Assembly: GCA_032622095.1 (NCBI GenBank) | Contig: CP136067.1 | Coordinates: 56,709,899 to 56,773,898, forward strand | Reading direction: 5' to 3' | Length of the DNA stretch: 64,000 nt | Source: Siphonodentalium dalli | Taxonomy: Eukaryota; Mollusca; Scaphopoda; Gadilida; Siphonodentaliidae | Part shown: positions 1-64,000 of the stretch, piece after piece | How positions within the stretch are numbered: position 1 is the stretch's first letter | Layout of the letters: each line of letters starts with the position of its first letter | Made by a program: the position numbers and the translations under genes | Notes under the pieces: generated by a model | The model's input: only the letters and a program-made list of their open reading frames with translations | Databases searched by the model: none | Told to the model about the DNA's origin: nothing

Positions 1-3000
1 ACACACGTAAAGTGTACATGACATACATGTATATTTGTCAACTATTCGTGCGTGCACGGACCAAAGTCAAATGAACGCATCAAATGTGGAAATGGTTTCA
101 TCAAATCTGGCGAAAACATGCACATTCTGTTTCAAAATGACGACGTGACGAATGTTTGAAGTCTGTTACAGAAGTATACAATACACGGAATTGATCGATT
201 TGAGAAATTGAGACAATTCTTTGGGAATGAATGTATACCGTCGGAACACATCCGCACGACACCCATAACCAAGACACATGTGCGAAGTCTGATATAAATC
301 AGCTAGACTCGATATAATAAATCGTTTTTTGTGTAACACATGAGACAATCGGTCGATTTCTCCATCTACAAAGACATTAGCTCGACTTCAATTACAGTTC
401 CCAGCGCGACCGCACCACCTGTCTTTCCCCGCTCCAGACCCCGACCGATGATCCAATATATTGTATGAACGACCGTACACATGTCACAGTGTCAACTGGG
501 GTTAGCATGTTTTCTTGAATATTTGGCATGGACGATAATAAACTATGCCACTATAATTCTGGTGTAGCATTTCAAGCAGAGCAGTGGCTCCAGCTCTACT
601 ATGCGCTCTCCTAAAATCAAAACAAGGATGGCAACCATTTCCATTTAATTATTTGAGTTAGGGGAGAGGGGAGTAGTTTTTGAATTGTAAGGATGTTGTC
701 ACTTACGATGAAAGGGATGTGAGAAGAGGTGACAACGGATAATATAGAGTGATATGGTGATATATCGTGTGGCTTTAGAAGGGATTTTGATTATAGGCGG
801 ATAAGCTGATGGTGTGTGTTAAAATACAGACTCGACAGCCATTCAGTATTGAGTCTGGAGTATTGTTTGTGGGGATTCCATTACCACCAGCATATTTACA
901 TCAGTGTCACCCCAAATCACAACATCTATCAAGAAAGTGACGTTTCCTATCATATCAGGCGATTGTTGGAATGGTTCACAGTGGTAGATTCGTCACATTC
1001 ATGTACCTAAAATAGCGCTATAAACATTGTCTTCCACAATGTCATATTGCATGCATTCAACCGAGGAATTGTTTTTAGCGACAGAGAGCTTACGCTTGCT
1101 GGTGCTAATATATACCCCCAAATACGCCAGACACAGTACTGCATAGCTGTCGAGTCTGTTTTAACTGATATTATATATGCAATGGTTTGGGTATCTAGCG
1201 AATGTGTCATGTATTCCATTCTCGTTTCCTGTTACTGAAAATCATTCATTCATTCGATGTGCATTTAAAGTGATGTGAAACTATCCATAATATGTCTTTA
1301 AATTGTTTTATTCGAATGATACATTTTTGGATGTTTTTAATTGTTTTTATATATGAGTAGTCTTACAGTGAAAATTCAGAGGATGTCCACAATATCGTAT
1401 CGGTCCAAGCATGAGGTATAACGTAGTACTTGTAGTGCTCGTCTTGTCGCGCGCTCGATTCATAGTTATCGGCGGGTAAACCTAAAGTGAATACCTAAAG
1501 CGACTTCTACCCAAATTTGTATCCATTATAGATACAATTGAAACAACGAAGATATCAGGCTGTTCATTTAGATTGCTGTTGCGCTTCCACTATCCCCAGA
1601 AGAAGTAAACCATATGACGAGTGCTCATGATTAATGAACCAGGATAACATTTCGGTCCCAAATAATTAACCACATACATAAAACGGAACCAGACGAAGGT
1701 TGCCGAAGACGCCCAAAATTAACAAAAACGGGCAATTTTAGCCTAAAGTAAGATTATTTTACTTAGGTCTAACATAGTTTTCATAAAACGACATCGCCAT
1801 AACAAATTTAAATGTAAATAAATTTGTTTACAACCGTGACGCATATGAGCTAAGCTCACCCAGCGTAAATAAAGATACCAAGCTACAGATAATTCAGTTT
1901 CACGCACTTTCAAAATCTATGGAATAGCCTAATTCAGCTGTGAGATGCACACAATCAAATGATACACTTATACATTTTGTTTGTTCCTTTTGTATTTAGT
2001 GTTGTCATATTTACTATTAAACTATATTATTGATAATAAAAGATAAAACAAATAACTATACATACAGGTTCAATTTTCCTTAAACTTAGAATAAAATACC
2101 AAATGGGACCTTGTTTATACACGCAGGGTTGCTTGCGCCCACCCCTCCGCTGTTCGTGATAGGTTGTCGCTATATATATACTGTATGTCGTGTGCAGAGG
2201 CGAACAGAGTAACATTATATTGTATGACTAACCGGTCCAAGCTGGGTTTGGCACGATTCGTCTGACTGTCTCTGACGCCCTCTTGTGAAACGAATGGGAC
2301 GCGGGCGAACAATACGAGTACGCAATTGAGACGTGGCTACTACACGATTCTTTGGAAGATAAATGATGTATTAGACCACACTAGAATGAGCGAGATATGA
2401 GAGTCTGGGCTGATTGGAATCAAGCAAACGCATTTTATTGTAAAGGGAAATGAATGTCTTATTGATTGTGTTTGGTGCTAAAGTTCCGGCGCAAAATTGT
2501 ACAGACATCCTTGTTGAAAGCTGATACATCTGTCTAACAAAGCTCTTTTCCAGTAGAAAGTAAAACTGTTTAAAGAGGCATACGATCTTCAAACCTCACA
2601 CTAACCCTTGTGATTACTCTCGCTTTCGCACACGCTCTTGGCACCAAACTTGGTCAGTAAACACACGACATGTGACGTGACTATTGGGAGATAATTCAGG
2701 TGTGTGAATAGAATTTCCCGAAGTTGGATTTTCGGCGACAAGGAACTATATGAAGAGGTATAATAGGCAATGCAGATATGAATGCCTCTCACTTGAGATC
2801 CTATTGCTACGTACATGTGTACCAACCAACGACGAGCCATCGTACTCGTCATACCCCAAGTTGTTCTACATGTAGCAGATCTGCGCAAGAGATGCCTCTC
2901 TTGTTAGGATGTGCATGGCGGCGATGACTTTCCAATGAAATATGAAGACATGTGAAAACGACAACAAATGCATCGAAGGGAAGATCACGTTGATATGTCG

Positions 3001-3605
3001 TTTCTTATTCTGACATTTTTGTTATAAACCTCTCCAGTTAAGAGATCAATATTTTTGATTAATGTCGGTATAATGTATTAAATACCTCAAGAAAGTAAAA
3101 TCACATATTGCACTGTACATCGAGAACAACCAATCCAACGAGCGTGTTGTAGCTATAATAAGTATCAAAAGCCCGCCGATGACAATGTTAACCCGTTGAG
3201 TTGTGGCATTCTTGAGTGAGTACTTTTTTACTGCAGGGGGTATTGTTCAGGTAAAACATCACAGAACAATTATGGACGTATATATGTGCTTCATTTAAAC
3301 TTATTGTGAATAACAACCCACGCAGTAATGTGAGACATATTTCTGCACCAACAATCGGTTGCACCGTGACCTCGTTGCATTGGCGAGACGGTTGACTCGG
3401 TACTTTGAGGTGGTTTCCCAATACTTTTGTTTGCAGCAGCTGGGGGAAATTTCAAGTATATTTCAGCATACCATCCACTCGTTTGCGAACTGGTTGCTTA
3501 ATTTCTGTGACATACGTTCCAGCAGTTTACGATAAGGCCCCTCGACAAATATCAATCGATTGTGCAGTTAATTTCTCATAACTTAAACATAACATATATA
3601 TAATA
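1..3605. other. Stretch without recognisable genes
   Basis: I see no exon, RNA gene or clear repeat here. Open frames on both strands are short (under 100 codons), lack recognisable domains and are not supported by convincing splice sites. The composition is AT-rich and uniform. Distant repeat relics are possible but cannot be shown by eye. Confidence 0.5.
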
Positions 3606-4390
3606 CACTAGCTTGTGGACCCGACTTCGTCCGGGCTGTTTCCCCTCTGCTTTTCGGCGAATTGCGCGATTTGACCTTGAATTGACCATTTTGAAGGTCA
3701 AGGTCAGGTCGGGGTTACGATTTGACCCGTCCAAAACACTCCCTGGACAAAAGTACCCGACAAAAGTACCCGTCGAAATCCGTCCGGTTTTACCCGATCT
3801 GACCTTGAATTGACCATTTTGAAGGTCAAGGTCAGGTCGGGGTAACGATTTGACGGTTTTGACACGTCCAAAACAAAGCAGCACCCTTAGAAGGCATCGC
3901 AAGGGACGAATTGACGCCGAAGTGATTTCGAGTGACAAAAATGACGATGTCGGAAATAATAACATATCTCGAACCCGGTGGTCATAGAATTCGATTTAAT
4001 TGTATTAGGCAATTATCGAAGAGACATAAACGCATTTATTAACAATTTTGCCAGCCTTGGGAAGATTCGTAGAAGCGAGTTCTATGCAATAGAAATGCAT
4101 GCATATGTCATGTGTAACGGTTTAACAGTGTCTAAACGCTCTTTATCAACGACACTGTGGATACGAACGCTCTTTAACTATCACGCGATTAGCCCATGAA
4201 CTACCCATTGCGGTGGCGGGGGGTTGGAGAATGAGTGCTCTGACGTTCTCAGAAGCGGTGCGGTGACATTCCATCTGGAATTTTACCCTTAGATAGGAAG
4301 TTTGGGCTCAATCCGTCCGACAGTTTTCCCGGCCATAGCTAACAGACAAACAACAAACAAACAGACAGAAGTCCCAAAATATATAGTAGA
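3606..4390 (+). repeat. Retroposon-like repeat with duplicated AGGTCA-rich module
   Basis: The left end carries a GC-rich segment (CCCGACTTCGTCCGGG) that can form a small hairpin, as often seen in RTE-type non-LTR and SINE-like tails. The right end has an A/C-rich run (acaaacaaacagacagaag) followed by TA-rich sequence near 4370-4400. Inside, a ~62-bp module occurs twice about 128 bp apart (3671-3735 and 3799-3860). Each module is partly palindromic because it contains TTGACCTTGAA and later AAGGTCAAGGTCAGGTC. Near 4136 and 4157 two copies of a CGCTCTTTA motif occur, which recurs across the window. No clean target duplication was found, so both ends and the class are tentative. Confidence 0.4.
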
Positions 4391-5371
4391 TTATACATAT
4401 AACATTTCTGTTTTGTATTTACCATAAATCATTATATTGTACTATGATCCGAACTTTTTAAAGTTGTGTTTCTAGATGGACAATAATTAAATATGACGAA
4501 CGTCAAAGACAAACTCAAATCCTTTGAATCCTACAATTGATTGACACGATGTGACGACTGACTAATATTCAAAGTGCTCGCTGTTCACCGGCACCATAGT
4601 GACTGGGCGGTATACGTTGTCCTCTATTAGAGAAGTACACGGACAATGAGGAACAGGCACACCAAATGATGTACCGCCTTCTGTAAATGACATTGTTTTG
4701 TGGACTGCTGCGTAAAGATATCAATGGCATGCTTCATTTGTGATTGTTACGTGCGCTAGCGCAATAGTATTGCGATCAGACAGATTCGTAGGTAGGTACG
4801 TGTCACCCTACTCCGTTTCACGTACTCCATGACGTCACCAAAAACGACGTAAAACCTCGTGGCGTTCTGATATTTTTACTGTTCCGCGTTTTTGCTATGT
4901 TTATTTTATGTGTTGTTTTCGATTATTTGTTTGTCGCCGATATCGCCATTTGTCGGGATTCCCTGTTTCTATATTTAAAACTGGCATGCTCGTAGTGAAC
5001 TTCGATTTCGATTTTTTCTCCCAGGTCAAAATACGTCAGAGTAATGACAAAATAGACCGACCTACGTTTTCTCCGTCAGAACTCTACATCAAAGAGTCTA
5101 TAGACTCCTTCGGGACCTACATAGACTCCTTCATTTGGGTATTTTTACTTATAATTTGGGAAGTTTTATCATTTTTGGTTCGTGCGAAGACCTCTTTTTA
5201 TCGTGTGGGAAAAGAGAGACATTCAAAACCCGATTTCGTAATTCGACGCAATAGGCTGAATAGCCTAACCTTCAGCCGAGTTCCGGGTCAAATACGACGA
5301 ATAACACAAAACAAAACGCATTCGTTGACACAAACACCGTTTGAAGAGTTTATTATTACATAAACTGATCG
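4391..5371. other. Unassigned stretch with one 151-codon open frame
   Basis: An ATG-initiated frame at 4908-5363 (+) is the longest non-repetitive open frame in the left third. Its product is basic, with a hydrophobic run around residues 110-125, and I recognise no domain. No neighbouring exon or splice context supports it, and it ends just before the retrotransposon target duplication. It could be chance or part of an unrecognised mobile element. The rest of the stretch holds nothing I can name. Confidence 0.2.
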
Positions 5372-5387
5372 TTATTGATTAATTATT
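5372..5387. repeat. Target-site duplication, left copy (retrotransposon)
   Basis: The 16-base string TTATTGATTAATTATT occurs here and again at 8455-8470. The two copies lie exactly outside the region with reverse-transcriptase homology, so they read as the target-site duplication of the enclosed non-LTR insertion. The sequence is AT-rich, so some chance similarity is possible, but 16 identical bases at the expected places is strong. Confidence 0.7.
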
Positions 5388-5884
5388 GATTGGTTTAAAC
5401 ATATTTATTTATCAAAATGATATGGTGACGGGATTGGAGGACAATTGCTAGCCACTTAGATGTACCTCCTCTCCATATGACAACACTCAATACAACTTTA
5501 CAATTATAGCAGCATAGTAACAGTGCATACACATATATAAGAAATATACAACAAAAGTTTTGTGTTTGTGCTAGTCCCCCCTTAACCCAAGTCTGTGATA
5601 TCAGTTTTTTTCTCTCATATAAATCACTTTCTCACTCACTCCTTCTCCGAGCTTGTTTCAATGATTGACATGCAGGGTTTTGGAAGAGTCGAAGTCCTTC
5701 AGACATATCTCATTCCAATCTCAGGTAAGTTGAAAGTTTGTTGTATCTGTGAAAGTAGTGTCTCTTAAAAAGTCTTGGACAGCTTTGAAAATGGACTCAT
5801 TTTCATTATTCTTTAGATCAGGGTCTCCAAATAGCAAACATTTTACCGAATAAATGTTGAAGGGTAAGAGTTTATTGTATAGAC

Positions 5885-6728
5885 TTATTCTGGCATAAAA
5901 ATGAACAGGACATTCAAAATAAAATGAAATGCATTCTCTTCATGATATCCGCATATGCATGCTTTAGTATCAGCGATATAATTTAGCTTTTTATCAGCTT
6001 GTAAGTTGCTACATTGATTTCTCAGTCTGCAGTGAGAAATATTTAGTAAACGTTTACCAACATTGAAGTATTTTGGTGGTTTGATTGGTTTCCGTTTGAT
6101 TGATTCCTTAAAGATGTCTTTCCCAAGAGCGTTCCATTTGTTAATGCAAGTAGGAAAGAAGGTCACGTCAGTTCTCTTACTTCCGGTTTTTGGTGGGACA
6201 AAGTCGGATGAGTTACGTAGGTCTTTGTCACACCTTTCGCGGAATGTGGGTGGGAGGAGTTCAACGAGATAGTTGGGGGGCCTTTTTAACAATATTATGG
6301 AATATCGTCATTCGTCTGGTATATCGTCGATTTTCTAGATTCTCACATCCAAGTTCGAAAAGAAGCCTATCATTCGGAACAGATCGAGTACACCCTGTGA
6401 CTATTCTGGCTGCCTCGAATTGAATATCATCCAATTGTTTTAGCAAGTAAGCAGGTGCCCCGAACCAGACGGTGCTACCATACTCAATTAGAGAGCGTAC
6501 ATATGATAAATATAAAGTTTCAAGTGTTTCACGATTTTTCGAATCTGAGACAATCTGGCATAAGCCTTCTGACATATAGCATCTATATGTGTGTGTTCCA
6601 AGTGAGATCGTCATCAATTTCCAGACCTAAATGTTTGTGTTTGTGAGTATTCCAGTCGCACACCATCAAAAAATATTATTGGTTTAATTATTTTTTGTTT
6701 AGATGTGAATAACATTAAGTCTGTTTTG
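5885..6728 (-). pseudogene. Reverse transcriptase C-terminal region, frameshifted relic
   Basis: Read on the minus strand, this encodes the end of a non-LTR reverse transcriptase. The order is KTDLMLFTSK (about 6725), a thumb-like KHLGLEIDDDLTWNTHI, then LSYVRSLIEYGSTVW and AAPxL-type sequence, then SF-P/W-N-type sequence (TFFPTCINKWNALGKD). It finishes in a C-rich stretch with CICGYHEENAFHF. The pieces lie in different frames. One shift is in a short CACAAA repeat near 6645, one lies near 6500-6540, and one is at a C-run near 6278. It is therefore a non-functional relic. The upstream part of the same domain continues beyond the foldback insert at 8404-8449. Confidence 0.8.
6723..6728. repeat. 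6-bp target duplication, left copy (foldback element)
   Basis: GTTTTG here and at 8398-8403 immediately flank the foldback element. On the minus strand this is CAAAAC within an S-K-T-D-L codon run of the reverse transcriptase. Removing the element and one copy of the 6-mer leaves the reading frame continuous, which confirms both ends to the base. Confidence 0.8.
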
Positions 6729-6770
6729 TACGGCAGCGTAGAAGCGCCACCTCCTCTTTTGTTACTAACT

Positions 6771-7062
6771 TGATTAAACAAGTTACTAACTTGTTTAATC
6801 AAGTTACTAACTTTTTTAATCCATTTAGCTAACTTGTTTAATCAAGTTAGCTAACTTGTTTAATCAAGTTAGCTAACTTGTTTAATCAAGTTACTAACTT
6901 GTTTAATCCATTTAGCTAACTTGTTTAATCAAGTTACTAACTTGTTTAATCAAGTTAGCTAACTTGTTTAATCAAGTTAGCTAACTTGTTTAATCAAGTT
7001 ACTAACTTGTTTAATCCAGTTAGCTAACTTGTTTAATCAAGTTAGCTATCTTGTTTAATCAA
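6771..7062 (+). repeat. Left palindromic 22-bp array of the foldback element
   Basis: About 13 units of the type AACTTGTTTAATCAAGTTAG, some with GCT inserted, make up this array. Each unit is nearly its own reverse complement, and the array as a whole is inverted relative to 7890-8365. Confidence 0.9.
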
Positions 7063-7229
7063 TCACCAATAGCCATTTTATGTCGGGTTATTATATTGGT
7101 TGAAACATACTGATTTCTGATTTTATTGTTGAAAATATTTATACGGTGTTGATAGTAACAAGATGGCAGCCGCTGTGCGTTTTATTCAGCTGTACTTCTA
7201 TCTTGGTTTTTCACAAAAAAGGGCCGTAT

Positions 7230-7858
7230 ATCTACCCGTACTTCCAATGTACTTCCAATGTACTTCCACTAATATATTTCCAATGTACTTACAATGTACT
7301 TACAATGTACTTCCAATATACTTCGAATGTACTTCCACAATGTACTTTTGCAATGTACTTCCAGTGTACTTCCACAATGTACTTCCAATGTACTTCCACT
7401 AATGTACTTCCAATGTACTTCCAATGTACTTATAATGTACTTCCACAATGTACTTCCACAATATACTTACAATGTACTTCCACAATGTACTTTACAATGT
7501 ACTTCCAATGTACTTCCAATGTACTTCCACTAATGTACTTCCAATGTACTTCCACAATGTACTTTTACAATATACTTTTACAATGTATTTCCAATTTACT
7601 TCCAGTGTACTTCCACAATGTACTTCCAATGTACTTCCACTAATATACTTCCAATGTACTTCCAATGTACTTCCAATGTACTTCCATAATATACTTCCAC
7701 AATGTACTTACAATGTACTTCCACAATGTACTTTTACAATATACTTTTACAATGTACTTCCAATGTACTTCCAATGTACTTCCACTAATGTACTTCCACT
7801 AATGTACTTCCAATGTACTTCCAATGTACTTCCAATGTACTTCCACAATGTACTTTTA
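7230..7858 (+). repeat. Internal 11-14-bp satellite of the foldback element
   Basis: Roughly fifty units of AATGTACTTCC occur in one orientation, with variants such as CACAATGTACTTC and CTAATGTACTTC. Unit-length variation creates several overlapping stop-free frames that encode only MYFQCTSNVLP-like repeats. These are not genes. Confidence 0.9.
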
Positions 7859-7889
7859 CCCCCCAAACCGGCCGGTATGCAGCAGCAGT

Positions 7890-8365
7890 AACTTGATTAA
7901 TCAAGTTAGCTAACTTGATTAAACAAGTTAGCTAACTTGATTAAACAAGTTAGTAACTGGATTAATCAAGTTAGTAACTTGATTAATCAAGTTAGCTAAC
8001 TTGATTAAACAAGTTAGTAACTTGATTAAGCAAGTTAGCTAACTTGATTAAACAAGTTAGCTAACTGGATTAAACAAGTTAGCTAACTGGATTAAACAAG
8101 TTAGTAACTGGATTAAACAAGTTAGTAACTTGTTTAAACAAGTTAGCTAACTTGATTAAACAAGTTAGCTAACTTGATTAATCAAGTTAATAACTTAATT
8201 AATCAAGTTAGCTAACTGATTAAACAAGTTAGCTAACTTGATTAAACAAGTTACTAACTGGATTAATCAAGTTAGTAACTTGATTAATCAAGTTAGCTAA
8301 CTTGATTAAACAAGTTAGCTAACTTGATTAAACAAGTTAGTAACTTGTTTAATCAAGTTAGTAAC
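7890..8365 (+). repeat. Right palindromic 22-bp array of the foldback element
   Basis: About 20 units of the type AACTTGATTAAACAAGTTAG, the reverse complement of the left array's unit. Perfect 18-bp palindromes (AACTTGATTAATCAAGTT) occur among them. The array is longer than its left partner, so the arms have changed copy number independently. Confidence 0.9.
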
Positions 8366-8397
8366 AAAAGAAGAGGTGGCGGTTCTACACTGCCGTA

Positions 8398-8403
8398 GTT
8401 TTG
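8398..8403. repeat. 6-bp target duplication, right copy (foldback element)
   Basis: This GTTTTG matches 6723-6728 exactly and directly abuts the element's right terminus. Confidence 0.8.
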
Positions 8404-8449
8404 GAACTATTGAATTTTACCTTCCATGTGTCTGCCCAAAATTTCATTT
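8404..8449 (-). pseudogene. Reverse transcriptase fragment upstream of the foldback insert
   Basis: On the minus strand this encodes MKFWADTWKVKFNSSK, the typical W-x-V/M-x-F-N-x-x-K-T sequence just after the catalytic palm of non-LTR reverse transcriptases. It joins in frame to KTDLM at 6728 across the foldback insertion. An in-frame TAG lies a few bases further upstream, where the LINE homology ends at the 16-bp target duplication. Confidence 0.75.
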
Positions 8450-8454
8450 CCTAA

Positions 8455-8470
8455 TTATTGATTAATTATT
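8455..8470. repeat. Target-site duplication, right copy (retrotransposon)
   Basis: Exact match to 5372-5387. It marks the 5'-truncated end of the minus-strand LINE copy. Confidence 0.7.
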
Positions 8471-11400
8471 AATATTTATTGTTGCATATTGGCTGCTATC
8501 AATATTTACACAAATGGTATTAATTATTTCTTATAATTGTTCCTTTGGTCAACTTTGACTATCGGAAAATAAAAATAAAAATATGCGGCTGAAAAAAATG
8601 TAATCGATATTAAAGTCTCATCCTTTCGGCAACATGGAATGGGTTTTAATTACTTAAATGATTAATATAGTAATTTGCCTTTTATCTGTGATGATATGAG
8701 AAATGGTAATTGTCTTTTTTTGCTAACATTAAATTAATTTTTAAATAAATTAAGTAATATACAGTGAAATTATTTGTTTAATTATTGTTTATTACATTTT
8801 TGCGCACGTTGGCATCTCTCTGAGTGCATTCTAGTTCAATTTGCGTTGTTTTCTATTCTAGTAAGTAGGCTTTCCGAATATTATGAATAAAATGGGGCCT
8901 ATATATGTGTCGTACTCATTGTGGCCACACCGTTCCTAACACTCGACTTATGTGAAAGATAGTGAACAAAGGTAAGAAAATGGCAATGCATATCAATGTG
9001 TTATTACTGTTTTCTAGGGTTTACTTTTATCTTATATTTCTATATGAGTTTTATTTTCTCCCTATATTCCGTTCAATCTAGATACAAAACCAGAAGCTCC
9101 TAACGCCCATGGATACTCCAAGTAGATTTCGCGATTTTCGACAATCGGCTCCCTTTTTCGATGGCTGCTCATTGAAGCCATCTCCTTACCCATGATCCTA
9201 AGATATACAACTAATTGATTTACCCAAAAAGACTGATCATATTGCGAATGTCACGTGTGAATATTATGAAAATACCATCAGTGAGTCTGCTTTGCGTGTT
9301 TGTATATACGGGCTTTGTGGTGAAGGAATAAAAGGTATCAATTCGTTGAACGACAAGGGTTAACCCACGTATACCAGCTGATGACCGTAATCGATTCGAG
9401 CACATACGAAACAAATCAAGCACTTAAGAATGGGATATATTTATGACAAAAAATAATGTAGCGAATCGTAAACCTCGGCAATAAAATTACTTTATTGTAT
9501 TCTCCCTGCGGTCTCCTGAGCAGAAAATTGCTTGGAACTATTATCCGATGCGTTTAACGATACACGCTGAAAGGCCTGATGATTTTTAATGCCTGTCGGT
9601 GGGACACCAAACATCGTTAGATGTTTCTGTCTGATAAAAACACCTATGGTCGATAGAACTGGTAATTCGCTGTCCAGAGATACATAGACCATTGCGTATC
9701 GCTGAAGCTCGAGAGGATGATTTGGGATTGTGTATCGATGATGTACGTTCAGTGCGTCGTAATGATGAATCGGTATGTTGGCCAGTCAATAACAGAAAAC
9801 CATGCATCAAATCATAAAGTCCAAGATACTTCTCCGCTAATCAGTAGTATTATCAAACTAAATAGAGATGTAGGCCAATGTTTTTTCAATCACCAATAAC
9901 ACTCGAAATGATATACAATCGTTGATATCAAATTTAGGCCTAATTATTTCTCTCGCTGTGTTGCTTTTCTATTGCCGAAGTATGCTGGTAACATTCAATG
10001 TAAAGACAAAAGATAATGATGGGCATCAATGTTTTAGTACCTTTAATATATTGAATGCGAAATCGATATTATTAAACTAAAAGACAAAGCGAATAGATGT
10101 TCTTTATTTATTCATATAACATATCAGGGAAACATAGCGATTACCGTTATATGTGCACGTATATACGGTGCAAGACAAATGAACCCATTCAGTCGATTTT
10201 CATATGTAGAGCCGTGTTAAATTAACCTTCTGACACTAAATTTCCACCGTCGTGAGGTGGCCCTAACGCAATTTCGTCTATCAATATTCGCGATTATATT
10301 GTATACATTTGATTGAAAACTATTTTACATGTACATTTACGTTCACTTCATTCGTGACAACAGAATAGTTTAACATTATATATTATATGAACTTCATGAC
10401 TGTAACTGAGTTCCAATGCCCTATCTGTCGTGACATAATAGTGGTTATTACTAACATACCTATTTCTAAAATGTGACTATTCACATACACTATTTGGTTT
10501 TAGTCTATCAAACCACCCTGTCTCCACATCCCTTGTATGCAATCCTGAAATTATTCCTCATTGATTAACAACCGGACCACCCCATCCCGAGCCGTACTCT
10601 AAATGTCCAGTGTTATCGGAAATTGTCGATCGTCTATAGTCAGACCATACAGTATAGACCATTTATCAATAAACGATAACCGGGCATCTGTATGCATTGA
10701 CTGACCATCTCTGATGCTTATATCACTCCGATTAATGGGTTCTTCAGACATTAATTCAATGAATCACCACCGCGGGTATATATATGCATGCCTCAGCCAC
10801 GTCACACGTCAATGTCTGCGATTGCGCATGCAGTTCCTACGTATATATGAATGAATGAAGGGATTTGAATATTGAGACTGTACCTTTACTAATTCCAATG
10901 GGCACATGTCCGTGTGAAGGAAAGTCCACGCGAAGAGTTCGGATATTGTAACCCCCAGAGGATTTCAATTTCAAGCTTTTAAGGCTACTTAACGTTTTAA
11001 ACTCCATTTTATGCCGGATAGTCGTCTTGCTATGTAGAACTTGAGTATCTTAAATGCTATCTATACTACTTCCATTGTCTACTGATACTGCTGTTGATAT
11101 ACAGATCTCAGACACGGTTCCATCTTCCAATGTCAAAATCACATGCAATCATGTATAGACACCAAACGGCCCAAATAAATTGCCACATATAACGGTTGAA
11201 TTTCGATAAGTATTCTTAATAATGTATGGTACTATATTACCTTCCGGGGGGGGGGGTCTTACGAAATATTACACAGGGCCGGGTGGGTGAATGGTCCGGA
11301 GCCAAGCCTATTTTTCCAGTGTTTGCAAATTTGTTCCTGTTGGCTTGTTTTATTATTTACAAACACCAAGTCTTTTATATTGCACATCAGCCTAAATAAC

Positions 11401-13833
11401 ACCAGTTTGGTAGGAGGGTGAATATATGCTTTAATTCGCCTTCGATTGACCCATGTCTCAAGTATGTTTAGTACCATTCGCCATAACATGGACAATAACA
11501 CCAGTTTTGAGGGAATAATTTATAATTAACTGGAGAAATATTTAGCAACAGATATATTATCATATATATACAACTTAAATTGGTTCATATCCTGTCACGG
11601 TTAATATAGAATTAACAGGGTACCAGTTGTCGTGATATAACTAGATATATGTTCCTCTCATTAGTGACCCAATTGACGCAGTCGATGCATATGCTAAATG
11701 TCCAATGGCCCATGACATTAATGATCCACATCCAGGTATCATCAAGAAGTTTTATATAACAGAATAGAAAAGGGCAGAATAACCTCTTCAAATGTGCAGA
11801 CATTGGCTATCAACTTAATGGTGGTAAATTGCATCCAGATGTACAAAATATACATATTACGTACCACTTTGAAATCATAGAAAAATACATAGAACAATCA
11901 CATTCCCGGGCGCCATGGGTTTTTATGCAAATGATTGTTACTATCACTTGAAATCGTCACAGGTGTACCGCCAAAGTGCGTCATACATTTCAATCAAAAT
12001 GTTAATCAAATCTTGGTCATCTGGCTATACATGTATATATAAGTCAGGTACGCTGACAAGTGTGATATCCGCTACACGGTTAACAGAGAGACAATATATA
12101 TGTATCCGCTATACACTGAGGGATTTGTACTGTATACATTAAGCAACATTAATGTGATGCATAAATGGTCCAATTTGGAGTGACTTCATTTTTTTTAAAG
12201 TGGAAAAAGAGTAGGGTCCCTAATTTGTCGGATGAAAACAAATTTGCACGTAGGGTGGTGTGCATGGTGGGTCATTGACCCCGTGTTCTGATTTTTCCCC
12301 TGTAGAGCCCCCCCCCCCCCCCGGCTTCAGTTTATTCTCATTACATAAGTCGAGCACATTCATTGGAAGAATTTATAGACACGAACGTCACCACCGTTTG
12401 TGGGTTTCAAATTGCACTTCAGAAGGACAGACAGTGCATAACAGTTGTAGATGCATGTGTTATTCGAAAATTAAGAACATTAAAAGGACTAAGTAAAAAT
12501 ACCCATAATTCTGTCGGAAATCATTGAAGCAATCACCGATTCAAACGAAGCTTATATCTGAAGACAATTTAGCAACATACATAACCAGATTTTGGTGTTG
12601 TTCTAGCAAGCCTAACTGGAGTTATCACCCCACATTGTGGCACCATAGCAATGGAACTGCACCGCCGCTGACCGCCTCATCCAGTCTGACCCACTGTCGC
12701 GTTAATGGTGATAACATGACACTCTATCAGGTTTCTTCTTCTGGCGAAGCAATATTTCGATTAATCGAATGATTTAATGCCCGGAGGATGACAGCATATA
12801 TCACCGAATATAAGGAACTAAATTGAGTTAAGTCAAGCAACGTCTTTAGAGAAGATTACTCCGCCGACGGGAGTAATCATCGTGCTGAGTTATCTGGACA
12901 CAATGGTGATACGAATGCAGCGCCTGCTCCTGGACCCCTCCCGACGGGATATCTTCTCGGACTCACATTAACTTCATATGGCTTCGTATCCCAATCTGAG
13001 AATGGTGTTGTAATTGAGATACCATATATATACAAGGAAAACCTACATGTAGTTATATGCAACCGATATGTGAACACATGCATGTAGTATAATAGTAAAG
13101 ACGAACTGTTGCAAGACGACACTGGTCATGATGATCCAGTGAGTATTCAATTTGCTAAAAGCTACACGATTGTCAAATACGTTCAAGAATCCTTCGTATA
13201 TAATGTTAAGGTCCCGGTGGACCTAATTATATCAGTCTGTATATCGAAGGCACCACCTATATCTTTTATCAACGATATCTCGAAAATAATATATGTGTAT
13301 TAGAATAATTGCGAGGTTTTGTGCGGAGTTTATCAATAGATTATAGTAGGACGACGATTGGACACAATGTGAAATGCGATTTTTATATTAAAGACATAAT
13401 CATCCGAACTGTTTGAGATACTCCAATCAACCTGTTCTGTGTCGAAATCACCCGCGGATGGAACATCATTTTGGAGAGCAGTGAAAATATGTTCTTTAGA
13501 ATTAATAGATAAGCTATAGGTGATCCGCACAATAATAACACTATACATTTACTATTTACTTAATTGTTCGCCATGGAGTCGTTCCTGGATGGTTAAGTCA
13601 CATAGAAAATATTATGAACAACACGGGTTTATCGTATGATTGGATAATACAGATTACCGAAGAAGTCGAACGAAGAATTCAATTCAGTTACATTTATTGT
13701 ATAACTCACCGTCGTATATTGACACCCCGAGTAATATAATTAATACAAATCAGATAGTCTAAATTATTGCATGGCACATGCGTGGTGTATACACTTAGAA
13801 ATATAATTATAGATTATTTGACCATATATATAT
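8471..13833. other. Long stretch without recognisable genes
   Basis: No exon, RNA gene or well-bounded repeat was recognised. Homopolymers occur at 11246-11256 (G) and 12308-12322 (C). A short hairpin (GATTACTCC / GGAGTAATC) sits at 12854-12878. A GTTCTTTATTTATTCATATAACATATCAGG segment near 10097-10127 resembles the recurrent GCTCTTTA/ATATCAGG module seen elsewhere and may be a decayed repeat fragment. Open frames are all under 85 codons and look like chance. Confidence 0.5.
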
Positions 13834-16440
13834 ACATGTGTGTATATTATACCGATATGAGTACGAAAACAATCATTTAAATTTGTTTGTTAGTTTTAAT
13901 TCGGGTGGGAGGATAAAACACAAGTGATGATGGGTGTGATGAATGTTAAAGAATCCGTATATGTATTCATGTACATCTATATATGTCATACTATGACCGA
14001 CGAATGGGAATAAACGAATTTGAATTATAATTTTATGGTGTCAACTTGGATGGGTCACCTTCAATGAAAGTGCCAATGACACTGAAGCTCAACTTGGAGA
14101 GGAACTAATATTAAATGTTACAGTTAAAGCAGGGATTAAGGAATGCGGAAAGTTGGTATGGCTATGTATTCTAGATTATCACTCCGATGATCATATGAAG
14201 TTTGGCAACGATCGGACGAGGAGTTTGGCCTTGTATGTGCCAATGGATTTAGTGATGCAATCAGTAAAATCCAAAATGGCTGCCAGCGGCCATGTTTTTA
14301 ATCTAAAATAGTACAAATTCATTGGCTCATACCGAGAGATGATACCAAACATGCCCGTACATTTTCAAAAAATGTTGCCACTAATTGTGGGCTGCATGGT
14401 ATGCCGATGGATACAAATGTGAAATCCAATATGGCCGCTGACGGCCATGTTTTTTAACGGAAAAAAAATATGGTAAGCTCCCATGTAGATGTCACCCCCG
14501 AAGATCCAAAGGAAGTTCGGTGAGAATCGACTGAGAGATGTGACCTGTATGTGCTATTATAGGATTTAGTCAAACAAAGATTAAAATTCAAGATGGTCGC
14601 TGGCAAACAGGTTTTTAAGAGAATTCGGAAAAACATGGTAAGCTCCCACCTAGAGGTCACTCCGAATATGCATATGACGTTTGGCGACGATCGGACGATG
14701 CATTTGACCTATAGGGTGTGCCAATGATTTAGAGATCCAAACAGTAAAATCCATTATGGCTCCCAGCGTCCATGTTTTTCATCGAAAATCGTTCAAATCC
14801 AATAGCTCCCAACTAGATGTGATCCCAAGCATGCCTGTGCATTTAAAAAAAAACGCTAATGTGGGCTTCATGGTGTGCTAATGGATTCAAAAGTGAAATC
14901 CAAGATGGCCGCTGGTGGCTGTTTTTTTAAAGGAAATTCGGGAACAAAATGGTAGGTCCCATTTAGAGGTCACCTCGATGATCCTTATGAAGTTTGGTGA
15001 TGATCGGATGAGGGATGCAATTTGCTGCTCTCTTTAATACATAGATACATGTAAATGAATAGGACCAACCAAAGTTTACCGCGAAAGTACGGCATCACGG
15101 TTTGTCAGGTGTTGTCACACACACTATACGCTTATTTGCGTTGACGTCACATTTAAATAAACTTCGGTATCGGCGGCACTATTAAAGAAATTTGGTCGGC
15201 GATGCATGTTGATCAGTATTGCCGATATCACACCGTTCATAAAACACCGTTGGTTCTTCCCACCTCATATATTGGACAAGCTTGAGTAATTGGGATATAC
15301 CTTCAAGGTATATAGCACATATTCTAACTGTTTCATCACATCACAAATATCATACTGACACAATGGTCAACACGCTTTCGATGAGGTGTGAACAAAGTGT
15401 ACGGAGCGAAGAAGTGCTTCAAAGCGAGGCGAGAGGATTCCCTCAGGGCGCATTTCGGGGTTTTACAATAGGCCGTTAATCCATTCTTAGCTGCCGAACT
15501 GGAACACAATATACAACATCCATACATCTATGACACGAAGCGGTTTGTCTTTTAAAAACGTCGATGAATATATTAATAGAATTATATATATATACGTGTT
15601 GCCCGACAAACGATCCCAATGTTGGCAAATGTACACGTGTACACGTATACACATCGTTCTTATTCGCGGTTGAATTCAACGCCTATTAAATGATTCCGAA
15701 GTAAAATATGAACATTACCCAGTTTTAGTCAGAATTTCCAACTTGCAAGACCAAATCGTGACAAAAACGGGATATTTTTATTGTCATTTTTATAAAGTTG
15801 CTTGCGTATTGCATTAGACGAGGAAACCTTTGGCGGAGTTCAATTCGACTGATGCTAAGTTGTTGGATTTGGGTGGAAACGTCCCCATGCATGCACCATG
15901 AGCACCGAACACGACAAGATACGTCTTGCGTCAGAGTTCTGTCCACGAATAGAATCGCGTGATATTAACTATTAAGTCTGTCAACATTATTCCAACACTA
16001 CTCGATTTGGTATTGAATAGGTTGAATTTGATCCGGAGAACATAACATCCTAACGAATGTTTCAACAGCAATTTATCCCAAATGACGACATTCGAAGCCC
16101 AGAAACCGATAAGCTATATTGGTTCGGCGGATTTAATTTGTTATATTGAATGGATGTGCATTCCAACCAATTTAATAGAAACACTAAAAGTAAGGTCAAT
16201 ATCGGTTATGGATTCTGTCCGTGACGAGAAGCCTTATTTCTTCAAAATGCCATATCATGGTTAATATGTGGCGTTTATCTTCCTATACATCATTTCATAA
16301 CGAATTGGTTATCATGCCAGCACAGGCGCCTCCACGTGCGGGGATTTAGCATGACTGGCCAATGCAATCTGTTGCATGGAAGCGCTGTATTGATGTGTCT
16401 CTGACAAATTATAGGGAGTGTGTGTCACGACAAACCCCAC
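13834..16440 (+). repeat. 2.6-kb tandem duplication, copy 1
   Basis: This 2,607-bp block is repeated immediately downstream with about three visible differences: a C-run one base longer near 14495, A versus G near 14808, and T7A3 versus T8A2 near 14927. The block begins at ACATGTGTGTATATTATACC and ends at ...ACAAACCCCAC. The end of copy 2 and the start of copy 1 share only ACA at the junction. It contains a ~160-bp degenerate tandem repeat (14250-14960) and short open frames of 60-73 codons with no recognisable domain. It may be a very recent tandem duplication or an assembly artefact. Confidence 0.95.
14250..14960 (+). repeat. Degenerate ~160-bp tandem repeat, five units
   Basis: Five spaced copies of an ATCCAAxATGGCxGC...CATGTTTTTxA core lie near 14268, 14426, 14585, 14750 and 14908. 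Each is followed by a segment resembling GTAAGCTCCCACxTAGAxGTCAC and then AAGTTTGGCGACGATCGGACGA. Units have diverged strongly, so the array is old although the 2.6-kb block containing it was copied recently. Confidence 0.75.
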
Positions 16441-19046
16441 ACATGTGTGTATATTATACCGATATGAGTACGAAAACAATCATTTAAATTTGTTTGTTAG
16501 TTTTAATTCGGGTGGGAGGATAAAACACAAGTGATGATGGGTGTGATGAATGTTAAAGAATCCGTATATGTATTCATGTACATCTATATATGTCATACTA
16601 TGACCGACGAATGGGAATAAACGAATTTGAATTATAATTTTATGGTGTCAACTTGGATGGGTCACCTTCAATGAAAGTGCCAATGACACTGAAGCTCAAC
16701 TTGGAGAGGAACTAATATTAAATGTTACAGTTAAAGCAGGGATTAAGGAATGCGGAAAGTTGGTATGGCTATGTATTCTAGATTATCACTCCGATGATCA
16801 TATGAAGTTTGGCAACGATCGGACGAGGAGTTTGGCCTTGTATGTGCCAATGGATTTAGTGATGCAATCAGTAAAATCCAAAATGGCTGCCAGCGGCCAT
16901 GTTTTTAATCTAAAATAGTACAAATTCATTGGCTCATACCGAGAGATGATACCAAACATGCCCGTACATTTTCAAAAAATGTTGCCACTAATTGTGGGCT
17001 GCATGGTATGCCGATGGATACAAATGTGAAATCCAATATGGCCGCTGACGGCCATGTTTTTTAACGGAAAAAAAATATGGTAAGCTCCCATGTAGATGTC
17101 ACCCCGAAGATCCAAAGGAAGTTCGGTGAGAATCGACTGAGAGATGTGACCTGTATGTGCTATTATAGGATTTAGTCAAACAAAGATTAAAATTCAAGAT
17201 GGTCGCTGGCAAACAGGTTTTTAAGAGAATTCGGAAAAACATGGTAAGCTCCCACCTAGAGGTCACTCCGAATATGCATATGACGTTTGGCGACGATCGG
17301 ACGATGCATTTGACCTATAGGGTGTGCCAATGATTTAGAGATCCAAACAGTAAAATCCATTATGGCTCCCAGCGTCCATGTTTTTCATCGAAAATCGTTC
17401 AAATCCAATAGCTCCCAGCTAGATGTGATCCCAAGCATGCCTGTGCATTTAAAAAAAAACGCTAATGTGGGCTTCATGGTGTGCTAATGGATTCAAAAGT
17501 GAAATCCAAGATGGCCGCTGGTGGCTGTTTTTTTTAAGGAAATTCGGGAACAAAATGGTAGGTCCCATTTAGAGGTCACCTCGATGATCCTTATGAAGTT
17601 TGGTGATGATCGGATGAGGGATGCAATTTGCTGCTCTCTTTAATACATAGATACATGTAAATGAATAGGACCAACCAAAGTTTACCGCGAAAGTACGGCA
17701 TCACGGTTTGTCAGGTGTTGTCACACACACTATACGCTTATTTGCGTTGACGTCACATTTAAATAAACTTCGGTATCGGCGGCACTATTAAAGAAATTTG
17801 GTCGGCGATGCATGTTGATCAGTATTGCCGATATCACACCGTTCATAAAACACCGTTGGTTCTTCCCACCTCATATATTGGACAAGCTTGAGTAATTGGG
17901 ATATACCTTCAAGGTATATAGCACATATTCTAACTGTTTCATCACATCACAAATATCATACTGACACAATGGTCAACACGCTTTCGATGAGGTGTGAACA
18001 AAGTGTACGGAGCGAAGAAGTGCTTCAAAGCGAGGCGAGAGGATTCCCTCAGGGCGCATTTCGGGGTTTTACAATAGGCCGTTAATCCATTCTTAGCTGC
18101 CGAACTGGAACACAATATACAACATCCATACATCTATGACACGAAGCGGTTTGTCTTTTAAAAACGTCGATGAATATATTAATAGAATTATATATATATA
18201 CGTGTTGCCCGACAAACGATCCCAATGTTGGCAAATGTACACGTGTACACGTATACACATCGTTCTTATTCGCGGTTGAATTCAACGCCTATTAAATGAT
18301 TCCGAAGTAAAATATGAACATTACCCAGTTTTAGTCAGAATTTCCAACTTGCAAGACCAAATCGTGACAAAAACGGGATATTTTTATTGTCATTTTTATA
18401 AAGTTGCTTGCGTATTGCATTAGACGAGGAAACCTTTGGCGGAGTTCAATTCGACTGATGCTAAGTTGTTGGATTTGGGTGGAAACGTCCCCATGCATGC
18501 ACCATGAGCACCGAACACGACAAGATACGTCTTGCGTCAGAGTTCTGTCCACGAATAGAATCGCGTGATATTAACTATTAAGTCTGTCAACATTATTCCA
18601 ACACTACTCGATTTGGTATTGAATAGGTTGAATTTGATCCGGAGAACATAACATCCTAACGAATGTTTCAACAGCAATTTATCCCAAATGACGACATTCG
18701 AAGCCCAGAAACCGATAAGCTATATTGGTTCGGCGGATTTAATTTGTTATATTGAATGGATGTGCATTCCAACCAATTTAATAGAAACACTAAAAGTAAG
18801 GTCAATATCGGTTATGGATTCTGTCCGTGACGAGAAGCCTTATTTCTTCAAAATGCCATATCATGGTTAATATGTGGCGTTTATCTTCCTATACATCATT
18901 TCATAACGAATTGGTTATCATGCCAGCACAGGCGCCTCCACGTGCGGGGATTTAGCATGACTGGCCAATGCAATCTGTTGCATGGAAGCGCTGTATTGAT
19001 GTGTCTCTGACAAATTATAGGGAGTGTGTGTCACGACAAACCCCAC
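16441..19046 (+). repeat. 2.6-kb tandem duplication, copy 2
   Basis: This 2,606-bp copy is almost identical to 13834-16440. Unique sequence resumes at AGGCACTATCC. All minor open frames of copy 1 recur here unchanged, which reflects the recent copying and not conservation of coding. Confidence 0.95.
16857..17566 (+). repeat. Degenerate ~160-bp tandem repeat, second block copy
   Basis: Copy of the array at 14250-14960, carried within the duplicated 2.6-kb block. Confidence 0.75.
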
Positions 19047-21389
19047 ACAGGCACTATCCTCAAATTTGGTTAAGTGATCCTGCGATATACGGCTCTGATA
19101 TAGATGGGTCATTTTTATTTTCTAACCAGAAACAGTTCCGTTATTTTTCTAAATTGTCCTTCTCGTGGTCATTGACACATCCCAACTATTCGAAGTAACG
19201 ACAGCATCTGAATGGAACATTATTAAATATATATATTTTATATTTCAGACCTCGAATAGAAATCACAGATACACATATAACACCGAAATTTGACTGCCAA
19301 CTAATATTGATGTCACAAGTACATGTAGGAGAGTATATATTCCTGGATAGAGAAGTTGACATCTCTACTCTGTCTGGGATAGTGAACATGGACATGCGAA
19401 ATGACACTGTCACTTCCCTTTTGTTATTTTAAAGTTAGATATTCTGAAATATTTCCATAATGGCTACCTTGGTCGTTGCAAAATGATTGGAGGAGACATC
19501 TTGTTGGAATCAAATCCATTGTTAAAATATTTTTAAGTTTGTACTTAATATCACATGCTTATAATGGTCTTTGTTGAGAATTACTAGGGCTCTTAAAGGT
19601 GGCAATTACATTTTACATGATATAGAAGAACAACGATACCTATTCTTAGAGATTTTCTCCGACGTCATTTTAACTATCATGACACGACAAATTAAGTCGA
19701 CCGGACTCAAAATATTCCACATTCCCGGCTCAGGTTGTCCATGGCTCGGGTGGTCACACTTCCTTTCAGCCATGATGTTGTTTGGGCAATGCAATGCTGT
19801 TTAGACACATGCTTTGCTGGTTTTATAAAATTGGCATTTTCGATATTTCTAAAAAGTCTGAATAACGGGAACTCGTGTTTCAAAAGAATACAATCACTGA
19901 AACAAAACGCCGCGAATTAAATTTACCGATAAAAATCGCTCTGGTAACGACAAAGTGACGGAGTCTAACGGACCCTTACGTAAGCATATTTGAAGTAAAA
20001 TAAAGCCCATAACTTAGGACCACTTATCTTCAACACCATCAACAATGAATATTAACTTGGCGGTACGAGAATGCCAACTTGACAGGCCTTGACATAAGCG
20101 CACTGCCGAATATAAACTTGGCACTGGAAGGCATCTATGTCTGTTAGCATTTCAAAGAAAAAAATTAGACTTTGTCACACCTAATTTCACACTGTTGTCA
20201 TTCGCAATATGAACAAAAGATCGGTTTTATGTAGCAATTGCGAAACAACAGCTGTATCGTATATCTAAGTAAGCATATACCATGCATGGCTAACTTCAGA
20301 TGTGTTCTTTCCGGTACCACGGCTTCTGTTGTAGTATATCTTTGAGCGGTACATGCGCGAGGTATACTGCTTCATACCAATGACATCCTCTGCACTTGCG
20401 CGATGTAATTTCTACCATCTGGTTGGAATAACACACCCACATAGACACTAAATAACTGCAGTCGGACTCGGCACAACGAAACTAATTCCGAACATCTTGT
20501 CTAGAATCAGCTGCTAAGATCAAGAGTTATGTTAACACGTTCATATCATCAGCTAGTTCCGGGTAACAAGATTCCATCGTCAACTGATCTCAGGAAGCCA
20601 TTCGAGAACTCGAATCATTACAGGAATGTTTTAATGGTGATTAGAATGTTTCGTCTAGCATGTTGCACTGTACTAGGTCATCCATTCAATAATAAAGTGA
20701 GTTTGCGCATGATAATGCTGTGGCCCTGGGTCCTGGTGGTCATTTGTATATGGTACATCTACATGTAACTAAAGTCAACACATTGAAGCACTGAGGAGGT
20801 TTGAAGCCCGGTGATAGAAATTAGTAATTATTTACATATTCCTATACGGAGTCGAACTTTATGTGCATCAGAAGTACTTATACTAGTCATGGAATTTAAC
20901 AGAAATCGCGCGTCTGATTTTCCTTCGGCAGTGAAAAATAAAGAGCGTTCTTTTTAGTCTATTCCTTATGTATGACGAACGATTGAAAACAGGAGAAAAT
21001 GCTATAATTTTGATAAATAAAATTCTTCATATTATATAACGCCTGTATATCCGTAGCTCGTGTATGTATCGAGATTCGTGTAGCTGACCCACCCCTTCCA
21101 AATTATGTAGAGGCTCAAATCAGTTTTGTTTTGCCAGTTTTACTTTAATTTGATAATGGGTACGTGGATATACACTGTATGTTGTAATATTGTTTCTTGC
21201 ATGGTTTAACATCTATGGACCTCGTTCACAATAAGCTGATTTGAGGAAATGAACCATTACTGTGCTATGTATATGTAGCTGCTCTCAGGGAAAACGTCCC
21301 ATCGATATGACAAATTGCATAAACTTAATTCCGAATCAAAAATTGTCGCCCTGTGTGGCCAACATATCCTCGCTCAAATAATTAAGTGA
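19047..21389. other. Stretch without recognisable genes
   Basis: Nothing with domain or splice support. An AATAAAGAGCGTTC motif near 20938 is a member of the recurrent GAGCGTT motif set. Open frames are at most 79 codons and unrecognised. Confidence 0.45.
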
Positions 21390-21715
21390 AATGGTTACAT
21401 AATGTGATGATTTTATTCGGAAATAAGCAGATAATGGAGACAATGGAGTCATGTCCGTTATTTCATTTTATGGCGCGGGTCACAATGGAAACACACGTTA
21501 CATAGCTTTAACATGAACAGTAAGGAGTTGTCTTATTTGTGTCATTGTCCGCACATAATCTGCTTAGAATTGTCTCAGGAGTTGATCATGTGAGTGAAAC
21601 GCTCTCATTTCCGGCACATTATCGACTCAAAGTGAGGCCATTCTCAGCAGACTATCTACCTGAAACAAGTTATATTATAAGCAGATAATGTGCGTATTTT
21701 TGGGAGAACATGCTG
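21390..21715 (+). repeat. Dispersed repeat family with ATAATCTGCTTAGAAT core, copy a
   Basis: This ~325-bp copy carries a CATTGTCCGCACATAATC / TGCTTAGAAT core, a central TTTC.GGCACATTATCGAC-like segment and an end of GTGCGTATTTTTGGGAGAAC. Related copies are at 32300-32585 (reverse orientation) and 39690-40075 (forward), with a partial one near 32830-32960. Their partial internal symmetry (AGCAGATAATG versus CATAATCTGCT) suggests a MITE-like element. Confidence 0.65.
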
Positions 21716-21907
21716 GGTGGCTCTCTGAATCTGTTTGAGACATACACTCAATCTCACAGCATCTTCTGGAATTTTCTGTGAACGAAATGTGTGGTGTCAA
21801 AAAGATCAAACCATTCCTCTGTGTATGCGAAGCATTTGTCTTTAAATAATCTAGACGTGATGTTTATATGTGCATTTGCGATGATCATAAATCTTTGAAA
21901 ATGCTCT

Positions 21908-22427
21908 TTAATGGCACGGGCGGCGTTCGTTGCAGAAATGTTCATATTTGTTCAAATCGCCATCAACAAAAGGAAAATTAAAACATATATAGTTTTGTCC
22001 ATATGCCAAACATAATATAGTATATTGTCGTCAAGACGTACGATGGTGTACGTAAACAAGAACCTGCTCGTGTTACAGAAGTTTTGCTTCTTTTTACATA
22101 ACACAGCGCAATTATATTGGTTAATCACACACAGATGATATAAACGCTCTTTATTATTTCCATATCAGGAAAACAGTAACAAATAACGCTCTTTATGTTT
22201 ACCATATCAGGATCTAAACAAAAGCCAGGTTGTGTAACGTTTTTTGCTTTTGTTTACATAACAAAGGAAACACATTTGACAATAACATACTGTTTATGCC
22301 ATATTTCTGATTGGTATAAGAACAAAGTCTGTCTATATTTTACTATTCTTTCTGTTTATGGCGGTTTTTGACGGAGCTGAATATCTTAACAGCATACCCA
22401 CCGCCAACACCGCCCGTATCTTTAATC
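21908..22427 (+). repeat. Left arm of a ~530-bp inverted pair
   Basis: The arm starts at TTTAATGGCACGGGCGGCG and ends at CACCGCCCGTATCTTTAA. It matches 23262-23803 in reverse complement along its whole length. Each arm also has its own imperfect terminal inverted repeat: both ends carry a GGGCGGyGTT segment followed by CGCCATmAACA. This suggests that each arm is one copy of a ~530-bp non-autonomous transposon. The interior includes CATATCAGG and AACGCTCTTTA motifs twice. Confidence 0.8.
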
Positions 22428-23261
22428 GTTGCCGCTATTGGGCAACAAAAACATAGACGCTCTTTATCATATGGGGTATTTTGAGCCGAACAAAAAGTCG
22501 AAACCGATGACACCTCGTCTTTTGAACATGCTCATGAAAGTGCTCGCATGTTCCATCTGATTACGTCGATGTGAAGAAAACGTAAGAATGGTAGTTTCGT
22601 AGTATCAAATCGGAATATCATTAAACTAATAATATATAGAAGCACGCTAGATAATTGTTATCTCAAACGGTTGTGGTGTGAAAAAAACAACATGTTTAAT
22701 TAGATATTGTCTGAACGCCGATTGCTTGGCATTAAGTCTGGGGGAACCAGATGTGAAGAAAGATTAATTTGTTTTAGTAAATGAAGGCAATACACTTAAC
22801 TGCAATGAAATCAGACATCGAGGTAAATTCCTCTGAAATTCTCTCATCGGGTGGGCTGTTCTGAGCGTTTGCGGTAGACTCATATGATGACGCATGCGAT
22901 TTGACGCCTGCAATCACATGCATCGAAAACGTCATAATCTTCCAACTGGAACTCGTCTACTTATCCATATGTTGACAGGTCGTGAAAATTAGCTCAAAGG
23001 AGTATAGAAAACAGATGTTTGAAAACCGGCTGTCTGTTATTCAATGGTTATATCAAGTCACGTGGAAGCAGATCTACGCTGCCATCGTTATTCTCCCAGT
23101 ACAAGTAAAACGAAACTCTTGTTGATCACCGTTTGATTGTCAAACAGATCATGAACCCGGATGTGTACAGAAACCCTCAACAACCACGCGGAATTACAAA
23201 CAATCGTCAAAGAGTCTGGAAATTCAGTGGTAATAATTTGTGGGTGGATGGTCCGAGTGTT
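22428..23261. other. Spacer between the inverted ~530-bp arms
   Basis: About 830 bp of mostly unique sequence. An ACGCTCTTTATCATATGG motif occurs near 22458. A GGGTGGATGGTCCGAG string near 23244 is echoed just outside the right arm at 23804. No gene is seen. Confidence 0.5.
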
Positions 23262-23803
23262 AAAAGATACGGGCGGCGTTGGCGGTGGGAATGCTGTTAA
23301 AATATTCACCTCCGTCAAAAACCGCCATAAACAGAAGGAATAGTAATATATAGACATACTTTGTTCTTATGCCAATCAGAAATATGGCATAAATAGAATA
23401 TTATTGTCAATTTGTCCCCTTTGTTATGTAAACAAAATAAAAAAACGTTACGTTTCCTGGCTTTTGTTTAGATCCGGATATGGTAAACATAAAGAGCGTT
23501 AGGGCCTATTTGTTACTGTTTTCCTGATATGGAAATAATAAAGAGCGTTTATATCATTGTTGTGTGATTAACCAATAGAATTGCGCTGTGTTATGTAAAC
23601 AGAAGCACAACTTCTGTAACGCGAGCAGTCTCTAGTTTACGTACACCATTGGACGTCTTGGCGACTATATACTATTTACGCGCTGATTAAGTTTGGCATA
23701 TGAGCGGAACTGTATATATTTTGGTGTTCCTTCTGTTGATGGCGATTTTAACAAATATAAATATTTCTGCAATGAACGCCGCCCGTGCCTTTAATGGGTG
23801 GAT
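23262..23803 (-). repeat. Right arm of a ~530-bp inverted pair
   Basis: Reverse-complement copy of 21908-22427 with scattered substitutions and small indels. It is flanked on both sides by GGGTGGATG(CAT)GGTCCGAG (23244-23259 and 23804-23822). These flanks look like a target duplication for this arm alone, with a 3-bp difference, so the two arms probably inserted separately. Confidence 0.8.
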
Positions 23804-23822
23804 GCATGGTCCGAGCCCCTAT

Positions 23823-26800
23823 AGCTGATTTTTTCCACTGCCACTTAATTTGTTTCTAAATCCATGTTTAAAGACAAATTATGACTACTGAAATGAATAG
23901 AAATGATCAGGCTCATATATACTGGAACAAAATAGACCATTAACCAAAGCACAGAGGGACCCAAATTTCAATAACGGTTATTTTATAACACAATATTAAG
24001 TGGCGGGGCTGGCTTCTGGCGAGGAAAAAAATGCAATAAAAAATCAATTTCATCAGTTATCACAGGTAGTCGTTGTGTTTTTTTTACCTTCACCAACAGA
24101 TGGGAATTGGCTATCCCTGGTCTGTCTTTTTTACAGGGAAACACATACCTATACTTTGGTTCAGATCTAACACTGGAGTTATCGGTTCGAAACAAAAACT
24201 GTTATAACTGACGGGTGGGCGGACATATACTATAATTACACAATGCGACCTAATTACTTAATAATTGAACAAAACTGTCTCATTATCACAAAACAAGTAC
24301 CCATCTTTGTAAGCATAACAACATTTGATTTCGGGATTACCGTCTCTGCCATTGAATGAATACCTGCATTTTGTCGGTGTGTTCTTCAATGGTAAACACA
24401 CCGTTGTTATTTGTTATTGGAACAAACTGCAGATGGAAAATTATATAATTGAAACATAGACTGCGCGACCATTTGGTCAACTAGTTGGGATAGTCACCTC
24501 GTAGAGAATGCCTTTTTGTCTCATACATATACATGTATATACATGTATTCGTATAAAATATCGAAATCCACCATTATCACTTCTTTCAAAAGAGGTGCAC
24601 ATGACGTTGTTCACGTTTTTCATTTTAGAGATATCCTGCTTTGTTTATCTGGAATTTATTTTTGTCCGTTCGAGCAGATATCTCAGCCATGTGTCTTCAG
24701 ATCTGAAAGAAATTTGGTATGGAGGTTTGCCGTCAGGAATGTTTTCAAACTCGTGCTCAATGGCGTTGTTTGCATTTTCATTGTGCCTGAGTTATCGGCC
24801 CTAGTTTGTCAATTTTTCGCGATTTTGGTCTGTCCGGGTTGATAACTCAATCAATTATGAACCGATTTCAATAATTTGTTGTATTTATGCAGGCTTTGTT
24901 CCGTCATCACAGACCAGAATACGAATTAAGCCACATCAGAAAATTAGCGGAAAGCCATCTTTGTGGGGGATACTCTCGGCCGTGCATTTGTTTCCATAGA
25001 TGTATAGCTACGATCGTCTGTGTGGTCTTCGCTGGTTGTGGTTGCGACATGTGGACGAAACAAGTGATACCGGTGCCAGAATACATGAATGTAATTATAT
25101 GAAATATTGGGTGTTGGCTTTAGTCAGTAGGACTCTGTCGGAGTCTCTCGTTAATTTCGCGCCTTCTATTTCAAGTAATATTTCGCTCGATTCATGCACA
25201 GCCCATAGGAAATTGTTTGCCGTACCTGTGTAGCTATATGCAAAGTTAATTCAGCACGTGTCGTGGATTTTTTCAATTTGACTACCACGTTGAAGACTCG
25301 CAACTGCCAATTCTAAGTAGTACTCGATATGATCCTTCAAATATGACGTCTTATAGGTATGCCACCAGATGTCATGGTACAGACAATACCACTACACTAC
25401 AGACATATGCCCGTGGTATACGATGTATAATGATGTAGTGGTGTCACCTTTCGGTTTGGAGATTAATCATATAAAAGTAGGGCTTCCATAAAACATCACA
25501 ATTCACAATATACAGACAAAACACGCGACAACGCTTATACAAATGTTATCGTTTTGTCATATTTTCGATTAAAACTCTAAAAAGTGGCAAGCGTCGCCAA
25601 ATGACCCCATCCATCAAACGCGACAATATACTCTCAGTGAACCAACAAATTTGTTGCGATATTAACACGCCAAGGCTTTAAAAAACCACACAACACATAA
25701 TGATATTGCAGCAAAACATGATGACAAATTGACTACTTTGTATCGACATTGTATTGTAAGTTAGTGCCGCAGGGGACATTGTTCAGCGCTGCAGCCCGCT
25801 GATGTTGTTAGATATTTATTATGTTTCATCTTGTTACTCGCTACCTGAACATTCGAGTTGTCATATTACGAAGCTTCACTGCGGGAGATCCCTCTATAAA
25901 TCTCATTTAAATTACGCGCGCAGGAAAATGGCATCACAACTCCCGGCGAGATAAGGTTCGCAGTAAGCACGAGCTCATCGCATTATCCACTTTGGTTCAC
26001 ATGTGGGACATTGGGAATTACTAACGGAAATCGCATAGGGTGAGTTTATATATTCATTAAAGCCTTGTCGAATTGAAACCTACTAGTATTTTATAGATAT
26101 GCTCGCTCTGGTTGCGGGGATCAAAATATGTCGATAAATATGTGAAATACATTTGTACGGACTTTATATGCATATGAAGAACATATAAATTGCAGAATAT
26201 ATCGCAATCGCATACAAATAATATAATTTAGTCATGCTGATATAATTTAAGTGTTTCCTAATCTGGTAAAAATAAAGAACGTTGTCCCTATTCTGTGCGA
26301 ACAATTGAAAGCAGTTGACAAATATTTATGACTATAGTACGTGTGTTCTACGTTTAAAATATATAGACTATAAATATAGTTCATATATTAATCGATCTCT
26401 ATTCCACACCCATTGACGCGAGTCACATGTATTCAACGGAATCCCAGCCATTGAATATATATTAGTGTATAGGCCTACCTCTAGTGGAATACAAGCCGGA
26501 ACTATTCTTGTTGACGTTGTAGCCAAGAAAGATGACGTACATTACGTCGATCATCCGCCTCCGGTGACACCCCCCCCCCCATAATTACTGGTATTTGCTC
26601 TCGCGAAATATATCCTTGCGCCATCCGCAGCTCATTCGATAAAACAGTCTCGATTAAGATGCGCGTTGTGTTCTGTCTATATACATCATCCCTCCTCCAA
26701 AATTACTGCACATAATTTCGAAGTCTGCATGAATGAGCCGTGGAAGACCATATACCGACTTAGATATTATAGCTATATAATTATATACTACAAATACCTA

Positions 26801-29800
26801 TCAAAATGGCCGAGATTCATGAGTAGCTTTCAAACGACAAACGCTGACAATTCAATGAGTTATCAGAATCATAAGTATTCCGAATATCATGTACATGGTC
26901 GCCAACCTTGATCATTGAAGAAACGAATATAGCTTCAGTATGTCTTATTGAAGGGTGTTGTGCTGTGGCTCTTGAGCACTCACTAAATGTACTCCAACGG
27001 CCACAATGATATACCCCTCGATAAAACACACACAATATACATTCATTCATTATATGTATATAGCTTTTCCATTATTAATTTCTATAAACTCAGCTGATTT
27101 TTTGCAGTTTACACTATGATACGATGCAACACGGTAAATTATTCCCATAAACTAACATGTAAATTATCGATCGATTAGCTAATTATCCTATTTTATGCTT
27201 TAAAAAACACGCCTATTTAGTATAACTACCACTAAATAGTCATCTATGTGACCAGTCATCTATGTGACACGATGTGACGTCGTTTCGTGTTATGGTGTGT
27301 TGGATTGTGATATAAAACGCATGATACAATTGGCAGTCGACCAATCACGGAACATGATTAGTGTAACTTGCGATCTTTGTATATATATATACTGCAAGTT
27401 TGCGGATCTTATTTGAATTTGCTTAAACGTGGATAAATTGTGACTTGCAATCAATGGTCGGTGCCGGTGTAGTTGGAACTCGGAAGCTATACACATGCAC
27501 CGCCAAATGAACAACCACCATATGCGTCAATCTCTCTGTGGGTGAATAGCATCCAACCTCCAAATAAAACCGTTCACCCACTGTCATCATTATAATAATG
27601 CTCAAATGCCACACGTTTCATCGGAGTTCAATGTTATTTTCAAAAATTATAGAAAGATTGCAGCTTCAATTGTGAACATATAATACAATACATTTATAAT
27701 ACTCTTTGTCCTTCTGCAGTAACTCAAATTAAGCAGGAAATAATATTCCACAGAAAAATTTAGATAAACACTTGTCTATAATTAAGAGGTTTATCGTTTC
27801 TACTCCCACTGTCATAACAAGGCGTCTCAAGTTCTCGTCAAATTCCGACACGAGGCGGCGGCGACAACGAAGTATTTCCACTTTCACGATTAATAACACC
27901 TGTGGCCATTCGAATGTGCTAATATGTCCGGAGATAAGACCACAACTCTTACTTGATTTTAGCTTTTATGGAAATATGTTGACTCTCCAAACACAATTTC
28001 GTAAACAGTGTTTGTGTAGAGCCCGAAATAGGTGGTCACTTCCTGGAGTTATCCTAAGATAAACACAGACCATCAATTAATTAAATTGGACTGGTCACCA
28101 ACTGTCCTCAAGCTGTGACTTAGCGCCACAAGGTTGTATTTTCACTCCCATTTCATTGTCTAGCTCCTGGGTGGTATGTTGAACTATCGTATTAAGACAC
28201 GTTCTTTGTCGGATTTTATTGCCTTCAATTCTTGACCACGTGCAGCTAATAGTGTCTTTCAAAAGGTGTGTTCTTCATCAAAATCGGTAGTATACACAAG
28301 TGTTTGCCTTTCGCTTTTCGGGTATATATAGTGGGAGAAAGGAACAAATTCCATGCTACATCGAGATACTCATTCCGTTATTTTTCTGCTAAACGTTGAA
28401 AAAATTGCCCATCCTATCAGGGGGAGGGGAAAACACTTCAGGATACAAAGTTGAATTGTTTGTTATTTGAATTTTTGGGACCCACCACCCCGGGAACGCA
28501 AGTTCTTTTTCATTTTCCTATCTCGGACAGCCACCCCGCCAACACGAGTTTGTATTAGCCAAGGTCTGGTTATAAACTGTTAAAATAGTAGGATAAGGCA
28601 GACAGAGGGTGTGAAATTTTTTAAATAATCATCCGGATAAACATAATGAAAAGCATCAAAAATCTCAGAAAATCACAAAACACTAATTAACTAAACTTGT
28701 CTCTCTCATGGTGTGACTAGGTTATCTTTCAATATTCATAAAATTTTGGGGCAAATTGAAGATATTTTAGGTAAAATTCGAGTAATTTGAATGGTATTTA
28801 AGGTGGAATTTTTGGCAAATTGCAGTATACGACCCATATTTAAGGTTAATTTAAATCGATGTCGTTATACTATTTATATGTAGTTGTACATACAAGGTAT
28901 ATTCTACAAAAACTGTGTTACAACCATATATATAGCATGTAAACACATTCGGGCAAAACATATGCAGCCCACTAAAAAATATGGGCGCTGTACGCGCGGC
29001 TATGCACGTGGACACCATCCATACACCTTGTACTTCTCTCTGCTTCGTGCTCCAGTAGATTTTCTCACGATAGCCATATCGGTCGATGAGCCCCCAGCTG
29101 ACACGAGCCACGCGCGCCAGAGTGATTAACAATATATAGATTTAACATATCAATAGGACCACCTCCCCCTCCACTTGACGTGAAGGACCTCAAACCCATC
29201 TGAGCCGTATAAACATTCTAAAGTGTTACTTATCTGGCGCGACCTGCAGGTCTGTAACCGATGAGATCATGAGAGCAGGGCGAATGTTTGCATTTCTGCA
29301 CACGCGGGATTTAACCCATGAGTTGGTAGCCTATGGTGCATTCACACACTGGCATATTTGCCTGACAAAGAATCTCGCAATGCATGCATCGCACGGGAAT
29401 ATATGCAGATTTTTTAGAAATGACTATGGAATTATACCGACTGCACGGCATGCATTACCTTCCGGTATATTATATGTGATTTGAGTTATATCAATATTTA
29501 TCAAATGTCAGTTTTACAAAATATAATACATGGGGATGTGCATAGACCATATAGTGTTCATGTATTATACGGTGATGTATCTGCATTTTATACGCCTTAT
29601 ACAATTCACATTGAAGCACGCCAAAAATACCCTGCGAGGAGTTGCCTCAAATTGCATGGCTGAAAATGTTTGAACTGTAATACAACCGAACCAATAATGT
29701 AGATACACCATGTATGTCACAATCAAGATATATCCACTGTATAAAAACAGATCACTCACATTATAATGACATATATCACGGCTGATAACAGCCCATGCAC

Positions 29801-30040
29801 ATAAGTGCCAGTGCAGCTGTGTCACTGGCACTTATTTATAACATCAGGGTTTTGTTCAACTAATACAATGGTAATCAGGCTGTTATAGAATATCCGTCGA
29901 AATGGTTAAACATTCGCTTCAAATCCAAAGGGGGAATTTCAAATGTCACCATATTTCATTCTCCTTTGAGAATAATAAACTTGATTTTGTGACTCATTTA
30001 ATGTTGTTTCCAATGATGACTATATATCATATATATCGTG
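23823..30040. other. Long stretch without recognisable genes
   Basis: No exon or RNA gene recognised. The region around 24508-24842 has two overlapping open frames of 98 and 108 codons with no domain. Its text (for example AGATATCTCAGCCATGTG) resembles old dispersed repeats more than a gene. AATAAAGAACGTTG near 26273 is a variant of the GAGCGTT motif. A 13-bp direct repeat, TCATCTATGTGAC, occurs at 27240-27270. A C-run lies near 26569-26579. Confidence 0.45.
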
Positions 30041-30042
30041 TA

Positions 30043-30172
30043 CATTATTAGAGTCTGCTAAATACACACAAATACCACCAACCACGATTATAAATATGAT
30101 ACATGTAAACAACGTGTACCATAATCATAATCGTCAGTGGTATTTATGGGTATTTAGCAGACTCTAATAATG
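30043..30172. mobile_element. TA-flanked palindromic MITE (Tc1/mariner-type)
   Basis: The termini are CATTATTAGAGTCTGCTAAA and its exact complement, inside TA dinucleotides at 30041-30042 and 30173-30174. The inner part continues the inverted symmetry (AAATACCAC / GTGGTATTT, then ATTATAAATATG / CATAATCATAAT). At 130 bp with no coding capacity, this is a typical non-autonomous element of the TA-target superfamily. Confidence 0.75.
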
Positions 30173-30174
30173 TA

Positions 30175-32299
30175 AACGACATTTGAAGAGATGTCGTTGT
30201 TGTTGTTGTAGTAAACTGTGTGATATGGAGACCGTCGTGGCGGACGAAGGATCTTTTAGTAATATCGCGCACAAATTGAATAATCCTCAAATCTGAGCTC
30301 ATCCCCCATTATTAAGACATCTCTTCCATTACACAGTGATGGCTCAGTGTTTTGACGAAAGTGGTTATGCCGAGGCACATTAGGTCATGCATTTTTCAGC
30401 AAAGAAACACCCAATGATAATGTGGCGGTGCAGGCCCATCAAGTCTCTCATGCAAACACATCTTGCCTTTCAACTACCGACTCGGCAATAATCAGGATTC
30501 ATCAATACATGTGCACTGGCAGGCCAGTGGATGCAGTCCGTTGAACGTGTCACTAAATTTCAATCCTCAATCAAACACATTATACGAACCAGCAAACCGA
30601 TGTATATGTATGGATGATAGCGTGTTTTTGCCTGCACGACAACTCATGTATCGTTTAAAGATCCATGGACGGTCAGATATGACACCAAATAATTCGCAAT
30701 TTCTTCAGCCAATTGTTTCAAGACAAAAGTACCTGAAGTATATACTTAAAATCACAGCCATATATATGTATATCGCAAAAATCCGCAATAGCATCCATAA
30801 TTAATATGACGAAAACGATACAAGGGCTCAGAATTTTGAATGCTATATCGCTACCGAAATTATCTACCGCTTTTGAGCGACGGACGCATGGACACTCTGC
30901 ATGGCGATAATTTGATTTTTAGCTATTGACTGCATGATACAATTCAAAACCTGTTGAAACATCTGTTGAAATGCGATATCTGGCCATCATCATTCAACAA
31001 GTCATATTAATGGGCTGATGGACCCGAACTAATTATTGTCTGGTATATAATACGTACAGATGGTGGTTTTATGGTGTCAAATCGGACAGAGAATCTTTAA
31101 GACACACTTTGCGGTTTGACCTCACATTATCCTTATAGTAATACTCACCGTTCTTACACTTCGGTCCAGTTCTGGGAACCCAATAAAGGCTATAGTATAC
31201 ATGTTATGTAAATGTGATGCTCATGGTCTACACGTCGAGTTTAGAAAAATATGGGCCATGGTACACCAAAGAACGTTCCTTTTCATTCCATTCTTGGTAT
31301 ATATGGTAAAGATATAGAGCGTTTGTCGCAATTGTATATGTGAGCGAAATATTAATAAAACTGCTGCAAACAATAAACAAATATGACTTTACAAGTTTTT
31401 TCAGAGCCTACACGTACGTGTAAATCTAGATCGATATATCGTGTTTATCGACCTATCTTATCCTTCAAACTTAGGTTCAATGAGCCACGTCAGTTTAGTA
31501 AATGTGCATACACTGAACGTGGTCATCAAGAGAAATATCAGGCATGGCTGTGGTAAAGATGTTCAACCGAAGTCTTCTTACTTTCTATCACAGCTGATTT
31601 TTAAAAATGTTATCTCAGTCAAAGTGGGAATTATCGACTCAATCCGTTTCAGATTAGATACATTCACATGTTCTCTTAAATGTTCTGCAACGCATGTCTG
31701 AATTGACTATATATAGGCGAATTTGATAAACATATAGCCGTATGTGTTTCAAGACCTCACTCGTAAATGAATGTAGTTGTATATATATGCGTCTTATCGT
31801 AACCCACGAATAATGTCTCAGAATACAGCATTACTTGTACCAAATGCTCAACTGTATATAGCACAGCGAAGCTACGTATTTTGGTGTATTTACGTACATG
31901 TACACGGCGCATACCACGTTAATGACCGGCTGCATGGTCATTGGAGTTTTAATATTAGAGGAATATCTGCCAGACGAAAGTGAAATATATATGTCTATAT
32001 ATGGACAAATATCAGAAATCAATGGCGTAGCTGGCTAGAATTCTTTCGGTTGATATCCTGGGGCGTGAGTTCAACTTATTCGAGCGATGTATAAGGCAAC
32101 TCTGAATTAATTCTGTGTCTCGATACATGTGGAATCGACAAATTAGAGTCTTATGCATGACCTAAATGCCCAAACGACCAAGCATAGGGGAAGACGTATA
32201 GTGGATGCATTGTGCTTGGCAATATAGAGATAAATACTGAAGAGTTCCTTCTGGTTCTCGTCTGTGTTAATATTTCAGCCTGTTATCACGAAAACCAGC
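30175..32299. other. Stretch without recognisable genes
   Basis: Contains an open frame of 113 codons (30463-30804, +) and one of 86 codons (31441-31701, +) with no recognisable domain or flanking exon structure. Motifs AAGAACGTTCC and ATAGAGCGTTTG near 31270-31325 belong to the recurrent set. Nothing else is supported. Confidence 0.4.
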
Positions 32300-32585
32300 T
32301 CATTATCTGATTATAATAGAGCCTGATTTAGATAGATAATCTGCTTAGAATCGACACATTTGTGTCGAAAATGTGCTAAAAATGAGAAAACTTTAGTCAA
32401 AATATGGATTCTAAGCAGATTCTAAGCAGATTATGTGCGGACAATGACATAAAAACTTACGAAATGACGGGTAAGAGTACATTATCTGCTGATTTCAGAA
32501 TCAAATAATCACATTATGTACCTATTTCACATTATAGGTCGATTGTGTGCGTATTTGCTCAAGGATATGTTAAATAATATCCATT
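32300..32585 (-). repeat. Dispersed ATAATCTGCTTAGAAT family, copy b (inverted)
   Basis: Reverse-complement relative of 21390-21715. It shares the AGCAGATTATGTGCGGACAATGAC block, the TCTGATTATAATAGAGCC segment and the ACATTATGTACCTATTTC segment. A short internal duplication (ATTCTAAGCAGATTCTAAGCAG) is specific to this copy. Confidence 0.65.
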
Positions 32586-32732
32586 AAGGTGTGTTTTCGC
32601 GAAATACATTAACTTTGAGTTTTTAATGTTGAGCAAAAGATAAGAGTTGACTGCTGAAGAGTGTATTACATTCTGGCAATCTTGGAAGCATAGGTTTCAA
32701 ATGAGACAGGGTATATATGTAAACTGTGATAA

Positions 32733-33324
32733 CCCTTTCTACATGTACATATATATATATATATAGGAAATGTTCAGGTCGTTTGTTAAACTATGGCAAC
32801 ATATCATCGTGAAAATAGGTTCATATTGGACATAAATATTCACATATAGGTTCTTATTTGATTCTGAATGTTAGCTTATACTCGTTATTCCGTTGAATGG
32901 TGCGGAGCGCATTGAAAATGCCTTGAAAATAGCGTGGATCTGGTAAGTCGTGTCGATGAATAAGGTAGATTAATGCCAGTATATATGGGCTTACTTCGTA
33001 TGGAAATATATATAGTCCAATATTGGACCCTTTTAAAAACCGTGGTTTAGGACCATATAGGGCGTATATTGAGGTTAAATAATGCCATTATGAGCATATT
33101 TCGCTCATCAAAATAAGCCCGGTATGTATTTATTTTCACGCGAACTGACTGATATGTATATATATATATATGAATATTTCCCTCCAATAAATAGGCTTCT
33201 TCTGGACTTGCATTATCTTGTCGTCTGCCTATATGTTTCTCAAAAAACCCTCCAAATGTATAATAGAATATGGCAATGAATACTTTTATAACTGAGTGGG
33301 AGAATCCATTTAGTATAGAAAGTG
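32733..33324. mobile_element. TTAA/CCCTTT MITE family, degenerate copy with insert
   Basis: The left end reads TAACCCTTTCTACATG. The right part (33150-33324) shows the family's CTTCTGxACTTGCATTATC, CCCTCCAAATG and ATTTAGTATAGAAAGTG segments. The middle (about 32830-32960) resembles part of the ATAATCTGCTTAGAAT family, so a second repeat appears nested inside. The end motifs are eroded. Confidence 0.5.
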
Positions 33325-35231
33325 TAAACATATTCAGTCCAACACTTACTGTGACTTCCTAACACCGGCACACCTTCATCCAAACTCCCCCTGTCTAATC
33401 GCGATGCTGTTGTGATAATAGCTACATATAAAGGAGATGTTTTGTAGGCGATCAATTAAGAAAAGCCATGAAAATTGACCTATATACAGGGACCAAAGTT
33501 AAGTATTCCACGGTCAGTGTTGTGAAATAACTTAAACTGGGATTGCAGCTGTCGCTATCACTAGCATAGTAATAAAATGGTAAACACTCCATGGTGGTTT
33601 TCTTCACAGGTGCTAGAAAAGTAGCAAAAAATACGCAATTGTCCGAGAGATAGTAGATAGAGCGTATCAAAGTAATAAACTTTCCATTTCATGACACCTG
33701 TGGCTTCTAGTGTTATTCTACCGACAGTACGTTCGACGTACTATCAGACGGGTTGGCACTCATTAAAAGCACATTGTTTTGCTTGGATATCTCGTAAGCC
33801 ACACACAGAATGTAACAATTGTCTGGGCAGCTAATTGTTGTTTCAATCAAAATTGACAGATATGCGTGGTAATAAATTCAAGCTTGATAACATACTGCGT
33901 TGGCATAATTCAGTAAAGATAACCAGATATAATATTGTGCAGGAGATCCTTACCGAACTCCCATAAAATCCCTCCACCCTCCCCAGAATGGACTCCATTT
34001 GCCTCGTCGATCAGAAATTTCCGAGTGGTGCATATCCAGTTTACCCCTGGTGATCTACCGTATATATGTACTGCCTCCCAGAGTAGCTGACTAACACTTG
34101 ACTAACATATATATAGTGAAAATACCCTTTTGAACAAAACCCTGCTCCGACATTTTTTAAAACGAACAAAGAATCGCACAATCTCAACCAAATGTTATAG
34201 CTACCAAATCAACCATAACCCTTATAGCAATATGCTCTGGAAGGCACTACACCAACTAACTGAAGCGCCATAAAATCACAAAATTATGCATGTAAATATG
34301 TTCAGCTGTCATCTTGTAAACATTGTGTATCCTTAACTGTTCGTATTGGGAGAGAGACTTGTGCCCCGATCCCTTTTATATTATTATATGCAAATAAAAT
34401 ACGTTTCGTCACAAGTACCCCTGGTGGAAATTAAACCGAACACAGTCGATATCTGGAAGTACAATTTCGAACTTAGAGCCTAATGAGTCAGACCTGTGAA
34501 TGAAAGTAAGAAAGAGTCAATTTTTTTACTAAAAACACATTTGACACAAATAATAGTGCTGGTAAATTTCCATTCTATTTCCTGAACAAACTCGAATTAT
34601 TTGCAGGTCATAAATTTCCAACTGCTGTTGTTGTTAATACACGATTAGTACAGCTCGAAATTTAAGGCACAGCAACAAGTACCTCAAATGGCGCATGCTA
34701 AAACTATGTTTCCGGTATTGTGTTGGAAATATAATGAATATCCGATGTTAAGCTCAGAATGATATTCATTTTTACCAGACTGTTGCTTAAATCTCATAAC
34801 AAAATCAGCTATTCTCTGTGCGCACATACAGCTTTCACAGCTGTGTCAAATTTACCGCAGTAATGTTTATACCGATGATTCTGTGAGTGGATTCGAATGA
34901 TCGCGTAAAACAAACAAAACTCTCAGAGAAAATAAACGGGGCTTATGATCCTCTCCCTCAACAATCCGGATATAATAGCTTATATTTTTTTACCTCGCCT
35001 TGAGACTACAATAGGCCACGGAGCTGTTTGGCCACACCGCCTGCCTGCTCGAGTAATAGCTGGCTAACTGTATTATTGAATTGTGCCCGCCGTCGCGTCG
35101 GGACTTCACACGCGTACGGTTCAGATACCTATATTACCCCCGGCTGATTAGCCACAGAACAGTGCACAGTGATACTTCACAAGGACCGCCGATATACGCC
35201 GGATTTCATTAATCGTCTTTTTTATTTCCAG
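33325..35231. other. Stretch without recognisable genes upstream of the Ig gene
   Basis: No coding or repeat feature recognised apart from an ATAGAGCGTATC motif near 33657. The last few hundred bases would contain any promoter of the gene starting at 35471. A TATA-like CCTATATTA occurs at 35128-35136, but its role is unproven. Confidence 0.4.
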
Positions 35232-35470
35232 ACTCTTAGTTTATTGATATCGGATTGTCAGCTGTTACGAGAGAAGGGACATGGATAGATTCTTGTTACT
35301 AGATATCTCATAACATCGTCACCTACGTGGAAATCATCTGGAAGTGTTGCGTGATTGATGCTTAGAGCATTTATCATCGGTGACATCATGTTAGCTTCAT
35401 ACGAAGTTTGGAGTTATGCCATGAAGATTCGTGTGTCATTTCTGGTGATTTGAGGAACACCGAAGAAAGT
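35232..35470 (+). promoter_or_regulatory. Possible 5' untranslated exon with upstream ORF
   Basis: A good acceptor (TTTTTTATTTCCAG) ends at 35231, so the signal-peptide exon may begin here. Alternatively, transcription may simply start upstream. A 21-codon upstream reading frame, 35388-35453, begins with ATGTTAGCTTC and stops 17 bases before the predicted start codon. An internal ATG near 35421 uses the same frame and stop. Such an arrangement can reduce translation of the main frame, but this is inference. Confidence 0.3.
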
Positions 35471-35534
35471 ATGGATAACTGCTGGAAAACTTCGCTTTAC
35501 TTCATTTTTATTGGACATATATCTTACGTCGCAG
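35471..35534 (+). CDS. Ig receptor gene exon 1: signal peptide (partial CDS)
   Basis: An ATG-initiated, 64-bp coding segment gives MDNCWKTSLYFI followed by FIGHISYVA: a short polar and basic start, a hydrophobic core and a small-residue end, as in secretory signal peptides. It ends GCAG|GTAAAG, a consensus donor in phase 1, which fits the phase-1 acceptor of the first Ig exon at 50781. The joint would give AAQVGD, a plausible cleavage area. The intron would be about 15.2 kb and repeat-filled, so the link is inference. A competing possibility is an ATG at 50705 reading straight into the Ig exon. Confidence 0.5.
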
Positions 35535-36339
35535 GTAAAGTATTATGCATAAAAATATATGCTTCGTGTGCTTGTTTGATAATTATAGAACAGTATGGAA
35601 CGTGAGATGAAAAATCATGTAGTTTTTTGTTCCTTAATTAAAAAAAACGACCCATCCGATTTGTCACAAATATCCGTACCAGAAAATGAGATAGAACATA
35701 TGCGCCTAGTCACAGGAATGTTTGGTCAGAATGTGTCGACTTTCAAAAGATTTAATCTCGCTTCATTTTGACTTTTACGGCGTCTGATTGTTAGATGACC
35801 AGCGATCACTAATTGTGGGAAAGAACATATAGTAGCTATCGCCCTCAACAAGCGGCATATATTGAAGAGCGTTATTATGAATATCTATAAACTTTGATAC
35901 TTATAACTTTGGACGTTTTTTATGCTTTTCTTGATGTCTTCACCTGTGTGACTAATGACAAGGTGAGGTATGATGGTCGGTCTCTCTATATATCCCTGGT
36001 ATTTTGACCATGCCGGCGATCTAAAGCGACTCGCAATCAGCGTTTAATGCATGCCTATTAATTATTCTCTTTCGTCTCATTCCGGTGATTAAACGAGCTT
36101 GATACATACACGAAATACACTTACGCATACAAATAGTTTATGTGTCTCGGGAAAACCCCATGAAATGTTAAACTGATCGCCTTGGAAGAATTCTGCTATA
36201 AACATCGAAGAGCGTTATGTGTTAGTCTGTCTCTGAAATAAAAACAACCCCATTCATATCAGTTTTGTGCACAAATCTGATAAATTTCAATGAGTTTGGT
36301 AAGTTGATTCATGGGTATATATATAGTTTAATATTAAAT

Positions 36340-36680
36340 GGACATGGTTCAATTTTTTTTCTACGTAAGTCACAGCCATTTTTCAGCCGTTTTCAACTTT
36401 TCCCCAGAAGTCAGACAAACACTCTTTATTGCTACCATATCAGGAATGGACTACCACGGAACGCTCTTTTCTGTTCCATGTCGCGCAAATGGCGGTTTTT
36501 TGTTTGGGACCAAAACACCTTATTCACGGTTGTATTTTTTCATTACTTCAATGCCTCTTTTTGGGTTACATAATGCTCATAGAAAGGTAGTTCAGATATT
36601 AATCGACCTATTTCCATACTGAGAAAAATTCAAAAGCGAATAATATTATGTGTGTTTTGGAGCGCAAACCGCCATGTGGC
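36340..36680 (+). repeat. Dispersed ~340-bp repeat, forward copy
   Basis: This matches 51855-52190 in reverse complement. Shared segments include ATCAGGAATGGACTACCACGG-like text, AACGCTCTTTTCTGTTCCATG, a GGGACCAAAACA-type segment, GAAAGGTAGTTCA and GCGCAAACCGCCATGTGGC. The two overlapping frames of about 100 codons here are by-products of the repeat. Confidence 0.65.
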
Positions 36681-36685
36681 TTTAA

Positions 36686-36942
36686 CCCTTTCTATTCAAA
36701 ATTCATGCTCAGTGGTGAGTAGTTCCATTACAGGAAATGTTCAGGTAATGCATTCAACATCGTTTGTTGAACTTATTATCTGAACATGTCGCACCAATTA
36801 ATATGAATCCTTCTGCATGTGCACTATATGTTCCTCTGTCTGCCGTCTGCTTTTATTACCCTATAACATCCCTCCAGATGAATACTAGCTTTCTCCGGTG
36901 TATACTTTTATAACTAAATGGGAGAATTTAGTTTAGAAAGGG
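36686..36942. mobile_element. TTAA/CCCTTT MITE, complete 257-bp copy
   Basis: Flanked by TTAA at 36682-36685 and 36943-36946. The termini are CCCTTTCTATTC and TTTAGAAAGGG. The interior has the family hallmarks AGGAAATGTTCAGGT, GTTTGTTGAACTTATTATC and CTGAACATG, then CTTCTGCATGTGCAC and CATCCCTCCAGATGAAT. TTAA duplication with CCC ends is the known signature of piggyBac-type elements. There is no coding capacity. Confidence 0.7.
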
Positions 36943-37201
36943 TTAACGTTTTACCGTGTATTCATTTCCCTATATATATATATTTGTTTTTATCATCGGG
37001 ACGAGATGTGATACATTACTATGTTTAAAGTAGTACTGTACACTAAATCTGGTCATGTATAGGACCATCGCATTTTATACTCAACAGAATATATGCAACA
37101 AATTAATGAATTTGAACCATGAATTAGTGCAAAATACACTCATTATAGTGAACATGATTTACGACTAGAGTCATAATCTTATTTATTACACGATAAATAT
37201 A

Positions 37202-37360
37202 AATAGAATCTACAACTCGTCCCCAGTTTATAGCGGAAATTACAAAACTCGTCCAGTAAATTAGGTCTGGACCTCGCCAAAGGCTCGGACCAGACCTAAT
37301 TTACTGGACTCGTTTTGTAAATTCCGCTATAAACTGGGGACTCGTTGTAGATCCTCTATT
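37202..37360. repeat. 159-bp near-perfect palindrome, copy 1
   Basis: The arms run from AATAGAATCTACAAC to GTTGTAGATCCTCTATT, with GGTCTGG / CCAGACC near the centre, leaving a loop of only a few bases. It is flanked by the 14-mer ATTTATTACACGAT on both sides (37181-37194 and 37358-37371), possibly a target duplication or extra palindrome sequence. Confidence 0.9.
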
Positions 37361-37753
37361 TATTACACGATCCTACCATTGTTCCATTCAATAAACCCAT
37401 TCTATAAATTGTGATATTAAACGTTCGTTTAATAACAGGAAATAGTGCCAGGTGACCTTTGACTTCCGGTTTACCGTCTTTTAACATTCCGTACGCTACG
37501 TCTCAAAAATACTATGACTTCCAATATTTTTCCAACAAACTATCATGACTGAAGAATTTGAAAAGTTATGTTAATAAATATACGCCATTAAAAGCGCCAA
37601 ATAGTCTTTACTTATCTGGGACTATTTCTTTACGCGGGCAAACAACGAATAGTTACGTGAAACGTCATCGCATGTCTTATAGAAGCCGATGTTAGTTTCT
37701 CGTTCCATTTGTTGATTTAAGTATGTTTTGTCGATGTTTTGGATCATGTAATA

Positions 37754-37912
37754 AATAGAATCTACAACTCGTCCCCAGTTTATAGCGGAAATTACAAAAC
37801 TCGTCCAGTAAATTAGGTCTGGACCTCGCCAAAGGCTCGGACCAGACCTAATTTACTGGACTCGTTTTGTAAATTCCGCTATAAACTGGGGACTCGTTGT
37901 AGATCCTCTATT
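37754..37912. repeat. 159-bp near-perfect palindrome, copy 2
   Basis: By eye this is base-for-base identical to 37202-37360 and in the same orientation, 552 bp downstream. The surrounding element arms have diverged much more, so this identity points to recent insertion or gene conversion. Confidence 0.9.
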
Positions 37913-38066
37913 TTCAGTATGATTACCATGTTGTTTGCATTGTTCATAGAGCACATGGGTGTATTTTGCACAAATTATAAATTCATTCATTTGTTTCATA
38001 TATTTTGTTGAGTATAAAAGGAGATGGTCCAACAATGGCCGGATTTAGTGTACAGTACCCCTTTAA

Positions 38067-39689
38067 TTTGATGAAATAAAATTTCAAGTCGCTTTAATCC
38101 ATCGTTGCTTACTCTGAGTGGAGATAAAATGTAAATTGCTGTGCATGCCCTTAGTGAATACGAAGTTGCATGCAACATCCGATCTTACAACTCGGGTCAC
38201 GTGGCTTGTATAATATATGTACGTCGTTGTTGACCCGTGCTATGGTGCATGCCTTTCTGAGATTATGTAAATCGGATAGATGACTGCGACATCGCGCAAA
38301 TGTTTTTATTTTAACGACAGTCTGATGCCAACGATCGATTTGGCTTCTCCAGTTTCAATACCAACGGCATGGCGACATGTGCAGCTGACGTGTGCACGGG
38401 CGATGCATACCTTAATGACCAGCGTCAAGACGCCCCAACCGTTTTTTCGGTAAATTTCATGAATAAATTATCCGCTTATACATGTACCATTCATGTGAAT
38501 ATAATATGTTACTATTATTCAATAGAAATATACATGCATCACGGTGACCCCACAAGCTCACCCAGAATAATGCGATGAGAATAAGATTACAAACGTAATC
38601 TATATATATATGAAGGCCCATTCCCATTCGATCGCCATTATTTGGCAAGCGAATCATAAACGCTCTTTGTCGTGAGTGATCTTTAATTTTTTTGGAGCCG
38701 ACCAAAATGCAAAACTTGATTGCCTTTATTTCCTGCGATTTTTGATGTAAACTAGAATCGATGAACTTGAAAATCAGAAAGTCAGAGGACATATGTATAT
38801 AATATATGTATATATTTGTTATGCCACATTACTAGCTTTAGAATGGGAGCAGTTTATTTGTGTACATGACAGTTTTGATACAATATGTTTTCTGACGACA
38901 CTGTACACACATGCTGAATTATCCATTATAACAAATTAACTTATTCATTATATTTGAAAATATAATAAATATAACTTGAAAAGGATGGCAAGTTGTTGGT
39001 TTAAATGTTAAATATCGTGATGTGTACATGTATTTTAACATTAAGGTTTGATTAAGTTGCTGTTACAACTAAACTGCAATGCTAATCTAATATTGGGCTT
39101 TAGTAAAAAATCAATTCCATTTCCACGATGCCTTCGTGTTTTTCCAGTGCTTCCTTGCCTAACAATCACTCACCATGGTAGTAGATCATGTATGTGGTTG
39201 TAGTGATGATTTACGCAGTCATTGTTATTTGCGTGACGTGTGATGAAGTGCTTTCTGTCGCGAATTAGCAAAAGATGAACTAAGTCCTACAGAGATGCAA
39301 ACAACATGTGTTATCAGTATGCAATCTGTAGTAACTTTGCACCCCGCTTGCCAAAATTATTCGCATCCAACGATCGCTGTTCCATGCATGATTTGCTGTG
39401 GATTGTTTCTTGGAATCCTAAGGATATTACCACCTTGCATCGATTCTAAACTCACGTTATGGAGGAGTGGGGATTCAGTTCGACAAGCCAGAGCGATTTT
39501 CTCCAGTCCGCCATTATCCTGACCTCAGTGGCGTAGCCGTTGGGGGGGGGGTGGTGGGAGTAAGATGGGGTGGGATGGGGTGTCTACCGTACCACCCTTG
39601 AACCATGCAGACCAATTTCCCAAATTTGCGTAATTCCATTTGCACCCATCTCCTATTGGATTAGACTTTCCCAACTGGTACCTCATAGG
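38067..39689. other. Intronic stretch without recognised features
   Basis: Lies within predicted intron 1 of the Ig gene. An AAACGCTCTTTGTCG motif occurs near 38658 and a G-run near 39541. Open frames up to 111 codons (38457-38792, minus) have no domain. Confidence 0.45.
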
Positions 39690-40075
39690 CTTCAGATTTT
39701 GTTTTTTGAAATCATGGGTTCATACTCGACCTATAATATTCACATAGGTTCATATTCGATTATTTGATTCTGAAAAAAACCAATAGTGGACTTATATCCG
39801 TTTTTCCGCTTTATGGGGTGGGCCACAGTGAAAAGCATTTTAAAGAGCGTACATCTGGTATGTTGTGAGTTTGTTATTCGTGTTATTGTCCGCCAATTAT
39901 GAACTTATAATAAGTTATATATATATATAATTATATAAGACGATAATGGCCCAAAACATTCTCATTTTCAGTTCGTTGTGGAATCAAAGCGATGCGATTC
40001 TACGCTGATTATGAACCTAAAACAAATCCTATTATAAGCTCATAATGTGCTGATTTTTGGGAGAACAGACTGGAC
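39690..40075 (+). repeat. Dispersed ATAATCTGCTTAGAAT family, copy c
   Basis: Shares GATTATTTGATTCTGAAA, TATTGTCCGCCAATTATGAAC, the CTCATTTTCAG segment and a GTGCTGATTTTTGGGAGAAC end with copy a. A TTTTAAAGAGCGTAC motif is embedded at 39840. Confidence 0.6.
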
Positions 40076-40537
40076 TAACATATTTTGACTCGCCGCCGGG
40101 GCATGGATCGGCCCGGTGTGAGCAAATGTTTAAACCTCAATTTGGAAAGTGAAAAATCTTAGCATCTAGACTTACTCTGTTGGAAATTTCCAAACTGACA
40201 CCCCCTATAATTAAGGTTGGCAATTTCAGTCCAACATTTTGTCAAAAAGTAGGAACATACTTATGCAACTTGATCTAAAAACAACAAATTCCCTACTACT
40301 AGTAATTAGGTAGTAATTAGGAAAATCTAACAACGAAAACAGTGTTGGTGTCAAATTTCCAGCTAATGTTTTGTCATGTATATATATTGAATTTCAAACT
40401 GTTAACTGTTAACCAAAGATGGGGATGTGAGACACCCCAAATCATCCCTGTCGCTACGTTCCTGTCTGACGTTTCCGCTACAGGCCCACGTCCCATTTTA
40501 AACATTTCTTTACTAAATACTAATTGACGAGTTAGGA

Positions 40538-40690
40538 AATGTTCAGATATTAAAACTTATTGTCTGAACATTTCCAACCAATGAATATGAATACTTCTGC
40601 ACTTTATTATTTGTCGTCTGCGTCTGCTTATATTTCTTGAACACCCTCCATATGAATAATAGACCATTCCCATATCAGTAAAAAAACATG
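40538..40690. mobile_element. TTAA/CCCTTT MITE family, internal fragment
   Basis: Contains GGAAATGTTCAG, TTATTGTCTGAACATTTCC, ATATGAATACTTCTGCACTT, TTATTTGTCGTCTGC and ACACCCTCCATATGAATAATAG in family order. Neither terminus is preserved. Confidence 0.55.
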
Positions 40691-41739
40691 TATATTATAT
40701 AAACTTGATACACCCAAATTTACGGCGGAAGTTTCAGGTATATATATTTCTCGAATGCAGATAAGATTACTAGTGCATCGTCTTCAATTTCTGTGCAAAA
40801 CAAAGAAGTAGCCATCACAATGGAATTGATGTTAAGTTCCCATGCATGTCAGTTAACTAGCCACATTTACTTAATTAAAGAATGTGCCGCTTATTTACTG
40901 TAGAGAAATTCCATGTGAATTCTCCATTAAATCAACCCGGTGCATTGTGAATCCATCGAACTCAGATCACTTCGCAACAAAAATGTTGGACGAGACATTT
41001 AGCCAGGGTATAGATCAATCGCCCTGATGGGATAATCTGGTAGTTTTCTTTGTGTGTGCATCGTATCTGTCAGTGGTGAGGGGGCTTTTGTGCATCACGT
41101 AAAAAATCCATCACGGAATGCCAATTCATGATCGCGATGTCATAATGGCTGTTTACACGTTCTGGAATGTACAAATGGGAGTCTTGAACTAACGTTCGTC
41201 AAACTGATTAATTCCCCAGCAATTTCCTTGTCCGTCCGATGAACGGTTTCCGTATTCAGAATGAATTCACTTTGCTGAAAGAGCCCCAAAATGCATGGTA
41301 TATATTAACAGCGAACTTGCTCACCTCATTTTCAAGATTACTGGATACAAACAGTGAACAGCGTATACGGTGACAGTATAGGGGTTGGGCTTTCTAATTT
41401 AGAATATGCATGACATTGGAAGAGCAATTGATACGATTATAAGAACTTGAGCCATAGGGCGGATGGGACTCTTTTCCAGAGTGATGTTTTCTAAGTTTAA
41501 AGCCATTACTGCATGTAATCAAAACAATTACAGGAAAGCTGCAAGTTCACAACATTAAGCAATAGAAAAGAGCCCCATATACATGTACATGTACCTACAA
41601 TAACAGCTAGTAAATATCAGTATATTTATGGACTGTATATGTTGTGTTTCGTACAATTAAACATGTATTGAGGGTTCCAGTCTATTGCTTATGAATCCTA
41701 TATTTTACTTTTTATTTGGGTTCTAGTGCAGATAATAAC
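40691..41739. other. Intronic stretch without recognised features
   Basis: No exon or clear repeat seen. Confidence 0.45.
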
Positions 41740-41985
41740 ATGTTTGGAACGAAATGTGCTACACGATTTAATATGAAATTGTCTATTTAATTATTTTATA
41801 TCGTTTGAATGTTTTAGAGGTACACCAACAATTAATTTGTTGATTTTTCAATAACAATGTTATGATCTTTCGTGTCGTTATGTTTTACAGAACAAAGCAC
41901 AAACATGATGTTAACTTAAATGTTTTATATTGTTGTAACTGGAGGGCTGGAACCATGACTACATCTTTAATGTGCGTTTAAAAGT
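41740..41985 (+). repeat. Dispersed repeat related to 54540-54790
   Basis: Both copies share TTTATATCGTTTGAATGTTTT-like text, a TTTTTCAATAA segment, ACAGAACAAAGCAxAAACATGA-like text and a TTTTAACTGGAGGxCTGGAACC-type end, in the same orientation. The other copy lies just upstream of the stalk exon of the Ig gene. Element class unknown. Confidence 0.5.
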
Positions 41986-43562
41986 TGTAATGTCATACTG
42001 AAATGGCCGTGTTGGCATAGGATTGGCACATTGGGATACGCATTAACTCGAATCAAGCTTGAAAATCAGTTCTTAAATGGTCTATTGTGGAATATTCTAC
42101 TCTGATAAGTACAACTTCGTTCCCTGGACATCATGCAATTTGATTCATCGTGATTCCCCGTGTGAGCGAATTTATTCTCACGCGGCATATCTTGGCCATC
42201 TTTTTTCCACTGTAAACACATATCAACAGATACTTGAGTCACAACTCAACAGGTGTGTTGGGGTCGATAAGGCCAGGAGCAACGGACTGTAATAGTTCGA
42301 GTCATTTGATATTATTGTCCGACTCATTAAGAATGTGGGAAAACTTAAAACTACAACAGTAACAGTCATTCGATACCGAGTAGCTGTATTTATATAGCCT
42401 TTAGTCAAGTGATTTTACACAAAAAGTCGAGAATAAAATCGGATAAATTACCTGCATGCTTCATCGCATGCTTTGGTGTATTGCTGAGGGCCACAACGTG
42501 TATAGTTCATGTTATGAGTCACACAGAAGAGAGGTTAGATTTGATTACATACAAGCAAATGCTGAACGTATATATTAATCAGTAAGTTAGAATAAAGTTT
42601 CTTCAAAATTTGCGAAAATAATATGCGTTGTGGTCAAAAACAAGCTATTATTTCATTGAACATATTGAGGTTCCCAGGTGTTTTTAATAACTTTTATACG
42701 TGTAGTATATATAGCAACCAAATCGTTGAAGGTGTATTCGACACTGAAACCGTCATTTCAATTCGATTAAATGGTGCATGGTTGTCTCGTCGCCACAAAT
42801 AAAACATATATTGCTATCTCTGAACACTGAATAATGTCATTGATCGTTTTCGTGGTGAAGAAATATAAATCATCGTAATTGTGTTAAATCTGTGTACCTC
42901 CACATGAGATTCCAAGAATGACAATAACTCGGCGTTAATAGTCATAAACCAAAACATGGCAAGCATGGGTTATCAGTTGTGACCATTTCACCCGGGAGAT
43001 ATATGTGTTTGTAAATTGCCACGTACGTTTTTGTCAAATAAAACAGCACCCTGAAATATTTGTTTCTTTGGAAAAAGAGAAGCTCATGCTGAGACGATCT
43101 CCCGCCGACTTCAGATCCGGGTGAATTCCTCTTATGTTTTGCATATACTTCATTAGTAGTCTGTCTCTTCTTGTAAATCTTGGCAGTTCCCATCGACCAT
43201 GTTTACAATTTGAGTTTAATTAGTACAAAGCACGTGGATATCTTCCAAGCCTGCAGGTATATGTTCTGAGACCTCCGCCTATCAACATTATCAATTAGAC
43301 CCATAAAACTGTTTACCCACACAGCCGGAATCAATGCGGGATATTGGCCATAATTCATCCTTAATCGACAGGAAAGTTAAAATATTAATTTATTTTCATT
43401 TAGGTAAATATATTTATTTACAAACTCCACATGGCGCATGAAGTGTGTAATTTTCGAGATACCTGTTCTTCTACAAGAGATATAGGGTATCGTCATCCTC
43501 GCTTCAGAAATACACGCCCCGCGGTTTATAGGCACCGAACTCATATCGGTCTTATCATGTTT
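41986..43562. other. Intronic stretch without recognised features
   Basis: Short open frames only, none with domain support. I see no convincing repeat. Confidence 0.45.
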
Positions 43563-43796
43563 TAGCCCGTTCCATACTAAATTGATTCTATCATTCAGTT
43601 ATAACAGTAAATGTTTGAATGGTTTATTATTCATTTTGAGGGATGTTCGGGGAAAATGAGCAGGCAGACGAAATTATAATACAAGTGCAGAAGTTATTCA
43701 TATTCTTTTAGATAATAAGTTCAACAAACGATCAACGATTGTTATTATCTGAACATTTCTTACGGGATAACTATACTCATCAATGAGTGTTTATAG
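43563..43796. mobile_element. TTAA/CCCTTT MITE, left part, split by giant foldback
   Basis: Starts near TTTTAGCCCGTTCCATACTAAATTG. It contains TTATTATTCATTTTGA, CAAGTGCAGAAG, AATAAGTTCAACAAACGA, TTATTATCTGAACATTTC and ATCAATGAGTGTTTATA in the family order. It stops abruptly where the foldback starts; its end resumes at 49753. Confidence 0.65.
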
Positions 43797-45420
43797 TTGG
43801 GGAGCCCGCATATGTTCTATTTACACTTTTGCGTACAAAAGGTTTGACCCCCTAAAGTTGGTACCAATAATGGAACATTCTGAAAAACCGATTTCTTAAG
43901 TTGCGCATTCCTGGGGTTTAGGGGCCGCTGAACCCCAAAAAGTGCCAAAAATCACTTCTATTTACACTTCCGCGTACATCGATGAATTTTGGTTTGTTGA
44001 CACTCCTAAGTGTACTGATTAAGAAAACACAACTTAAGAAAGGGATTTTCCTGGGGTTTTCAGATAAGAAAGGGGTCCCATGCTGAACCCCAAAACGTGA
44101 TTTTTCACTTTTTTTTACACTTTCGCGTACATCTATAATTTTTGGTCTCAAAGTACTTTGATAGATACTAATTATAAAAACACAACTTAAGAAGCAACTT
44201 TTCTTGGGGTTTTAAGATAAGAAGGGGATCATCGGGTCACGTAAAAAATCACTTTTATTTACATGATTGCATTCGTCCAACGTGTGTGTATGTGCGTAAA
44301 CCCCTGGAACGTTGCACTATTACAACCAATGACACTTTTTTTGGCCAAAATTGAAACTCACCATCCAAGATGGCCGCCAAAATGGCCGCCGGAAGTTGAA
44401 AATATGACATTTTTTCACAAATATCTTCTAGATCAATTCATGCTGTTTGGAACTGGTTGAGTAATGCAACTTTATTTTGTGTTTTTATATTAACTGATCA
44501 TTGGAGCAATTAAATATGCATTTATTGGGGTCCTAACCCCTTCCAATCCCTCAAAAATTCGATTTTACAGAACGCAGTACAAAATTTTACAAAAAATCAC
44601 AATTGGGATTCAAGTCATATTTCAACAAAAAATGAAAAGAACATTGTAATCTAAGTGAGGCATATCATTACCTATGAATATTCCAAATCTCTGGAACCAT
44701 AAATCTTACCTTGGCTCAAAATGGCTGCGAAAATGGCCGCCAAAATATAGAAAATGGTAAATATTGCCCCAGGGTGTCCTGCAATCGCTTACAAGTTGTG
44801 GTTGATATACACAATTGGCTAATCTCTTTTCTATACATTGCATACTAACATGTCTGATGTACCAAGGATCATTTTTACTATTGTCACCACTGACATTTAC
44901 CAGAAATATTGGACATAAATATCGGCAAGAATTCACTTTTCAGGGTTCGACCATTTGTTCAAGTAAAATGTAACTATCTTTGGATTGAAAGGTGTTTATT
45001 GTTTTGGTCTATCTTAAATGTGTCACACTGCGGTGTTTATAGACTAAATTGCTCAAGATGGCTTCCAAAATGGCAACCAAATTTGTAAAAAGTTAAAAGT
45101 TAACATCCCGAACATTATTCTCTGCGTTATCCGAAAAAAGTGGCAAATTGTGACTCACTTGGTTATTGTACGTCTTAGTTACAATGTAATTAACTGACAA
45201 CTACGTTCTATTATGTTTGTCCCAGTTCCGTATGTGGCATGACAAATTCATTTTAAAGTTGCAGTATGGAATTTTGCGGAGAACCATATTATTGAAAGGA
45301 AATGGGCAGAACTTTGAGACTGAACTGAGATGAACCATGATATGTGGGTATTTTGGCCCATTATGATAAAAATTTATCAACTGGATACAGGGTGGAAGCC
45401 AAGATGGTAGCCAGGGAGTT
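43797..45420 (+). repeat. Left outer arm of the giant foldback
   Basis: Inverted copy of 47941-49752. Near the outer end, a ~140-bp subrepeat occurs three or four times (TTTACACTTxCGCGTACATC, then AACACAACTTAAGAA, then TGGGGTTTxAGATAAGAA). Further in are segments such as CCAAGATGGCCGCCAAAATG at 44366 and their relatives at 44720 and 45060. Confidence 0.85.
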
Positions 45421-46042
45421 ATGATCATAGATGAGGATAATAGGTATACAGGGAGTTATTGTATGGTCATGAATGATGTGTGGGTATATAGGGAGTGCCC
45501 CATTGGTAGCGGTGGGACGTATATTTATATATGTTGTGGATGTGTTATCATTGGTGGTGTATGGGGAGTAGATTTATTGTCATGGATGGCGTGTATGAGT
45601 ATGGCAAGTATGGAACTTATGAGTGGTCGTATGTGCGGATATTGGTATATCTGGAAGGGCTCACCATTGGTGATGTGCATCTGTATACCTGGATTGACTC
45701 CATGGTCATGGGTTTGGCGAATAGGTATACATGTAGTGGCTGTATGGTCCATGTTGAGTTGAATATGTATACAATGAGTGACTGTGTGATCGTGAATGTA
45801 GTGAATATGTATACATAGAGTGACTATATGGTCGGGTGTAGGTGTATACCTGGTGTTCATGCATGGTGACTCGTGGCTGTATCGTCATTTGTGGTATGTA
45901 CGGGTATAACCAAGTATGGTTGTATGATCAGGTGTACTAGTACATGTACGTGTATAAAGTGGGTGACTATGTTGTCATTTGTGTGGTGTTCATGTACATA
46001 TGGAGTGACTGGGGTAATGGGTGGGTTGTACATGTGTACCTT
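45421..46042 (-). repeat. Left inner array of degenerate ~42-bp units
   Basis: Units contain GGTATACATGGAGTGAC-like and ATGGTCATGxGTG-like text. They are the reverse complement of the units at 46128-47940. Because 42 is a multiple of three, several frames stay open by chance for 90-115 codons. Confidence 0.75.
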
Positions 46043-46127
46043 GGGTGGCTATCGCTTTCCACAATAACCCAAGGATATGTTAATCAATAGAGAGGTCGTG
46101 TCATATCGTGGAAAGCGATAGCCACCC
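46043..46127. repeat. Palindromic core of the giant foldback
   Basis: GGGTGGCTATCGCTTTCCAC at 46043-46062 and its exact complement at 46108-46127 enclose a 45-bp loop. It marks the point where the array orientation flips. Confidence 0.85.
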
Positions 46128-47940
46128 ATTATCACACAGTCATTACATATATACATAAACACCACAGACATGACAATATAGTTACCCACTGCATACATGT
46201 ACACCTGACCCATGACCACGGATGACCATACAGCCACGCGTCACAATGCTGGCACACCGGGTATACTCCTAAACATGACCCATAACCATATAGTCACTCC
46301 ATGTATACCCATTCATCTCACCATTGGCCATAAGGTCATCCCCTGTATACCTATTCTCCAAACGCATGGTCAAATGGACAATCAAACGACTCCCAAAAGC
46401 TTAAAGCTTGTTGTCGAATCCCCTTCATATCATCACTGTTAATCTTTGTCTTGTTTTTTGTAATATACGAATAATATGGAATAAATACTGTTCACACCAA
46501 TCAATATATACATCAACACCACAACAATGACCATAAAGTCATTCCGGTATACATATGCACATCACCAATGGCCGTATAGTCACTCACTTCATACACATAC
46601 CCTCACCCATGTTACCTGGTATACTCCTTCACCTGACCTATGGCCATATAGTCACCCCGTGTGTACCTATTCAAAACATTCACACACGATCATGGTCAAT
46701 CCTTGTATTTTATATTCACCCCAACATTGGCCATGTCAATCCCTGTATCCCTATTTGTCACACCGTAGCCGAATAGCCACTCAATATATACTAATACACC
46801 CCAGCCATGTCAGTATAGTCACTCCATGTATGCATATGCACCTCACCCATGGCCATATAGCCACTCGCTATATACACATATCCCTCGCCCATGACAATAA
46901 AGCAACACGTGTGTGTACTGGTATAACCTACACATGACGATACCGACACGAGTCACCAAACAGGAACACCAGGTACATGTATACTCATACGCCTGCCACC
47001 CCCTATATAGATGTTCATTACAGTTATGATCATACAGTCACTACTTGTATACCTACATGTACTCATCTCACCATTAACCATACAGTCACTACCTGTATAT
47101 ATATTCGACACACATAGTCATATAACCACTCGATATACATATGCAGCCCACCCTAGACCATAGATTCACTACAGGTATACATGTAACTCTCACTAATGGC
47201 CATTCAGCCCTTCCAGATATACAAAAAAACCCGCACATACGACCACTCAAACAATCCATACATGCATATACACCTCACACATGACAATTCAGCAATTCAC
47301 TGTATAATCATACACGCCATCCATGATAATACAGCTAAGCCCTATACACCCACCAATGATAATACATCCACGATATATATAAATATACATCCACCCGTTA
47401 CCACAAGGACACTCCCTATGTACCCACACGCTCGATAATGTCCACCCAGCTTACTCCATGTATTAATATTCAATCATGACCGTACAGTCATTCCATGTAT
47501 ACCTATACACATTACCCGTAACCATAAAATCACTACCTATTTATCCACACACCCCATCCATGATCACACAGACAACACATGTACATCCCACCCACGACCT
47601 TACAGTCACTCCATATATACATAATCAACACATAGATGACCATGTAGCTATATCCATACACCACACCAATGACCATACAGGCACACCGGATGCACCCGTA
47701 CTGGATATACACAATCATACACCATACAGTCACTCCATGCATACAGATTCACCTCACACCTGGCCATGACCTCTCCCTGTATACCTAGATGCATCTTACC
47801 ATGGACAACCCACTTATAACCATATAGTCACTCATTGTATACCTACTCACATCAGTCATGACATACAATAACTCCCTGTATACCTATTCACCTCACATAT
47901 GATCACAGAGTAACTCCATGGCTACGATCTTGGCATCCAC
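46128..47940 (+). repeat. Right inner array of degenerate ~42-bp units
   Basis: About forty loosely conserved units of the form GTCACTCCATGTATACCTAT, then TCACCTCACCCATGGCCATA. Units are far from identical, which suggests age or tolerance of change. The frames seen here (for example 46527-46937) encode only histidine- and threonine-rich repeats derived from the unit. A short non-repeat patch lies at 46390-46500. Confidence 0.8.
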
Positions 47941-49752
47941 ACTGTATCCTGTAGACATTTTTTTTTTATCACAATGGACCAGAATAGCCAAAGATTATGG
48001 TCCATCTCAGTTCTGTCTCAAAGTTCTGCCCATTTCCTTTCAATAAATATGGCCAAAATCACAAAAGAGGTTCTCGGCAAAATTACATACATTAAAATGA
48101 ATTTGTCATGCCCCATACGGAACTGGGACAACTGGGAATAGAACATGTAGTTGTCAGTTAATTAACTAACACGTATAATAACCAAGTGAGTCACAATTTG
48201 CTACCTTTTCGGATAATGCAGAGAATGTTAGGGATATATGTAAAAAATTAGCATTTTACAAATTTGGTTGCCATTTTGGAAGCCATCTTGAAAAATTTGG
48301 TTTATAAACACCGTAGTGTGACACATTTAAGATAGACCAAAACAATAAACACCTTTCAATCCAAAGATAGTTATATTTTACCTGAAAAAATGGTCCCAAC
48401 CTGAAAACTGAATTTTTGCCAATATTTATGTCAAGTTTTTTAGAGAAAAGTCCAATATTTTTGACGATGTCAGTGGTGAAAATAGTAAAAATGATCCATG
48501 GTGCATCAGACATGTTAGTATTCAATGTATAGAATGCAGAATGGCCAATTTTATACATCAACACAACTTGTAAGCGATTGCAGGACACGCTGGTGTAATA
48601 TTTACCATTTTCCATATTTTGGCGGCCATATTGGCAGCCATTTTGAGCCAAAGTAAGAATTTTGGTTCCAGTGATTTGGAATATGCATAGGTAATGATAT
48701 GCCTCACTCACATTACAAAGTTCTGTACATTTCTTGTTGAAATATGACTAGAATCCCAATTGTGATTTTTGTGTGTGAAATTTTATACCGCATTCTGTAC
48801 AATCAAATTGTTGAGGGATCGGAAGGGGTTAGGACCCCAATAATTGCATATTTAATTGCTCCAATGATCAGTTTAATATACGAAACACAAAATAAAGTTG
48901 CATTACTCAACCAGTTCCAAACAGCATGAATTGATCTAGAAGATATTTGTGAAAAAATGTCATATTTTCAACTTCCGGCGGCCATTTTGGCCCAAAAAAG
49001 TGTTAATATGTCTTAGCTTCACGAAAATATATACATTTGTATACATTCTACAAGATTTTCCCGCTATAATTTTCATAAAACTGGCTCACTTATAGTTTTA
49101 GAAAATGGATCGTGTTGTGGGGGGGGGGGGGGGTAACAAGTCTCGTTCTTATCAGAAAACGACATGAATATATATTTCTTAAGTTGATCGTATCGATTTA
49201 GGGATGTATTGGTTGTAATAGTTTAACGTTCCAGGGGTGTACGCATATACACACACGTTGGACGAATGCAATCATGTAAATAAAAGTGATTTTTTACGTT
49301 TTGAGGGGTGACCCGATGACCCCCTTCTTATCTTAAAACCCCAGGAAAAGTTGTTTCTTAAGTTGTGTTTTTATAATTAGTATATATCAAAGTACTTTGA
49401 GACCAAAAATTATGGATGTACGCGAAAGTGTAAACAAAAGTGAAAAATCACGTTTTGGGGTTCAGCATGGGACCCCCTTTCTTATCTGAAAACCCCAGGA
49501 AAATCCCTTTCTTAAGTTGTGTTTTCTTAATCAGTACACTTTGGAGTATCATCAAACCAAAATTCATCGATGTACGCGGAAGTGTAAATAGAAGTGATTT
49601 TTGGCACTTTTTGGGGTTCAGCAGCCCCTAAACCCCAGGAATGCGCAACTTAAGAAATCGGGTTTTCAGAATGTTCCATTATTGGTACAAACTTTAGGGG
49701 GTCAAACCTTTTGTACGCAAAAGTGTAAATAGAACATATGCGGGCTCCCTAA
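47941..49752 (-). repeat. Right outer arm of the giant foldback
   Basis: Reverse-complement copy of 43797-45420 with many substitutions. It carries an extra ~190 bp (about 49010-49215), including a 15-G run at 49119-49133, which is absent from the left arm. Open frames here (for example 48256-48711, minus) are by-products. Confidence 0.85.
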
Positions 49753-49777
49753 CTATTAGTATATATGGAAGATAGGG
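49753..49777. mobile_element. TTAA/CCCTTT MITE, right end, separated by the foldback
   Basis: TATTAGTATATATGGAAGAT then AGGGTTAA matches the family's right terminus (TATTTAGTAAAGAAAGGGTTAA). It completes the MITE begun at 43563. Confidence 0.6.
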
Positions 49778-50780
49778 TTAATATGTTGTTCGTGTTGCAC
49801 ATATATAGACGTATCCTACTGGTTGCATTTTGTGACTCCGATACATATTTATTTCTCAATAGCTAATGTGCTGTATTATATATAGGTCCCATCTTATAGT
49901 TACTTATATGATAGATTATAGATTGTCATTTATCTTAAAGGAATATTCCTAATTCTGAACATCTATGCAGCGGGGACCTATTCTTAAACAATTCTATAGA
50001 TGTGTTGCAAATTTTAAAGTAGCCAATATATAAAGATTACACGTTATTTGTTTAAATGCCAGTCAGTGGCTGTTTTAAAGCGACATAATGACTATAAACC
50101 GACTTCATATACCACGAAAAGACATTGTAGTTGAAAGAATTACTGAGACAAAATTATACAACTGCATGCATGGCCCCGTCTTCTCTACATAATGTAGCAT
50201 GTATATAAGAAAGACCGTTCTCCCTATATATCATACCTCTAATTTGCGGAATGTTGACAGTAGTGCATATGCATGTTCATTGTAACAGATTGTTGCTTTG
50301 GGGTATATGTAAGTACGACATAAATTACCTGTATTTTGGAGCTACAATTATAGACCACGGAAACTGTTAATTTACATGTCCATGTCACCCAGGAGAAACT
50401 CGGGAAATTTGGCGAGTTGTTGTCTCCAGAATATTTATAATTATGTGTAATAATGTGCTTTGTAATATGAGTTAATATAAAATAACTTATAAGTGGTCGG
50501 ATAGCAAACCTTAATTCTCCGAACACTATATAGGGATTATGCCTTTTATTGAAGCTTATATTCGACATCGCATCAATTGAAAACACCGACGGATCAGACG
50601 TTGGAACTTTGTATATAGCGGAGATGAGCCATTCAATATTACGGCAAATTATAATCGACTCCATGGACGGGTCGTGGGTTTTTGTGAAGACAAATGTTAT
50701 AGTCATGTATATAGTGGCATTGAAAGCCTACAAGTACTTTTATTTTCTTCTCATTTACATATTCAGTTCATGTTTTTCAG
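49778..50780. other. End of predicted intron 1
   Basis: No repeat recognised. The last 45 bases form a strong pyrimidine-rich acceptor tract (TATTTTCTTCTCATTTAC, then TGTTTTTCAG). An in-frame ATG at 50705 would read through this tract as a hydrophobic, signal-peptide-like segment into the Ig exon. I consider this more likely a by-product of the pyrimidine tract. Confidence 0.5.
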
Positions 50781-51140
50781 CTCAAGTTGGCGACGCACTA
50801 ACTAAGACGGGACTGGTCGGGTCCGAGGTATCATTCCAGTGTAACTATTCGGGTCGTGACCCATGGTTTCTTGTCCAATGGCGGAGAAGACTGCAAGGTT
50901 CTGAAAAGGTGGAAACCATTCTCACAGTCTCAGCGTTTGACATTCACAGCCCGGTTTTCTCTCGGAACGTCGATCCTAACTTTAAGCAAAAAATAATTCA
51001 TAAGACTATAAAAAGGAACGGGAACTCAACGTTTGTGTTCAAAATTCTCGCCATTAGTTGTGCAGATGTCGGAGATTATATGTGTGATATAAGTACAACT
51101 GAGGGTATTGTACCGCACAAAGAATCCTTCAAATTAATAT
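50781..51140 (+). CDS. Ig receptor gene exon 2: V/I-set-like Ig domain
   Basis: This 360-bp, phase 1-1 exon starts after TGTTTTTCAG and ends at ATAT|GTGAGT. It encodes one extracellular immunoglobulin domain of about 120 residues, starting AQVGDALTKTG. Counting from that A, the B-strand cysteine is C21 (EVSFQCNYS), the core tryptophan is W34 (LVQWRR) and the F-strand motif is D96-V-G-D-Y-M-C102. The 81-residue cysteine spacing suits a V- or I-set domain. N22-Y-S and N82-S-T are possible N-glycosylation sites. A symmetrical phase-1 exon is standard for metazoan Ig domains. A role in cell-surface recognition, adhesion or immunity is inference from the fold only. Confidence 0.85.
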
Positions 51141-51239
51141 GTGAGTATATATATAGACTCGTCCAGGCAACAGTTCAGCTATACGTTAAATGTTAGTTTC
51201 GTACTATACAGCCATGCAGGAGTTGGCACTGCACCATTT

Positions 51240-51780
51240 CACAAGTAACAACAGGCGAACACGATGACTATACAATATAAATTCACCCAGTTGAATTGTC
51301 CTTTTTATATTATCTCTCATGGTGAAGTGGTCCAGCTAATTTCCTATGATGCTGAACCTGCTATGCTATATGTAAATTTCTGATTTTCAAGGCCGTTGGT
51401 AGTCTAAAGTTCTAAACGAATGGAAGTCCAATATGTTTATAAAACATTTGCAAAAAAAATAAAATAATAATTGTAAACTACTTAAATAATGACAATTTTG
51501 GTTGTTGCAAATCGACCTTAATCCAAATGGCAATTGCTGAGTAGCCATGAGTAAAATTTTCGACAAATATATATATATATATATATCTTCATTAATGTTA
51601 CATGCAGACACTAGCATTTTCTCAAATCGCTCATATTTGCTAAACAACGCATCATGACAACTTTAGAATAAATACCGGTACATTTTCTTGACAGCATCAG
51701 TTTTCCCTACCAGCATAATAGCAATTCAGCAGGACCCACCATCATCATGGCAAATTAGTAGGACTACTTAAGCAGGGCTG
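51240..51780 (+). repeat. Intronic block paralogous to 60395-60960
   Basis: Both blocks share, in the same order, GGTCxAxTGGTCCxGCTAAT-like text, GGTTGTTGCAAATCGA-like text, ACAGACACTxGC, CAAATCGCTC, GACAACTTTAGAA, CATCAGTTTxCxxTACCAGC and AGCAATTCAGxAGGACC. The first copy lies about 100 bp after the Ig exon. They may be repeat copies or traces of a duplicated gene segment. Confidence 0.55.
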
Positions 51781-51854
51781 ATATGCGCTGTGAATGAGCG
51801 TTCACCTTCAGGAATGAAAATGGAACGCATCCTGGGTCGTGTTTTGTTGCATTT

Positions 51855-52190
51855 TAAAGCCACATGGCGGTTTGCGCTCAAAAAGACACCTAATAACATT
51901 CAATTTTTAATTGTTCCCGGTATCGAAATATGTGGATAACTACTTGAATTACCTTTCTACGGGCATTATAAGTCTCAGAAAGACGTATTGAAGTTATAAA
52001 ACATTCAACTTTGAACATGGTTTTTGGGACCCAAACAAACAACAGCCATGCATGTGTGCGGCACGGCATGGAACAGAAAAGAGCGTTCCGTGTTATTCTA
52101 TTCCCGATATGGTAGAGAGCGTTTTTTTTACTTATGTGCGAAAAATTAAAAACAGCTGGAATATGGCTGTGACCATGGCATGTATTTTTC
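51855..52190 (-). repeat. Dispersed ~340-bp repeat, inverted copy
   Basis: Reverse complement of the 36340-36680 family. It begins at GCCACATGGCGGTTTGCGC and includes GGAACAGAAAAGAGCGTTCC and ATATGGTAGAGAGCGTTT. Confidence 0.65.
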
Positions 52191-52533
52191 AGAGCATACA
52201 AAGCCGGTATATCAATATTTCATGTATGTGTCAGCCTATCTTATGCCACCTTCAAAGTATATAGACCAAATTGGGAAGTTTGAATGAGCCTTGTCCGTTT
52301 AATGACCACATCGAGCAACTCCTGTGGAATCAGAGAGGACCGAGTGACATTAATCAAGAATCGTGCTCGTGTCATCTGATTGACATGCACCGGGTACTCT
52401 GCGTTGTTATTGTACAATAATAGTGCACACATGTTACGAATCTGAGTATACGACCCCATAGCTTTCCCATCAATACGTACTGACTGTTTTTCAATGTCAT
52501 GAACTTTCATGTCACAACATCAAAGAGTTTACA

Positions 52534-52581
52534 GGTTTTGAACTGGTTGATTATGATCTCTTCCGACGTTGCTATATATAG
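52534..52581 (+). other. Possible cytoplasmic-tail exon relic A
   Basis: After TTTACAG, phase-1 reading gives GFELVDYDLFRRCYI then a stop. The nucleotide sequence is clearly related to segments at 57068 and 57237. The acceptor has a poor pyrimidine tract. It lies between the two Ig exons, the wrong place for a tail unless exons were shuffled or duplicated, so a dispersed repeat is a real alternative. Confidence 0.25.
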
Positions 52582-52787
52582 AGTAGATATTCATGGCAAA
52601 TGTGATCTACCACCTTGGAAGCTGCCAAACTGTACTGCCATTCAACCCTATGCTGTTATTCGGTTTGGCAAAATTATCCACCCTGCATGCACTCTTATGT
52701 CGAACCATATGCTTATTTGAACCCCTAGACAATGCGTCTTTTAAAATTCCCGTCAACGTTGTTCAAATATTTCCCATTTTCTTCCAG

Positions 52788-53120
52788 CATATCCCAAAAG
52801 ACCAAGTATCAATTATAAGATTTTAGTTGTGGCGCTGAATCAGCCCAAGCTGATAGATTGTGAAGGAGACATTGGCATCCCCGCGGGAAAACTACAGTGG
52901 TACTATAGGACAGTGAATGATGATTACTTCCGGTTGGTGGAAGATGAACCATCTCAGAGGATAATATCCACATATGACTGTTTTATGCGTGCAGTTTCCA
53001 CGTTGAATATAACTATAACAGAAAGGAACAATGGGAATATTTACCGCTGTTTCGTGAAACATTCTCTGACGTCATCGGCAGATTCAAAGTATTATGACGA
53101 GGTCACGGTGAGGTTACCTG
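52788..53120 (+). CDS. Ig receptor gene exon 3: second Ig domain
   Basis: This 333-bp exon lies between TTTTCTTCCAG and CCTG|GTAAGT and is phase 1-1. The reading frame starts (S)YPKRPSINYK and contains LIDC (C25), LQWYY (W38) and GNIYRC (C88), counting the split serine as residue 1. The usual D-x-G-x-Y-x-C is weakened to N-G-N-I-Y-R-C, as in many divergent Ig domains. An additional C65 and a possible glycosylation site (N74-I-T) are present. The 63-residue cysteine spacing is shorter than in the first domain and suits a C2- or I-set domain. It joins to exon 2 in phase without a stop. Confidence 0.8.
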
Positions 53121-53945
53121 GTAAGTTAGAAGCACTTCCGATCTGCGTATATATATATAACTATGTGCGCGTTGTTTGATTTCATTCGAAGCCTGCTAAT
53201 AAGTAAGGGAAACAGACAGATGGTTGAACTATCATCGACGAAAAATGGTTTCACCAGTCAGTCAGTCATATTTAACTGGTTAAGCAATTGTACGTGTATA
53301 GAGCAAGTGATTTGTTGGACAAAGCGCAACAGCCAGGGTATATTTTGTTGCTTGCGTTGACAGAGGCGCGCTGTGATTATCCAGCCTAGGGGATTTGGTA
53401 ATACGTGCGTGCATTTGTCCCCGCCAAGTTTAAAGGGACTAAAGACCTTCATATAAGAAGAACATCGAGAAATATATCATCTTTGTTCCTCTATTCATTA
53501 TGTATAGTTCTCCAATAACGATATTTCGCGTGTTTAAACCATAAGTATGTAAACAATAATTACACTTTGGAATCTTAATTTCACTTCGATCTGTAGTGCC
53601 ACTGCATGTACCAGTAATGTTTATATAAAAATCGTTTCGATATATATGCAACTCGTTATTCGAGAGTTATTAAAATGAAAATAAGAACAAAGTCGATCTA
53701 TTTTCAGATGTACTTGTTTGTTGATGATAGTTTCTTCACAAACTTCTATTTCGCATGAACCCACTTCGTAGGCCTTGAGTTAACGGGCATCCTGACCACT
53801 GAACTTGCACTGCATGTCGTGTAGTCTACCAAATAAACTGATAAGCTAATAAAATAGACGATAAATAGACGATGAATATGTGTTATGATACGTTAAGGGT
53901 CAGGCACGCATTAATATATCATGCAGGAAATAATTGCAAGACAGT
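53121..53945. other. Intron 3, unannotated part
   Basis: Nothing recognised. Short open frames only. Confidence 0.5.
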
Positions 53946-54235
53946 TTAACCCTTTCAGTGCCAAGTACGATTTTTGTATCAACCCATATTTCCTTGATCA
54001 TTTTTCAAATTTATTGATTATTATAATGTGATACATTGATGGAAAGAGCTCTTAGAGCTTACTAAATACTCTTTGACGAGAGGTTTCATTAGGATAATAT
54101 GTTTATACACACTGCCATTTGTTGAATTTATCATCATCTGAACATTCTCGCAATTAAATAAGACCCCTTCTGCACTTGTCTTATCTTTTCGTCTGTCTGT
54201 TATGAACACCCCTCCAGATAAATAATAGGCATTTC
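53946..54235. mobile_element. TTAA/CCCTTT MITE family, degenerate copy in intron 3
   Basis: Begins TTTAACCCTTTCAGTG and has the hallmarks TAAATACTCTTTGACGAG, TTGTTGAATTTATCATCATC, CTGAACATTCTCGC, CCCTTCTGCACTTGTC and CCCCTCCAGATAAATAATAG. The right terminus is lost. Confidence 0.5.
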
Positions 54236-54539
54236 AACCTGTCCAACAATTCATCATTCATGCGAGCATGGTCGGCAAATGTTATGAATAATATATTAGA
54301 TAGAATCTGAGTCAGACATTCGCCTTGTTTGGTCAAGACTTTTCGCTTACTCGTACTATAATGACAACATTTGTATATTGAATATATCCAATTTAGTATT
54401 GGACCATTGGTATAATTTAGATTGTTTGCCTTAAGGAAATAGTAAGGATTCATGATAGTTTTTTATGAACCCTATTTTCGTAGTGTATAAAATAATATCT
54501 GGAAAAAGAAGCGCAACAAGAAAGTTGCTATGTTGTTTG

Positions 54540-54790
54540 ATATCGAATTTTATATGCGTTTATTTCATATCACTTCAATGTTTTGGATAGACCACAAAAT
54601 AATGTTATTAATCGTTCAATAAAAAAAAATTAATCTTTGGAATTGATATATGTCCAGTGTATACATTATATTTGGTTTCCATCATTTTTTCAACAGAACA
54701 AAGCATAAAACGACGTTATATTAAATTGTTATGTCGTTTTAACTGGAGGCCTGGAACCCTAATGCATCGTTATGAATATATAGTGTCTGT
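54540..54790 (+). repeat. Dispersed repeat related to 41740-41985
   Basis: Same orientation as the other copy and same order of shared segments. The repeat ends about 100 bp before the stalk exon. Confidence 0.5.
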
Positions 54791-54888
54791 TCGGTAGTTG
54801 TCACTGATCTCGTGCAATTGCATACGTTACTAAAATGGGTAAATATTGATAGTACATCAATGATAGCAGATTTACTATGTTTTTTCAG

Positions 54889-54951
54889 AGATTCCCAGTT
54901 CAGCACTGTCAAGTAAAGGCGAATTGGGTAAAGACATAACGTACAAAACAG
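54889..54951 (+). CDS. Ig receptor gene exon 4: short stalk
   Basis: A 63-bp phase 1-1 exon lies between ATGTTTTTTCAG and ACAG|GTAAAT. It encodes 21 residues (EIPSSALSSKGELG, then KDITYKT), polar and serine/lysine-rich, as expected of a linker between an Ig domain and a membrane segment. The length and phase fit perfectly, but such a small exon could arise by chance, so support rests on context. Confidence 0.5.
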
Positions 54952-56395
54952 GTAAATATTTGTTGATGACGTTTAAATTTCTCCGTTTATCATATTTCAA
55001 TACATAACGTGCAGTAAAGTAGTCAACTTCAATCGACCCCACCCCCACAGCAGTGCCCCACCAGATATCCCTACCAGCTGCAGATGGCTTTCCCTTTAGA
55101 ATGTGTCAGTCCCATCCGCTGTCAGTAAACATTCACCCCTATGGCTATTCCATGATTATTGCATCAACTTGTTGACGTCACTCGGGTCAGAGATATTATC
55201 GATCGCTGATTGGGAATCAAGAACTGTTCATCACAGATGACAGATGCATAATACGCGAAACTAGATTTGTCATCATGGCAAATGCTTCGGTGACAGCGCA
55301 TCTCAACCTGCAGCCGCGTGCGAAATCGTGCCGTGGGCTCGTGTCATAAATCATGGCAAAATAACTGATTAGAATGTGTATAAATAATGTTTATGTCACA
55401 GTTTATTTCTATACAGACACATTAATATAGATGTTATTGACAGGAGGAACTATATACATTGCACCGAGATGAGGAACAGCCATTGCCAGTATAGCCTATA
55501 GGTCTCCTCCATTTAATATAAAACAACTCGAACACACACCCTTTCTCAGCGATAATATTAGACGTCACGTACTTAAATACCTACAACGTAGATACATGTA
55601 GTGTTGTCTCGCTTGATCGCATTCAAAACAAGTAGAGAACTTCTCCACCAAAAACATTTTTACTTAGACAATAATATATACATCGTATAAATACATGACG
55701 TTGTTTCCAACAGAAAAAAATTTGGACGTATACATGTAAATCAGTTACCTGTATGTATTAACTTAAAGACTCATATTTCCACTGGTATATACATTATAGA
55801 ATATGATCCACTTATCTTATATTTAGAACATCATTTGGGCATTTAAGTGACATATAGTAATGACTTCTTAAACTCATACTAAACCGTATACTGAGAACAG
55901 AGGGACGCGAACAGATGATGCACGAGTTTCAATACAAAATAAAGCATTTAATTATTATTCGAGTTATCATTCTGAAAGATATCTTGAAAATACAACAGCT
56001 TTCCCTCCATTGTCCGAAGATTCCCGATCTGGGTGACTGGTATCAAAGGAAGTCCAAAACGAGGTTGAGACAGGATAAAAAAAACTAAAGCAGATTGCTG
56101 TATGGGAAGGTGTGTCAACGGGTGTGGTACTCACGGGTAACCCCCCTCGCCCACATCTTTATACTAAATGTACTGGTTTATCATCATTGATATAAACATA
56201 TTTTTGATAGCAAACAAACACTATGCTAGTGGGGTCAAATCACAAGGTTTAAACAATTTACCAATGCCCCTCTCCCATTGTCGAGATAATGTTCTGACTT
56301 GCTAGTTGTCGCCCAACCTTGATTTCGCCAATGTTAGGAGTGTTCAGTACATGTTGTTGGCTGCATAATAAAACATTCGTCAATTTCTCCCGCTT
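54952..56395. other. Intron 4, unannotated part
   Basis: No exon, RNA gene or clear repeat recognised. Confidence 0.5.
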
Positions 56396-56420
56396 CCCGT
56401 CCCGTCCCGTCCCGTCCCGT
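56396..56420 (+). repeat. CCCGT pentamer microsatellite
   Basis: Five perfect CCCGT units, flanked by near-units. It is a GC-rich island within AT-rich sequence. Confidence 0.9.
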
Positions 56421-56654
56421 CATGTCCCCAGCGATCGCAGCGAGTACTTCGCCGCCACCCCCACTAGCTAACGTAAAGGTGGAACACGGGACATTTCATT
56501 TATAATCACGTACGATACGGTTGTATGGTGAAAACTAAATATTTTTGTAACAGGATTTGTTTGCACAGAATATTCAGGCAAACCATATCTGTCGTCGGCT
56601 ATCAATGCTTGCATAATCCATAATCCAATCCAAAGCTTGCTAGCATTGTTAACC

Positions 56655-56800
56655 CTTTCTTAACTAAATGGATTGTCAAATTCAGTTATAAAATGTTATA
56701 TTGGAATGGTCTATGATATAGCTGGAGTGGTTTTCGTGAAATATAAGCAGACGAGATATAATGAAAGTGCAGAAAGAGGGTCATACAAATTTCATGATTT
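56655..56800. mobile_element. TTAA/CCCTTT MITE family, one-ended copy
   Basis: TTAACCCTTTCTTAACTAAA begins the copy, followed by TGTTATATTGGAATGGTCTA, AAGCAGACGAGATATAATGA and AAGTGCAGAAAGAGGGTCAT. The far half is missing. Confidence 0.55.
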
Positions 56801-57056
56801 TGTGTGGTCATAACACATCACACCACGCAATTGAATCTGACCAACGAAGTGAAGGCATCCTGCTGGTGGCTATCTCACATAATGCAATTATACAAGATGC
56901 TGAGTTCCATACATGTATGTAATGTGTTAGATCGAATATATCCTGTCATTTATCTCTACTCTGGCTACGCACGTAGTCATCACACTCCACCCTTCAAAAC
57001 ATGGGAACTTAATCATATTTACCTGCAATGTTTTTTCAACGTTATAAAATTTCCTG

Positions 57057-57118
57057 TCAGAACATGTTTTGAACTGGTGGATTATGATCACTTTGGGCGC
57101 AGCCAGTGCAGAGGTGCA
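57057..57118 (+). other. Possible cytoplasmic-tail exon relic B
   Basis: One frame gives FELVDYDHFGRSQCRGA then a stop, matching relics A and C at protein and DNA level. A good acceptor (TTTCCTGTCAG) lies just upstream, but in phase 1 it would instead give a WWIMITLGAASA-like hydrophobic frame. Frame choice, and whether it is an exon at all, are unresolved. Confidence 0.25.
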
Positions 57119-57234
57119 TGACCTAATCTATATTCATACTACTGATTGAAATTCAATTGATGCGATTGGATCTCCTTTGTAGGGAACATGGTAATTACTA
57201 AGTGATATATACTTGTGCTCCGATTGTATTTGAT

Positions 57235-57277
57235 CAGGATATGAACTGGTGGAGTATGATATATACGGGCGTAGATA
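57235..57277 (+). other. Possible cytoplasmic-tail exon relic C
   Basis: After TTGATCAG, phase-1 reading gives GYELVEYDIYGRR then TAG. It has two tyrosines (YELV, YDIY) in contexts reminiscent of endocytic or signalling tail motifs. It is 66% or so identical to relic B in DNA by eye, with many of the differences at third codon positions. No nearby transmembrane exon was found. Confidence 0.3.
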
Positions 57278-57942
57278 GCGTAGAGATCCATGACAAGGTC
57301 TAGCAATGTGTGAAAATAAGATATCTATTTAAACTATTTACCATGCAATCAGAGCACCATTCACCAAATGTTAACATAATTGCAGTCAAATGCATGTCAC
57401 TAGAGAGGTGTCTCAAATTTACAACTACAATTAAACGGACATAAGACATTCGCAGAGGGTAAAATGTGAAGAAAAAAAAATAACAATTTGTACAGCCATC
57501 GTCACAAAGAAGAACAAGGAAACTAGACATACTTTGTTCTTATTGCTACTATTGATACCTCTTCAATGACGAGACATCGCATGTTCAAGTCTGTGTTATG
57601 TAAACATTATTGTTACAGTGCCAGTCATTTACACATTAAGGGAGCAATGGAAAATATCACATAAAAACATATTTTCAACTTTATCATATCATTTGCAATT
57701 ACATTTAGTGATGTGTGTTGATAATTCGACGGTCTTGAACATGTTAGAGCCAATTTTTTTCAACGTCTTTGATGTAAAATGTCAAAGCAGCAGTGACACG
57801 TTTTCTTCGTGGTTGGACATTGTCTGGTAGCGCTCGAATGTTGAAGCTCGGGGAGACTAAAATAATCATGACTGTTAACTGTAATCACGGATTGCGAAAG
57901 ATCTTTATATGTGTATTTTATGCTACATTTTATATATTGCAG

Positions 57943-58034
57943 GTGTTGGCAGCAGCGGAAGTTGCCGGACAAAAATGGCGTTGTGGTTGGCAATAGCAGG
58001 ATCTGTTCTAGTGCGACTTCAGCCCTATATATAG
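57943..58034 (+). CDS. Ig receptor gene exon 5: terminal hydrophobic segment and stop
   Basis: After TTTTATATATTGCAG, phase-1 reading gives GVGSSGSCRTKMALWLAIAG then SVLVRLQPYI and TAG at 58032-58034. A run from MALW to SVLV is hydrophobic, followed by an arginine, and could be a short membrane anchor with almost no cytoplasmic tail. Thirteen residues is short for a full transmembrane helix, so a GPI-type or secreted end, or a different terminal exon, is possible. Together with exons 1-4 the length is divisible by three and stop-free. A longer frame in another phase (to 58204) has no hydrophobic segment. Confidence 0.4.
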
Positions 58035-58623
58035 AGCGTGATGTGGAATTGAGGCACAATACACGTTGTCTATACATGGCCTTCCGTAGATCAGCAGTAC
58101 CAGAGAGCGTGATATCAGCGAACAGCAGGACACATTGTCATATTGGGGGGATACATTACTTTGACGAAGCTGATAAAAGTAACTTCATACTACACGCAGT
58201 CTAAGGGACGTAGCTCTATACTCTTTATACAAAGCGTGGACAAAATCTCGGAAGATTCTCGGGTTAGCAGACTACCCCTTTTGCAATCTGATTTCAACTG
58301 GCATGTGAGATTTCATCGCCATTCTATATATATCTATATTTTGCAGAACAATCGATGACGATTATATATCGTCGAAGAATCGCCACGTAATGTGTTGTTG
58401 TCCTCACATCTCGTTCATTTGACATTAACCTTGATCGTTCTCTTCTCGGCTGTTGTTATCAGAACGACTCCAGAATATATCATACATGCATAGTGCTAAA
58501 TACATTAACTTCATATTCCAATATGGAAACTGATTTCAGCTATATATAATTGTGGAACAAATTGTCTCATATATATAATTGCTAGTCCGCGAACGTCACA
58601 TTGTATGTTGTGCATATCAACCT
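58035..58623. other. Possible 3' UTR and unannotated sequence
   Basis: No clear AATAAA close to the predicted stop. No feature recognised. Confidence 0.4.
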
Positions 58624-58796
58624 TGTGGGTATGAATATTGTCGTACACAGAGTAGACAGCCTTGTGCGTAGATAGCCTTGTGTGTATACATATTATCATT
58701 CACAGAGTAGACAGCATTGTGCGTATACATATTATCGTTCACAGAGTATACAGCCCCGTGCGTATACATATTATCATTCATAGAGTAGAGAGCGGT
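58624..58796. repeat. 39-bp minisatellite, about four units
   Basis: Units contain GTGCGTATACATATTATC then ATTCACAGAGTAGACAGC. The first unit is partial. The frame running through it on the minus strand is a repeat artefact. Confidence 0.85.
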
Positions 58797-60064
58797 TGAT
58801 TGTCTTAAAGTTGTTCTATCTCTTCCCGGCAGTGCACTTCCAACAAAAACTCCAAAAGTTCTAAGGAACTCCTTTTCAGTTTTAAGGCAGGCTTCAACTC
58901 TAATTATTACAAAAGGCACAAGAGCAACATCTGCTGTTGCACATATTTAACTTAAAGGTGTTTCTGAAGATCGATTTATAATTAAAATGATGTAATTCTC
59001 TAAAAAAAAATAGCCACATTTTTCTGTCCCGGTTCATAGAAAATAATTGGAGAAAAAAGAAAATAAGTGTTGCCTAGTAACAGAAGCTCCTGTTTTCTGT
59101 TCTCTCTGACTAAAATTAATATTTTATACCACCAAGTATATACATAATGTTCAGGGAAGAGATGTACCATCTGTATTTACCAAACATTATTGTAAACATG
59201 TGTCATAACTTATTCACTATACGTGTAATCATGTGGAACATGCTTGATTCACATAGAAACATACATAATCAGTTCACAAGTCATAAAACATTCCCTTTCG
59301 TAGTAGATTCATAAAATCTTGGATACAACTTCAATGACACCTTTCGCATAATGAACTACTACGTATGAGAATTACGAATAGGGTACTGCGTCACTAGAAT
59401 TTGTGTTCGTTCTATCATTTGTCATTTTGACGTATCCGTATTTACGATTACGGTTTAAAGACACTCAGCATGGGAACGGAAGATTTGTGTGCAATCATCG
59501 AGGCTACCACTGGCTGTGCTCTGATAACAAAAACAATTCAGTATACCAACTATAACCACAGCACACATAATTATATCACCTTACCGCGAGTGGCAATAAG
59601 TTTGTACGGCACTATTTTCTCACAAACGGACTTGCATAGTCGTCAATTCTACGAAAAGGATCTCGGACCCTATACGAGAACTTTACGGCTACAATCTCAA
59701 TAATTATAAGATATTCGTAATTTTGATCAGTAGTAGTTCATTCTGCGAAAGTTGTGAAATATATGAAATAAATTGTTGTTCGGATAGCTTTATTTATAGA
59801 GTTTATGCTGTGAATTGTGGAACGAACGTGTACTATTTTCGATCACACTGCAGATTTAAAAGGGCACCGGTTGGAAACTTACCGACCATATTTGCTGTTT
59901 TGTTTACATTTTCCAAGATAAAGATAATATGACCAGAATTTCAAAGGCGAATTCATTCCCTGAATGGACGATATTCATAACAACCCCACCACCAATGGTC
60001 GACTGGATAAGGCAGTCAAAAACTATTATACTGTTGTTTATTTCGTTGTTTAATCCTCAATATC
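58797..60064. other. Stretch without recognisable genes
   Basis: Open frames of 77 and 69 codons (59470-59703 and 59723-59932, +) have no domain. No repeat recognised. Confidence 0.45.
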
Positions 60065-60366
60065 ATCATATTACCTTTTGTTTTTATTAAATGGATTATC
60101 ATATTCAATTGTACAAATTTACTGTGGAATGATATATTATTCATTTTGATGGATGTCCAGGTAATATCAGGAGACGACAGACCATACAGTATAATGACAT
60201 TGCAGAAGGAGTCATATTCATAGACGAGAAATGTTCAGGTACTAATTGTTAAGGAAATAAGTTCAACAAACGACCAAGTTTGTTGACCTTATTATCAGAA
60301 CTATTCCTGAGTCCAGTAAGGGTACTACTCTCATCATAATAAATGAGTATTTAGTAAAGAAAGGGT
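60065..60366. mobile_element. TTAA/CCCTTT MITE, near-complete copy
   Basis: The right end TTTAGTAAAGAAAGGG is followed by TTAA at 60367-60370. The left end (ACCTTTTGTTTTTATTAAAT) is eroded. The interior has TTCATTTTGATGGATGTCC, ATTGCAGAAGGAGTCATATT, GAAATGTTCAGGT, ATAAGTTCAACAAACGACC and a near-palindromic core. This is the best copy for the family's right half. Confidence 0.65.
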
Positions 60367-60394
60367 TAATAACTATATATATATTACTATGTGG

Positions 60395-60960
60395 ACATGA
60401 CTGGTGAATTCCCACGAAACGGTCGTATCGTCTTCTCACGTAGATAATCACCCCTGGTCAAATGGTCCTGCTAATGATGATCATGGGTCGTTCTGAATTA
60501 CTATGGTGTTGTTACGGCAAACTGATGCTGTTATGAAAAAGTACCGTTCTCATTTTCGCGGTGTTCGAATAATCTGCATATATCTGGGAAATCTATTATA
60601 TATGTGTATTAAACTTTCAACAACATATATATTGCGAAATATTTTAATACTGGTTGCATTAGTTTTTGCAAATCGAATATAATCAAGGCTGGTATTAACC
60701 TCGTTTTTCAAACAGCAGCGCATCCATTATATAATTTTTCAAAAATAACTATGAATGTTTCATACAGACACTGGCTTATTTCAGTCAAATCGCTCGGAAT
60801 AGCCAATCACCGCGAATACGACAACTTTAGAACACATAAGGGTAGGCCTACTTGGCAACGGAAACGGCATCAGTTTGCAATACCAGCATCATAGCAATTC
60901 AGAAGGACCACCATAATCGAAGCATACTACCAGGACCACGTGACCTGGGATGAGAATGTT
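60395..60960 (+). repeat. Block paralogous to 51240-51780
   Basis: Same order and orientation as the intronic block after the first Ig exon. No Ig exon precedes it here; a MITE copy sits just upstream instead. Confidence 0.55.
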
Positions 60961-61435
60961 CTCTAAGGATTTTACATGCAAGCGGATATCTTGAATGGTG
61001 ATATACGTGCAATATGCTTATTATTATGTCGAATTGAATTCATTTGTTTTGATGAGTCTGTATTATATATATATATGTTATACATGTTAACACGATTATT
61101 GATGATAAAGTACTTGTATCACATATTTTTCTCTTATTGTCTTTCTTAAATAGACATGGGCATACAAAGTTCAGCTGTGAATTACGATAGGAATATCGTA
61201 TATATGGGCGAGGATTCGTAGATGTAACAGAGCATACCATTTAGTTACATGTATACACATAGGCCGTGTGTGTTACGATAAATCATGTTCGGTGAAACTG
61301 GTTGGTCAACTGCCAATCGGGTCATGCGTTTCACATCCCAATAAAACACACAATAACACGAACCGGCGTCACACAATGCTGTCACAGATGACTGAAAGCA
61401 GTAGATATATAGATTAACTGGGCGTGTTTTAAACG
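60961..61435. other. Unassigned stretch
   Basis: No feature recognised. Confidence 0.45.
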
Positions 61436-61750
61436 GACAACCAATCAGATGCAAAGGTCATAGCAAGATTTAGAACCAGAAACCATAGACTCCCTATAGA
61501 AACTGGTGATTGGGAGGAATTGGATCTCTCAAAGAGAATTTGTAAAGCCTGTAATGAAGGTATAGGTGATGAATATCATGCTATTTTAGTGTGCAAAAAA
61601 CTCAAAACACTCCGAATGAAATGTATGGATAAGTACTTCTATGAAAGACCAAGTGTGTTCAAACTAAATGAGTTATTTAATTTGAACACTGATAAATTAA
61701 AGCCAATTGTAAGACTTATCAGAGAAATACCTAAGATTTTATGTGCTTAG
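61436..61750 (+). pseudogene. Reverse transcriptase C-terminal fragment
   Basis: The frame encodes VIARFRTRNHRLPIETGDWE, then a zinc-binding-like C-K-A-C...GDEYHAILVC arrangement, then K-T-L-R-M-K. This is the familiar last section of many invertebrate LINE ORF2 proteins. The frame is intact to its natural stop at 61748, but all upstream domains are missing and an in-frame stop precedes it. It is a different family from the relic at 5885-6728. Confidence 0.75.
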
Positions 61751-62110
61751 AAACACTAATGATTTACAATTTAGCAGCCCCAACCCCTATCAAATGAAAT
61801 GTGAATTTACCGCATGCACAATACCCACTTATATGAAGTGAGAATGACATAACCCGGGAATTAAGGCCCACTATATGTACTAGTGCTTCGGGCACTAAAC
61901 ATTACAAACCCGACTATACATGTTGCTGCATATGGCAACACCATCGATATTGATGGAATTATAGCTAACCGTGATGGCATGGCGGCCATGTAAGACTAGC
62001 ACCAGACTGAATTGACCTCTCATATGGAGAGTATACTTAATTGTATAAATTGTGTATATATTTTCATTATAAATTACAAATCAAATCCAAAATAATTATT
62101 ATTTGATTTG
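61436..62110 (+). mobile_element. Second non-LTR (LINE) relic, 3' end
   Basis: A plus-strand reverse-transcriptase C-terminal frame (61436-61750) is followed by about 360 bp of probable 3' untranslated sequence that fades into AT-rich text near 62080-62110. It is severely 5'-truncated. I could not find a target duplication, so both ends are approximate. Confidence 0.6.
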
Positions 62111-63735
62111 TATAAAAATGTATATGATGTTTAATCATAAATTTGATAAATAATAATCATCATGTCTGAACATAAAACCTCTCACTCTGGCTCAACTACA
62201 TTAGTAATACTGATAGTAATGGGTAAGCACTTGCACAAATAAATTGCTGCTTTCTCTCAGACTATAAATGTTAAAATCTACATATGACTTTAATTTAAGA
62301 TGTTACAATTTACATCTGACACTTAAATGAGACAGCCAATTCCAATGATTTTGATGTACCGCACTTTCCATGTAGGTACCGGTATTAAACATCATAAATA
62401 TCATAAATTCAGATGGACAGCTGTCAGCAGCTCCTAAGTAGCAAAAGGCTAACCATGTAACTATATAGATAAAAAGTGTACCATTAATTAGTTGCTGAGA
62501 ATGGTGGAACAGAGTGAGAGGTGTTAAACGAAGTTCCTTGACACTTGGGCTGAAATTGTATTTAATGGCCGATTGTGCCATTTGTGGATGAGTTAGGTAT
62601 ATTCCAGTGTAATCTATAATATAATTTATTATTTAAAATTAAGGAATCTGCATATACTTTTGTGAATAAATCATTAACAAGTGTCTGGAAACTGTAGAGC
62701 ATACTTGTAAACCGTACCACTAGTATCAAGTGGACTATACTCACCCTTTGAGCAGCATAGATATTAGTCCTTCAATCTATCATGAATTCCCTTGTGACTA
62801 ATTGCCATTAAAAAGCACTGCGGTGTGAACTGAGCTGAATCTGACACAATGTATCAATACTACCATGTTTCAATATATATCCGAATGTGCGAACATATTG
62901 AATTTAATACCGGTAACAATTGAATTTGATTTATTATTATTGACGGAACTTCGGAAGTAAAATATAAGTTGAACGTTCTCCGTATAGCAATTAACACAAA
63001 TGTCGAGTTTCCACAGCATAAATCCACATTGGATGATAGGAAATAAAATCCTGATGAAAAACTAAACATTCCGACCACTTTTGTCGCACTGGTTAAGATA
63101 ATCACTAGGTCACTGAAGCGACTCGCCCAGACACCGCATTCCATTTATAAGCAGGTCAGCACGACGTGCTGACCTAATTACACGACCTTGACACAAGTGA
63201 GGCTAACTACCCGGTATGCCCAAAGACCAATAAAGAGGGACATGAGTTAAATTGCCACTGATCTGGTGGTCCGATGACCCGAATATATTAATATAATTTA
63301 AAATATACCATGCCAAATCGTAATTATCACAGATATATTGCTGACCAAAAATATTATTCCATGCCCTATTTATGACCTATATGCCGTATATGGACCATTA
63401 CATTATATGAAATGATTGCTTCTAAAAGTTAGTTGAAACCTGTAAAACACGTAAAATTTAAGCTTAATGTAATATGTTCTCCTATGAATGAGAGGTGTAA
63501 GGCGAGTAAGACAGTGAGTAACACCACACACCACCCTATTACAGATACATGTACGAATACACCCTTTCAATGATAGGCTTAATTAACTAAGATAATCCGT
63601 ACAAATTCAAAATATGATAATATGTATCTATAGAGCAATAATTGTAATCCGTATTCAATTAATGTATTTAAAAATGAATTGCTAGTGGTGGTGGGTGGTT
63701 TTAAGTGCGCATGTGATGGCACTGGGCCCTACCTG
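62111..63735. other. Stretch without recognisable genes
   Basis: No supported gene. A near-perfect hairpin occupies 63153-63175. Open frames reach 94 codons (62860-63144, minus) without a domain. Confidence 0.45.
63153..63175. repeat. 11-bp-arm palindrome
   Basis: AGGTCAGCACG, one base, CGTGCTGACCT. The arms are perfect, and AGGTCA half-sites point inward from both ends. Function unknown. Confidence 0.8.
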
Positions 63736-63960
63736 ATTATCAGCTGCCATGTGTCGCACCACGACACTGGACGGGATAGTCAGTGGGGGCCCAGATCATT
63801 TTTTGGAAAGTCAGGATGCGTGGTGTGATCGTTATGGTGGCGCGTGCGTGATGTATATTGTATTTTGATTTTGTATTTTGTATTTTGTCTTGTATGTCAT
63901 ATATTTTCTTGACGAAGGCAATAAAACTATTGAAATGAAACTATTGAAATTTTCGACATA
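63736..63960 (+). mobile_element. Probable retroposon 3' tail
   Basis: A GC-rich segment (GGCCCTACCTGATTATC, GTGGGGGCCCAG) leads into TTTTGTATTTTGTATTTTG, then TTGACGAAGGCAATAAA and two CTATTGAAAT units. The order of T-rich run, GACGAAGGCAATAAA and short 3' repeats is typical of invertebrate LINE 3' ends. No coding part is present and the window ends soon after, so this is tentative. Confidence 0.4.
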
Positions 63961-64000
63961 ATTTGGAGCGACGGATACGATAGGTTGATAAATAAACGAA

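Follow-up and report, generated by a model that had tools for sequence, protein, structure and literature searches.

The segment at window positions 43794-49755 (5962 bp; the window is the whole 64,000-nucleotide stretch of DNA analysed) is a copy of a foldback element that is very probably a non-autonomous DNA transposon moved by cut-and-paste. Nearly the entire element consists of nested inverted and tandem repeats, and the features of the foldback structural class were all found, namely long inverted arms with tandem subrepeats, dispersed copies, fixed ends and target-site duplications. The foldback identity proposed in the sequence-only reading is strongly supported by the numerous copies, all with constant termini and 3-bp duplications, that lie scattered through a 2.23-Gb genome of 9 contigs. 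This genome is probably an animal's, as a sub-threshold match to an Ig domain suggests; the mollusc haemocyanin domain gave no match, and neither did the positive control of that search. That reading had placed the ends at 43797 and 49752; the true ends lie three bases further out on each side, where a TTA duplication flanks them. The exact 21-bp terminus of the family is TAGTTNGGGAGCCCGCATATG, which reads 5'-TAGTT(N)GGGAGCCC when base 6 is left free. The features are collected in the table.

Features of the foldback element and its target site (window positions)
Feature	Positions	Strand	Description or evidence
Whole foldback element	43794..49755	+	Same ends in other copies; termini 5'-TAGTT(G)GGGAGCCCGCATATG ... 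CATATGCGGGCTCCC(T)AACTA-3'
Target-site duplication, left copy (3 bp, TTA)	43791..43793	+	Directly outside TAGTT
Target-site duplication, right copy (3 bp, TTA)	49756..49758	+	Directly outside AACTA
Left outer arm	43794..44330	+	~154-bp subrepeats (internal offset 153-155 bp); 94.9% identity to right outer arm
Right outer arm	49208..49755	-	~154-bp subrepeats; TRF 49318-49597, period 154; self-comparison
Left inner arm	44376..45497	+	~340-bp subrepeats; CAAGATGGCCGCC-like motifs mark them at 44366, 44717, 45054 and 45388 (family D15)
Right inner arm	47829..48991	-	Self-comparison
Left array, degenerate 42-bp repeat	45421..46041 (limits approximate)	+	TRF 45719-45833, period 42; families D9, D12
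Right array, 42-bp repeat, opposite orientation	46122..47928 (limits approximate)	-	Families D1-D8, many spacings of 42
Core palindrome, ~20-bp arms, short spacer	46042..46128	.	GGTGGCTATCGCTTTCCAC / GTGGAAAGCGATAGCCACC; first core pair in predicted fold at element 2249-2335
112-bp segment, variable among copies	46386..46497	+	Alignment breaks near element 2593/2706

Self-comparison paired the outer arms (43793-44330 with 49208-49756, 549 columns), the inner arms (44376-45497 with 47829-48991, 84.3% identity over 1183 columns) and the opposed 42-bp arrays (45478-46052 with 46773-47429). Subrepeats had been rightly recognised in the outer arms, but with a period of ~140 bp instead of the 154 bp given by TRF and self-comparison. 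The inverted ~42-bp arrays were borne out as degenerate units in opposite orientations on either side of the centre, as was the core palindrome with 20-bp arms, by predicted pairing. All three nested levels originally described were therefore seen, yet their number was a slight undercount, as the inner arms add a further level of subrepeats spaced by 351, 337 and 334 bp. Among copies, the variable 112-bp segment is covered by the alignment in L001 and L005, is bridged in L002, L003, L004, L006, L007, L009, L010, L011 and L072, and lost within larger deletions in L008 and L014.

A genome search with the element ends, as the sequence-only reading had suggested, uncovered a dispersed family: TAGTTNGGGAGCCCGCATATG matched exactly 1072 times, compared with no match for a reversed control pattern, and matching ends were present on all nine contigs. 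Among 100 listed termini, which cover part of contig C1 only, 68 form 34 inward-facing pairs with a median length of 6061 bp, and 19 of these pairs are 5850-6250 bp long. The family probably comprises several hundred similar copies; taking C1 as representative, the ratio of 34 pairs to 100 termini would extrapolate over the 1072 to ~360 copies with two exact ends. End-to-end alignment of eight other copies (L001, L002, L004, L005, L006, L007, L009 and L010) showed architecture and ends identical in kind, with the first bases altered in two of them (the left terminus lacks its first base in L007 and is rearranged in L010); L008 carries an internal deletion, and the alignment of L003 did not include the right end. 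Copies with different boundaries had been named as evidence that would count against the element; internally deleted derivatives of 1170 bp (L013) and 4181 bp (L014) retain the ends, and one lone 152-bp end (L065) was seen in other DNA with the rest of the element absent.

A 3-bp target-site duplication was found at 32 of 33 insertions checked (20 of 20, 3 of 3, and 9 of 10 in a set inspected by eye), and in the set of 20 sites no duplication exceeded 3 bp when lengths up to 12 were compared. No clean 3-bp duplication was found for L007. One copy, E028, sits inside a short host repeat, and when its flanks were joined, 36 of 40 scored relatives (hand count; 40 scored of 3570 candidates) span the junction without overall gain or loss of length, and the other four show a difference of 1 or 3 bases. 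For another possible empty site (E024 compared with L067), the alignment reached 76% and had a 2-base gap where the flanks meet, so that this site is not clean. A G directly outside the right duplication was seen at 13 of 20 sites, but its left mirror (C) at only 3 of 20, and it was taken as chance.

Segmental inverted duplications and assembly artefacts both commonly arise from long inverted repeats, and on this general ground the locus might be read as a host segmental inverted duplication or as an artefact. Set against this are the ends on all nine contigs, the shared architecture, the 3-bp duplications and the unoccupied relatives of the E028 site, and we regard the chance of either origin as negligible. 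Because other copies, all from one assembly, share the architecture and the ends, the element is neither a product of chance nor a local assembly error.

We propose that a transposase supplied in trans by another element would recognise the 21-bp terminus, and perhaps also the arm subrepeats, and would act by cut-and-paste, with cuts staggered by 3 bp and insertion chiefly at A+T-rich triplets. The palindrome may have grown through repeat expansion together with between-arm copying during break repair, a process also proposed for Galileo. Copying of this kind would preserve similarity between the outermost parts of the arms, while the inner arms would drift into left and right versions. In the outer windows of nine copies, divergence between copies was 0.016-0.041 for left against right arms, 0.011-0.040 for left against left and 0.016-0.038 for right against right, whereas in the inner windows it was 0.09-0.15 for left against right versus 0.02-0.055 within one side. 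Outer arms of the same copy were nearer to each other than permuted partners (P = 0.0021, 11 copies), a result that could reflect either within-copy exchange or shared subfamily history; in the nine-copy windows, same-copy arms were only slightly closer than, or equal to, cross-copy arms. Base 6 of the terminus in the 34 pairs was A/G in 20, A/A in 8 and C/C in 6, with no G/G pair. With the centre as reference, the base-6 G lay on the left in five copies and on the right in four (one of the nine, L010, with the rearranged left end); these patterns are hints of central inversion.

A Pfam scan at E 0.01 of three of the six element ORFs of at least 90 aa gave no match, and the frames of the scanned ORFs are broken in several of the 11 compared copies. 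Most compared copies have shortened frames at 48256-48711 and 46527-46937, and a mostly open ORF at 47476-47769 and a fairly open one at 45421-45762, an openness that may be due to the 42-bp (3 x 14) repeat. As judged from the three ORFs scanned, the element appears to hold no recognisable gene. In the computed fold, 1526 of 1705 left-arm bases pair with the right arm, and the folding energy computed for the entire element is -3360 kcal/mol versus -1464, -1578 and -1980 kcal/mol for three window stretches of the same length. A long double-stranded RNA, which the sequence-only reading had suggested could form if the element is transcribed within an intron, is therefore structurally plausible, and the fold, exceeding all three controls, would also suit a long hairpin RNA locus used by the host as a source of double-stranded RNA for small RNAs or editing. 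The inverted arms alone account for the folding, however, and dispersal with target duplications requires no host role, so that a host-used locus seems very unlikely.

The sampled part of the genome, all on C1 save for five of the six loci of CACTA or similar type, contained no autonomous partner. For the 18 unpaired termini, 15 were read ~1.4-1.5 kb inward and two by an interior stretch, the one at 10690206 being left out. Thirteen of the 15 inward reads matched the foldback family over most of their length; L056 proved to be a regular copy carrying an insertion, and L065 has no other end within 11.3 kb. Mid-element stretches (0.8-2.6 kb) of 16 pairs and the two interior stretches all belong at least partly to the foldback family, with at most 912 bp uncovered, and pairs near 6.0-6.2 kb were judged from their length and ends only. 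In the 10.9-kb pair L011/L012, the part of the insertion within L011, which was the part scanned, holds no stop-to-stop frame of at least 100 aa. Since no transposase-bearing partner was found, we can only infer mobilisation in trans.

The element may derive from CACTA/EnSpm or PIF/Harbinger, which would refine the foldback reading more than rival it, and we hold this to be a real possibility while leaning against it. Both superfamilies make 3-bp duplications, as the present family does, and the genome contains 78 matches to CACTA-type transposase and Harbinger-type matches in all 150 scored candidates (150 of 910), many of them with long open frames. The PIF/Harbinger target is TTA/TAA, however, and only 9 of the 32 duplications are TTA or TAA. 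Six 10-kb CACTA-type loci from the 78 matches contain no terminus at up to 5 substitutions and three matches at 6, none an inward pair. By inspection, no listed CACTA or Harbinger match lies within 50 kb of a listed terminus, the nearest being about 57 kb away, with the termini list covering part of C1. The termini TAGTT..AACTA also differ from the 5'-CAC..GTG-3' reported for EnSpm, for which, as for Harbinger, duplications of 3 bp are given (PMC12730594). Duplications of 3 bp are likewise reported for Zator and of 3-4 bp for AcademX (PMC12730594, PMC10045372). A genome search with PF07592 (Zator, ISAzo13-like transposase) gave no match, and its positive control was likewise without a match. 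With PF00867, chosen for the AcademX nuclease, which we take to be of the XPG type, seven matches were obtained, with open frames of at most 112 aa.

The target duplication of Drosophila FB has a length that falls in the group of Mutator-type foldbacks. That the element does not match FB, as the sequence-only reading had held, agrees with the 7-10-bp duplications described for the best-documented foldbacks against 3 bp here. The long terminal inverted repeats, which contain tandem repeats, and the minisatellite content nevertheless resemble those described for Mutator-type foldbacks (Tetris, nematode Tm1, Drosophila FB) and Rehavkus (PMC4079207, PMC3169594, PMC6446971), and membership there would imply a Mutator-like transposase. 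The duplications reported are 8-10 bp for Tetris (PMC4079207), 8-10 bp and mostly 9 for Tm1 (PMC3169594), 9 bp for Rehavkus, whose transposase has a PHD finger (PMC6446971), and 7 bp for Galileo, with arms up to about 1.26 kb and known transposase-bearing copies (PMC3573991). Because the duplication here is 3 bp, membership of Tetris, Tm1, Rehavkus or Galileo is excluded, and with 32 of 33 sites showing 3 bp against the 8-11 bp described for Mutator-like elements, membership of the Mutator-type foldback group, moved by a Mutator-like transposase, is highly improbable.

Among the superfamilies compared, none matched the combination of 3-bp A+T-rich duplications and TAGTT termini. Among the papers listed, titles and abstract openings on foldback families, 3-bp superfamilies and sea-urchin TU elements, where termini are rarely printed, yielded no family with TAGTT..AACTA termini, and in a text search with ten terminus letters, these letters occurred, among the matches listed, only in one E. 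coli resistance paper. We consider it conceivable but rather unlikely that behind the family stands a transposase lineage so far undescribed or unrecognised, on which the foldback architecture would have arisen yet again and in which the centre could invert via the near-identical outer arms. Foldback architecture is reported to have arisen on Mutator and P transposases, with one Tc1/mariner element showing a similar expansion (PMC3169594), and to this convergence a large foldback family marked by 3-bp duplications would contribute a further lineage. Its many paired arms would allow the rate of exchange between the halves of a long palindrome to be measured, which bears on how foldback elements seed inversions and satellites, and each two-ended copy is a potential source of long double-stranded RNA and a potential recombination hotspot.

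Compared with known systems, the family shares its 3-bp duplication with CACTA/EnSpm, whose CAC..GTG termini differ from TAGTT..AACTA, and with PIF/Harbinger, whose TTA/TAA target it seems not to share, and its duplication length is like that of Zator and AcademX (3-4 bp in the latter); in what was sampled, no link to a transposase of these superfamilies came to light. Tetris, Tm1 of root-knot nematodes and FB have other termini, and among these the 154-, ~340- and 42-bp levels are noted only in the present family. Rehavkus shares the link between minisatellites and a DNA transposon, but its transposase contrasts with the lack of coding sequence found here. Tetris of D. virilis also has long terminal inverted repeats composed of tandem units, and no autonomous copy of it is known either (PMC4079207). 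Galileo, of the P superfamily in Drosophila, shares long repetitive arms, sequence exchange between arms and between copies, and two-arm derivatives without transposase (PMC3573991).

Self-alignment of the window bore out the nested inverted symmetry that the sequence-only reading had described, and the inverted-repeat element spans 43794-49755 (5962 bp), its true ends lying 3 bases farther out on both sides than the 43797-49752 first assigned. The outer arms are ~540 bp long with 94.9% identity, and the inner arms ~1.15 kb with 84.3% identity. All three nested levels proposed were present, together with one level more than described, namely ~340-bp units within the inner arms, which are marked by CAAGATGGCCGCC-like motifs (resembling the YY1 binding motif) at spacings of 351, 337 and 334; the subrepeats of the outer arms proved to have a period of 154 bp, not ~140 bp.

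Features of the two foldback elements in the window
Feature	Window position	Placement
Left array, degenerate 42-bp repeat	~45421-46041	Inside arms, opposed to right array
Right array, degenerate 42-bp repeat	~46122-47928	Inside arms, opposed to left array
Core palindrome	46042-46128	Inside arms
CAAGATGGCCGCC-like motifs	44366, 44717, 45054, 45388	Inner arm
Inverted arrays, partly self-palindromic 22-bp unit	6761-7062 and 7887-8365	Part of 6729-8397 foldback
11-bp array	7238-7855	Between the 22-bp arrays of 6729-8397 foldback

The second foldback in the window (6729-8397) is unrelated to this element and has short inverted ends, ACGGCAG.GTAGAA.CGCCACCTC. The window also contains a 2.6-kb direct tandem duplication with 99.9% identity (13834-16443 and 16441-19049) and an inverted repeat pair with 87% identity over 533 columns (21908-22423 and 23263-23794).

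When the whole 43794-49755 element was folded as RNA, the minimum-energy structure reached -3360 kcal/mol, compared with -1464, -1578 and -1980 kcal/mol for three control stretches of the same length from the window, and 1526 of the 1705 left-arm bases were paired to the right arm. A full transcript of the element could thus be largely double-stranded, as modelled by this fold. One of the 25 window ORFs scanned had a Pfam match, immunoglobulin-like and below the cut-off (50549-51196).

A genome search with the element's ends, suggested by the sequence-only reading, revealed many dispersed copies. The exact 21-bp terminus TAGTTNGGGAGCCCGCATATG occurs 503 and 569 times on the two strands, and its reversed control not at all. 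A 301-bp left-end query matched at 98-100% in all 40 scored candidates (of 1278), which cover all nine contigs. Of the 100 termini listed, all from contig C1, 68 make up 34 inward-facing pairs separated by under 15 kb, 14 are extra ends in a single array (at locus L015) and 18 are unpaired; the pairs have a median length of 6061 bp (range 1170-10926), 19 of the 34 falling within 5850-6250 bp. The main pieces of eight copies aligned end to end are ~90-97% identical to the window element, and its central 112-bp segment is shared with copies L001 and L005 and bridged or deleted in the other aligned copies.

Several loci depart from this form. L013 (G000:C1:154331268-154332637) is a 1170-bp derivative of outer-arm sequence only that retains intact ends and is flanked by a duplicated CAA target. 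In L008 (G000:C4:189844000-189851900), the right flank and the element's right end form a ~1.87-kb tandem duplication (5543-7409), with the same flank after both right ends. At L015 (G000:C1:105577700-105578700), an element's right end runs on into a tandem array of 33-bp units (the terminal 30 bp plus TAA); there are 15 exact termini in all, TAA after each, and one 65-bp spacing at a damaged unit.

The family is mobile in the manner of a DNA transposon. Its terminus, TAGTT, is directly flanked by a 3-bp duplication at 32 of 33 sites in three sets (9/10, scored by eye, 20/20 and 3/3); the sole site without a clean one, L007, has a terminus lacking its first base. The left end of L010 is rearranged, and L003, whose right end falls outside the sequence compared, was excluded from the count. 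In the 20-site set, where lengths to 12 bp were compared, no duplication exceeded 3 bp, and the triplets are mostly A+T (ATA 5, TAA 5, TAT 4, six others once each). At copy E028, the host sequence is a short repeat; when both flanks were joined with a single target copy kept, 36 of 40 relatives (scored from 3570 candidates and tallied by hand) crossed the junction with zero net length change, the other four being off by 1 or 3 bases. A weaker empty-site case is E024 against locus L067, with 76% identity and a 2-base gap at the junction. The short repeat that hosts the copy at L028/L029 (G000:C1:73292007) carries AGGGAGCC(T)CGCATAT-like letters similar to the terminus of the element, perhaps a related short element or a coincidence.

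Across nine copies aligned by arm (in windows, two gap-rich ones giving no value), the outermost arms (left arm up to position ~670 of the window copy, right arm up to ~850) do not clearly differ by side, their distances of 0.011-0.041 being alike within copies, between copies, and among left or right arms. In the inner parts, left and right differ by 0.09-0.15, against 0.02-0.055 between copies on one side; this suggests long-standing left and right alternatives in the inner arms of every copy, and homogenisation or a more recent duplication of the outer arms. Outer arms of the same copy lay a little nearer to each other than permuted partners did (mean 0.0222 versus 0.0248, P = 0.0021, 11 copies). 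This closeness is consistent with inter-arm exchange but may also reflect subfamily history, and it was small or absent window by window in the nine-copy comparison. At base 6 of the terminus, just after TAGTT, the two ends of the 34 C1 pairs read A/G in 20, A/A in 8, C/C in 6 and G/G in none, and relative to the centre the G lies left in five copies and right in four. G on either side is expected if the centre inverts through crossing-over between outer arms, of which this one site gives a weak hint.

The window element has six ORFs of at least 90 aa, and a Pfam scan of three of them at E 0.01 gave no match. In an 11-copy comparison of four frames, most copies carry shortened versions of two, and the other two, inside the 42-bp repeats, stay mostly or fairly open. 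From these ORFs and frames, the element has no recognisable gene, and its transposase would be provided by another element. Transposases of superfamilies that make 3-bp duplications are numerous in the genome: there are 78 CACTA-type matches, and all 150 Harbinger-type candidates scored (of 910) matched. The foldback terminus was absent, at up to 5 substitutions, from six CACTA-type loci, and by inspection no listed transposase match lay within 50 kb of the listed termini, which cover part of C1 (nearest ~57 kb). No autonomous partner was found in 17 of the 18 unpaired C1 ends or the middles of 16 C1 pairs of unusual length, which held the family alone or with inserted DNA; the one exception among the ends was L065, an isolated 152-bp end surrounded by other DNA.

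In architecture the family resembles Tetris, Tm1 and Galileo, as well as Drosophila FB. Harbinger elements target TTA/TAA, and 9 of the 32 duplications here are of that kind. Duplications are 8-10 bp for Tetris and Tm1 (PMC4079207, PMC3169594), 7 bp for Galileo (PMC3573991) and 9 bp for Rehavkus (PMC6446971), and on these lengths the 3-bp duplication rules out membership in any of the four. EnSpm termini, given as CAC..GTG (PMC12730594), do not match TAGTT. Zator and AcademX are also listed with a duplication of 3-bp length (PMC10045372). The authors of the Tm1 study note that foldback structures occur with both Mutator and P transposases and that a Tc1/mariner element has expanded in a comparable way (PMC3169594); the family in the window appears to be a further foldback case, with a 3-bp duplication.
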